Part shown: in pieces, positions 1 through 64,000 of the stretch
How the letters are laid out: each line of letters begins with the position of its first letter
Position numbering within the stretch: position 1 is the stretch's first letter
Assembly: GCA_944470555.2 (NCBI GenBank)
Contig: OX104134.1
Span: 115,686,701-115,750,700 of the forward strand
Source of the DNA: Heterobilharzia americana
Taxonomy: Eukaryota; Platyhelminthes; Trematoda; Strigeidida; Schistosomatidae
Direction: 5' to 3'
Length of the DNA stretch: 64,000 nt
Position numbers and translations under genes: made by a program
Notes under the pieces: model-generated
Seen by the model: only the letters and a program-made list of their open reading frames with translations
Database searches by the model: none
Told to the model about the DNA's origin: nothing

Positions 1-3000
1 TCCAACTACTAGTCATCATTATTTATGACACAATCAACCCAATCACTTAACTTAGGTACCCTTAATTTATGTAAGCATGCAATTAGCTGGATGAATACTG
101 AAACTAGTGTTGACTATGTCTCATAGAAAGTTAATGATAACTTTACGACCAACCATTCTGTTCAGAGAAAGCAATACCAGAAAACTCAAATATTCTATAA
201 GTGAGCGCTAACTTTATCTTCTTACAACCTCTTGTTTATTATCATATTCAAATGAGTATCTATCTGGCCTGATTGACCAGTGTTTTCTTTGCGGGAGAGT
301 TAGTAAGTTGTTCGGTTTATCTCCAGTGACAGAAAAGTTAACATTCATTCGTTTATGTTCAAATTTTTGTGTGAACATTATTGTTGCTTCATTGAGCAGT
401 TGACTTGAGACTGAATATATTCCATAAAGCAGAATGGAACCCCAACTTTCAGGTTTGTGTAATTTACTTAGATGGTTCAGTGTGCCAAGAATCTTGGTTA
501 CAGATGACAGTACATGGTTTGCTTTTTGCAGCGCTTACAGCATTTTGTAAACAGAATGCATATCAACATTCAAGTTCTGCACTATGTTACCAGTAATCAA
601 ATGTTTCGTTAAAGACATTTATTGATGCACTTAAACAAGCTTAACTTAAGTGAGAGGAAGGGGGAACACTAGGAAGTATCATTACTAAAATTCTAGAAGT
701 TCAAATAACCACGCCAAGTGATAAAAAGCCAAGCAGAATTTCTTCGACATGATGAATATTGAGTCACACTATGACAACTGTTCTCGCTTCAAAGTTACTT
801 GCATCCAGGTCAAGAGGGAAGGAGCTGTGACACTAGAACCGAAATTTATCTCAAGCTGATAGAACCATGATCACAACCTACCAAGGTGAAAACAACTGGA
901 AAACTGGAATAATCAAATGCGGAATCAGAAGTGTGCTTGATGAAGTATGAATTGACTGATATTTAGAGAATACAAGTAAACCAAATATTACCTTTTTTCA
1001 AAAAATCACAATAGCACAGATACCTTCCATATCTGACCTTTAGATCAGCTGTTAAACATGTTGATGATTACGACTTGACATATAATATAGGCGTAAAACT
1101 CGGGTAATGTGGTAGAAATTTAATTCCATAGTAGATTTCTTTATTTGATTTATAACACATAGTGATCTAGTATTATTTACTTGGTGATGTTTCAAGCGTA
1201 AACTATTGCTCATAATCATATAAGATTCAAGCAGAAAGTGGACACTCAAGAATAGAGTCAATTCAACCGACTCAGGAAATAAGTCGTAAACATCTGGTTG
1301 AATCTAAAGAACTTTACACAGTTGACATATTTCTTTAGTCGGCAGTTCCATGAAGTATTACGTTACTGAATGGATCCTTCCAAACATCCTAGAGAACCAA
1401 GAACACTTTTGTTATATCTCTATTTTGGCTGTTCGGGCGATGTTCAGATAGTAACCTCCGTTTAGGTTTCCTATTGCCTCCTGTGACCAAGGGATTGAAG
1501 TAAATGTCCAACCACAAGTCCTAACTAATATTTTCCGCTGATTTGCTACATCCGAGTTGATTGAAGAGTCACTGAAGAAAGTAACACCAGCTGACTCAGT
1601 GAGAAGACCAATTTGGATGTCTAGCCTACACAATACACAATTACTTGTATTTAGCAGAAGATATGAGAGGTGTACAAGGTCTTAAGGCGTAGACAACCTA
1701 ATCAGAATGTCAAAGGATAAGAACAAAGCCAGACGCATGAAAGATGTTAATAATTGGTTGAGACTCTCCATCTTTCTGTCTACGAACATAACAACTTTCT
1801 AGGGAAGAACGGAATTTGAAACAAAATCACGAATCTAATATTATCTGTGCAATATCGAACAAAGTATTCACTCTGTCTACGCCTACACGAACATGGACTA
1901 CTAGTTAGGTGCCACAATGTAACCTCGATAATAGCGATGCATGTGGACAAAAATGAAAATGAATGAAACTGGTAAACTATGAGAAACGTAGAAAGAGGGA
2001 CAAAGAATTTTAGAAAAACTGGGGTTAGTCTCTGAAGCCAGTCAGGAACCAGTGGGCACTTCTATATTGACACAGCTTGTCAACCAATGAAAAAGAGACA
2101 AGATGTAGTGCAAAATCCAGAAGTTTGGACAATAGAGCGGTTAATCGAATTGCATGTAGTGACTGAAATAGACAGCCTATCTTAGATTATCATGACATGC
2201 TTCAAAGCCACATAAAAGAGAAATGTTTATGACCCACTTCTTTGTGTAGTTTGTGCTGTTCGCAATGAAAACGAAAAATTCACACCAGAGCCATTCTACT
2301 GGAAGACTGAAACAGAAACGAGCACTGATTATTCTATGAAACCATCAGTAATCTGAATTCACATGAAAGTGGGAATTATTGGAAGTCAGATGCAGTGACT
2401 GAAAGACTACCCAGCATAAACTTGCTTACTGATGGACGTTTTCTGAGACAGGCAGCTAACATTAGGACTTATGTCCGTGTAAGTACCTTATCTGTGACAC
2501 AGTAGTGAAACCATTCTGTAATATTTATCAATTTCCACTCATTTATAGAGACATTTGGATATTATTAGGAATTGCGTATTTTCAACTGAAATAAATGCTA
2601 TGCAGATACACCTAAACGTGGGTCTAAACTGTTCAGTATGAGGAACTTGAGGTAATCTACTTAGTTATTCAGTGGGAATGATGATTAAAGTTACTGTTAT
2701 CGCTGCAATTAATTCACACTTTTAGGTGGCACCAAGCTCATTCTGTTCTGATTAAGACTGATGCATTACTTCGACAATTCTTCATGTTATCTTCAACAAT
2801 TTACTTCCTCGACTGTGTTTGCATATATTCTTTGAGTGAACCGTTTAAAATCGAATTAAACGACTTATCACTGAATGGAAAGGTTACTCCATTGCTTCCT
2901 AGTAACGTTATGGTGTATACATAAATGTTTGATGAAAAGTTTCGATCCTTCATTTCCATGAACAAATGGTAAAATGTTGTCAATTATATCAATGTGAACA

Positions 3001-5780
3001 GGATGTGAATATCTCCATGTTGAATTTGGCTGCAAGTATTCCAATTAGGTTGACGCTGGGGACGGGTACAATGTAAACGTAGGAGGAGCATGTAGAACGT
3101 GAAATTCAATGATCAAAGAAATCTACCATTACCTCATGTTACAATTTAATCATTTCAGTACCATCAAATGGTATTATATGTGAAGTACGAATAAAAGATA
3201 TTAGCATTTGCAAGAAATATAGGTATAATATAATCAAATCATACTAGGAATAGAAGATTCCGAGTGATCATATTCTGTGAATAAAGAACAAGGCTGAATC
3301 TAACTTGAGTGCTAACCAACAACTCAAAAGATATCAGGATAATAGCGACCACAACTATCCCCGAATAAAACAACTAGCCTATTTCAGAGGGATAGAAGAA
3401 ATAAGGCTGGAAACCAATGAAGGATAAGAGCACAAATAAAAGGAACGAGATAATGATGATTTTGGTAGGAAATGAAAGAAATATGAACATATTTGTGAGT
3501 AATTTCTGGCACAGTGCTATGCCAGTAGCGAACACAGTGGTAACCAGAGTACAAGAAATGATAATGATCACTGATTAAGGTTCACACATTCTTCTATGCG
3601 AAGTAAGATTACAAGAAAACTAGTCAGTAGATTGTCTTTGTCGGTCAGCGTCACTGATAACTAGAAATGATTTAATGAGATAAGATAATCATTGAATTAT
3701 ATAACTTATTACTCCAATGAAGATAATGAGCTCTTACCGACTTTGTTGGTTTTTGAGGTCAGAAATTCTTCTGATGTTGTGCAAAACAAATTGTAACAAT
3801 TTTATGTCTGTGTGAAATCGGATGTTTTTTTATTTTACAAAGTCTACCACTTTGAAGAACAATCATGCACATTTTATCTGAATGATGTTCAACAATGTGT
3901 CACTGTTCACTTGTGACTGTGATGAATATCTTGCACGTTTCACAAGATCTTTGACATTCTACATCAGGTTGAGTGAACTGAACAAGCTTTGGTATTGCAT
4001 CGTTTGATGTTGGACCGAACGAGTACGAAGTCGAAACCCATGTGGTTGTAGATGTACAGGCATGTTGTGTATTGCAGAAAGTTGGGAAAAAGGTGTGATA
4101 AAATGACTGCAGAAGTAATTATTCACAAAGTAAGTGTTGCATTCAGGTGATCTGGATTAAATGTGCATAGATTTATATCTTTCTTTGACTGAAAATGCGG
4201 TTGTAACATGAGAGTTGCCTATTGTTAATTGAATGAGAGTGAAACTTGGCTGAATATATGTGTTTGGGATGAGGATTTAAATTGTTGAATCGGTATTTCA
4301 TGGCTGTGACAACAGTAGTGTAATGAGCGTTGACGATCAGAATGGATATGAGAATTAAGTGTTGAGAGGTCGGCAAATGCCGTAAGGAATTACTAACAGT
4401 GGTTAAAGATTCTGCCCAGAGAAACGCAAGAGATAATATCAGCGTGTTAAGAGGAAATCAAGATGGAAGCAGAAGAGGAAATGAAGCACATTATGCAAAT
4501 GACTGTATTAGTGCAAGGTGTACAATATTCGATGACTACCGTACAAGATGTCAGTAGTGAAAATTCCTTCCTTTGTCTCCGTCTTGTTGTTTTATACAGT
4601 ATTAGTATTCAGTTGATGCAAGCACGAGGTTTTTCAAAATGAACTTGCTGATTCTGTAAAATCAGTGAGGTCAGAAAACTGAAGGATGACTGCAAATAAA
4701 TTAGACGGAACTCGAATGAATAAATGTTTTATTCATCATTAGTATTCGTTGACGGAATGTTAACAGGAGTGTTGCAACAAATTTGAAAGCTTAGTGAAGC
4801 ATAGGTTGTTAATGAATATGTTTTAAAATCGAACACCTGGTTAGCTGACATTGACGAAGTGGATATTTTATTGAAAATCAGAAGTTGTTGACTGTGGTTC
4901 AACGTCTTACAAATGTATCCACAAAGTTGATTTGAGGCACCAACACAAAAGGCATGGGACACTTGGAGTTCGCAAGTAGTTTGTATGCGTGAGTGTACAA
5001 GGGGAAGACTTTTATAAAGTAAAATTTTACTTTATCTTCCCCTGACACTATGAATCCTTTAACTCAGTTGATTTAGTGATATACTGTTGATACAGAGGCT
5101 GTCAGTTTGAACTCTGATGTGAATCAGGTTTTCATTGCAAGCTGAGTCAACATGCTATATCATGCTGAGTATTCCAAATTGTACCAAAATTATTTTCAAT
5201 AGGCCAACTATCATAATAGTAAAATTATTTTTAACAACATTATCATCAAGCTGAAACTTTAAGCATGAAGGGAAGAATAAATGGTTTTGTGAATCTGTGA
5301 CTTATAATAAGCTGATATTCGGATTCCATACTGTCACATTAGTCTAGCGAACTTACCACATTTGGGATGCTTTTATTATTTATCCTTCATTGGAACTGCA
5401 TCACATTTTTAATCCATCTGTATATGAGTTGACCTTAGTTTTCAGTAATCATCTGAGCACGATACATTGTGAAAATCGACAGTTCCACACCTCTGCCCTT
5501 CTGAGTGATAAGCATATGAGTCATATACAAGTTACAGTCGAAAACCAGATGACATCCACAGAACAAACCATAAATCAATAGTGAAGCAGTGGAGAACGAG
5601 TAATTCTACCCATGATTCTCTGCTCAATGGATTTACCAACTGAGTTTCATCTTACTCACAACATGTTGTATTTGGAATGCTAAAACAAGGATGTGTGCCA
5701 AACAAACACTCATCAGAATCAAAATATGCAATACACCAATCATCAACCACTGAAAATATCTCACAATGTGTTGGTTAGAG
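1..5780. other. upstream non-coding flank
   Basis: No gene could be supported in this AT-rich stretch. The open frames are 60-77 codons, no better than chance, and none has paired splice signals or a start with a signal peptide. The only structured item is a 22-bp perfect palindrome at 5014-5035 inside a longer inverted repeat (5001-5042). Upstream regulatory DNA of the gene starting at 5815 is expected to lie at the right end. Confidence 0.5.
5001..5042. repeat. inverted repeat / hairpin-forming palindrome
   Basis: The arm at 5025-5042 (TTTTACTTTATCTTCCCC) is the reverse complement of the left arm 5001-5024, apart from about 6 extra bases in the left arm. The centre (AAAATTTT) leaves no loop, and 5014-5035 is a perfect 22-bp palindrome. 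It lies about 770 bp upstream of the TATA box of the micro-exon gene. It may be a small foldback relic or chance in AT-rich DNA; the GC-rich outer arms argue mildly against chance. Confidence 0.55.
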
Positions 5781-5787
5781 TATAAAT
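5781..5787 (+). promoter_or_regulatory. TATA box of micro-exon gene A
   Basis: TATAAAT at 5781-5787 lies 34 bp before the first of two adjacent ATG codons (5815, 5818) that open a signal-peptide exon. Transcription would start near 5810, giving a 5' leader of only a few bases. Spacing and position fit a core promoter, but no start-site data are available. Confidence 0.5.
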
Positions 5788-5814
5788 ATGCAAGCTGATA
5801 GTGTCAGGTATACA

Positions 5815-8800
5815 ATGATGACTTATTCTCTGTCATTTACTTCGACCATTGTCATCTTTATCGTGCACGCCTTCTCACAAGCAGGTAGATTACAGCTTTC
5901 CCTTTACTGTACTATTCAATGTTGATTGTATTGCATGAATTGTTGTTTTGGCATGTACTCTCTACACGTCTGTGTAAAATACAAATGTCAATCATGCACA
6001 GGTGAGACGAACATCATTTAGCCACCTTGCTACATGATGGTTGGTCGACCCACATGATCAAGAGGATAATGGAGAGGGTTGAGTGTCAAAAATATTGATT
6101 AACAAGCCATGGTATAACATTGGGATGCGACGGGTGTTCGCTTTGCATGTCAACTAGATAGTAGCATGTCTATTGATATCACACACTAAAGTGAAATGCG
6201 TCAACGATAGTCGCCTCTCACATTCCAATTGTCCTGTAGAAGCTCTTTGCACAGCAATCTTTACATAACTCATAGCATTAGATACTGACAGTTTGTGAAA
6301 TGTAAAAATATTACGATCCTGTACAATTTATTGATTCAAGAATAATGTGAATGTGCATTTTTTTTAATTTATCGCTTTCAGAACTGCAAAAAGTCGTATC
6401 GGGAATAAATGGTAGTGCCAGTGGTGAGATGAAAGCTTTTTTGACAATATTTTCAACTCCTTTGACTCGATAATGCAATATTTACAATTTCTAGTTGCTC
6501 TTTTTGAACGGTGAAATCTATTTTTTCTGGTAATAGTGTATAAATTATTTTTGAGCTGTATAGTTTATGTTATCAAGTGTCTGCTTTCGAATAGAAGGAC
6601 GATCAAAGCCGGTGTAAAGCGTTTCCTGACACATCATGCACTGTACTGGCTGTATTTATCATCCACTTCAACACTATTGACCTCCAGCATTGGGAATGTT
6701 TTCACCCATTTGTCATTCCCTGCAAACCACGTCCACTAGTCACTTTGATTTTTATTTGTTTATATACAGCAAATGTAATCAGGAATTCCTTTCGTCAAGA
6801 TGTTTTTTAGAGTAGCTGCATTCGCAAGAGACTGGTTAAAGTAACCACAGACTGAGTAATCAATATTTTCTGCAAAACATCCACTTGGCTGACTCATTAC
6901 AGAATACGCAAGGCACGAATTATTGTATTTTACACAGTCCATGTATGTATTTGTTCATCTCAAACACCATATGGTGTGATCGCTAAAATTTATTTTTCAG
7001 TCTCCCCATTGCAAAATGTGGACAATTTGAGAGGTCAAATGAAGGAGTTTTTAGACCTGTCAAAAGAATCACTTGGTAAGATGTAGATTGTTGACCAATG
7101 ATTGAAAATTTGTGCTAGCCTCCTCATCCTTACTGTAGTAACTTGTAGACTTTGTCAGTAATTTCTAACACCTACGCTAATAATGCAAATGAACGATCTT
7201 CTTACTTCTTTAAAGATATGCATAAGTCATTATTCAGTGGCACGTCTGTTCAGAATAGAAAATTGGAATCTGTCCGCAGTAAGCGAATATTCATGGCCTT
7301 TACAAATCAATACGAATCAGTTAGTTACTTACTGCATATTGATCCAGTTGAATAGTCATGATTTCTGCACTTGATGATGTTTCTTAACTTCTTGAATACA
7401 CTTTTTTATCACTTTTAGTCATATATCACAGACAAGAAACCACTGTCATACTGTGTACAGCAACTCACTGCTTTCAGAATACTTCTAGACCACATTTAAT
7501 GGTTATACTTTGTACTCAAGCTAAAGTTGAGTAACAGTCCTTCTGACTTAGCAAATAATGCATACTCTACCTTATTAGTGAGGGGAACAGATGAAGTGGC
7601 CAGATTCGGCAACCTCATCATATATTGCTTTTGTAACTCGATCTCCATTCTGCAAAACTTTCTTCACCTTCTGAAGTATACATTTCATCTGCTTGGATGT
7701 GATAAGCAATAGGCGTATAAGTAAACTGAATTGTCTTACCTAGTGTATTCTTGATAATGTAAATTGAAAAACCTCGATGAGATTATAATCAAGATCCATT
7801 TATATTTTCAGTTGGATTAAATAGGAAAAATCACGTTCAACTGCAAAACAGTAGATGAATGTAAGTTAGGATTTGTATCCTAATTGAGAATTCACAATTT
7901 CAGACCTTCAGTGTCAAAAGGAAAATTATATGCAGCACTACACTTCTAAAATGTATCAAGGTTAGTCAATTTGTAGTCAATACTTCTTGTCAATTGCATG
8001 CGTAATGCATAATTCCTCCTGGTATTTCCTACGAAATCTTTTTCTAATGTTTCGGATACACTGGGAATACTGATGACTTTTCTAGTTCTCCGCATACAAA
8101 TCTCAACTGATATGTTGACGTGTCTGTAATGATTCTCAAGTCAACGTTGAAGATATTAAATTCTTTCTTCAGAAGTCAAAAAATGCGTATCTGTTAACAT
8201 TTTTTATCAACATATGAAGAATAGCCTTAGTAGTACATGGTGATTTCTTTGTATTTTGTTGACTTTTAGTGAATTAATCACCAACATTAGGAGGTTGAAA
8301 TGAATATTGTGTTTGTAAATTCAGAGTTTGGTCTTGGTTATCTGTACGATAAAAGATGGATGTTTGAATTGTAGACTGAATTGTATTTGCTTAATATCAC
8401 ATCAGTTAACCTGAAGCAGTGGTATTGTCGACATACATAATGTGCTAGCTGATGCTGAAATCAGTGACTGGACAATGGAGTAGAGAGGGAAGAGGGACAT
8501 AATAAGGAATGTCTGAGCTTAGAAATAAAGGAAATGAATGCCAACTATTGGGGTTGATGAGGAGATGTTTAAATTCTTGTGATTTACGTTAATTTTTTTT
8601 CTTGAGGTGAATGTGTATTTTGGTTTTTACAATATCTAGTCACATATTCTAAACACGTTGTGCGGTTGATAACTACATTTATACGGAGGGCGTTTTCACT
8701 TGATTTGTTTTAGATATTGTGAACACAGTCGAACCAATAATAAAGAAATTCGGTATGAGTCCCTATTATACATACATATATACATGCGTCAAAATTAAAG

Positions 8801-11800
8801 GTTGTCTTTCAGATCAAGTAATCCTCTGTATAACACTTGTTTCATTTTCACATTACGTGTTGTCTAAGTGTTCTTCATACATTTGGATTGACACAGTCTC
8901 TAGTAGCAAGGATAGTTGGCTGGATTAATCTATTGGGTGAATTAAACTTGCTATTTTCGATGTTTGGATTTCTCATCAACTGGAAAGCAACCTTATTTGT
9001 TTGTTATTCGTTGAGAAGTGTAATGTACTAACTGAAAATAATAACTCTGTGTGTGTTAATGCTTGCATTGAGCCCCTGGAATGCTTTCACTGCAACCAAA
9101 TTGCCATGCATCAATGAAGTAAGTTAGTACGATGAATGCATGATGTGTCGTTCTTTGAGGCACTCACATTCCCACCGGATGTCACCAAGACTTCTTTTCA
9201 TACTCTCCATTTTTTCCTTCCATCACATAGGAATTCTCTCTCTTTCACTCGCTGTCTATCTATCTGGCAATGTCCAACTCTGAACTAGCAAGCTTGCTCT
9301 GCAATCCTACACGTGAGCTGTACCATAAGGTTTCACTAAGTCAATAAGCGTCATGTCTGTGAACGGTCTTTTGCTTCAATCTTCTACCAATGTTATCTAC
9401 TCACAGAACTAGTGAGGTCAGCTCCCCTAAGTCTTAGTTCGATTGCATCACACATTGTCAAGCATCTATTTCTAACCTTTAATCAGGTTTTTTCTTTAGT
9501 TCATAGCCATAAACTACGCAATGTGAAATAAATTAGGTTATACAAATTTAGATTACGTCTTGTTTTCACTTACACTGACAGTTGACTAACTTCAGTATAC
9601 TGCCGTCACGTACTTCTGGCTTAATAGACCTTAAATTTAGTTATCACCCTCAACCCTACAATATGAGATTCTATCCAACCCATAGAGCAGAAAGGTAAAA
9701 TCATCATCATCATAAACGTGCCATGCATTCGTCATGACAGTACCATGAGAATCATTCATATAGCTTATAGAACATCTCATTAACCTACAAGTGCAGTTTG
9801 AATGTTCTTTTTCACTTAACGTTATCAAGCCCTTAGTTTAGAGAAAACAACTCATCTTTTCATTCTATTCTCATGAAATGACTCTAATCGAATACAAATA
9901 ATGAGGTCACTCACCGTATATGAGTTAACCAAAATGATATCCTCCTCTACCTTATTTCCCAAAACTACTTTGAAGACCTCTAGTTTGTCTAAGTTTCCAA
10001 ATTTAATCCATTACCAGACAGGATATGCTAGACTGCCTATTTCAAGTCGTGAAAATAACGCCTCCAAGTTCGACAACTTTTAATGCTTCAAAGTTATAAC
10101 GAATCTTATTAAATATTAACTGGAGGTCTTTGAACCTTGATCTGCATGCTATAGGCCCTTTCAACTGACATTTTGAAGGCAGTTGAAGCCATTTAAGAAG
10201 TTTTTCCAGTATAAACAGTCAGTCATACACTTCGAGTCACAAAATCATTGCTTTTGTTGATGGAACTGAATTCACAAGTCATCTTCATCAGTGGTTTCTA
10301 GTGCTACCTTTGAGTGAATTTATGATGAGTTTATTTCTTGCGAACTGAAGTGATGACATCTTCCAGTTCATGATTATCCATATTCCTATCTAGTTTATCA
10401 CGAAACCTGAGTTCTATGACATAAGCTGTGCTATCATATGACAATTCATTCAGAAGAAAAACGGCGGGGTAACAGCTATCCTCAGTACATGCGAATTTCG
10501 ATGCAGTCTCACTCACTAAACAGACTACCGAATAATGATGGATGTAGGTTTATAGCAAAAATTGCAAAAGTTGAAAATAGGTGTACAGCCACATTCATAG
10601 CTGGATAGCATCAAGCAATTATATACCGCATAGAAGTATCAGAAGCAGGTGAGACGCTGCATTTCTCCAGCGTTCCAGTCAGTTGCAAAGATTTTGGTTG
10701 CATACCATATCAATCAGTGGTAAGTAGAAATAGAATAGAAGCTGTTCTAGACTGAAGCTCGTTTTAGAGGTGACAAAAAAGAATATGGAAAACTCTAGAC
10801 ACAATGAAACTCCTTTAAAACATGGGAAGTACACTAACTAATTGGAAACTGTGTGTTAATTTAACTACTTCAATTCAAAGTTAACCAGTCACACGCTTTT
10901 AATGCGAGGAACACAACATGATCGTTGGCTTCCGCAGAATGCAAAAAGAACCGGCTCCCTTTTCTTCAAACTGCATATATTCAAAGGATAATTACCACAT
11001 GTCTTTGTTGTTAGGTGAGTGTAGGCGTAGCATTGAAATGACAAGTGAATTCATAGTTTATTTGATTATCCACCTGTATTTCACTTTATTTTTGATCATT
11101 TTCCTTCAGATGTGATGTACAGAGATAAGTTATTGTCTAGATACAAAGAACTGTACAACAACAGTAAGTTCACTGTTACACCTTGTTGAAACGAGTTATT
11201 CATTGATCTATCTCTTCTGATTGACTTCTGTGCACACTTGAAGTTGACTGATCATTTTGAAGGTATTCAACAAACGTGACTGGATTAGTAACTGTCATGA
11301 AGAGATTGACAAGGGGCTTATTCTTTGCATTGAATTCCGCATCTGTTCCAACTACTGATAGTGATAAGCATATTCTTAACAATTAACTTAAAGCCTATTG
11401 ACTGACAAATACACATTTGATCAGTTACAAGAAATCTCTATTTATACTAGCACAAATCTTTTAGTAAATCGTTGATCATATTTCTCACTTTTCTGATTGT
11501 CTGACTGCTAAGGAGAAAGAGTATCCAATATGGTTTCGATTGGTCATTTAAGTCTCAGAATAGAAAAGGCCATGTGTCTGAGCTAGTCATTTCATAACAG
11601 GTCTACCTGCTTGTTGAGTCCTCTCTTGAATGCATCACGTGATGATGTGGAACCTGTTTCATCCGGAAGTTGGTATCAAACGTTTATTACTCGAGGGAAA
11701 AAAGCGCTCAGTATGCTTCTTTATATTTTTATTCAATGAGAAGAATACGAGAAGATAGATCACATCTCAAGGCGCTTGTCAGATTTCTTTGAGACTCAAC

Positions 11801-13267
11801 AGATAGAAAGTTTGCAACTCTTTAGGCCCTAGAAGGGATCATATCCATTGCCATCCCCTGAAGTATTTAAAGAAGAGCTTAATTATAATCAAGGCAAGGC
11901 TATGCATGATGCTTGAACACAGTTGTCCACTTTTGATCGAACAAAGAATGTGTATAAAGTGAAGAACATGTAACCAGTGGTCCAAATAAAGTTTCTTAAT
12001 AAGCTGGCTGTTTTGCTGTTGTGTAAGTATGAACCAGTCAGTTTTGAATAAATTAGTGGGCAGTTTTCACCACTCGTTTCAATGAAGTTAAAATACATTC
12101 CATAGAAAAAAGCGATCTCATAGAAAAATGGGTCTTTTAATATTTCACTATCATACCAATGCCTCTAAGTTTCTTCAAATTGATACCTCACGTAGTAAGT
12201 GAAGTACGATTACCTGGTAGGTTTATGTAAGATTAAATGCATTGTTCGCCATAAACTTAGTTTCACTACTCTTCGTTTTATTTTGATTGAACAGGCAAGA
12301 CGTTAGGTCCACAAAGCGAGGAATGTGACGAATTTAAACCTTACGTAGACAGTAAAGGTATGTAGAAACGAGTAATTAATTTTCCATGTAGATTAGACCA
12401 CTGTTTTTTGATGATGTATGTAGCAGACCGGACAACAATCATTATTCAGTCGGATACATTTTGGGAGAATACTTTATAAAAAGTGTTCCACTGAGTAGTT
12501 CAGACACGGTAAATTAAAACGTTGAATCCTAAAATGGCTGCGTTCATTGATCACCACACACAAGAATCTCATTAGGTGTTGTTAGTTTTGTCATCGTATG
12601 TTACTTATATTTTACTCCTAAAGTACTCAGCTGTTAAATTTCCTTTGATTGAAAGTAGCGTTTTGGCTCATGAAACTAAACAGTACTAACACCTGAGGAA
12701 CAGCAATGTAACTGACATGATTGTTTTGTACCAAGTTCACCAATTATGTTAAAGTAGCGTATCACTTAGACTCACAAATAGTCCACATAGATATTTATCA
12801 ATGGACAATTTCAATAAATTTAACTGCCTTATTCTCATACTTTGATGACGAAGTACATTTTGAAGTTTTGGTGAACTCTATCTTGTTCAGATATTAGGTT
12901 ATTGGTCGATGAAATAAACGCTGATGCACTCATTAAAACAGAATATAATAAACATATACGTAAGTTAAGTATAAATAAAATGTTTCAATTTTAAACTACT
13001 GAGGAAAACGAAGCGAAAGGTTTTCATTACGACGGATGAAAAAAGAGCAAGATATTCAATAGATCTATCCCTCAGTTAATAGCATCCCCTCCGATGTACG
13101 GTTCTTAGATCACAAATATTCTTGTAGTCAACTTGAAAGTTCCTGAATACAATAGCAAGGCTAGATCTAATTGCATGTCATATTTTTGTTAGCTGGCATT
13201 CTGTGATGCATCTACATAGGATTTATGTTAGTTCTTTTCTGCAGGTGAATTGTTTGAGGAAACTTGA
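5815..13267 (+). CDS. micro-exon gene A: secreted MEG-like protein, about 161 aa
   Basis: Model: join 5815-5884, 6382-6423, 7001-7075, 7216-7278, 7904-7960, 8714-8752, 11110-11163, 12295-12357, 13245-13267. Exon 1 encodes 23 residues, mostly a hydrophobic signal peptide (IVIFIVHAFSQA). Every internal exon is a multiple of three (42, 75, 63, 57, 39, 54, 63 nt), begins with two bases of a split codon and ends with one, and is bounded by AG and GT. In most internal exons this is the only frame that fits the chain. Splicing gives one open frame ending in TGA. The mature part is polar, helix-prone and has two cysteines (CQKENY; EECDEF). This architecture (signal exon, symmetric phase-1 micro-exons, secreted product) is the hallmark of schistosome micro-exon genes (MEGs). 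I cannot assign a MEG number. The exon series is mirrored by the - strand paralogue at 58594-62939, which is the strongest support. Least certain: the last exon, and whether cassette exons lie in the 2.4-kb sixth intron. Confidence 0.72.
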
Positions 13268-13633
13268 CGTTTTAACTTTGGAAAAACAAAACGAGATCAA
13301 CAATCTTTAACAAGTTGTATTAATAGTGAAATTCTTCCTGCCTGTGGAAGTATCTGTAGTCAGAATGGGACTTTTTCAGCTTTCCTTCTTTCCAAACTGA
13401 TATATTTTTCTATCTGATTGTCTTAATTCCAATTAATAATCGGCATAAAATGTATTCAAACGTTAAGTATTTTACATGATTCGAAATTTTAGTTTTGAGT
13501 TCTCTGTATGAAGAAATCATTTCGGATATGCAAGTGAGATTCTGATTGAAACGAAAGTCACCTTAATATTTGCTTATTATTCGACAACATCTAAAACGTT
13601 GTGCCCTGCTTTACTTAACTTTATGCTTTTTAG

Positions 13634-16600
13634 GAATCCTTTTAAGGTAGTCGAATTTCTTCACTGACAAGGTGGATAGAAAGATGTATACACTTTAGCA
13701 AACTAACATCAGAGCATCACACTTACACTATATTGGCTTTTATTCACCATCTACGACACAGTGGTTGGTAATTGAAGAGTATCCAATGTTATGTTGTCAG
13801 TTTATAGGAGTCGGTTAAATTCTTTGGGTTAGGTTCGGAATTCGATCAACAAAGTAGAAGACTTGGCTCACATTTGTGGATGGTGGTCGGATGCATTTAA
13901 CAGGGAGCTCTGTATGTATGTCTTGCAACTACTAATATTCTTATACAATGCACATATTCAACCTTGAGAGAACCAATGGCAGTTGAAAGATACAAGTTGA
14001 CATCTTTCAGTGATGCATTGAGAAGCGTTGCCATGATGATATGAATGGTCAACTGAGACTGGTTAATCACAAATGATTAGTCATTGTATGAAATTCAACA
14101 CCACCTTCTTGTATCAGTTTAAAGCACTTCAGCTAATACGACTTCCTGCTAAACAGAAATTTCTTTCTTTTCTTGATAAGCCTGAGTGCAATGAGATGGC
14201 GTGACAATCATAAATATTGACAGGTTTATGTCTCATTCTGTCTATCAAGAGATCGATGTAAAGTCAACACGTTTACACATTGTATCCCACCACGTTTTCC
14301 TATTGAGGATAAGCTGTATACTCAGATCTCTTGCACAGTGATGCACATATTGATATGAATTTTGACATTTGAATTTCTCAATGAATGCAAAACAAAACAA
14401 ATGCCAAAATAATGAATATCGTTTACCTAATCCCCAAATATTTTGAAACAATCAAATCCCAACTTGGTTTGGATATCTGTAGATATACTTTGCTGTCTAA
14501 ACCTTGCCAGCTTCACAACTTAGACAGATCATAGGGATGTTGCAGTGAAGCTTTGCAGACAATCTTGCTAGGTAAGCTGACGTGGCACACATCTGAGCAA
14601 GTATACTGAACATGTATGCGGTATGATAGTGGATCTCCATTATGTTTAGGATGCTTGTGTAGATGAAAGTGTCAAGTATCCATAGGCTATTTACTGGTAA
14701 ACGTTTTTCTTCTGAATAACAGGATTAATTTCAGTTGACAAACAATTGAATGCCTTCTGTAGGTTGATTATTCTAAACGTCAGAGTACCGTTTTCAACAA
14801 CGTTAAGTGTTTTTTGTAGTTCACAGTGCGGAAAATACTGGGAAGTCAGATATCTGTCAAGCAGGGAACTGTAACTGCGTGACTCCATCCAGGTTGACTT
14901 CACCTCAACATTTTCGAATGATATCCTCTGACTTAGTCTGTAAATGTTATTCGAAGCAAAGACTGGAACATTTCCGTCTATGTGAAGATGGGAAAGGGAG
15001 TTTTGCACATAACTAGTGAACACCCAGATATGACGCGACTCAAATAAATTCACTTTCACTAACAAAAGTACGATACAATTAACAACTATGTGAGTTTTAT
15101 CTAATTTTATTCACATTGATGAAACCTTGGGTCAACAAACTGCTTCTATTTTATAGGAAAACATACCTGATCAGCCCGGAAAAAAGAGAAAGAGAACCAA
15201 AAAGTCTCAAAAAAGAAGCCAGCATATCCATCAAAGAAAACCTTGTAATGTACTAATTCGATATGATTTTAAAAGAATGTCTGAAATTATTTTCATCAAA
15301 TAATATAATACCTTGTCTTGTAGTCATCTGGGATTTTTGATGGGAGCAAGTTTCATGTAAGGGATTCTTGTGTATCAACAAAACATTTTCCCTCTGTTTA
15401 CACAGTTGATACTGTAGTTGAGTATCATTTAGTGTTCTTATCTTTACAATTCTTCTTTCACAAGAAAGGAACAGTTTGATTTTCTGAGATGTCAACCCAC
15501 ATTAAAGTCGACTTTATAGTGTGAAGTCAGTAGTGACGTATGGTGGTGTACAGCAGTACATACTACCAACGAGGTATTTATCAACGTGATTTGGTCAAGA
15601 TTATCTTAATCTGTCACGACATCTGAGATATTATTAAATGCTAGCTAATGACTGATTGGACACTGAAAGTTTCAGGGGCTCAAAACATATCTGAGAACAT
15701 ATTCCAAACCAACTGATATGTGACATTTCGATGGACGTGGTAGACCTCATTGTTCATTAATTTCTAGTGCCAGTAATTTACCATCAGATTTTTGCTTCAA
15801 CTGATTATTCTCATGTTCAGCAGCAAAATTTCGCTGTGTGTGATGAGCGTGAGCTACTCTATTACCCCTTTCTCAAATGTAGTATGTAAACAGCTTTTGT
15901 AACTATAAGGGTGACCATCAAGGTTTTCAGCGTGAAGTGCGAACATCTAAATTTTGGCTACGACTATCTATTTCTTCAATGTTGTACTGCCGTAAGGCTG
16001 CGTAAATAAATAAACGTACCTACGAGTTGCAGTTAGATGTTTGAAGTGTGTGTGTTTGCTGAAAGGCTGTCTTTTCTGATGCTTTTTAATCACCAGTGGA
16101 ACTAGTATCGTCTATTACTAATACTAGTATTGTTAGGCAATATATTTAACCATGTTAACATTAAAGTTTGCATAGATTTTCTCAAACTACTCATGACATC
16201 AAAGATATTACTCTGTCACTTATCAAACGATAAAAAATCAGAAAACGATAACCAATTTGTCTGAGGAAGTGCCATGTTGAAAATATACTATTTAAAGCAT
16301 TGAGGCAACAATCGATTATCGGGTATCTAATCAAACAAAAAAGGATGAAATTAAATGGTCATTAGTAAATGATTAAGCGTGCATTGTATAAGATACTAGC
16401 AGTATTTTGAAAAGATTTTCATCTTTATTTAACGTTTGCAACAATAATGAAGTACTTCTATTTTTTTAAAGAATAAAACAGCAACTCACAATTCATATCT
16501 TGATATGAATGTGGACAGTGAATTATGTCCTAAACACTATCTAGTAAATGATACTGTTTCACTGCATGATAGTTCTAATAAACAGATTATAATGGAATCA

Positions 16601-18452
16601 ACTGAACATTCTAAGGCACCAAGGTTGTGTTGGAGATGTAGTAGTGCTGACGAGAAAGGTGTGTGTATGTGTGTGTGTGTATGATCAGCTCACTGTACAT
16701 CTTAACCTAAAAATAGTTGACGAAGTTATCTTTAAGATCAGTGGAATGTAGAATAGGGTATTATACCAACACCTCAACGTATTTTTGTTTCATGGGTATA
16801 AAGCCATACACATAAAGCATGGTGTTAGTTGTGGTTTGTGGTGTTTAACAAGGAGACAAATATTCATACCATGTAATGTCTTATGTCCCAATACTTTGGT
16901 AAAATTGATGATACATCAGACCTTCCATCGGTCTTTTCCGTCTATTGTTCTGTTAGTTAAATATAGCAAAACATAGGTTGTTTTAAAAACGGCCTTTTTT
17001 TTTTTAAAAAAATTAAGGTTTTAAAAAACCAAAATTTTTTTTTATCAAAGGTTTTTTCATTTTAAAATTTTTTCTGAGATTTTTCATGATGTTCTTTTGA
17101 CTTAGCTACAATAAAGTATGAATAAACTATAAACATTTTTGACCAAACTTATTGTATTAATTAAGCTGTAAGAAAACAAGGTAGAATTTAAAGGGACAGG
17201 ATGCTTTTTGTAGAAGAGTGGTAGTGCCTTTAAATTTTGTTTACCCATATGATATCAACTTACTTGCTTGAACAACTGGTTCATACAGATAGGTAGTCAG
17301 GTAGGATAATAGTAAAAGAATTAACAGAGGTCAACGCAGTCTAAGGTTTACTCAAACACCCATTTGAAATTGTATACTTATTTAAGATCAGTAGGAGGAC
17401 AGTGACAAACTTTGTATAATCTAGTCCTGAGTCCTAAGTATATTCGATTAATCAAGTATCCAGTGTTACCACTGCACATGTTTGCTCAATAACGGTCTGA
17501 TAGATGAGTTTGTTGTTTCATCTCATTCCTTCCTATTGGTCGATCCTTCAAAGTTTTTTCACTGTTATAATAAATTTGTAAAGTGATGGTGTAAAGCATT
17601 GAAACAAGAAGTAGACCAGTTGTTTTCAGTGACTCGGAGCTTACTAACTACATTTCTTTGATGGCTAACATTTGCACGTGTTTCGGAAGTGTTTATTATC
17701 ATTTCTCTCATTGTTTATCCCTACCTATGTATAGATAGATCATTGCTGTCTAACCATCTAGCCTTCGTCTTAGCTCTAACTTTGGCTCTTGAGTTTAAAT
17801 AATGTAGAATATTTGAGCCTCAGTAGGAGGAATCTGTTGGTGTTTTGTTGCCTGAGGTGGATTACATAACCACAACGTTTCCACTTTCACTCTAGACAAC
17901 ATCACTAGCGCACATTTCTTTCTTCCAGACCACCAAAAGTATGCTGCAGTATTTTGAGTCCGAGTCAGTTAGATTGTCTGAAGTCTGCATGGTAAATACA
18001 GCAAATACTATGTCAAGAAACTTCCCGGTATTTATTACAGCTGTTTCCTGAGTTGTTTTTCCTGTAATCTGTGGGCAGTATGAACGATGTGCAAACGTCT
18101 TCTAAAGTAGAGAAGTCTTTATTCCTATCATTATTATTTATACATGTGACATCACGTTGTTGTTCTTCATCGAACTGATCGACCTCTGTCGGCATATGTG
18201 CTTCCATTCGGATGCCTTGGTGTTGTCTAGTGATTCCAGATATGAGCCCATTTGCTAACAGAGCTCCACCAATTAGATCAAGAATATGAACAGGAAATTA
18301 AAAGTACCAGTAAGCAATTAATAGAAAGCGGCTAACAATGTAAACCAACATTTTAAATCACTGGCAGTTGGGGTAGACGCATTCCTGGGTCAGACTTTGA
18401 TTTACGTTTGTGTGTGATATAGCCAATAAGATTGTGTTATTCTATCTATCTG

Positions 18453-18523
<71 letters not shown>

Positions 18524-19018
18524 TGTCAAATAAGGTGGTTCCTGCAGTCACAGGTCAGCCTTTGTCTTTTGATATTTGCGTGACTCAGTGGAGAATAGTG
18601 TGTTGAGGGAGAATAGTCATACTGGCATTCAGTTCTAGTGTATCACTGTATTCAGTATCGCTATTACCTACGTCTTATTACACTCGGTCACTTCAATAAT
18701 AATAACTAATACGCGTTGCACAAGAAGTGGCTTCATGTCTCAGTGGCCTAGAAGTTAACACTACAGCATTCGAGGCGATATGTGCTAGGTTCGGATCTCA
18801 GGGGTGACAACAACACTCACTGGGGTGCAGGTACACCTAGCTGACTAGTGTGCTTCAAATAGGACGAAATATGCTTCTTGGATTCCACCTGCTCTCTACC
18901 ACCAAGTAAATTACAACATAATGAATAATAAGAAAAGATTTGACGACTTTTCAACTTATTTTTGCTTTTTAAAGGTGGCAGAGATCCAAACGATGGGGAA
19001 AAAATCCATGAAACCTGA
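13634..19018 (+). CDS. candidate alternative 3' exons of gene A (or a separate gene)
   Basis: Exons: 13634-13646 (13 nt, GAATCCTTTTAAG after TTTTTAG), 15157-15244 (88 nt), 16472-16658 (187 nt), 18975-19018 (to TGA). Phases chain exactly: phase 1 in and 2 out, then 0 out, then 1 out, then stop. Attached after exon 12295-12357 they would give a protein of about 264 aa. The 16472 exon is the most convincing: 62 open codons with a CWRC pair near its end, then a GTGTGT donor running into a GT repeat. The tail reads DPNDGEKIHET. The 15157 exon is rich in Lys/Glu, and more than one frame is open there. The strong acceptor at 13245, which gives the shorter protein, competes with this model. It could instead be another gene whose 5' exons I did not find. 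Confidence 0.35.
14691..15483 (-). CDS. candidate antisense gene, two terminal exons, product unknown
   Basis: Two protein-like reading frames on the - strand are joined by consistent splice signals. Exon complement(15312-15483) follows an acceptor ending CATCTCAG, holds 57 open codons plus one base, and ends at a GTATTA donor. Exon complement(14691-15058) follows TTTTGTTAG, enters in the matching phase and runs 122 codons to TAA. The composition is mixed and globular, and I recognise no domain. Upstream exons at higher coordinates were not identified. The intron between the two exons contains the + strand candidate exon 15157-15244, so the two models overlap on opposite strands and both need transcript proof. 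A chance open frame of 122 codons is possible but uncommon in DNA this AT-rich. Confidence 0.33.
16976..17065. repeat. homopolymer-rich low-complexity block
   Basis: Alternating runs of T and A (up to about 11) are broken by short GG or CC words. The texture is unlike the surrounding DNA. It may be a true low-complexity tract or a poorly resolved assembly join. Confidence 0.6.
18150..18240 (-). repeat. SINE head fragment (SM-alpha-like)
   Basis: Read on the - strand, this segment shares GGCATCCG, then CACATATGCC and GATCAGT in order with complement(51790-51890), which adjoins a full SINE. It appears to be a truncated copy without the tRNA-like part. Confidence 0.4.
18455..18520. repeat. (TA)n microsatellite
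   Basis: Thirty-three uninterrupted TA units, preceded by a short CTAT-rich stretch. Confidence 0.95.
18730..18905 (+). mobile_element. tRNA-derived SINE (SM-alpha-like)
   Basis: A pol III promoter-like head is visible: box A-like CTCAGTGGCCTAGAAG near 18738 and box B-like GGTTCGGATCTC near 18790. The tail reads CTCACTGGGGTGCAGGTACACC, a clause that recurs in the copies at 51.6 and 63.2 kb. The end near 18900 was judged by eye. It lies between two candidate exons, so it would be intronic if those are real. Confidence 0.6.
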
Positions 19019-20730
19019 AGGGAAATTTACTACAAATTGTATTTAGGTTGTTACAAGTACATTTCAGGCTGAAGGCTGTACTTCGACTGTCTATTAATGT
19101 TAACAGTTTCAGTGGAAGCTATCCACTGAGCTACCCATGACTTGGATTGAAAATACATGACTTATGTAGGCAAAGTGAATAAACTGCTGGACTAGAGAGA
19201 CTGTTCTTTATGCACTCATCAGTTTACGTTTGTTCAAATTAGATGTTCTGAAGAAATCATTTTGAATCTAATAAACGCCATACTTTTTATTTACCGTTAT
19301 GATTAAGAAAGTAGACTGGTGGCAAACATGAATATTATGATTAGAATGTGTAAAACTGTTATGAAGGCTTTCCCAGAACAAAGTGGCCAACCGTCTACCT
19401 CACTATCTCATTTAATATTGTTATTCTACACTAAAAAGTGGCACATTATTGACTAGAGTTAGCAGATACTCTAGTGACGAAGTTTTCAATATCAAAGTTG
19501 TGAGAAATTATACGTCATTGAATCACGAAACTTCAATAGACCGAATGCATACAGATTGGCTTTACCTGCACATTTTTGAATGACTTCATAGGGTGTAGCC
19601 CAGGAATTCTGCTCAAAACAAATTTTTTTGAATCATATTTGTTTGTGTGGGACTTAACCAAAAATCCACCAATGAAATAAACTTTAAATTAATGGTATTC
19701 TTGCAGGAAAGAGTATCAGACCACAAGCAACAATGTAAGTCTTCACGCACCTAGTTCTGATCAGTAAAACTGTAGTGTAAACCTTGCTAACTACCATCTT
19801 AAGGAAGCAGTGTCAAATTGACGTTAGAATAAATGTTAGACTGCTTATGACAGATACTGATGAGGTTATAAATAGAAATTAGTAAATACGTATAACTGTG
19901 TGTAGTTATTGAGATTGGAAATTTGATTTCATAATCTGTTACAGACACTTAGATTTCGTGAAATCCCATCTGTTCACTAATCCCCTACTGGGGACGATCT
20001 TATCTTGGCTGCAGAATGCGAAACTGCTTCCGTGTTCAAAAGTTTTATTGTTACTGATAACGTCCTAATTAAAATTTACTGAGTTTCAGCCTTCAAACCC
20101 TGTTTCTTTTGAAAATAAGAGTAAAGCTTGTCTTCTGTAGTAGAATTTAATTCCATTTCAATTGATTTATTTGGTACATCATGCACTCAAAGAGTATTAC
20201 TTACTAGATAACATTTCAGAGACAATTTATTGTCCATAGTGTTGGAGTTTTAGAGTATTTTTATATGACTATAGACGATAAATTGTTTCTGGAGTGCAAA
20301 CTGATAAATATTACTATTTCCCTGTGAGATATATTTCACAAATTAATTGAAATGAAATTTGTTTGTCACTGAGCATCACCTTCAGTTGAAACGGACACCA
20401 AAGTCACCGTATAAAACTGTGCCCACCTCATTAATTCAGTTACGGAAGACTGCAAACAAAAATTTGCAAGTTAGTAAAATAGCTGGATAATAATACAAAT
20501 TTTTGCTTCTGCATAGCTGATAACCAGTGAACAGGGAAGTTATAATCAAAAAATTCCCAAATATGTGTGTAGGTCAACCGTCAGATAAAAAGGGACTTAA
20601 AGTATGCAGCTATTCGCGGAAGCTGGTTTAATTCTGGTTGTAAAACTCGAATTCACCATCATAAAACAACCATATTACAGCAACACAGGAACAACCAGTA
20701 AAATTTGGCAAAGATTAACACCTTGACACC
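19019..20730. other. non-coding stretch
   Basis: No gene supported. One exon-like signal (19707-19734, 28 nt, good acceptor and GTAAGT donor) fits no neighbouring phase chain. The rest is AT-rich single-copy-looking sequence. Confidence 0.4.
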
Positions 20731-20734
20731 TTGT

Positions 20735-20885
20735 ATATGGAACTGTGGATCACCGATCAAGACACTAGACTTCCAAACGATGGATTGCTTGTTCAAATCC
20801 ACTCCAACTACTCAGATTTGAGCGGTCAGGTAGCATCATGAGTCCTCACACAACAGGTATGGCTCATTGCCTACTGTAAGAATGT
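20735..20885 (+). mobile_element. tRNA-derived SINE relic
   Basis: The segment contains box B-like GTTCAAATCCACTCC (near 20792) preceded by a diverged box A (TGGATCACCGATCAAGACAC). It is followed by a tail with GAGTCCTCACACAACAGG, resembling the GAGTCCCACA clause of the other SINE copies. Ends uncertain. Confidence 0.45.
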
Positions 20886-21118
20886 GCATGTGATCGCCAA
20901 GTGCAATTCGGTATCGATTTTCGAAATGATAACAAGGTTGGAAAGAATTCACAAATTTATCGCAATGCACCCTCAACTATTCAGTAGTCTGTGGTGTCCA
21001 GAAACTTGTTAGATCTCTGACAATGTCTGGTTAAGCTAATAAGATTTTCTACTTACTTGAGGCTTCCTGTCTATTCAATACTGAACCAATTTCTACTAAA
21101 TAATGAGTTAAACGCAAG

Positions 21119-21127
21119 CTAAGTCAT
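21119..21127. repeat. target-site duplication, left, of RTE copy 1
   Basis: CTAAGTCAT is repeated exactly at 24549-24557, directly after the TAA-type tail of the element. Confidence 0.75.
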
Positions 21128-21644
21128 AACCTCACCCGGTTAACTAGATCACTAGTTACTAGTCGGTCCTAAGCCCGCGTAAAGAGGGAAGGTTGGACAT
21201 ACGGCAAGCAACCCTACCGCGGAAAACTAATTTAATCTCAAAAGAAACAGCAAAGCACACAAAAATGTAAAAAATAAAAACAATATTATTCCTCGCTGGA
21301 ATCGGGAAGACGAAATGAGGTCAGTTGGTGAAAGCCTTCGAAAAGCCAGCAGGCCGATGTGTCTTCTGTCGATGAAAGCGAAAAAAAGAGAACACGGAAT
21401 GTCTGCACTATGTTTGAACCTAGCAACGCTAAAGCCAAGACTGCAAAGGATATGAAGAGGTATGGCATTGAAGTGCTAGGGATCTTCGAGGAGTCTGCAG
21501 ATCGTATGGAAGTCCATTGTCCAAACTGTCAGCTGGAGAGTCAATAATCTACTCCGATATTCTCACCCAGACAACAACCACGAGCATACCAAGTTATGGA
21601 GTGGCTATCATCATGTCCCTAAGAGCATCGAAGGATCTCATACA

Positions 21645-22130
21645 GTGGGAACCAATCTCCTTCTGAAGGGTGAGGTTCATGACAGCAAGGCTCAAATCAA
21701 AAGGAAGGGAAGTCACAATCATACAATGCTATGCTACGCACCAACAAACAATGCAGATCAAGTGAAGAAGGAGGAATTCTACAGACAACTGAAATCAGTA
21801 CTGGACAAGACCTCAACCCAGTTGGCGACATCAAAATTCATTCTAATGTGTGGGGTGGGTGACATGAATGCCAAACTGGGAGCAGACAACACAGGAAGAG
21901 AACTGTGCATGGGTCGAGAAGCACTCGGTGAAATGATGAATGAGAATGGACAACGGTTTGCAGACTTGTGCGCATTCAACGATTTGGTGATTGGAGTCAG
22001 GCACTATGTACGAACACAAGGATATTCACAAGGCAGTGACATGGATATGATTTCAACAGACACCAGGACACACTACACTAAACATCAGATCGACTTCATC
22101 TCAATGTGAAGAAAGGGGAGATGGAGACAC
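21645..22130 (+). pseudogene. RTE endonuclease (APE-type) fragment
   Basis: The frame includes YAPTNNAD and GDMNAKLGADNTGRE, followed by FNDLVIGV and a histidine-bearing end. These are C-terminal landmarks of the apurinic-type endonuclease that nicks the target DNA. The N-terminal half (21540-21645) lies in other frames with stops, and the frame ends at 22109. The same motifs occur in copy 2, so this is a decayed domain. Confidence 0.8.
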
Positions 22131-22647
22131 AGCCTACTCGACACAAGATCAGATCAGGAAGAGGAGCAGATGTAGCTTCACACCACTCACTTCACTATCT
22201 AGTACAAGGAACCTACCTTCAAAATCAAGTTGAAAGCCTTCACAGAAGTTGGTGATGATCGACCACAGTTCAAGTTGAACAACCACCCAGAACAGAAACT
22301 GAACTGAAGGAGGAAACTACAAAGGAGATCTTCACGTTGTCAGCCATGAGGAAGAAATGGGAGACGCTGAACAACATCCCTGAAGAAACGTGTGTGGATG
22401 AACACTGGAACTCTCTGAAAGCTATGTGGAAAGAAACATGCATAACCGTATTAGGAAGGAAGAGGAAACAGTAAGACAAGGAATGGACCTTGACGGATCT
22501 TCACATGGAAGGTGATAGAGGACGGAGAAGAAGATGGTGGGGCAGAAGATGAACCAGTGCAGTGCAGTGCGGTGAAGTGCAGTGCAGAGATGAGCAACGA
22601 GGAGAGGAACTGAACACAACCTATAAAACACTACACTGGAGAGAGGA

Positions 22648-24060
22648 GTGAAGAAGAGTGCACGGAAAGACAAAAGACACTTCTACGACACACTGGCAAG
22701 CGAAGCAGAACATGCTGCAGGTAGGAGAGACAGAGACCTGACGACACCATATCAAATAACCAGGTTACTATCTGGGAAGAAATCAACGCAAATGAATCCA
22801 GTGAAGGATGATGAAAGAAATCTAATTACCAAAGAAGAGAAACACAGGAGACGGCGGGGTGACCACTTTAAACAACTCTTGAATCGACTACCACCACCTG
22901 CAACTCGTCCAGAAATACCACTGGCAGCCCAGCCGCAGAACTAAAGGCGAACAAAAGACCTCTGACGAAAGTCCAAGTCCTGAATGCCATAAAGCTACTG
23001 AAATATGTGAAAGCAGCAGGAGCAGATGGAATTCCTCCAGAAGCACTGAAAACAGACGCAGGACAACAGCGAACAGTTCAAACCACTATTGAAGAAGGTT
23101 TGCAGCGAAGAAAGAAAGCTAGTCACCTGGAGACTGATCGGAGGAAGAGCTACCTTTTCAAACTCCCGAAGAAGGGTGACCTAAGTCTTTGCAAGAATAG
23201 GCACGGAATTATGCTCCTGTCCACCAAAAGCAAGCAAAATATTAAGCCGCATCATCCAGGAGAGACTAAAGGATGCACTGGATTCAAAACTACTACCAGA
23301 ACAGACTGGCTTCAGGAAGTACAAATCATGTTCGGTTCAAATTGCAACAGAGTATAGAGTGGCAGTCAACCCTATACCTCAATTTCATCGATTTTGAGAA
23401 GGTCTTTGACATCGTCTACTGAGAAGTAATTTGGCAACTGCTTCAGCACTACGGTTTTAGTGACACAAATCTTTATCACCCTCATTAAACAACTATATGT
23501 AGATGCTACATACCAGCCAAGTAATTCACAATGGGAAGCTCAGTGATGCTTTTCAAGTGAAGACCGGAGTAAAACAAGGCTGTCTACCATCACCCATGAT
23601 ATTCCTGATTGTAGTCGACTGGATCATGCAGCAAACAGTGTAAAGCGAGAAGAGGGGCATACACTGGCAGGACCGATGAAAAGAGCCTGGAAGATGTAGA
23701 TTTTGCCGATGACTTGTGTCTGATGTCACACAAACTTGAAGATCTACAGGCGAAGACTAACAAGTTGTCAGAAGCGGCATGGCATCGAAGACGGGAATTC
23801 AAGTGAATATAGAGAAGACAGAGGTGTTGATGATATCCAAGCAACGCCACCAACAACAACAAGCTCCAATCAACATCAACGGGAGAAACCTAAAGGAAGT
23901 AGCCTCTTTCACCTGTCTAGGCAGCATCGTTTAAACTACAGACGGTACAGGCACAGACGAGGACGTCAAAGCCAGGATCGGAAAAGCAAGACAGGCGTTC
24001 ATTAACCTGAAACCAGTGTGGAGATATTCTGCACTCAGCATGAAGAACAAGATCCAGATT
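22648..24060 (+). pseudogene. RTE reverse transcriptase fragment
   Basis: A linker region gives way to AGADGIPPEAL (fingers, from 23007), then IDFEKVFD near 23390 (motif A region; the equivalent in copy 2 is FEKAFDSVD). KQGCLPSP follows near 23575, and FADDLCLMS near 23700 is the catalytic YADD-type box. The frame shifts several times and has a stop just after motif A, so the domain is dead. Downstream (about 23870-24060) frames resemble the RT thumb region. Confidence 0.8.
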
Positions 24061-24548
24061 TTCATCACTAATGTCAGTCAAGTAAGTCAGTGCTTCTATG
24101 TGATGGTTGAGGGACTAGACCCGTTACAAAAAGGATTTCTAACAAACTACAGACATTCATCAACAGCTGCCACCTACGCTCGTTGCTGAAGATCAGATGA
24201 ACAGAAAGAATAAGCAACAAGGAGCTCTGGGAACGAACCAACCAAGAAACTATCACCCAACAAATATGCAGAAGGAAGTGGAGATTGATTGTGCATGCAC
24301 TGAGAAGACCGACTGGGGACATCATGCATCAGGCCAGGCCCTCGAGTGGAACCTTGGTGGGAAACGGCGAGATGAGCGTCTCATCTGAGTGTGACATGGA
24401 AGAGATGGTGTGAGGAAGAAATGAAAGCTTATGGGTTGTCGTGGAGCAAGGTTCAAAAGATTTCAGAGAAGAGAGTGTAATGGAGACGTGCTATTGAAGC
24501 CCTATGTTGCAGCATTAGGAACCCAAGGGATAAATAATAATAATGATA

Positions 24549-24557
24549 CTAAGTCAT
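24549..24557. repeat. target-site duplication, right, of RTE copy 1
   Basis: CTAAGTCAT, an exact partner of 21119-21127. Confidence 0.75.
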
Positions 24558-27324
24558 GATTACTGGAGAATATAACCTTGACCAATGATTTCTGATACTC
24601 AGAAATTTTCATTGTTTACGATTAAATATTCAAACCTATTATGTGGTGCATGTATTTGTGTGACTTGGAATTTAGAAGTGAAGTATGAAAGGAATGCGCT
24701 CCTATTTCACAACTTCCTAGCATGCTACTGGGAAATGACAGCCGTCTTCATCTAGATAAACGTAGAGCTTAATGCCTCAATATCTTCGTTAACAACACAC
24801 GTCTACCCAACACAAGAAGTCAATTCGAATGATAATGAGCAAGTTTTTATGGGTATGGAAGAAAGATTGAGGTTGTCACCTAGATCAAGCTATATTTTTT
24901 TTGTAGCTTAACTGACTATGAGAAAAATCATTACTGCATACACCAATTTGGAAATAATTTTACTGCTAACGGAATACAGGAATTTAATGTATATCTACGC
25001 TTTTTTATATCAGTATATGGGTAGTGAAAACTAGCTTTTGCTACCCTTGTAGGCATCGAGTTTGAAGTGCACAAACACTGCGTAAATCTGCATATGTTAT
25101 CAACATTCACACTCAGAGCGTTTATTGTCATTACAGATGCCTTGCTTCCCAAATCCTACACTGTATTAAAGACGAAGCTGATACAGATGAAACTTTACTC
25201 AGCGTTCCAATTTTAACAACTGAAATATGCGAAAGTGTGTGTGTGATATAAGAGTATGCATCACAATGCAAGACTTCCGTAAATGAAGCTTTTTGTAATA
25301 ATACCCAACAATAAACAGAAATAACATTGCAAAGCTTTTTCATGTCACTTATTCAGTAACCCGACTCGCCTACAATGACCTACACTGAACAGCGATCAGA
25401 TGAAAACAATCAATAGAATTAAGCAATAGCAGCACTGACCATTTATTTGACAGCGCCATGTTTCGAAGACTGGGGCTACTGATACATGTTACTACCATAT
25501 ATTTCCACAACTAGGAAATTTAGATTCATTAGACTATATCTTTAGCAGCAATAGAAGTATTGAAGCATTCTGCGACTTAATAAGCTTTTAGATCGTAATT
25601 TCCTGCCGTATGTGTTGTGTGACTGATTTAGTTGATGTCTACTCTACTTGTTAATCACTTTAACTAGCACATCTAAATACGACATTCTGAATATCCGAAA
25701 TCGTGGTCTTCGTCTCATGAACTGTTATTATAGGCGTCATATGCATCTGGAGGTTCGGAAAGAACAGGAGATGAAGGAAGCTAAGTCTGCTAAGTGTATG
25801 CTTAAATCATCACTAGTATTACTCAAATATGATTAAATGAAACGTTTGGCATCAATATGTTGCAAACCTTGGAAGAACAAGTGACATGCACTAGACAGTC
25901 AAGAATTGAAAACCCCTAAACTGAAATGCAGAAGTATCATGTTGGTAATGCATTTGCACTTTTTCCGAGAGCTGAGATGAAAAATGCTTAAACCTGACTT
26001 ATGGTTCGAGTAATATAAAGGCTTCATCATACGTATTCAATATAATTTTCATCACATTATCCGAAATCAGATTCGCTGCACCATGATTTATTCTCAGCGT
26101 GATTCGTCTGAAACGTTGTGGAGGTTGTGCAGGTGTAGCTTCTTTGAATCACTAAAAAACAGAAATTGAGAAACAAATATGTCATCCTGAATCATCGCTG
26201 TCCATTGCTACTTACTCACAGTCCAATAAATCATTGTACTGAGGATTTTATGGTCTGAGGACATGTAACCTGGTTTTCTTGGATTTTCAATGGATAGTCA
26301 GGCAATTTATGCCAGCAATGAAAACTGTGTTGAAACCTGTTTTCTGACTAAATGTCTTTAATACCTCCTAAAATTGGCATAAAAGTAGTTCTCAACCTCA
26401 TTAGCATTCCAACAAATTATAGTCTATTCCTTGGCATAACCTGTGAACGTGTGCTAGATGCCAGTGGGAGAATATGTAAAATCGTTATTACAAACATAGT
26501 TGAATGCCAAGTGAAAAGAGCATAATCCATGAATGGAATCATACTTATTTAACCAAGATGATAGCATACTCTTATTAAATTCTACGGTCTGTTGGATGAC
26601 GTAGAAAACATACGCAGCCATCTTCAATGCAACCATGTTAGGAAACACACAACACAAAACTGTATAAGGCTTCATTGCTTGGTGTCACAGAATAGAGGCC
26701 ATTTGTAGACCTTCACGTTATATCAAAGTAGATCATAAATAACAAAGAGATTTCGTTTGAACAGATAGATGGTACAAACCTAAGCGAAATACTTCGTTTT
26801 TATATTTCCACAGATATCAATAGAATGATCGGTATCGAATGAATGGTGCGTTTTCAAACTGCTTGAGACATTATAATGATGATAATTTACTTCTCATGTA
26901 ACAGTAGTTACACTAGTACAACATTACTTTCCTAGACATGGATTTCTTCTTCATTGTTTACAGAATATTCCTGTGGTAACTTTGAAAAGACACAAGTTTG
27001 AGTGGATACGTATTTTCTTTACAGTCTCAGCAGCTTCTACCTTTAAGTAAAATATTTCACACAGATAAATACACACATGTGAAGTGTTTGCTTGAAGTTG
27101 AATGTTGACAGTTTTGCTTACGGTTAACTGGTTTCACGTTTGAAGTTGTGTTACAATTTATTTCACAGGATTTTGATGAATTAATGGGAAGGGTGATTTT
27201 CAGACACAGTTACTTTAGTTTGATGTTGGTAGAAATTAATTTTTTTCAAGCAAGCATTCATGAAGAGCTGACATTAGTTGGAGAACCACTAAAGACTGAA
27301 AGCACTGAACAACTGTTTCACCCT

Positions 27325-27432
27325 AACATGTGACCATTCAGCAGTGCGCAGAAAGGACTCCGCCAGGGCTCAGACTCTGGAACTTCACGTTTCATGGCGA
27401 GCGTATTCACCATTCAGCCACAGAGTTGGAGT
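27325..27432 (-). mobile_element. tRNA-derived SINE relic
   Basis: On the - strand it reads TGTGGCTGAATGGTGAATACGC (box A-like), then AGAGTCTGAGCCC (decayed box B), then GAGTCCTTTCTGCGCACTGCTGA. The order matches other SINEs in the window. Single diverged copy. Confidence 0.45.
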
Positions 27433-28867
27433 TCAGAGGTCAACATTGTCCTGCTTCTATGGACTTGTAATATAGCGCAGCTATCACTTAAGGTCATCAG
27501 TCAATGTCACGTCCAATCTGGTTTGCCCCACTGGTCAGAACTTCTCATTTGAACTTCCAGATATCCATCTAGGAGCTTTCCAGGTATTCAATAGTTCTCC
27601 AACTGATGTTAGTTCTTGATCAATGCTAACTTGAGTTACAATTGCATTAAAATAAAAGTTTATAACAGGCAGTGAGTAACTGCTAGATATACGGTCAAAT
27701 CCAAGAATGGAAACATGAAAATAAATGAGTGGAAATCATAAACTGAAAAATGTTGCATCAGATTTCTGCAAAATATATGAGGTTAACTGAGTCATTGTAT
27801 ACCTGAATTATGCCATTCTTACCTATTAAGACGGTGATGGAAGAACAAGAGAAAGTCAGAGATGTATTTCCAGGAAGGAAATTTCTTCCCGACGAATTCA
27901 TTAACTTAAGCTGTACAGTCATAGTTGTAAGAAGTGGTAGGGTCATGTGACTACCGTAGAACAAAGGGATACTTCTAAAGACTGAAGGAAATTACGTAGT
28001 GATACGCTTTTGATGTTACTATGTCAAAAGGAGACATTGAACGTACGTCTCCTACACACAGACATTTGACTTGAATTGGTGAATTCACAATGTCTTCACC
28101 ACGCAAAAGGGTTGAAATTGCACTTCCCTTGAACCGTTAGCCATGACTTCGTGAACAGTCTGGAAGACAGACTATGGTGGAGCTAGGTTGCCAGAATCTG
28201 CTAAGTAGTAAAAAGCCGAACCGGTGGTTCTTTTGCATTCCACTTTGACAACCATGCAGGATGAGCTGGTGTATGCATTTTAGTGGTAGGATACACATCG
28301 CTTGGATTAATAGTCTCCAGCATCGTATAAAACCGCCTACTTTGGACGAAAAATGGTTTCATCCAGTTTCTGTTGAATAGCCTGCAGGAGTTCCAATTTT
28401 GTTTATGTCTACATCAGCAGTTTACCCAAATTTCCTCAAATTGGCGCTGTCTAAGTATGTTCATTGACTCTGATCGTTTAAGTGATCAGATAAATTCTTT
28501 ACCTAATTTCTATACTTGATTTGTCTTTTCTCCTTTGATTTCACTGACAGTAGAATCCTCCTCATACTTGGGAATTTTCGACTGCTGACGTTGAATCTAC
28601 TGCACAGAACGCATTATGAGGGGGGTGATCATAGCCTCCTTGTGTAAGATGACGTTCTGTTAAGTTTTCTTAAAGCAGACTATGCTTCCGCACCTGAATT
28701 AACACTAATACTTCGTTTAAATTTTTTTATCCATCCATCCAGCGGCACTTCATTCAATCCAGTGCGGTGCATCAGAGAACGTGATATATTTAAGATGTAT
28801 ATAACAGAAGCCAATATATGACATTGAAGCTAGGAATGTTACAAAAACTTTCGCATTCATTCTTCAG

Positions 28868-29023
28868 TGGATGGAATCTTGGTGAAAAGGGATGATTTGA
28901 TTTTGTACCTAGGGATTAATTTACAACAATGTGTTCTGCATGATACTGAAAGAGTTACTTTTACCTTCAAAGTTGAATTAAAGCAGAAACACCTCACTGT
29001 TCCCATCTGCTTGAGAGAATTGG
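28868..29023 (+). CDS. orphan exon candidate, symmetric phase 1
   Basis: The block follows a good acceptor (CATTCATTCTTCAG) and ends at GTATCT. It is 156 nt long (52 codons), open in the frame that splits codons 2-in/1-out. That is the same phase class as the micro-exon gene upstream, but it is far larger than those exons and 15 kb beyond. The peptide is mixed (DLILYLGINLQQCVLHDTE) and unrecognised. No partner exons were found, so this may be chance. Confidence 0.22.
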
Positions 29024-29830
29024 GTATCTATCACATTTTATCAAATATTAATTGTTTAGTTACCTTACCACATTCAGACAGATGCAAAGAGAAAGATATT
29101 TCAGAATAAAATTTGCTCAGTAGTGTATCAGGTCAAGTAACCATACTTTGGGCTCAATATAACAAAGAATTAGAAATGGAAAAGATGATATGACCGTAGA
29201 CAAGGTTATATGATAAGAGAAATGATAGACAACTAAACATTGACAAAACTGTTTAGAATTTACAAAAGAATAAAGACTGCAGTGGATATATTCGTCTTGA
29301 GCCACATTACCCTCTGACGCTGTGCAATCACATATGAGTAAGTAAGTAGTTCTCACATTTAATACTGGTCAATCAGTTATTTTTAGTAGACTGTCACCAG
29401 ATAAATGATGCAAGATTGGAAGCTACATGAGCAACATGAAAATACTTAATAGCATGAATTAGTAAGTGTCGGTTGAAATCAAGAAAAGAAGAATGCGCAA
29501 TAAGGTGGATAAAAGATATCAGTGAGAAAGAAAATGAGATGTTAGTGAGGTGACTAAAGGGTAACGTAATGGCAAAAAAACTTAAAAAGGTTAGTAGGGC
29601 CATGTACTGGGAAGCTTGAAAATGAAGAGGTGAATAAGGTAAGGCAACATCAAAAATGCTTCCTCATACACAATTCACTTCTGAAGTTTTGAATTGCCAG
29701 AGCCTGAGTAATGCAAAGTAAGCTTTTCCTCACATCCTTCAGAAGATTAAGTTGTACTTTGTAGACTCATACAAAAGATTCTTTAAAACTGTATGTCCAA
29801 CGTAAACCAAATTTTGTAGAATAGAGCTAT

Positions 29831-30159
29831 TGTAGCGTCACACACTTCCCCAAAATCAATAGCCTAGGGTTTGACGACTTTCGACGTTGATGCTGACCTG
29901 CATAGTTTAAATTGACTCGCTAAGCTGAAGGCACCCGGCCAAGCATCCTCTCCATTTGGCACGCTGTCGTGTTACGTTGCACTGCTCGTATTCGACTCTC
30001 TAGCCAGTTAGTCGGAACGCATCGGCATCTTAGCACAACCACCCAAATATACTATTCCATCCAACTACGCTATCGTGTTCTTTCTTGGTCTCGTATTCGT
30101 GGGTATATAACAAGTCCGAATAATTAGTGACTGGCCTCGCACCAGGATATTATCTAAAT
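29831..30159 (+). repeat. 5' long terminal repeat of a Ty3/gypsy element
   Basis: Starts TGTAGCGTCACACAC. It shares long near-identical blocks with 47752-48033, for example GCTGAAGGCAC, TTTGGCACGCTGTCGTGTTA and GAATAATTAGTGA. A promoter-like TATATAA lies near 30104. It is followed directly by a primer-binding-site-like sequence and gag. Confidence 0.75.
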
Positions 30160-30180
30160 TGGTGATCCCGACGTGATAAC
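30160..30180 (+). other. primer binding site of LTR element
   Basis: TTGGTGATCCCGACGTGATA lies directly after the LTR, where a tRNA 3' end would prime minus-strand synthesis. The pairing tRNA was not determined. Confidence 0.5.
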
Positions 30181-30489
30181 ATATCCCGACCAATAGCAAA
30201 TATTCAATTGGTGAGCCTGTTCTATTTTATACTTGTATATTGTTTCCATTTTGATAACATTTATACATCCATTTACTACACTTTCTCATGTCCAACCACA
30301 CTCCCACGCTTATTCGTATTAGGCCGACTACGAACACGATCCAACTCGTGCCATATTGACCAGACAATGCAGAAACATGGTTTCTGTATGCCGAGGCATA
30401 TTTTCGAGAACAGCGCGTCTCAGATCCTCATTCTCGATTTCTTGATGTCATACGGTAACTACCGCGCGAATTAAACATGTATGTTACAG

Positions 30490-30865
30490 CACAAATATTT
30501 AATCCTGAAGTAAATGATCCTTATGCACTTCTCAAGGCCGCACTCTTGAAGAAAAGCGATCTCACACAGATCTTCGGCGCCTAGACGAATTACTTCGTAA
30601 CATCGAACTAGGCAGCCACTCAGCTACTGAAGTCCTCGCACGCATGCGAGAAGTAATCGGTGCACGAGCATTCGACAATGGCCTCTTCCGAGAACTATTT
30701 CTCTCAAAACTACCAAAACCGGTGCAAACCATGTTGGTGACACTGCAGTCAGTCCCAATCGATGACCTGGCAGCCTCGGCGGATGAAATACTGGAGATTT
30801 CTAGCAGACACGTCTCCAACGTATATTCTGTCTGCGACAACCAGAGAGCCAGAATTCAGAGGTGA
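30490..30865 (+). pseudogene. gypsy gag (capsid) fragment
   Basis: The clearest part (30644-30865) reads FRELFLSKLPKPVQTML then IDDLAASADEILE, the capsid signature of schistosome gypsy gag proteins. Earlier gag sequence (NPEVNDPYALLKAALLK, from about 30500) is in another frame. No clear zinc knuckle is seen between here and the protease. Frameshifted and not functional. Confidence 0.7.
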
Positions 30866-31109
30866 CCGAGCTGTGCAACTCTGTTAAACAGTTGCTACGA
30901 TCTCGAAGTCCTGGTCTACGTAGAAGTCCACAGAAATGCGTCATAGCGCATCACAGCAACTCACGTGGTTGCTCCAAAACTAAACCTAACAGGGTGGAAA
31001 ACCCTGAATGATGCTAGTTTCATAATACCTACGGAGACGAAGCCAGAAAATGTCGGAAACCATGCAGTTTTAAGAAGGACACAAACTCGAGAAACGGTCA
31101 CGCCGGTAC

Positions 31110-31484
31110 GTGATCTTGGCAACCGTAGCCGGTGGAAACTGCCGTTTGCTCCACGTCACGGATATTGAAACGAAAGTCCGCTACCTCGTCGACACCGGCG
31201 CAGAAGTTAGCGTTCTTCCCGCACCGACAAACCAGCGTCATTATGACCCATCCTTCAATCTCCAAGCAGCCAACGGCAAGGCAATCGCGACATTTGGGAG
31301 ACGATATGCCTACCTCAACTTGGGTTTACGTAAACCTATCCACTGGATCTTCCTCCTGGCTGGCGTTCCTATGCCAATCATTGGCATAGATTTGCTAACC
31401 CATTACGATCTACTCGTAGATCCTAAACTATCAACTAATCTGAGTTTGCTTTTACTAAGCCGTACTGAAAAGTGTTGGAGTTAA
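31110..31484 (+). pseudogene. gypsy aspartic protease fragment
   Basis: One open frame carries the active-site box YLVDTGAEVSVLPA (31180-31222) and the later IIGIDLLTHYDLLVD flap/helix region, in retropepsin order and spacing. It belongs to the gag-pol polyprotein of the LTR element. The frame ends with the element at about 31484, so RT is absent. Confidence 0.8.
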
Positions 31485-31800
31485 CATTCGACAACTTGTC
31501 TCTGCATATGTCCACCGTAGCTAGCTGCACAAGAGCGGGTGAACTGATATGCACACGTGAACACTCTCAGTAGTGGCATATTATCCCTAGCATACGTGTT
31601 CATCTTTCTTCGGGTAGTATAGGTCATGTGCCGAGTGACTGCATATAATATTCTTTTAATAGCCTTCGTTAGTTTGCGTTTTAGTACCTCCTCTACTGCA
31701 TTTCCATTAAATTCCAAGCTCCAAATTAGCTTCTTGTTTCACATTAAAAGGAAACCGACAGGAAGCATTCCGGTGCAGGTTTCTGCCGATGAATTTGTTT
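31485..31800 (-). mobile_element. Penelope-like element fragment (thumb to GIY-YIG)
   Basis: On the - strand, frames read EFNGNAVEEVLKRKLTKAIK, like the FKGDxVxxxxxxRLxxA clause of schistosome Penelope-like elements. VFTCAYQFTRSCAASYGG follows, a decayed form of the YQFTCSCGASYIGRT segment that starts the GIY-YIG nuclease. It abuts the truncated LTR element. No remaining nuclease sequence was recognised past it, so this is a small dead piece. Confidence 0.6.
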
Positions 31801-33325
31801 AGGTAGCTATTTCGGATGAACTTTAGTCCTAAAAGTTGAATTTCGCCTTCTAAAGCTTAGGGACTACAAATCCTCCAGATTCAGGAAGAAAGGAAATAAA
31901 GTAGATTTTCTTTCCTGCCGACAGATTCACAGCAGTGAAACTTAGCAATTTGTCCGGTCAGTGTAAATCTTTGATAGATTAACCTTCTAAGCGTTTCATC
32001 ATTTCCCCTTGCTGAGGAATAACATCTCTAAGTATGATTACATCTCTACTGTAAGGTTGATCGCTGGGAAACCATGATACTTTCCACAAGTTAAAACTTT
32101 TGTCACAGACGATGAATGTATCACTAATAATCCTTTTTTAGAATTTAAACTGCCTATAACTGGACTGATTATGGTTATTTTCAGTTAGGACTTTGATATA
32201 TCTGCTAACTATGGCCCTGATACCTAATAATTTTGAAGATGACAAAAAGTGTTCCTATCTGTACTACTGTGATGGACTTCTATCTATGTCAAGAGAGATT
32301 TTCAGAAACTGGTTTACATAATCTAAGGAACTATTACTCTTCGTAGGCTAAATCTTCCCACAGCTAGTGTGAGTTGGGAGACAACTCATCGATCAAGATC
32401 ACATCTTTGTCTTGTAACTCTTATCTTTTTACCAACTAAATCCTACACAAATTAACACCCGGAGACATGTCTGACATTCGTCCACTCTTCATGGTCAACA
32501 AGTATGACAACATTAACTTACTGTGGGCTACTCTAGAAAAAGAATGTACTTAATCACTTATTTCTATAGGGATAACTGAGTCAATTCAAGAAATCTTGGT
32601 GCAAAGTAGCTCATTTTTACGCATTGGCATCAATTCCATTGGTCTGCAATTGATAGATTGCTTCGTATGTCGATGTCTGTTGCTGAAGTATATTCTGGTG
32701 TACTCAGAATAAACTAATTAGATCCAAAATGCATTAAACTTTTTTCTTCATTCTCAAAACGCGTTTACTCAGAATGTTGTCTTGCGTACATGGTTATACT
32801 GATAGGTCAAGTGACACTTCGAGAAGTCCAAATATAAGGCTTAAATGACGTGGTAACCCTAGAAATCAGAGAAATGTGATCTTTCCAGATTTATACTATC
32901 ATACAATGGCACGACAGGAATTAAGAACAGGATATTTGGCCAATTCAGCATTTCCAACGAACTTGTTGTCAAACTGTAAATTTGTGTATGCATGAAAGTT
33001 GAACAGTTATATTCCGCTAAGAAGTTTAAACAATGTATGATACTAATGATAACAACGTTAGAAATGCTTGAAATTATAGTGACAGTCGAAACATGATTTA
33101 TAACTGAGTAGATTATTCAATATATAGAATCCGTCTAAAATGTTTTATCAATCATACATGGATGAAAAATTCAAAGGAGTAGTAAACAAGTGAAGCGATA
33201 TGAACTGAGATGAAAGTTTGGTTAAAATGAAATGAGATTCTACATTAGAGCTGCTCATTTCATATGGCAGACAGTGATGGAGTATCATTTCCTATTACTT
33301 ATTTATTTATAAGACTGAACCACTG
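31801..33325. other. non-coding stretch
   Basis: AT-rich, without convincing exons, motifs or repeats on either strand. Confidence 0.45.
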
Positions 33326-33340
33326 TATCCTATATTAAAT
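33326..33340. repeat. target-site duplication, left, of RTE copy 2
   Basis: TATCCTATATTAAAT, repeated exactly at 36662-36676. Confidence 0.9.
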
Positions 33341-33788
33341 TATTATTATTATTATTATTAGTCCCTTGGGTTCCTAGTGGAACATACGGCTTCAGTAGCA
33401 CGTCTCAGTGACCTCTGTTCTCTAAGATCTTTTGAACCTGGTCCCACGACAGCCCACAAGCTCTCATTTCCTCATCGCACGACCTCCTCCATGTCACCCT
33501 CAGCTGGAACGCCCAACTCGTCGCTTCCCCTGCGGATTCCACTCGAGCAACTGGCCTGACGCGTGATGTCCTCAGTCGGCCTTCTCAGTGCATGGCCAAT
33601 CCATCTCCACTTCCTCCTGCATATTTGTTGCGTGATAGGTTCTTGGTTGGTTCGTTCTCAGAGTTCCTTGTTGCTTATTCTTCTTATTCTGGCCAGCTGA
33701 TCTTCAGTAGCGAGCGTAAGCAGTTGTTGATGAATATCTGTGGTTTATTGGAAATCCCCTTCGTAACGCTCCAAGTCTCTAAACCATA

Positions 33789-35381
33789 CTAAAGCACTGA
33801 CTTGACGTTGGTGTTGAAAATCCGTATCTTGTTCCGCATGCTGAGTGCAGAAGATCTCCACATTGGTTTCAGGTTAATGAACGCCTGTCTTGCTTTTACG
33901 ATTCTGACTTTGACGTTCTCGTCCGTCCCGCCTGTAGTTGAAACAGTGCTTCCCAGATAGGTGAAAGGGACTACTTCCTTTAAGTTTCTCCCGTTGATGG
34001 TCATTGGAGTTTGTTGTTGTTATTGATGGTGGTGGTGCGGTATCTTCATCACCTCTGTCTTCTCTATATTCACTTGAAGTCCCATCTTCGCCACCCTGCC
34101 TCTTCTATCAACTTGTTAGTTTTTGCCTGCAGATCTTCAAGTTTATGTGACATTAGGCACAAGTCATCGGCGAAATCCAAGTCTTCTAGGTTCTTTTCCG
34201 CAGTCCAGCGTATCCCCCTCTTCTCACAGCTCCCCACTGTTTGCTGCATGATCCAGTCGACCACAATAAGGAATATCATGGGTGATGGTAGACAGCCTTG
34301 TTTTACTCGGGTCTTCACTTCAAAAGCATCACTGAGCTTCCCATTGTGAATTACTTGGCTGGTATGTGGCATCTTCACATAGTTGTTGAATGAGGCGGAT
34401 AAAGGTTTGCGGTATTCCGTAGTAGTGAAGCAGTTTCCAAATTACTTCTCGGTCAACGCTGTCAAAGGCCTTCTCAAAGTCGATGAAGTTGAGGTAGTGA
34501 GCTGATTGCCATTCTATGCTCTGTTCTATGATGATGCGCAGTGTAGCGTTGCAATTTGGTCTGCACATGATTTGTACTTCCTGAAGCCTGCATGTTCCGG
34601 TCGTAGTTTTGAATCCAGTGCATCCCTTAACCTCTCCAGGATGATGCGGCTTAATATTTTGCTTGCTCTGGGTGGACAGGAGAGTGATTCCGCTCCAGTT
34701 CTTGCAAACACTCAGGTCTCCCTTCTTTGACAGTTTGACAAGGTAACCCTTCACCCAATCAATGGCCAGGTACCTTCTCTTCCTTCCACACCTTCTGCAA
34801 TAGTGGTGTGGTGTGAGCATGTCGGCTGTTGTCTCTGCATCTGTTCTCAGTGCTTCTGGCGGGATTCCTTCTGGTCCTGCTGCTTTCCTACATTTCAGTA
34901 GCTTTATGGCGTTCAGGACTTCCATTTTCGTTGGGGGATTAATGTTCACTTGTAATTCAGCGGCTGCAGGTGGTATTTGTGGACGAAGTGCAGGTGGTGG
35001 TGGTGGTCGATTCAAGAGCTTCTTCAAGTGGTCGGCCCATTGTTTCCTTTGTTTCTCTTCTTTCGTAATTAAATTTCCTTCTTCATCTTTTATTGGTTTC
35101 ATCTGTGTTGATCTTTTCCCAGATAGTAACCTGGTTATTTGATACAATGTCGTCAGGTCTCTATCTCTCCTACCTGCAGTCTGTTCTGCTTCACTTGCCA
35201 ATGTTTCGTAGAAGTGTCTTTTGTCTTTCCGTGCACTCTTCTTTACTTCTTTGTCCAGTGTTTTATACATTGTGCTCAGTTCCTCTTGACGTTGAGCATC
35301 CTTGCACTGGTTTATCTTCTGCTTCACCATCCTCCTCTCCTGCTCTATCACCTTCCATGTATCCATCGAGATCCATTCCAC
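33789..35381 (-). pseudogene. RTE reverse transcriptase, copy 2
   Basis: The 350-codon frame complement(34329-35381) contains AAGPEGIPPEAL, then NFIDFEKAFDSVDREVIWKL (motif A with its catalytic Asp region). The chain shifts frame to complement(34070-34378) with KQGCLPSPMIFLIVVDWIMQ (motif B) and FADDLCLMS (motif C, codons at 34163-34174). It shifts again to complement(33789-34004), with LGSTVSTTGGTDENVKVRI of the thumb/C-terminal region. At least two frameshifts separate catalytic parts, so the enzyme is disabled. Confidence 0.85.
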
Positions 35382-35607
35382 TCCTTATCTTCTTTCTTCT
35401 TCCTTCCTAATACGGCTGTGCAGGTTTCTTTCCACATCTCTTTCGAAGACTTCCAGTGTTCTTCCACACAGGTTTCTTCAGGGATGTTCCTCGATGTCTC
35501 CCATTTTGTCTTGATGGCTGCCGTGAAGATCTACTTTGTAGTTTCATCCTTCAGTTTCCGAGTGTTGTACTTGAATTGAGGTCTATCACCAGCTTCCTTG
35601 AAGGCTT

Positions 35608-36230
35608 TTAACTTGATTTGGAAGGCAGGTTCCTTGCACTGGATAGTGAGTGGTGTGAACCTACATCTGCTCCTCTTCTTGACCTTGTGTTAAGTAGACT
35701 GCGTCTCCATTTTCTTGAGATTGAGATAAAGTCGATTTGATTTTTAGTGTGTCCATCTGGTGAAATCCATGTCGCTTTGTGGATATCTTTGTGCCTGAAC
35801 ACACTGCCTGACTCCAATCACCAAATCGTTGAATGCACAGAATTCTGCAAACATTTCTCCATTCTCGTTCATCACCTCACCGAGCGCTTCTCGACCCATG
35901 GTTAGTTCTCTTCCTGTGTTGTCCGCTCCCAGTTTGGCATTCATGTCGCCCATTAGAATGATTTTGATATCGCCAACTGAGGTGGTGTCTTGTCCAGTGT
36001 TGATTGAAGTTGTCTGTAGAATTCCTCCTTTTTCTCTTGATCTGCATTATTTGTACGTGAGTAGCGTAGCATTGTATGATTGTGACTTTCCTTCCTTTTG
36101 AGTTGAATCTTGCTGTCATGATCCTGATTGTGGAGGAGCTTGGTTCCCACTGTATGAGAGAGAGAGCCTTCGATGCTCTTGAGGACATCATGATAGCCAC
36201 TCCCTCAGTATGCTAGTGGTAGTCGTCTGG
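35608..36230 (-). pseudogene. RTE endonuclease, copy 2
   Basis: Overlapping frames on the - strand give SHNHTMLRYSRTNNADQ, GDMNAKLGADNTGRELTMGR and KNQIDFISISRKWRRSL, the APE-type endonuclease landmarks in order. They are spread over different frames (complement 35953-36150, 35744-35953, 35608-35817). Compared with copy 1, the C-terminal part including the SHHSLS segment is better preserved. Confidence 0.8.
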
Positions 36231-36661
36231 GTGACCGGAGTAGATTATTGACTCTTCAGTTGACAGTTTGGAGAATCCATTCCCATTCCATCTGCTTTCG
36301 CAAATTCCAAGCACTTCAATGTGATACCTTCTCATCTCTTTGCAATCTGGGCTTTAGCGTTGCTAGGTTCAAACATGGTGCGGACATTCCATGTCCTCAT
36401 GTTTACTTTCGCTTTCATCGAGAGAAGACACATCGGCCAATTGGCTTCCCGAAGGCTTTCACCAACTGGCGTCATTTCGCCTTTCCCATTCCAGTGAGGA
36501 ATAATATTGTTTTTATTTTTTATATTTTGTTGTGCTTTGAAGTTTGTTTAGCGGTTAGATTTGTTTTACGGTGTAGGGTTGCTAGCCCTATGCCAACCTT
36601 CCCTCTTTACGCGGGCTTAGGACCGGCTAGTAAACTAGTGAACTAGTTAGCCAGGCGAGGT

Positions 36662-36676
36662 TATCCTATATTAAAT
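36662..36676. repeat. target-site duplication, right, of RTE copy 2
   Basis: TATCCTATATTAAAT, an exact partner of 33326-33340. Confidence 0.9.
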
Positions 36677-37104
36677 ACTCAAATATAATATTGAATTACA
36701 TTCTATCACGGTGCCTTAATTTTACACCTACCAAAATGGAATAAGATTTTAGCATAAATATATTTAGACGATTAGATTAAGTATCATAGGGAAGTACCTA
36801 TAACGAAAACAATAATTGTCCTAATAATACTGACGATAATAACAGTGGTAAAGGAAACATACGAAGAATAACTTCATGAGGATTTGTTAATTTCAGTCTA
36901 TAATAAAACTACCTTGAAAGAAATATATAACCATTAATCTCACACTAATTAATGTTTTGCGTCCATTAATGGCATGCTATCGGATGGATATTCCAAAGTT
37001 CTTGTGCGAAGTCGTGATATGTAGGGTCAACCAAGTGGGAAGTGGAGCGGGTGCCAACTGATGATTATCGACGGACATTGAGAATCGGAGTCGAAAACTG
37101 TGAA

Positions 37105-37215
37105 CAACTGGACTCCAACTCATTGGCTAAATGGTACAGCGCTCGATACAAGACCTGAAGGTTTTGAGTTTCATCCGTGGCGAGATCATGGGTGCACACC
37201 GCTATCCAGTGCTTC
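37105..37215 (+). mobile_element. tRNA-derived SINE relic
   Basis: ATTGGCTAAATGGTACAGCGCTCG (box A-like), then GTTTTGAGTTTCATCCGTGG (decayed box B), then ATCATGGGTGCACACCGCT. The order matches other SINE heads in the window. Confidence 0.45.
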
Positions 37216-38088
37216 CATGTCTCCAGTGGTTTTCTAACCGATGTCATATCATCATGAATACCATCTTCAATTTTAGTTTAACAAAGGAAGTCTTAGCAGA
37301 AATCATTGGCTGTGCATACCTCTTTCGCACTCAAGTATTTGGTTGGAGTTTAAGCATAACTAAGACCTCTACTGCTATAGGAAATTGAAAACGGAAGAAA
37401 GATTGAAAATTTATGAGAATTGGGTAAGCAATTTCAAGGTCATTGTTTGTTCCTTGTGACTTCCCGTTTCTATGTAGGGTCAAATTGCTGGACCTCCATT
37501 GGGAGATGGAACTCTATAAAGGTTGTAGGCACATCAAGCTGACGAGTTTCAAACAAGCAGAAACGCGCGTCCAGGACTCCACTGCAAGTAGCCACGATGA
37601 ACTTTATAGTTACTGTCTGGATCTCGCATTTCCAGAGCTGGCAGACCCAGTCTGAAAACTGCTGGCCGTAAGACTAGGTCCACTTCAGATGAAAGAAACA
37701 GCAGTGAAGCGCTCTCAGTTTCAGCGATAGAACTATGCAGGCCGCAGGTCACACCCAGTTTGGAGACCCAGTCACTGGCGAAAATCACACAGGGTGAGAT
37801 GCAAGCCCGTTTGAGGCTCTCAGTTTCAGGGTCACTGGACTCGGCTTTAATAAACCTTGCATACCGGCTCTGAGAAATAGCAAGTAACCAAATCTAAACA
37901 GCATGTCAGGAAGCCAATGATGGTCATCGAACCAGCTATCATCACTCCATATAGCAAAGACAAATTAGAGCTTGACATCTCTGTTATCTTAACAGAGCAG
38001 GAGAAAGGAGAGACCCAGAACCACGTAAACGTTTCGAACATGACCTTGTAGAAATTCGGAGTTTGATTGACCAGCTTTACCAGAAAAC

Positions 38089-38307
38089 ATGCCAGGAGTT
38101 ACCCTACTCAAGATATATAGAGTAGGGAAACAGGAGACAGTCATCGTTGAAAATAAGTTTCGGCTACTTAAAGTCATGTTCAAGTCAACAGGTGAGAGGG
38201 ATCAGATTCTGGAGAACGCCCATATACTTCAAGGATCTGGAGTGCTAATGCAAAAGGATTTGACTCTCGCTGATCGAATCAAAAATGAGGAGCAGAAACA
38301 GGACTAA
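38089..38307 (+). pseudogene. CR1-like ORF1 C-terminal fragment
   Basis: The frame reads FRLLKVMFKSTGERDQILEN then GVLMQKDLT. It resembles the C-terminal RNA-binding part of LINE ORF1 proteins (R/K-rich, with a conserved DLT clause). Upstream portions (37880-38090) lie in other frames with stops. Confidence 0.55.
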
Positions 38308-38923
38308 GATCCAGATTAGCAGCAGGAGAGCAAGATCTGAAAGTGGTGGGTTTTCGTGTAGTGAGGTTTCGGCAACAAATGATGCCGAAGCCTTTACGGA
38401 TAGGACGGAAACTCATTTAAGTAGTTTCATCGTCTTGTGCACAAATTTACGTAGTCTCTTAAACAAAAAGACTGAGCTCAGTAATTTAGTAGGCAAGGCA
38501 AGTCCTGACATCATTGCTATCTCAAAAACTTGGCTCTCTTCTAGGATCCGTGACTGTGAAACACACTTACGAAGATTCATCCGTTTTAGGAGTGACAGGT
38601 TAGCACGCAAAGGTGGTGGTGTCATCCTTTATGTCAAGAATACCTTAACTGCAAAAACCATAGAAACGGTTGCACATGAAAGTGGGAGGTGTGAAATGCT
38701 GTGCTGCCGACTGAAATCTAAGGGGCAAGATGTTAACGTATTCGTAGTATATCAAAGTCCCGAATGTGGGGCAGCAGACTTCCTCCTGAATAAGCTAATA
38801 CTTTGGACAGATAAATGCCGATGTCTAGATGTAGGAGACTTCAACGTACCATCAGTTGACTGGGATAGACTGACTACAAAAGCACCACGTAACTTGTTTG
38901 ATCACAGGTTAGTGGGAACATGA
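38285..38923 (+). pseudogene. CR1-like endonuclease domain, element 1
   Basis: A 212-codon frame holds NLRSLLNKKTELSNLV, PDIIAISKTWLSSRI (where active copies have ITETWL), RKGGGVILYVK, NVFVVYQSPE and LDVGDFNVPSVDW. These are the APE endonuclease motifs of CR1/Jockey-group LINEs. The catalytic Glu of the TETW box is replaced here by Lys (SKTW), so the domain would be dead even without the downstream stop. Confidence 0.82.
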
Positions 38924-39639
38924 ATTTCCTCCACCCTCATACACCAAATTAGGACAGCAACTAGATATGATCATAAGCATGCTCCATCAGTTCTAGACTT
39001 AGCATTCCTACACACAGATGGTGTATGCTACATGCAGCACCTAGAACCCCTGATAAGATTGATCACGCTGTGATCATCTTCAGATTCACAGCAGACTTCT
39101 TGTACGAGACTGATGGCTCAACTAGACTCAACATATGGGAAACTAATATGGAAGCTATCCACTTAGCAGCCCCTTTGGAGGACTGAACAGTCATTCCAGA
39201 AGCCTCATTTGAAGGTCTTTGGTGCTCTTTCAAACAGTTATATGCACGAGTGATCCAACCGTTCATTCCGTAGACTGTTCCGAGGGGACAGAAACGTTGT
39301 CCTCCGTGGATAAACCACGAAATCTGAATCTTGCTTCGACGAAAGAAAGAGTGTTTGAGTCTTGCCATCCACCTTTATACACCTGATCTGGTGAAGCATT
39401 ACAAAGCTGACCCTCTGGACAGATAAATGCCGATGTCTAGTTGTAGAAGACTTCAAACTCACCATCAGTTGACTGGGATAGACTAACAACAACAGCACCA
39501 TGTAATTCGTATGACCACAGTTAGTGGAAACAAAGAAGCTCTCAATAAAAGTATCGCTGCTATCCACCTGTTTTGAATATGCTTTGAAACACGTCTTGCC
39601 CAAGCTGAATTGCAACATCCAAAGAGGTTATTTTGATAT

Positions 39640-41339
39640 ATGAACTGTAGAAATAAGATATGTCGTGGTATACCCGCCTTAATCAATGGGACGGAAAATG
39701 ACCGTTTGACTGAGTACGATAGGGAAGAAGCAGAAACCATGGCTGGATATTTTAATGAGGTCCTCACACAGGAATTTTCTGTGGACACATCCAACAGTAG
39801 AAGCATTGATATCCAACAGAATGAACTTTGTGAATATCGATCGCAATGATGTATTTCGGACATTAAGTACTCTCAATGTGGAAAAATCAACGGGACCGGG
39901 TGAACTGCATGCAAGTTTGCTCAGAGAGCTTGCACTCTATGTAGCCGGCCCATCGGCTATTATACTAAGACTGTCTCTCAGTGAAGGCATACCCCCTATG
40001 ACTGGAAGGATGCCATAATTACACGTATCCACAAGATAGGTTCTAGGCAGCTTCCATCAAATTACAGACCGATAAGTTTGATTAGTACTGTACTAAAAAT
40101 CTCAGAAAGAGTAATCAAAAAACCCATTAGTCCACCTAGAGAGCAACACTCCATTGTCTCGTTCACAGCATGGCTTTCACAGAAATTTCTCTTGCTAGAC
40201 GAACCTTCTTACAGTCAGAGGAAGTTGGGTTAAGTTTAAAGATGATAGGATACCTGCAGATGTCATTTTCAGTGACTTTAGTAAGGCGTTCGGCAAAATA
40301 CCCCATTCCAGGTTGGTGGGAAAACTGGGAAGTTTTGGAACCACTGGCAGTCTGGTTGCATGGATGAGACAGTTCCTCGTTAGTAGGAGACAAAGAGTAA
40401 GGATCAATTCTCAACTCTCCTCTTGGAAGTCAGTAGAGAGTGGATTGTCGAAAGACACAGTCCTGAGTCCCTTGCTTTTTCTCCTATATGTAAATGAGCT
40501 GCCAAATATCACGAATTCCCCAACGGTTCTCTACGCTGATGATGTAAAAATCTGGCGGGAAATTAGGAACGATGAGGATATACGTGCTCTCCAGGCAGAA
40601 TTGAACAGCTTGTTTACCTGGTCAGAGAAGTGGCTGATTCCTATCAATGCAGGTAAATGTGTGAGCATGCACTTGGAGCACACATACATAGCAACACCTA
40701 CGACATTGGTGGGACTCCTCTACCGTCAGTACTGACCCACAATGACCTAGGAGTGACGGTGAATTATGACTTGAAAACCACTGCACACTGTCGTTTGGTA
40801 GCAGCTCAGAGTTTAGGACTCTCTGGGCATTAAATGGAACATTTACGAAAATAAGTAGTGACATGTTCACCATCTTATGCGCATCTTTACTTAGGTCTAA
40901 ATTAGAAAACTTTACACAGGCGGCAAATCCTCGTCTGAAAGACGAAGCAGACCTTCTAGAAAGAGTTCAGAGGACAGCCACTCGTATGATCCCTGTGACG
41001 GCTGGCCTCACCTAAGAAGACAGACTTAAGAAGCTGAAGCTTTCCACTTTATCCTATTGAGGACAGAAGGGAGACCTAATCATGCTATTTAGGATTTTAA
41101 GAAATGACTTCGGACCTAATCTATCTTTTCTTTTCCTTCCCACCAGGTCGAAAAGCCTCAGAGAACATATTAGGAGACCACGGAATAAAAGAATGAATAA
41201 AGTCTTCGCAGAGTACTGGTTTTCTTGTCAAGAAATCAACGCCTGGAACCGACTCCCAGAAGAAGTGGTGTCCGCATCATCAACTGACTCGTTCAAAAGG
41301 GGACTGGACAAGCACAGAAATCTACTGGAAAATGATTAA
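39640..41339 (+). pseudogene. CR1-like reverse transcriptase, element 1
   Basis: Pieces in order: EEAETMAGYFNEVLTQEF (39727-39780), NVEKSTGPGELHASLLRELA (fingers), LPSNYRPISLIS near 40060, FSDFSKAFGKIPHSRLVGKL (motif A, with Gly in place of a family-typical Asp), VLSPLLFLLYVNELPN (motif B region) and LYADDVKIW (motif C, near 40533-40544). The C-terminal NAWNRLPEEVVSASSTDSFK is the LINE tail clause, ending 41339. Several frameshifts; not functional. Confidence 0.85.
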
Positions 41340-42102
41340 TATAGGCTCACAGCCTCCTATCCTCAAACAGCGAATCCGAATCTTACTTCATGAGATGGGT
41401 ATGGGTGTTCACCTCGCACCATAAAGTTAGGTTCCACGATTAGGAACAAACGCATGCGAAGTTCGAAGTTTTCGTTGTAACCATTGACGTCGTAAGTCCA
41501 TTTGCATAGTTTGTTATTTAGTAATCTAACCGTCCTTTCGTTACAAAGTACTTTAGTATTTAGCTTTGCTAACTACAAAGGAACCATGTTTACGATCTGG
41601 AGTGTCGGTAAAGTATCCACACTATACGCAGTAAAGTCGAATCTATACGCTTTTTTTCACTTGGTTCTTGATTACATCAATTTTCAGATTTCCTGTTGTG
41701 TCTGACTACTTATTACTACATTCTTGTGGTAATATTTCAGTCTATCCCATATATTGGGCTTACGGCTCCGCTATTCTCCTCACTTACTGTGTTTCCAACG
41801 TTTCGGTATACTACGTATAGCCGTTCGCTGTTTTTCTATTTTAACAATAAGCTTCGATTTCAACGTCTTTTTAAATGGAAAGATCTAAGGCTAAACGTTC
41901 TAAAATTGACTGCTCTAATGAGAAAAAGCAAAGACTTGGTCATTCCAGTGCTCTCTTATGTGACAGAAGCATTGTTACTCCGTATACCTCAGATCTCGAT
42001 GAACTGGTATGCCCCACGCCTTTTGTTAGAACTGAAGACATCATATCAGTCATTAGTAGCAGTACTAACGACCACAGGTAAGAAATCGATAACATTAAGA
42101 CC

Positions 42103-42537
42103 ATGATGGAAGAGATTCGGAGAATAGTTGAGGATTTCCATCCATTAGCATATCTTCTAGGGAAGCATGAGAACTTAGTTGCAGATCATGTGGTGAAAGC
42201 AGAAAACTTAATAGACCACTTGGAGCTAATGAAGAGACTATCGTCGTCCCAACGGGCCATCGTTTGTAACATACCTGATACCCTACCCTTGGATGTAGTT
42301 AAAACAAAGATATTAAACTCATGCGGTATGACAGGAATACACTGTGACTGTAAGCCCCTTCGCAAAAAGTCAGCGCAGTCTAGCTGCCCCATGATCTTCA
42401 AGTTCACTACTTCATTTGACGCCAAAAGATTTACTAAACTACAAGACCACATAAGGTTACATGGCAGCTTTAAAAATATTGCTATTTCACAAAACAAAAC
42501 CGCGTACCAACGCAGAAAACAAAAAGAAGTAGTCTGA
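42103..42537 (+). pseudogene. CR1-like ORF1 protein, element 2
   Basis: A 144-codon frame. The N-terminal half (EEIRRIVEDFHPLAYLLGKH) is helical, followed by an RRM-like part (RAIVCNIPDTLPLDVVKTKI, then PMIFKFTTSFDAKRFTKLQD) and a basic tail (QRRKQKE). This order is typical of the RNA-binding ORF1 of CR1/L1-group elements, which coats element RNA. It starts at ATG 42103; upstream frames (41875-42081) may be an earlier part. Confidence 0.65.
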
Positions 42538-43163
42538 CCAGTTTATCACATTTAAACACAGAGGCTGCTGTGTGCACGAACAGACCATCAGAAAGTGCTG
42601 ACTTGGTCAGTAATTCTGTTGAATGTTGAATGTACCTCTTCCTCGGTACAACGGTCTCAATCAAATCTAGCTACATATGAGCATGATCCTTCAGTTGCTA
42701 GCAAAATGAAAACTGTTTGTACCGTCCCCCCTAAGGTCACCATAAACAGAAGACCGCTGGGTGACAGAAAACTCAGAAGTTAGGGCGAAACCTCATCATC
42801 TAAAGCTAATGACGGAGGAGAATATTTCATAGCTAAGCCACTAACAATAGACGAACCCAAAAGGCGAGTTTTCCGTCAAACCCCTTTTTTCAGAAATGAG
42901 TGCCACGACAACTCGAGGTTGCATCACACGAGACACTCCTTCGGACCAAGTCCCTTTAATCACAGGGGTCATAACTTGGTCCCGAGTAGCGCCCCGAACG
43001 CTCAAATGTCCTGCATATCACAAACACCTAACCACTGTTCAGCTGTGCATCTTAATAATCCTAGTCAATACATTGGGAACAGATGTACACCCCCGGCAAG
43101 AAACTTTCCCACTTATGAACCCTACCAAGATTTCCTTCGGATCCCGCACAATATGTACGACCC

Positions 43164-44243
43164 ATGGTGTTTAGGCTCCTTCGACCCCCTCATAACACAG
43201 GGCTGGAACCAATTTTCTCGACGTGCACCTGTCATAAACCATACCTTACATCAACAGTAAAGAAGAGGTGCACGTTAACAACCTATAAGTGCCGTGAAAA
43301 ACTAAGTAATCATATACTTGTGAGAGACAGAAACTCACCAGTCACACTGGTACACCCCACTATTGAGTTTTGTCACGTCCGAGACATAGGTAGTGCATCG
43401 TCTAGCGAACTGAATACCAGGAATTCTTCCGCTCACCGAGGCTTAAGAGACATGATAAGTTACTTTGCAAACCATAGTAGCCTTTTCACGCTTCTACTTA
43501 TTAATGCCCGCTCGTTACTTAGGAAAATATCCTACCTTAGAACAGTAGTTTTGCTAACCGAACTCACTGCATTACTAGTTACTGAATCATGGTGTACTGA
43601 CTCAATCCTAGATATGGACACGTGTGTAGATGGTTATACTCTGCGTCGCCATAATCGTGACCACAAGCGTGTTGGAAGCTGTTTGATCTATGTGTGTAGC
43701 ATTGCTACCTCAAATAAGATTGAAGATGACATCTTTAGTGATCTGCTGGGCTCACTTTAAGTCATTATAAACGGTACCAACTACGAAATCCTAGTGGTTT
43801 GGGTGTATAGAGCGCCATGTTCAGCAAACGAAAAAGATGAACTGATGGCTAGATCATTTGCTCACGCTGGGTCCCTCACTGTTGACTTCAACCTGATTGC
43901 AGGCGACTGTAACTTACCTGAAGTTAACTGGGAGGTCGGTCGTGGCCCACAACGATTTGATGAAATACCTGCTATCATAGATATCTATGGCTGGAAACAA
44001 TACATCCAGCAACCCACGCGTGGAGATAGTATACTGGACCTTCTCTTTTGCTGTGAAATCATCCCTGTCACTACCCACATTAGTAGCGAATTTTCTAACA
44101 GTGACCATAGGATGGTATTCTGTTGCTTATCAATTCTTCCTGCCAATGAGAAAAATAGACAATCTTCAAATTATACCCGGCGTAGAAGCTATAAGAATAT
44201 AGAGTACTCATCGAGCTACTCAGGTGCTCTCCATGAGATATGA
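43164..44243 (+). pseudogene. CR1-like endonuclease, element 2
   Basis: One reading frame is interrupted only by TAA at 43758-43760. LLINARSLLRKISYLRTVV, LLVTESWC (TESW catalytic box intact), VVWVYRAPCSANEKD, NLIAGDCNLPEVNW (GDxN box) and SNSDHRMVF (SDH box) are all present. The key catalytic residues of the APE-type nuclease therefore survive and the main defect is one nonsense codon. The frame then shifts before the RT at about 44230. Confidence 0.85.
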
Positions 44244-46286
44244 GATAACTACTTTACCACACACTCTCACTTTTCTACAGAAATGGAGAGCTCTGTGTCT
44301 AGAGACTGTTGCTCCTGTGAAAACAGTTAGGGCTTATAAGGAGCCAGACCAATATATCCCTAAAGTATTCCACAATAAACTTAGGAAATCATCATCACAA
44401 TACCACTCGTCGAAAGACTTCATATCACTGCACTTAATTCATGAGACTTACGAATCTATCAAGACACTAAGTGCGAAACAGGCGGTAAACGAAGAGATCA
44501 TCGCTCTCAAAAGTGGCTCTAGAATACACAAGCTGACATCTCTTCTCAGTAAACGTCTGAAGCTATCAACGGATGTAGCCTATCTGCTACATAATGGGGT
44601 GGTACATAACCATCCCCTCAAGATTAGTGAACTGTTTAGCGAATCATTCACTAATTTCAATCTTAATGCCCTCAACCCCACTAGCTTTACTCCAATCGCC
44701 ACTAGTTCATGTACTAGAGTGGAGTTCACTGTCCAAAGTATCACTGAGGCTATCAGAAGCCTAAAACTATCTACAGGTACGGGGATAGATGGCATAAACT
44801 CAATAGTCATCAGAAACAGTGGTGATGATATGCCACTGTTCTTGCTTAAGATATTCACACTATCAATGGAAAGTGGGAAGTATTCCAGCTTTATAATTCC
44901 TCGCTACAAGTCCGGTGACAAAGCCAATGTTGGGAACTACAGACATATCAACATAACGCCAGTCGTCTCCCGAATTATGGAAAAAGTGATTAAGAGCAGC
45001 ATGTCTGACTACCTACTTAGCGAAAACCTCATCACAAAGTCACAGCACGTTTTCATTAAAAATAGGTCTTGCGTTACTTGCCATTTCGACTTCTTCAACC
45101 TTATCACTAGTAGCCGCGAGGCACGTAAAATCGTCATTGTTCTATACTTCGATATATCAAAGGCATTTGACCAGGTGCCACAAAGTATTCTCTTTGATAA
45201 GCTACAATCGATTGGCATCCATAACCCTTTACTTCATTGGCTAAAATCATTTTTTAGTGATCGGAGCCAAATCGTCAAAGTAAATTCTATGCAGTCTACA
45301 CCTAGGCTCATAACTAGTGGAGTAATACAGGGTAGTGTCCTTGGACCTTTGTTGTTCATAACTTATATTAGTAGTGTATGCAAGTGCTTCACTGTAGGGG
45401 AAACATTCCTATACGCTGATGACCTTAAGGTTGTATACTCATGTCACCCATGAACTAGGTAATACGCTATCTACTGCTCGACAAGAATTAGGTGAAGTTG
45501 CTAAATGGTGTGACGAGTCCCATCTCAAGTTCAACATTGATAAATGTTGTTGGCTTAGCATAGGCAGCGATAACCTAGATGTGTCTCTCGAAGTATGTGG
45601 GCAAAAGCTACCTAGACGTTCTTCAGTGCTAGATCTTGGTCTTAGATATTCCAGTGACTTAACATTCTCTGAGCAGACGGCTTGTATCACATCTAAGTCA
45701 CGTAGACTCCTTGGATGCATCGTCCGTAACTTTTATAGCACTGAATCAAGGGTCCTACTCTACAAAGTGAGCATCCATCCAATTTTAGAGTACTGCCCGT
45801 TTATCTTAAGTGGCCTTCGTATAAGCGACAAAGGAAAAATTGAAGGAGTACAACGCCACTTTACACTAAGAACACTAGGAGCTGACTGCAGCCTAGACTA
45901 CATCTCGAGATGCAACATGCTAGGACTGGAACCTCTCTGGAAGAGGCGACTTAGAACGAATGTTTTATCATAAATTACTTCGTAAGCAAGTGCACTCATG
46001 TGGCCCGGAAATTTAAATAGTTGTAACATCTACTCACTATTTGCGTAATCACAACCTATTAGTGGAAAATGAGTGTTGTAAGACCAAATTGCAAAGAAAC
46101 TTCTTCATCAATAAGTTCTCTCACATCTGGAATAGACTTCCTGAGGAAATACGTACCGCAGGCACATTATCTACCTTTCGTTCTGCACTTAATAAGCTCC
46201 TAACAGATGATCAGTCTATCACTCGCCTAGGCACTATATGTACTTTCTGGGCTAATGAAAGCATACTAGGACCTCTAAACGTATAG
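44224..46286 (+). pseudogene. CR1-like reverse transcriptase, element 2
   Basis: A 409-codon frame runs through LSTGTGIDGINSIVIRNSGD (fingers), NVGNYRHINITPVVSRIMEK, VLYFDISKAFDQVPQSILFD (motif A with Asp), GVIQGSVLGPLLFITYI (motif B) and FLYADDLKVVYS (motif C, 45412-45423). A frameshift near 45440 moves on to a 184-codon frame with the thumb (CDESHLKFNIDKC) and later EYCPFIL. A further shift leads to 46041-46286, which ends with IWNRLPEEIRTAGTLSTFR. Polymerase motifs are intact; two frameshifts disable it. Confidence 0.88.
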
Positions 46287-46300
46287 AGTAAAGCTATCAT

Positions 46301-47750
46301 AAATCTCAAGTACTTTTTACCTCAATGGACTCATAAAGGGTGTTTGATTACTAGTCCATCTGGTCGGATTTTGCAGTACAAATACATAACCAGTGTTCCC
46401 TTTAAGTTTACCAACAAAAACTGCCTATCTAATAACTCATGTGAACTTCATATGAGAAAAAAAAAAAGGATGATTCAATCTCATATAGATAAATTAAAGT
46501 TTACATATAGCTCGAATGACTTAAAAAAGACAAGAACTTCTCTCCTCCCAGTTTGGTTTACGTGGTATTCCATTGTCCAGTTTCTCCTTGAGCTTTCTTT
46601 TCTCTTCTCTTTTCAGTATCAGCCTGACGAGAAAGTCCTAAGCATTAGTTAGATCAAAAAGCATCAACTTACCGGAAATCCTACTTCGTACCTAATACTG
46701 GAAACTGATGTTAGAGGTATCCAACTGGCTCGCCCCAATTTTCCTGTTTCTTGAACAGCTTAACAACCAACTCACCTCCCTACCAGTACCCTAAATGCTA
46801 CCACATACGAAACCCCAAGCACAATAACTGGTCTCCGATTTCTGGTCCGTGACAAATGCAGCGGAAATCTGGATAAACAATCCAACCTGAGAGATCACTT
46901 TACAACGACAGCACATCCATAATAATGCTATGCAACATATTTCTCTAGTACTTTGTCTTGTATCAATCCATCTAATAGAGGTCAATTAACAGCCAATGTA
47001 TCTCCTTGACAATGTTGCACACTTTAATGTGAAGTCTATGAAGTTTTACCCATGTGTAATATTCACCACTGTTGAACGACGATGCTTCCAGTCTTTAATT
47101 ACTTGCACCACAACAATGTTTTCAGTACTACCAATCTGAATTGCTGGAAAAAGTAACACTTGAAAAGTGAGAAAAGCCTGAACTTAGACAATCACCTGGA
47201 TTAAATGATGATATGAATATTTCCGGAGGTATTAAGGCAACAAGAACAATTCACCCTAGATGATTTTACCATCCTTAAAAAGAAATTTAAGATAAAAGAT
47301 CAAGTTGCATAAATCAATGATATTTATGAACAACTATGCCCGATTAATGTCGGTAAATCTAGCGGAAATGTTTCATGCTGTAATTAATTAACACCAACAA
47401 TTTATATCAGTTTGCTCACTTCTGAAGTGCAAGGTCACAAAATATGTCTAGATAAATTCACATAGGTTACAACGATCACAAGTTTCGGCAGTGTTCATAT
47501 TAGTATTCACATTTTTCACCTTCGTGTTGAATAGCATCGTATGATCGTACGATGTTTATAAACCCTGCTTTCGGATCAATTTTAAAAATGATAACCTGAA
47601 TAATCGCTACAACAGTTAGGAGTAAAATGTCAATGACAGTGCTGCTCTGCATTACAATCAGCTTTAAGGTGAGGAAAAGAAGAAATACCAGTATTTACAC
47701 ATACTTATTTGCATGCATGAGTCGGAAAGGGAGTTTTGTTTGCATGTATC
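46301..47750. other. non-coding stretch between elements
   Basis: The first 350 bases may include 3' UTR of the CR1-like element. The rest shows no convincing exon, repeat or RNA gene. Confidence 0.4.
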
Positions 47751-47751
47751 C

Positions 47752-48033
47752 TGCTTCGTCACACACTTCTGCAGAAGCAAAATTGATGACGACCGTGATA
47801 GATTTACCGGACTCTCCAAGCTGAAGGCACACGGTCAAGCATCCTCACCATTTGGCACGCTGTCGTGTTACGTTGCACTGCTCGTCATCTATCCTCCAGT
47901 CAGTTAGTTGGAACGCATCGGTATCTCGGCCCAACCTTGCAAATATGCTATTCCATCCGACTACGCTATTGTGTTCTTCCTTGGTCTCGTATTCTTGGGC
48001 ATATAGCGAGTACGAATAATTAGTGATTGGCCT
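47752..48033 (+). repeat. solo LTR (gypsy family of 29831-31484)
   Basis: It aligns with the LTR at 29831-30159 over most of its length (GTCACACACTTC start, GCTGAAGGCACACGGTCAAG core, GAATAATTAGTGATTGGCCT end). It has small indels and no internal region on either side. It may come from recombination between LTRs or from decay of an insertion. The two ends of the LTR are less well conserved than the core. Confidence 0.75.
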
Positions 48034-48489
48034 CTGTGTCTGTCAAGTTTGCATCAAGACGATTCCGAGAATCCCACCAGATCTGCCTTACTAAAGAATA
48101 ACAGTATATGAAATATTGAACATAATCAAATATTCACTTACTGTTACTATGGTTTTCATGTATATCTTACTTATAAATAAATAAGTAAATCTGTTTTATC
48201 CTCACATTGATAATTTGACATGAGAGAAGCCAGTTTACAGGCATGTTACTTTCAAAGGTAATATAGGTTAATTCCACTGGGAATACTTGTTGTAGTGGAT
48301 GAAAATACACCTTAAAACGATGAATAGTCCAAATATCAGTATTTGTACATAGATATCTTTTGTATTAGCGTAAGCAGAATCATTCGAGAAGTGTATTTAA
48401 TGCGTAGTCACTTCCATATGAAAAGATCACTTGATACAGAGTACTAGAAAACATGTAGTGTGAAGTTTATTCCATAACTTACTGTATTG
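48034..48489. other. short non-coding spacer
   Basis: AT-rich spacer between the solo LTR and the reverse-oriented CR1-like fragment. Nothing recognised. Confidence 0.4.
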
Positions 48490-49765
48490 CATCATAAAGA
48501 ATCGTCACCTAGGTTTAAGGCGGTATTTTTCGACAGGTACAGTACACCCACGATTGCATCGACTATATGAGGACGTAGGCTTGAAAGTAGGAGCGCAACA
48601 GGCACGAGTAATGCCACGCAAAAGGCGGTAAAATAAGTTAAAGTTAAGCTTAAGGCGTCTTAGCCACAGTGGGTCAATCTTCAGTTTCTTACACCTTCTC
48701 TCATAGTCAGGTTCTTCATGACGGCCCAGCACACAGCGAGTAAACATGCTCTGAATATTCTCAATGCGTATCCTGTCCGAAGTATACATATTGCTGGAGA
48801 TGATTGTGCCATATTCAAGTACTGGGTGGACCACTACTTTGAATAAAAGTGGTCTAGCCTCAGTGGTGTATACATGTTTAAGCAAAAGGCCAACTGAACG
48901 CCTACACTTGGATACAAAAGACTGAACATACTCCGTAAACTTTGATTTCCGAGAACACCTAAACCACATACTGAGTTATATGATTGTAGCACAGAGTCGC
49001 CAAGGTGTAAACTGACGTTTGAGTAGGAATTATTGAAACAGAGAATTCTGCATTTACTAGAATTAGGTGGGAGTTGCCATATTTCACTCCAAGCGAACGA
49101 ATACGTCAGGTCTTCCTGGGTTCTATTAGAATCCTCACTTAGTGATGAGTGGGGGAAGCTATACACAATTTTTAAGTCATCAGCAAACAGGTAGGGCTTA
49201 CCATATCTTATTACGTTAGAAATATCATTTATGTAAAGGAGGAAGAATAACAACCCCAACACACTACGTTGAATGACTCCACTCAAAATAGGCTTTGGGG
49301 AGGAATAGGTGTGACTGAACTTTACTATTTGAGTACTCTGTCTCAGGAATGAGCTTATCCCCGATAATAGAGGGTCACTAATTCCAAATGATTCAAGCTT
49401 CAGAATTAGCTGATAATGAGACACTTTATCAAATGCTTTTTTGAAGTCAAAAAATAGAGCAGTTACGAAAACACCTTCATCTCGTTTGCAGGTGACTTCC
49501 TCAGAATAATGCAGTAAGCAAGTACTGCATGAACGACCTTTTAAGAAACCATACTGCGTAGGGGAAAGTAGCTGATGCGCGACCATAATCAGTAATTTCT
49601 TGCACACCCACCTTCATAATACGAGAGACTACAGATGTAATATTTGTGGGACGATAGTTTTGAATATTTGACGTCAGGCCAGCGGTCAGCGTAACATGCC
49701 TCAGTAAGGGATATTGAGAATAGCTACGCATGAGCATACTATTGCGCGTACACATCATAAGTCAC
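48490..49765 (-). mobile_element. CR1-like retrotransposon 3, 5'-truncated RT fragment
   Basis: Only the RT and its C-terminal part are present: no ORF1 or endonuclease, as expected of 5' truncation during target-primed reverse transcription. On the - strand it starts near 49760 with SNIQNYRPTNITSVVSRIMK and ends with the C-terminal frame stop at 48505. It differs from elements 1 and 2 in sequence. Confidence 0.85.
48505..49758 (-). pseudogene. CR1-like reverse transcriptase, element 3
   Basis: The 257-codon frame complement(48834-49607) holds YGFLKGRSCSTCLLHYSEEV, LFFDFKKAFDKVSHYQLILK (motif A), GVIQRSVLGLLFFLLYIND (motif B, with Arg for Gly) and YLFADDLKIVYS (motif C, codons at 49176-49187). 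After a frameshift near 48970, complement(48505-48969) carries LKHVYTTEARPLLFKVVVHP, LEYGTII and later LWLRRLKLNFNLFYRLL, the typical CR1 C-terminal clauses. One frameshift plus motif B change; defective. Confidence 0.85.
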
Positions 49766-50600
49766 AAAGTAAGTAACAAGTGTCTTAAAAAGCAAAGCAT
49801 TACACCAGATGAAACTCACTCTCTAATATAAGAGCGAAACAAACATTAGAAAGTCTTGGTAATCCATGAACGAACCCAATCAGCACCACAGCTTAAAAAG
49901 GCGTCCCTTACTGCGGTGTAATCTTCTGAAACCCATTGAAAGTTTCTCGAATTAAGTTGAAAATGTTCCACGACTGCATTTTTCTATATATTCTAACATA
50001 TCACAGTATTTATTTGACTGTTGAAATGACAGTGGAGCTACACAAGCACTCTATGATGGCTTCAACACTGAGTTCTTCTGAGGCGTTTTCAAACTGTTTT
50101 GAACTTATAAGTTTTATTTTCAGTAATCCCATCTAGTCTTCACCACGCATAACGAAGATCAGTCATACAAACGCTCCAAAATCAGGAGTTACCGTCACAG
50201 CCTTATTACTTATTCCAAACCAACGTTGTATGAAGCGCGGAAATCGAAGACACATTTTCCCCTGTAACACAGTATACGTGCCGTTGATGTGTTCCCATCT
50301 ATAGCCTGGAGTAAGAAAACCATTGCTTCTTTGCACAAAAGGTGTCCATTTGCAGCCTAATAGCTTGACACATAAACCGATGAAAGGGTGATAGGCATGC
50401 CGTTAGGCTCCACCTTCTTCTGTGTCTTCATGGCTTTTCTTGCAGACACGTCTTGCTGACGAGTACCAACAGACAACAAACCTAGGTTCAGGGTTTCCGA
50501 CTGATTGTATCAAACCATCTAACATCCATCACAGTGAACCACAATACTGAGCCTCCCAGATTGGCGACCACATCTCAAAGTGGTTGATAGAATCCGGTCA
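49766..50600. other. non-coding stretch
   Basis: Nothing supported. It may include further decayed upstream sequence of the Penelope-like relic that starts near 50590. Confidence 0.35.
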
Positions 50601-51275
50601 ACTCTTACCCTCTTGATGACATACCTGTTGCTTTCAATGCAACGAATCATACGCTCCATCTGTTTGAAAAGCTTCATGAAGCTCAAACTAACACAAGTTT
50701 TACTGTAAACTATGGGCACAATAACCAGTTAGACTCCCCAGACTTCTGTATAACAGGAGGAAACGGTGGTGCGATTGATAAAAATGTCCACAGAAAGGAG
50801 ACATGGATCGGTCAATATATGAACTGGCCCAGCTTTTTTCCCAACAGTTACAAGTGAAGTCTGGTCAAGACAATTCTAAGTGGAGCAAGAACATTTTGTT
50901 TGGAAGACATGCTTGAGGAAGAATTCACGATCATTGAAAAGAATCTTAAGAAACGGGATATCTCAGGATGCTTATCATGAAATACGTAAAACTAATGAAG
51001 ACAAAATTTAAACCTGAAACTGTTGGAAAGGAACCGGTCTTCATTTTCCTTGCATTCAAAGGTGACAAGGTATCAGCACGAATTACAAAGGAAGTTAAAG
51101 CCGCATTGAATAAGACCTCTCATGCGGCTACGTCGGTCTCACTTTATATCACACCCTATTTATTTGAAGTGAGGCGGAGTAGACGATTACCATGCTCATG
51201 TAATCTTCAACTACATCTAAAAATATCAATGCATCTAAGGCGGCGTGTGCATATGAAGAACTAGTTGGATGATCC
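50590..51275 (+). mobile_element. Penelope-like element relic (RT motif C to GIY-YIG start)
   Basis: One frame from about 50590 reads NSYPLDDIPVAFNA (decayed YVDD box of the RT), then LHEAQTNTSFTVN, NVHRKETWIGQYMNWPSFFP (the HRKPTxTxxYxxxxSxxP clause of Penelope-like elements), one TGA, then ARTFCLEDMLEEEF. The frame shifts into 50968-51264 with FLAFKGDKVSARITKEVKAA and a SCN clause at the point where the GIY-YIG nuclease begins. Related to the - strand fragment at 31485-31800. Decayed. Confidence 0.72.
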
Positions 51276-51589
51276 TGAAAGAAATTTTATTTAAGCGAGA
51301 TGGCCAGGCTTATAATGGGTGGAGGATATGCAGTCAAGGTTAGTAAGGCTTTAGAAATCATTCATATATACAGAATATTCAGTTCGCTTAGTTTTGTGAA
51401 AGTGATTCCAATCAAACGATCATGGTCTTGTTTCTATGTGCACAGAAGTATTGTTAATAACAATATGTTGCTTTGGCAAACGTGTTCTGAATTTGTTGCA
51501 TAACCTGAATTATTTGTGTTGCTGCAATGACGTTTTGTCCTGATTTCAATTAATTCCTAAACTTTTCATACATGATTTAGTAATGATGG

Positions 51590-51890
51590 GCAGTGGCTAG
51601 CAGGGGAATCCAGGATGTGCATTTCGTCCTATGTGGGACTCGTTAGCTGGATGTACCTGCCTCCCAGTGAGTGATGTTGTTCCCACCGGTACTCAGACTC
51701 GGCAGCGATCGCTTCAAACGCTAGAGCGTTATCCACTACACCACCGAACCATGATAGCCGCTTCTTGTACGACGGGTATAGTTTTAGTGTTATTGCTTGT
51801 ATGACATGGTTGTTAATTGGACTGAATTGATCAGTCTGTGTTGGCATATGGGCTCGTATGCGGATGCCTCGATATCGCCTGTGTTTTAAT
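51590..51890 (-). mobile_element. SM-alpha-like SINE
   Basis: On the - strand: head with GGCATCCGCATACGAGCC and CATATGCCAACACAGACTGA, then GGTGTAGTGGATAACGC (box A), GAGTCTGAGTACC (decayed box B), CTCACTGGGAGGCAGGTACA, CGAGTCCCACATAGGACGAA and the end CCCTGCTAGCCACTGCCCAT. It is the most complete SINE in the window. The head matches a fragment at 18150-18240. Confidence 0.72.
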
Positions 51891-51899
51891 TATGTATAG

Positions 51900-51955
51900 T
51901 AATGATGGGCAATGGCTAGCAGGGAAATCCAGGATGTGCATTTCGTACATTTGAT
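51900..51955 (-). repeat. second, truncated SINE 3' end
   Basis: TAATGATGGGCAATGGCTAG and the following bases repeat the 3' end of the SINE at 51580-51635 with few differences. This places a truncated copy head-to-tail beside the complete one. Confidence 0.65.
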
Positions 51956-54825
51956 ACATGAGTTTGGATACTTGTCAACACACTAATATGTGACACTATC
52001 CGCTATTTATATCCCTGAAATGTTTAATGACTCTTACCCTCCTCCTAACCCCAGCACCTTGTATTACGCAATATATGTAAGTACGTAAATTCACTGTTAT
52101 CTTATCTTTATAAATTTCAGATTTGCTTGTGTTCTGTGAATTTGAACTTAGCCTTTACTTGAAGCAGCTGAGGTTTATTACATAGTTGTCTGTTGACTAT
52201 GATAATGTTTTTGATTTTAGGCTGATTCAACTTATGAGAAGCTGTGAAATAAAATTCGCATATTTTCTTCTGCATGTGCCTTTATAATTGCTTTGCTTAA
52301 AAGCATTTACGCCTCAGATTTCTTTCAGCGTTGTAAAACTATTTTTATTGTACACGATTTCCTTTATTTTTGAAGAGCTTTCGGTTGTTGTGATGTGGAG
52401 TATTTTTGAGGAATCTGTAGTTGTTAGTGTAGCTTTACAAAGATCACTGAGCCTCAGAATACTAGTAATGGACGCCGTTGACTTGAACCAGCGTGAGAAG
52501 AAAACGCTGAAGAACGGGTCCCCAAGAACGCTTTGGTTTTGTTTTTTAAGCAAATTAGCAACTGTATTGACAGTGTAGATACTGTAATGTTCATCGAAGT
52601 CTTTAAATCAAGGTCAGTACAGTTTTAAATTATTCTCGTGATAGTTTGGCTCCAGGACCGTGAATCTGCGGACGGGCATGATACAAATTGGCGAAATTAT
52701 GGTGATTCAAGAGAAGAAAATTTGATGTGATCAAAAACACAAGAAATTTTGCAACATCTGAGTGACTTTGAGAGTGAAAACTTTTCGATGTCGTCATAAT
52801 AAGGTCATGAAACGCCAGACTGTAATCCACTCAGTAAAGGACACAAACTTGTCTAACAAGTGTTGAGGTTCAGCGCACACATATGGTAAATGGGGCCAAT
52901 CTGACTCTCCTTTGTTTGATGAAAACTCAATGATAATCTTATCTAGTTATTTCTCCGGGTAAGCAGTCGAAGGAGGGCTAGATTATAGAGTAAATAACAC
53001 GAAATCACTTTTCCTACATCAATGGGTGTTGTCGTTTTCAAACTGCAAACAAAGGATGGCTATTCTATGCCAATAACAGTTACGGAGTGTTTTTTCACCT
53101 GTAGTGAATGCAAAACTAACATATTACTTATTTGTGGTGATTGAAGTTGGAAAACTGAGTGATATTTCACACTATATTCGCTTTTTTATTTTTCATATGG
53201 TAGAATCACTGATTGAAATGGCTGAGTTATGTGCTACCTATGTCTATTCAGAGTCTGCCTCGTTGTGTAATGTTAGCTGAAGTAGGTTAAGGCCGTACTG
53301 AGGTTAGTCGTCCACACTGAAACATCACATCAGTCCGTAAAGTTTGTGACTGCTGATCCCAGCTGTGAGGGGATTGTACACTTTCCGGTTTTGTTTCACG
53401 TGACAACCGATATTGGTGATTACAGACTATGAGTGGTGTGACTGAAAATCGATGTCATTGGGGCAGATGCTTTCACTGTTATAACCATCAGGCCATATTT
53501 CATTATTTATGTACTCTGCACTTCTTCGTTTCTTATGCCTTTCTACGATCTCTGGTCACATTCTTCTATGTTTCTCCATCTTTCAACTGTTTTGTATCTT
53601 GACGCATTGATATGAGGTGTGTGACTTGATTCATCACTCGTTGTTATCAGATCTCACGTTGATAATAACTGACTGATCCAGAAATAGGTTTTCAGTGAAG
53701 TGAAAATATTGGTAGGTTATTTCAGACGTAAGTGGCCATTCACCGAGTGCCTGAGCATATGGTTTCCCCGAGTAATAAAAGCTCTTCTACGTAGTCCGTA
53801 CATTTCTGATACAAACTTCATATATGGCAGTGCCAAGTTACTAAAATCAAGGTAAATAGGCCAATCTTGGTATGTTTTTATTCAGATTTTGAACAGAACA
53901 CTGGTATCCGTGAATGCTTAAGTCATTTAAACATATTTTCAGATAAAATACAAGTAAATTAGCCTTCAGTATTGAATCAGCCAGCTGTTCAGAGTTTAGG
54001 ACATGTCGTGTGCAGTGATGAAGTACGACTGTATTATTCGAATTAATTTGCGTACTGATATACAAAATAATATTTCCCTACACATCTCGTAAAACAATTT
54101 CTATTTGCACAATCACGAGGGTCTGATTAAATTAGTTTTATTCTTTCTCATTGTTGACTTTCAGTAAAATGAGATCACGATTATTCAGGTAGGAAAATAA
54201 GACGATGAGCAACTATCTTGGCACTGTGTCACTTCACTAAAAGGTGGTGGGATTACGTTTTTGCCTGGGAGCAATCATTCCCTTCATTAAACTGATAGAG
54301 AAAAAAGAGCTATGAACTGTTATCAGAAGTTATTCATAACACTGGGTAAAGAAGTTACATTGCTTGTTAAAAAAGTGTAAAGGATGTTCGTTTAAAGTCT
54401 TATGGAGACAACACATTATTAATTATGCAACAACCATCCGAATGGGAACTGTTTCACTTAAAGGCTGAATGTTGTATGGCGATTCTTCTTCTTTGAATTT
54501 TGTTTACTCGACAGGCTTTTCTGAAAAGCAGAAACATTTTGTATTACTTGTTACATTATTTATCAAGAGAAGGAGGTTTAGGAAAACTTAATTTGGTCAT
54601 CAGTATGCTTGTATAACACTTCTTAAAATGAGAAAGCTCATATACCGAATTTGTATTTCTATAGGAAATAACTTCACTCTCAAACAAACGAATGGATTTA
54701 GTATTTTGCTTCGAATAAAGTAACATTAGAAAACGTTTCCGATGTCATTTAACGGTTTACAAAAGGGATTTCACTGAATGCATTTACAATATCGAAACAA
54801 GTTTGACTTTTGATATCATCAATAC
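51956..54825. other. mostly non-coding stretch
   Basis: No gene supported. Two overlapping opposite-strand frames at 52288-52578 are protein-like in neither direction. A possible + strand exon after ATTTCAG near 52120 (about 52 nt) has no partner. Confidence 0.35.
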
Positions 54826-55200
54826 CCGAACGTCAGGATTCAAAGCAACCATCAACTGTAGTACCCATTGTCTGATATTGAAGGCGATGTTGAACAGTAT
54901 GAAATAATTCAGCAACAAGAAGTCGTCTGGCCTAATTGTGGCAAATCGAGGCTTACCATCCAGAATATCAAATATCCAACGCATACTCCGTGAAGCAATT
55001 TGGTTATTCCGGTGTAACGAAAGTACACGCTGAAGGCTCAGGCGAATGGAAATGTGCATCATTTTACGATAGACTATTATCAAGTGCAATGAAATCCACA
55101 GCAAACCGTTAATTAAGAGAATTAAACAGTTTTTTGTCTGTGTCCAATATTGCCACACAATGACGTTGCACAAAACTTTGTTGTCGTTAGAAAGCATTTG
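54826..55200 (-). CDS. orphan coding exon candidate, membrane-like peptide
   Basis: The frame follows a - strand acceptor ending GATTTTAG and runs 125 open codons to a GTATTG donor (phase 0 in and out). If the donor is ignored, TAA follows shortly. The peptide has two hydrophobic stretches (NCLILLINGLLWISLHLIIV; LLNYFILFNIAFNI) around a polar middle (SLHRNNQIASRSMRW). That could be part of a multi-pass membrane protein. I do not recognise the family. An open frame this long in AT-rich DNA is unusual, but no partner exon was confirmed. Confidence 0.3.
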
Positions 55201-58200
55201 CTAAAATCTTTGAAAGACACGACCATCTTGACTTTTCCATAATGGTGATAAGCTGTTTGAGTGATTTAATTCGGTGCCGAAATTATATACTTCAACCAGT
55301 GAGGATTATTCAAATAGAGTTGATTGTAAGTGTAATCCATGTTATCTATGTACTGATGGCATAAGTGAAATCAGTCTCTCTTCACTAATCCCAATGATAG
55401 TGCACCAAATCATCATGAATTAAGACTTCTAGTGACATGATGTTTTACGTGTTATATTCAATATTCTAATCGTTGAAAGTACAAAGGGACGGATTAAGTG
55501 ATTATTTACTTCTCAGTATCTTTATAACCTGTTTACTCACTGTATGACCGTTATTCAAGCAACACATAACCACTAGGTGGTGAAGACGCATTGAAAATGA
55601 ATGTTTGAGTCACTTTTATTTCAACCAGGATCTCACCTTCATATCAGAAACAGCTTTCTTATACATTGTATGGATTACTAAAATTCAAAAATCAACACAA
55701 TCGTCAGTGTTAGTGTATGTTGATAGTGAATAATGTTTGGAGTTCAAGCAGCAGGATATACACATCAGCGTGGAAAGAGGAACGAGTGAATAGAAACTTC
55801 TTCTGATAACCGCTATTCATTGGTGAGGGCAGAATATTTTTCCTTAAGCCTAGTCATTAAGTGCTTCTGATTTGATCGTGATTGATCATTCAGCATACCT
55901 TCATCATTTGATAGGACAATTCACTTCCTTGAAGAGTTGATATACACTTTGTGAACGTCTTCTCAAGAAATTTGCAACCAAAATGATCAAGTAGTCCGTT
56001 GGTTGATAAAGTAAACCCCGCAGTTACGCGTCAAATCCAAAACAGTGGATTTTTCTCAAGTAGGGGAATGCATTAGTTGTTAAGAAAAATGACTGACAAA
56101 TTATATACCTCGAATCATGAGCTATCTTCCACCTTATCCAAATCAATAGCAGCTTACAGGAAGTTTGTCAACAATGTGAACAGTAAAATCGTGTCAAAAA
56201 CAAACCAGAGGTGAATATGAGAAAGATACGGATATCCAGGGCGAGATGAAAGGCATGACATGAACAAGTGTTCTGGGGAAGATGTAGCATCACAAAAATA
56301 ACCGTAGGGAGCACAACATGATCGGAAATTGGGACAGAGATATATTTCCTATGATGTTGAATGACGAGCAAAATATGATTATAACCGAAATGACCACCGG
56401 AGCTGCAGTTAAGGTCACATGGTGGAAGAACATGAATCACACAACTCATCATGAGTAAGTAGCACAAGACTATATGCATAAACCTGATAAAGCGTAAATT
56501 TGAGGCAAAAATTTAGAATGCAGCAAAGAAAGAATTAGCACATCTTGTATAGACATTTTAAAGCGTATTATACATACAAGAATGTGAAATTTCTACTAAT
56601 TCTCCCAGAAATGTCTGACAACTGAATAATGGCAAGCTAAAGTAGTTCTTTGATGAAGACATTTCAGTTTACTGTAAGCTATGTAACTCTTGTTATTTTC
56701 ATATCTCAGAAATTCCTTTGAGGACACTTCATCGGGAAACTTTTGAGGCACATTAGTTAGGTTGTAACATTTGATTATTTTAGTACCCATGTCGTATTGT
56801 TAGATATTCATACCATCTATACCACGAAAACAAAACACTCATTCAACTTCATCCGTGTTACTACAACTTTCAAAATGCGTTGGACCGAAATGCATAGCAT
56901 TGCTTCATCGTATATTTGATTTATCCTTACTTGTACTATTAGATAATCGAATAGGTAATATTTATTGACTAGTAACAAGAAATATGGCAATGTGACGCTC
57001 ATCTACTAACTTATTTTTCGAAATCACTTCACTTACTTGCATTTTTCATGTATTCTATTCTAGAAGATGCGTCATTGCTTATGAGATGGATTAGTCGTTG
57101 AACAGCTGAAGGAAATGAAATACCTCATGATGTCAATATCCATTGGATGAAAAAATATGCGGATAAGGCAAGTAGGGTTGTTTCGATAGACTGGTGATCA
57201 GTTTATCTGTAAACAGATAATAGGTGTGAGTGATAATGGTATGTTTAGTTAGCGTTTAAAAAGAAGTCAGTGATCACGACGCAGACGAAACACACTTCTA
57301 TTATTTCTGTTATTCGGCTGTAAGTCTCTTTCTGTATGCATAGACTTACATAAAGTTTATAAGTCACTACTTGAACTCACTTCATGTGATCTTCAAAAGT
57401 GACTTTCTAATCAGCGGAATGCTTTTCAAGTTTATACTCTACTGGTCTCGTGTTTCTGGCAATGAAGTTTTCATTTAGTAACTGTATTTCAAAAGTATCT
57501 GAATCCTGTGACAAGCTTTTAACTGTAATGGGATGGATGATACATGAAACCTCCGAACATCGTAAGTATTTTTGCGAATATCCAAGTCATAAGAATAGAG
57601 GTCATCAATGTGTATTCCACCAGAAAACTATTTTCAGTCACAGAGAATCTTATGCCGTCTTGCTACGGACACTAATGAACCTAAGAAATGTCAATTTCCA
57701 AGTCACAACACTTAGGTCGAGTAGGCTTCCTGTCAACTGACGTTCACCGCTTAAGACCAAAATACCATGCACAGCAATGACCATATTGATAAGCTTGACC
57801 GACAGACTTCGATCAGTGCTAAGCGCTTATGACTAGACGGCCACATGGATTACGAACTGGTGATCAACTCGTGTGGATAATCCAGTCCTTCAAGAGGTCA
57901 GTATTGGACTGAATATCCTAGTGGGTAGGTCTCTGACTTCAGCATTGAGTGATGGAAATACCAATCACCGAGGGAACGAAGGCTTTCCATGGTTGCAGAT
58001 GCTCCTTGTTGATGTGTACCAGCAAATACGAAGCATAGGTCGAGGTGGTATTCCTATCAACTGCTATTCACCATCTAACACCAAAGACATACCACCTTGT
58101 TGAGAAAATGGACGGTAGGGTGCCATATGCTGAGATCTGAAGCTCTTTCAGATGATGATAAATGATCACATTTTTGTCATAAAAATATTTTATGACCCAT

Positions 58201-58590
58201 TTGCCTTAAGTCCTTGACGAATCAGTGGTGTGTGAGCCAGTCTTTCAAAATGCACTTCCTTGTATATCATATCGAAACATCCCTTAACCTGTTTATTTTC
58301 GGAATTTTTGTGTAGATAAAGTTGCACTGCCATTGCTACTAGTATAAAATCTGGATGCCTTGGTGGATCTGACTGGACATTTTTTTTAACTGTTACATCC
58401 ATAAGGGTGTATTCAGGGTGTTAACCACCGGAAAAAAGAATCACTTCCACATACTTTCATTGTTTACAGATGGTAGATATTGATCACATTCCTTATTCTG
58501 TGGACCGAATAATTGATCTATTCAATTAAGAGAAAAAGAAGAAAGTTTCAGCTTGAGTTTGTGAGAGAATAGGTTTTTCGTTCTAGCATA
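55201..58590. other. mostly non-coding stretch
   Basis: Short frames with weak protein character lie on the - strand at 56168-56479 (signal-peptide-like start MHIVLCYLLMMSCVI) and 56596-56790 (NLTNVPQKFPDEV, faintly like a leucine-rich repeat). At 57700-58110 + strand sequence is GC-richer and repeat-like. None reached the standard for a gene. Confidence 0.35.
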
Positions 58591-58593
58591 CGG

Positions 58594-61500
58594 TTAGTCT
58601 TCAAATATGGCATCGGTGTGTTCCGCTAACCAACTATCCACGATCTTAGACTGATGGAAAACAAAAGTACTTATCCGTCTTAAAACACCAACATATTAAT
58701 TTCCCAATGAAATCGTGCGTTAAAAAACAGTCTTTCAAAAGTTAGCTAAGAGTATCATCTACACAGCTAACAGCCAAATTCGACAGTAATATAATGTCTT
58801 TTAGTGAACTGGAACGAAAGAGAGGTTAGTAGACATCTCGAGAATAGAAGCCCTGTACTTCAAATGTAATCTGTGGAACCAGTTAACTTCCTGAGGAAGG
58901 CAGTTATGCGAGTTCGGAATTGTCACGAAAAAAAAGGATGGAATAAAAAGAGGATCAAAACAAATACCACCTCAATAGAGTTTTAAAATGTGTTTTCACA
59001 CAGCTTTAAGGGCAATAGATATATTCCAACAATTAAGCAAAATATCAAGGTTGATATTTATAGACCCTCTGAGAATCTTGCCAAAGGACTCGTAATTACA
59101 AGGAATCTGCGACATTTACATATCTGAAAACGCAATTAAAGTCCTAAAGTTCTTCATGAAAACGGATTCACCTTGGACAAAGCAAAAATATATATCAAGG
59201 AGAGTTTTTAGTTATCGAAAGATGAAAGATTCCAACCTTTGTTCTGTCCTCGGAATTGATTATTGACTTGTCTACCTCACTGACATTTTACGAATCACGA
59301 ATAAAATAGTTATAAACTTTAAAAACTCTTCGGTCACTGCTACACATGTATTCAGGTAGATCGGTAGAAGCAGGTAGAGAAATAAACTGGCTTTAACTAG
59401 CTAGTTATATCACTGACCTTTATAGCTGCCAAACATGAAATCGTAGGCACTCAGTATTTCATCCCTGTAGTTTTTACCTGGTGGAAGCCAAATAAAAATA
59501 TATATTTGGTGTAACAGAGTTTGGTCTTCAAAAGCATTGAGAATTCGTTTATTGTCTAGGTACAATGCATCCACGACCTTCTAACACTATACTATAAGCC
59601 CATATGACAATTATGCTCAACTGATATAAAAAGACATGAAAGACGTTTTGATTTTCGTATAAAATCAACGCGACGAGTGCGATTATGAAACAAACATGAC
59701 ATAAGTGGTGTGCATTTTAGTGAGCGTATATTCAATTGTTACACTGAATACATATGATTAAGGATGCGTACCGTATTGTGAAACCACTGGCTCGATTGTG
59801 CTGACAATTTCTGAAGCAAATCAGGTCGAAAGGTTGATTTTCATTATGCAAATTCATCAGATCAGGTCAGGTGATTGAAAAGGATGAAATATATTTACTT
59901 CAAGATAAATGTATAAGTAGTTTGAAAAATAGTGTCTGCTACTTGTATGTTGGCCTTTGACTTGATTTCCTTTTTTCTTTTATCCATTACTTTGTACACT
60001 TCACTGATTGATTACAGAATCAACTTCCAACTCACAGTGTATCACTGTCCCACCATAACTGATTTCATTAACACTCACTTCAATTAATCCTCGTATTTAT
60101 ACTGTCATTGTGTCCCTCACATTTATACGTGGTTTTCAGTTCATATTTCGAGTTTCTCAATACGCCACGACAATAGTTCAACTTCAAAAAAGTTGACAAA
60201 CTTACGTTTCAACTTCCAAATGTACAAAACTTCACTAAATATACTTCCCTCTTTACATACTCATAGATTGTCTTCAGAGCAAATCACACTGAATCATATG
60301 TCGAGTGATATGACGGATAAATTAGAAACTGACTAACCTGGTAACATTTTCGTGAGATAATACTGTGCATAATTCTTCTTTTGACATGTCACGACTAAAA
60401 TGGTGAACTTCTAATGGAATCCAGGTTATTACTTACACAAATCAATCGATTTGCATTCAACTTTGACGTTTTTATTCAGCTCAGCTGAAAAGTACAGAGG
60501 AAGGTGATATAATATATGTAAGTATGAACTTAGTAGGCTGAATTAGTTTTCATTTACACTTTGCTCATTTCATATTTCAGTGGAGGGAAACTACTTGTAA
60601 AAGTTATCCATAACCAGTACATACATAAAGGTTTTCTCATATGTTTATCTTCTGAAATATTTGAAGATCTGTGTTAGGCTACTGAATCCGAAGGATTCTT
60701 CGCTTATTTTTGCCTGATTATAAAGTATCGACACTACACATAGTCCATAATTACTGCTACACGCAATACACTTTTCTTTTCCTCTATAATATTACTATGG
60801 TTGTACGTTATCAGATTTTGTGAAGCCCAGATATCTCGGAGATCCAATTACATCAACAAGTAAGAGTCAACTTCAGAGATTCACATCCATATGATATGCA
60901 ATAACACATTTATATTTACCTTGCAAGGAATCCAATTTGTGACTCGCATTCAGAAGTTTTCCGAAATCATTCGCAGACTCATCTGAAAATCAATAAAGGA
61001 GTCGGAAGTTTTGTGCAAATATGATTAGAGTGAAAGGGTAGATGCAATTTTTCGAATGAAACGTCATACCTTATCTATTACATCCATACCACTCTACATA
61101 CTTCGAATGCCCTGAAGTTGATTCAGTTTCATTCTGAAGAGACACGAGTAAGCGGAGAACTGTTCCTCAGTGGCATGAATCATCCATCGTTTGCCGACAC
61201 CGTATTTCAGTTCACTTCGTCTTAGAAGTAAGCACCTATTCACATGTTCATCCAAGAGAGCAGACACAGATTCGCAGAATAAAATAAGCCCACTTGATTT
61301 CCATGTTAATCTTAAGCTGCTAACAGCGTATAGATACAAACGGTGAATGAAATTAGAACAAATACTACCTACTTTAGGGGAAGGAGCTAGAAAATTGGTC
61401 GCATCTTTTAAGAAGGGGGAAATGGGGAGTGGTGATATCAAAGTTATAGGTGAAAACAGAGTCAGTTATCTACTCTCCGAAAACACTACGATGAGTCTTT

Positions 61501-62939
61501 TGATAGAAGTGTCTAAATGATTTACAGGTACAATTATCCCACATCCAATCGATCCAGGACAAAAAGTGGACAAAGCTTCCTTTAGAATAATCTATTAACA
61601 AACGAATACAACCCAACTTATCTTGACTTAAGTGGTCACAATCAAAAGGGTTCAACCTGAAATCTGTTGACAGAACGAGGCTTCAGTTAGTGACGTGACC
61701 ATTTCTTCATATATTGATAACCCATTGATTTCAATTCAGTATACTCCTTTTACTTGTCTTCCTAGATAATATTCATTTATTTTCTAACTGTTCTTGAAAG
61801 TCAGAAATATTTTTAAATACACCCCTAGGTAGAAATTCTGGAATCTTCTCGACTATTTCCCAATAGACATCTGACAGTGTTTTTACCGAAAACTAAGGTA
61901 TTTTCATTTTTCTTCTCCCTCTATTCTCGTTAACACAACCGATTTTCATGTTCCTGGTGCTCATCGAGACGTGTTAGCTCTATTTTACCCAATTCCGCGC
62001 ATGTTTGCCAGCTGTTAGCGTTTGGAGAGAAGCAATAAAATAAAACTGTTGTCCTTTATTCTGTAAATGTTCTTCTTCTTGCGTTAATGAAAATGATCCA
62101 GGAAAAGCATTTTGTCAAGGAAGATGTTGATATGTCGCATGTAAACAATGAAATTCATTACACGTAGGCCTGTTACCGCAAACGTGTGTGTGTGTGTTAT
62201 TCAGTTTACTTTATCTCACTCTGATATTTTTTAGACATGGTTCTAAACTCCTTCATTTTGGCTCCATAAAAGTTGACATCTTGAACTGAAGTGGCTGAAA
62301 AATAAATAAAGCTAATTAAAATTTGGTAAAATACCTTAAATTCATAATGCACAATAATATACAGTATTTGAGATAGGTAGGTATAGAAATAAACCGAACA
62401 GATTTCGGTGTCTAGTTGGTTACATATAGTGTGATGTATCAGCTGACTGAAAATTTTCAATAGACTTATTAACTAGATGATTACTTGTTACTTTGACTGG
62501 GGATTCGACTACATCTTTTATGCAAGACATCATGAAGTTAAGTCTCAGTTACAGGTAGTGTATACTATGGTCAAATTGCCAGAGCACTTAGTGTATGTAG
62601 CTTTTACAGATGTTTCTTCAAATCAAATTTCAACGAGTAACAGAAAGTCATCTAACTGGCTGAAGACCATATAAATGATATACTTAAATGATATTGAAGT
62701 GGTAGCGTCGACTCCAAAGTCAGCGACTGGTGATATTGAATATTTCATTTACAAATGCTCTATTCATCGTTAGCAGACAATGCGGATGTCATTGTTTGAC
62801 ATATGGGATGCATTGACTGTACATATTGAATCAAAGAATAAAATTATTTGAAATATTTTAGCATAAATTCTATTTTTACAGTTCAAAGTGAGATTATTAC
62901 TTTTCTGAGAAATACTTTCGGTAGTTATTTCTTTCATTT
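58594..62939 (-). CDS. micro-exon gene B: MEG-like secreted protein, paralogue of gene A (5' exon outside window)
   Basis: Model on the - strand: complement of 62901-62939, 62220-62294, 60920-60982, 60338-60394, 59772-59810, 59418-59477, 59281-59336, 58594-58650. Lengths are 39, 75, 63, 57, 39, 60, 56 and 57 nt with stop. The first six are symmetric phase-1 exons. The seventh exits in phase 0 into the terminal exon, which ends DAIFED before TAA. Paired peptides with gene A: MKEFRTMSKK/MKEFLDLSKE, CQKKNYAQYYLTKM/CQKENYMQHYTSKM, IVSTIEPVVSQY/IVNTVEPIIKKF, YRDEILSAY/YRDKLLSRY. The exon order and four lengths are the same. About 148 residues are seen, without the signal peptide, whose exon was not found up to 64000. 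The product is inferred to be secreted, by homology to gene A. The terminal two exons are less certain than the rest. Confidence 0.75.
61102..61656 (-). CDS. unrecognised protein-like exon pair inside gene B intron
   Basis: Frame 1, complement(about 61480-61656), follows the acceptor CAGATTTCAG. It reads CDHLSQDKLGCIRLLIDYSK then FLSWIDWMWDNCTC and RHFYQKTHR. Frame 2, complement(61102-61404), follows a strong pyrimidine tract and TTAAAAG. It is 303 nt, open in phase 1 in and out, and ends at a GTATGT donor. It includes SICSNFIHRLYLYAVSSLRL and GVGKRWMIHATEEQFSAYSC. The composition (many W, C, H, aromatic) is unlike random AT-rich frames and unlike the micro-exon proteins. The roughly 80-nt gap between them could be a short intron or a frameshift. 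It may be a nested gene, a processed pseudogene fragment, or (second part only) an extra exon of gene B. Confidence 0.4.
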
Positions 62940-64000
62940 CTGAAAGTGATTAAATTGAGAACACTAAGTAGTATGAATAAACTTGGTAAAATATTCTAAA
63001 TATTCTTATGTCAAATAATTATTCATGCAGATTGAAAAGTGACAAACGGACATCGTATGTTACACTACAGTAGGTCTCTGAGCATATTGTACAGAAGAGC
63101 ATTCGTTGTCAAGGAATCAGGTACTGTGATTTGCAAAATTGTCTTTATGTTTTAGATTACTTGTTGGGACCCAAGAAGCGCGTTTTGTCTTGTTTGGGAC
63201 TCGTAGGGTGGATATGCCTGCACAACAGTGAGTAATGGTGTCCGCAGTGAGACTCGAACCTAGTAATTATCGTCTCATCCACTAGGTCAGTGAGGTACTA
63301 GAGCTACTTCCTGTTCAACGAGTATAAGTTATTATCTTATTGATACTTGTAATTCCCCGTTACTGATTACATTACCTCCAAACGACCTGCAGAAGCAGTT
63401 TCATAGTTAAGCCTGCGTACCAAAATCTACGTATCACTATGTATTATCTCTATCAATCCAGTGTTGTATTCTTGACTTCAAGTTCTGTCTGCTATTTGCT
63501 TTCACTGATTATATTATAGGATAAGTTTAATGAATTATTTCATCATAAGTTCTGGAAATCAAAAAGCCTGTTGTACTTCTACACCTTCAGATATCTTGGC
63601 ATATATCAGACACACCTACCGTCTACGAATGCAGTTATATCAGTCATTTTATTTAATAGTCAACTAGTGGAGGACTACATGAATTTAGCGCAAGGATTCA
63701 TGCCTCTACAGGTCATAAATAATCTATCAAAGTCAGTTCCTTTTATTCGTTGCGCTCACTGAGTTATAAATTCTTGATGTACTGTTCCATTACATCTTAA
63801 CAGATTTATTGGCAAATAGATTATATATGTGGGCTGGAATATATTTCATGTAACTCATGTTAACTATGAAATATAAGTTAATATCACCTTCAGCGGTTTA
63901 TTTTCAAATTTACTGACATTTATGCAAAACATCACAATCTCTGGTGTGAATGCTTGATTTCCAAAATAACTTCATTGAAACCATCTTTTTTACAGTGGAA
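62940..64000. other. putative intron 1 of gene B with SINE
   Basis: No signal-peptide exon with a usable donor was found on the - strand here. Candidate ATGs give non-hydrophobic peptides. The SINE at 63150-63325 lengthens the region. The sequence ends with a + strand acceptor-like TTTTTTACAG. Confidence 0.4.
63150..63325 (-). mobile_element. SM-alpha-like SINE
   Basis: On the - strand: CTCACTGACCTAGTGGATGAGACG (box A), TAGGTTCGAGTCTCACTG (good box B), then ACTCACTGTTGTGCAGGCATATCC and CGAGTCCCAAACAAGACAAAA. It has the best-preserved pol III boxes of the SINEs here. It probably lies in the first intron of gene B. Confidence 0.7.

Follow-up and report, generated by a model that had tools for sequence, protein, structure and literature searches.

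Gene models

The locus holds at least four genes of one design within ~180 kb, in the order D(-) C(-) A(+) B(-). A is the inverted member, and B, C and D all lie on the minus strand. A and most of B are contained in the 64-kb window, which is the whole stretch covered by the earlier note and whose numbering is used throughout. The contig ends ~1 Mb away from the locus. Eleven exons are predicted for A:

5815-5884, plus strand, A exon 1, signal-peptide-like; hydrophobic ORF with a donor in the right phase
6382-6423, plus strand, A exon 2, 42 nt
7001-7075, plus strand, A exon 3, 75 nt
7216-7278, plus strand, A exon 4, 63 nt
7825-7860, plus strand, A exon 5, 36 nt; its predicted acceptor is shifted downstream relative to the 48-nt exon 5 of B, C and D
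7904-7960, plus strand, A exon 6, 57 nt
8714-8752, plus strand, A exon 7, 39 nt; lies within tract 4 (see below)
11110-11163, plus strand, A exon 8, 54 nt
12295-12357, plus strand, A exon 9, 63 nt
12891-12959, plus strand, A exon 10, 69 nt
13493-13545, plus strand, A exon 11 with the stop codon

The translation of A exon 1 is identical to that of C exon 1. A lysine-rich ORF at 15157 was dropped as last exon of A, its best score among B-side candidates being 7. In the terminal exon of both A and B, a GTGAG near the end could be a further donor.

Gene B extends over 64346-55615 on the minus strand, with 11 predicted exons and its 5' end outside the window:

64346-64274, minus strand, B exon 1, signal exon; outside the window, hydrophobic N-terminus
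62901-62939, minus strand, B exon 2, 39 nt; AG/GT borders, open frame
62220-62294, minus strand, B exon 3, 75 nt; pairs with A exon 3 (7001-7075) at a score of 33
60920-60982, minus strand, B exon 4, 63 nt; length equal in A, C and D, 4/20 residues identical to A
60437-60484, minus strand, B exon 5, 48 nt; equally long in C and D, whereas that of A has 36 nt
60338-60394, minus strand, B exon 6, 57 nt; pairs with A exon 6 at a score of 54, 42-nt intron after exon 5
59772-59810, minus strand, B exon 7, 39 nt; pairs with A exon 7 at a score of 39
59418-59477, minus strand, B exon 8 (YRD exon), 60 nt; 54 nt in A, C and D
58455-58517, minus strand, B exon 9, 63 nt; pairs with A exon 9 at a score of 55, the highest of all pairs
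57037-57105, minus strand, B exon 10, 69 nt; 69 nt in A too, identical copy at 83348-83416 (plus strand), outside the window
55615-55677, minus strand, B exon 11 with the stop codon; identical copy from 88130 (plus strand), outside the window

An earlier note on this DNA had given B an extent of 62939-58594, which is too short, and had stated exon lengths and no coordinates, so the coordinates are assigned here. Its six B lengths (39, 75, 63, 57, 39 and 60 nt) were all recovered with AG/GT borders and an open frame, but the 48-nt exon, the 63- and 69-nt 3' cassettes and the last exon had been overlooked. The signal exon that it looked for beyond position 64000 lies just outside the window, and the differences that it described are also present: exon 2 has 39 nt in B against 42 in A, and the YRD exon has 60 nt in B against 54 in A. 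In sequence, B exon 2 hardly resembles its counterparts in the other three genes.

A and B converge across a 42-kb gap that contains reverse-transcriptase ORFs, which agrees with their description as genes facing each other across a retroelement island. Four of the eight ORFs of at least 150 aa in this gap have a Pfam match:

34332-35381, minus strand, RVT_1 ORF, below the Pfam cut-off
38285-38920, plus strand, Exo_endo_phos ORF, below the cut-off
44224-45450, plus strand, RVT_1 ORF
48837-49607, minus strand, RVT_1 ORF

A prokaryotic promoter and terminator scan near the hammerhead found nothing, a type of scan that is not informative here. A Schistosoma spliced-leader sequence is absent at up to 2 mismatches.

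A family of at least four paralogues

The predicted A and B products, whose alignment had been proposed earlier, share 11 colinear exons; of the 208 columns in their alignment, 33% are identical and 63% are positives. The chain of A exons scores 393 in C and 281 in D (stretches longer than the 6.1-kb control stretches) and 259 in B, whereas none of the 300 control stretches scores above 39; this score, like the uniform phase and the open frames, is favoured by construction, since the search for internal exons accepted a single phase and stop-free lengths divisible by three, and the A exon borders were chosen partly with B in view. Five A/B exon pairs (scores 55, 54, 39, 33 and 30) lie above the best control from the opposite strand (27), while exon 8 (24) falls below it, and exon 2 (1/12 residues identical), exon 4 (4/20) and exon 5 (4/11) are weak pairs. 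A blastn comparison of the B region with the window gives 11 non-self matches at E<=1, four of which are colinear with A exons and correctly oriented (E 6e-5, 2e-4, 0.003 and 0.009); the best of the 11 (E 1e-6, 18693-18887) is not colinear with A exons and looks like an unrelated repeat. From the colinear exons and the chain score, B is a true paralogue of A with a conserved exon series, as had been claimed.

All four models share the 11-exon plan with internal exons of 36-75 nt, the model of D exon 2 being tentative. Intron 5 measures 42-43 nt in all four genes, and one D intron measures 8219 nt. The four products are similar (blastp identities: A-C 57%, A-D 41%, B-D 41%, C-D 41%, B-C 35%, A-B 33%), and three cysteines are invariant among them. 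The nearest relative of A is C, which lies on its other side, and not B. A hydrophobic N-terminus is present in 4/4 genes, as judged by a simple hydropathy score. The small cluster suspected earlier is larger than claimed: the search past the window found C, D and a truncated copy of the tail of B. Apart from this tail copy, no fifth gene was found in 314 kb (-150 to +164 kb of the window), where 468 bases are N in the first 264 kb of the region scanned. When protein A was searched against the whole genome, 8 of the 10 matches fell in A itself and the other 2 in C; neither B nor D was picked up, so this search sets no bound on copy number.

Near-identical tracts

Five segments at the locus have near-identical or closely similar inverted counterparts:

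2406-6185, plus strand, tract 1, A upstream region and signal exon; 3777/3780 columns identical to an inverted segment at the C 5' end
6301-6550, plus strand, tract 2, contains exon 2; 238/248 A/C columns identical
7359-7795, plus strand, tract 3, inside intron 4; 432/435 A/C columns identical
8694-9111, plus strand, tract 4, exon 7 and the start of intron 7; 416/418 A/C columns identical
47219-58090, no strand assigned, segment with B exons 10-11; inverted duplicate at 82360-96933 in three matching pieces of 99.2-99.9% identity

Beside the tracts, the background identity between A and C is 468/588, and the tracts at 7359 and 8694 each have a binomial P of ~2e-38, uncorrected for the picking of tract edges. 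Intron 6, which lies between these two tracts, has an A/C identity of 0.731, equal to that of shuffled sequence, with an alignment score of 310 against 205 for shuffled. The edges of the A/C tracts fall inside introns. This mosaic is a new finding and is consistent with recurrent ectopic gene conversion whose breakpoints lie in introns.

The last two exons of B recur in a truncated inverted copy, which parallels the A/C mosaic. This copy holds exons 10 and 11 letter for letter, in order and on the opposite strand, and lacks exon 9, the duplication breaking inside B intron 9. Identities of 99.2-99.9% over kilobases could mean that the near-identical inverted tracts are assembly artefacts, such as duplicated haplotypes or chimeric joins, in which case the paralogous genes would stay real. 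This is improbable, although it survives better than the other alternatives: two tracts of ~420-440 bp carry 2-3 differences and adjoin sequence that differs by ~20%, and the B-tail copy holds an extra 3.3-kb repeat that is absent on the B side.

Divergence among the genes

The earlier note read A and B as the two products of one inverted duplication of a single gene, which accounts for their opposite strands and equal exon series. We now regard this as very unlikely. The DNA similarity between A and B at E<=1e-3 is confined to exons 3, 9 and 11 (143/224 DNA columns identical in the exon-11 region), with weaker matches at exons 6 and 7, and the dS over the whole CDS is ~1.1, near saturation. 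B shares its strand with C and D, and A resembles C far more than it resembles B. The divergence of A and B (33% identity) is thus deep, A alone is inverted and its closest partner is C, which disfavours the claim.

A and C could instead be one recent duplicate pair in which strong diversifying selection on exons produced the divergent patches, since exons 5 and 6 (26/35 and 39/55 columns identical) are less alike than intron 4 (0.951). This is ranked slightly lower again, because introns 5 (0.721) and 6 have diverged roughly as much as the exons. Synonymous divergence is high too, with a dS of 0.52 over exons 2-7 (for exons 1-7 it is 0.37, for exons 8-11 it is 1.15), and the intronic position of the tract edges also speaks against it. 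The least probable reading, that A and B are unexpressed pseudogenes merely keeping their frames, can draw on A exon 5, which is in frame only with a shifted acceptor, and on the fact that open frames prove little where an open frame was a condition of the exon search, but it is opposed by 42 invariant columns across the four products and by dN < dS over the whole CDS in 6/6 pairs, where dS beyond A/C is near saturation.

Relation to micro-exon genes

Three published descriptions of micro-exon genes (MEGs) were compared with these genes. Under the rule of Olson et al. 2020 (PMC7653826), a MEG has at least 7 exons with runs of at least 4 qualifying exons; the present genes have 11 exons, of which 8 (A, C, D) or 9 (B) qualify in runs of 7 or 8, as counted on predicted models, with the 63-nt terminal exon included for B and divisibility by 3 preset in the exon search. 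A broad description, with 10-20 exons of 6-81 bp mostly divisible by 3 and introns of ~0.1-5 kb (PMC10526429), also covers the 11 exons and the internal exons of 36-75 nt, with introns of 42-43 nt and 8219 nt (D) outside its range. A strict one, in which symmetric exons of 6-36 bp make up ~80% of the coding sequence (PMC5825161), does not apply, the CDS fraction in exons of <=36 nt being 0.06 in A and 0 in B, C and D. The MEG label given earlier stands under two of these three descriptions and fails under the strict one.

Like the schistosome MEG-2, -3, -4 and -8 as described in PMC10526429 and PMC8293314, genes A-D have many short symmetric exons, long introns, TE-rich surroundings and paralogue clusters, and their hydrophobic N-termini may correspond to the signal peptide of MEGs. 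Compared by description, the named MEGs differ in having exons mostly of 6-36 bp, against 36-75 nt in A-D, and the 15-bp exons that predominate in S. mansoni MEGs (excerpted from PMC10526429) do not predominate here. None of six S. mansoni MEG motifs from that excerpt, typed as regular expressions with residue classes chosen by the analyst, occurs in any of the four proteins. Searches outside this genome gave no match at E<=1 for protein B (38 candidates) and none at E<=10 for the four-row alignment (884 candidates), results that say little on named MEGs. A PDB search gave one match, E 0.75, taken as chance, and a Pfam scan of two of the four proteins, A and B, gave best E values of 0.028 and 0.16, below the curated cut-off.

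Exon-bearing segments are also copied between members in MEG-3.1/3.2, where exon duplication is attributed to break repair at a TE insertion (PMC8293314, in part), and in MEG-8/9, where a terminal-exon swap is attributed to ancestral recombination (PMC5825161, in part). Unlike these cases as excerpted, the A/C tracts are still near-identical at the DNA level and span introns, upstream sequence and the signal exon, which makes their edges readable. For a S. japonicum family with a common core promoter and signal sequence, repeat-mediated non-allelic recombination is proposed in the portion used of PMC3434034; as in A and C, the promoter region and signal sequence are common to several genes, but that family is dispersed, whereas A and C are neighbours in opposite orientation and the remainder of the genes is homologous too. 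Segmental duplication in TE-rich DNA also links this locus, at ~1 Mb from a contig end, to a subtelomeric family expansion in S. mansoni (PMC10900676), whose main text does not contain 'micro-exon', 'MEG' or 'gene conversion'.

Interpretation

The locus most probably carries at least four paralogues of a probably secreted protein family that continue to be reshuffled through ectopic conversion or partial inverted duplication, as its DNA sequence suggests with good confidence. The products would have ~205-215 residues, encoded by a signal-peptide exon, nine cassette exons (36-75 nt, phase 1) and a short terminal exon, and the predicted signal peptide, judged from hydropathy, would direct secretion. 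As every internal exon is symmetric, single exons could be skipped or exchanged with the frame intact. Old duplications may have built the family, and re-mixing with breakpoints in introns would have given A and C their common upstream region, signal exon and exon-7 patch while other parts stayed divergent; the same process may have copied B's last two exons elsewhere. By analogy with the proteins of MEGs, our guess is that the product is a secreted, probably helical factor acting at the host interface.

A bolder reading, which we hold as possible but somewhat doubtful, is that the locus serves as a germline exon-swapping station recombining the upstream region, signal exon and body exons of the secreted family. 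Phase-1 symmetric cassette exons would make any intronic breakpoint frame-safe, so that ectopic conversion could keep recombining the inverted neighbours, and truncated fragments such as the B-tail copy may act as conversion donors.

The four gene models are of a kind that is hard for automatic annotation, and whole-protein trees of such families can mislead. The usual answer for symmetric exons in secreted micro-exon-type genes is alternative splicing. Near-identical tracts with intronic edges open a second answer to testing, that symmetric exons tolerate recombination between paralogues. If the exon-swapping station is true, the diversity that micro-exon splicing is proposed to create in schistosomes would have its counterpart at the DNA level.

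Gene B as a paralogue of gene A

The minus-strand gene at 58594-62939 (gene B) had been proposed in an earlier note to repeat the exon series of the plus-strand gene A; gene B is real and larger than stated there, and the six exon lengths given for it were found correct in an exon-by-exon comparison. The window lies at positions 115686701-115750700 within a 665-Mb assembly of 337 contigs. When the B region was compared with the whole window by plain blastn (E<=1), 11 non-self matches were returned, of which four, at 6988, 7887, 8694 and 12270, are colinear with A exons; the top match, at 18693-18887, lies off this series. When limited to stop-free, in-phase exons having AG/GT borders, the exon-by-exon comparison gave A/B pair scores of 55, 54, 39, 33, 30 and 24; the control, B-region sequence read on the opposite strand, reached at most 27. 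The chain of A exons within the B stretch scores 259, against a maximum of 39 and a mean of 12.5 in 300 strand stretches of 6.1 kb drawn at random from outside the genes, a margin that is somewhat flattering because the A borders were partly chosen with B in view. A exons also chain in genes C (393) and D (281), paralogues left of the window, both over longer stretches.

Additional exons of gene B in the window
60484-60437, minus strand, exon of 48 nt
58517-58455, minus strand, exon of 63 nt
57105-57037, minus strand, exon of 69 nt
at 55677, minus strand, terminal exon

Extension beyond 64000 placed the signal exon of B, which is similar to that of A, 274-346 bases outside the window edge. The spliced products of A and B align with 33% identity and 63% positives over 208 columns.

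Organization of the gene cluster

Flanks of 100 kb were added on each side, followed on the left only by 40 kb and 10 kb.

Genes left of the window and internal exons of the four genes
-26828 to -40965, minus strand, gene C, 11 predicted exons
-97042 to -116090, minus strand, gene D, 11 predicted exons, exon 2 tentative
Gene A internal exons: 42, 75, 63, 36, 57, 39, 54, 63, 69 nt
Gene B internal exons: 39, 75, 63, 48, 57, 39, 60, 63, 69 nt
Genes C and D internal exons: 42, 75, 63, 48, 57, 39, 54, 63, 69 nt

Intron 5 has 42-43 nt in all four genes, and the alignment of their products contains 42 invariant columns, three cysteines included. Along the sequence the genes run D(-) C(-) A(+) B(-), which makes A the inverted member; A and B converge across a 42-kb gap with reverse-transcriptase ORFs inside.

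Exon 5 of A (predicted at 36 nt versus 48 nt in B, C and D) differs around the acceptor, at 7812-7860; since its sequence departs from that of C, the frame would be kept, in the gene model, solely through a downstream acceptor. The terminal exons of all four genes carry D(M/I)(K/Q)V close to the stop, and the DNA at this motif is GTGAG in A (13534-13538, plus strand) and B (55636-55632, minus strand), which could be a splice donor and not coding.

Mosaic similarity of genes A and C

Overall identity between A and C is 57% and unevenly spread. The tract 2406-6185, comprising A upstream DNA and the signal exon, is identical to the inverted 5' end of C in 3777 of 3780 aligned columns, and further tracts lie at 6301-6550 (238/248 columns), 7359-7795 (432/435) and 8694-9111, which includes exon 7 (416/418); the background outside tracts at 6900-7960 is 468/588. 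Identity in intron 6 equals that of shuffled sequence (0.731 in both), with an alignment score above shuffled, and two pieces taken from the remainder of intron 7 give 0.762 versus 0.725 and 0.729 versus 0.735 when shuffled. Exons 8-11 are 39% identical between A and C, as distant as the other pairs (35-47%). This pattern does not fit uniform descent from a single duplication; it can be explained by repeated ectopic conversion or recombination with edges in introns.

Left of D, at -128152 to -132355, lies another inverted copy of A upstream DNA (-288 to 3946), 98.6% identical; family exons were looked for near this copy and none found. Gene B provides a related case: the region 47219-58090, which includes B exons 10 and 11, is present again in inverted orientation at 82360-96933, in pieces 99.2-99.9% identical and with an extra 3.3-kb repeat in the copy. 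The break falls within B intron 9, and no letter-for-letter match to exon 9 turned up in the copy.

Repeats and lineage markers

The minus strand at 51608-51652 carries a type I hammerhead ribozyme (56.5 bits, gathering score 34), consistent with a schistosome SM-alpha-like retroelement. Related repeat copies in opposite orientation at 21160-24300 and 33590-36650, with many translated stretches in common, belong to the retroelement island. A search with a Schistosoma spliced leader sequence found no match.

Relation to micro-exon genes

Of the proposed inverted duplication in a small micro-exon gene (MEG) cluster, the cluster stands, with A, B, C and D as members, and the MEG assignment depends on the description used. 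The predicted A-D models fit the 2020 rule (PMC7653826) and, except for introns beyond the quoted range, the broad 2023 description (PMC10526429), but do not qualify under the strict description with exons of 6-36 bp (PMC5825161). Published work describes copying of exons between MEG-3 members (PMC8293314), a swap of the terminal exon in MEG-8/9 (PMC5825161) and a gene family with a common promoter and signal sequence (PMC3434034); tracts like those of A and C were not among the matches listed in the partly covered literature on gene conversion in micro-exon genes or schistosomes, including PMC4015677.

With a signal peptide, as suggested by hydropathy score, and nine symmetric cassette exons, the product would be a secreted protein. 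Exon exchange between A and C is supported by DNA identity, and symmetric exons are predicted to allow in-frame skipping or exchange.
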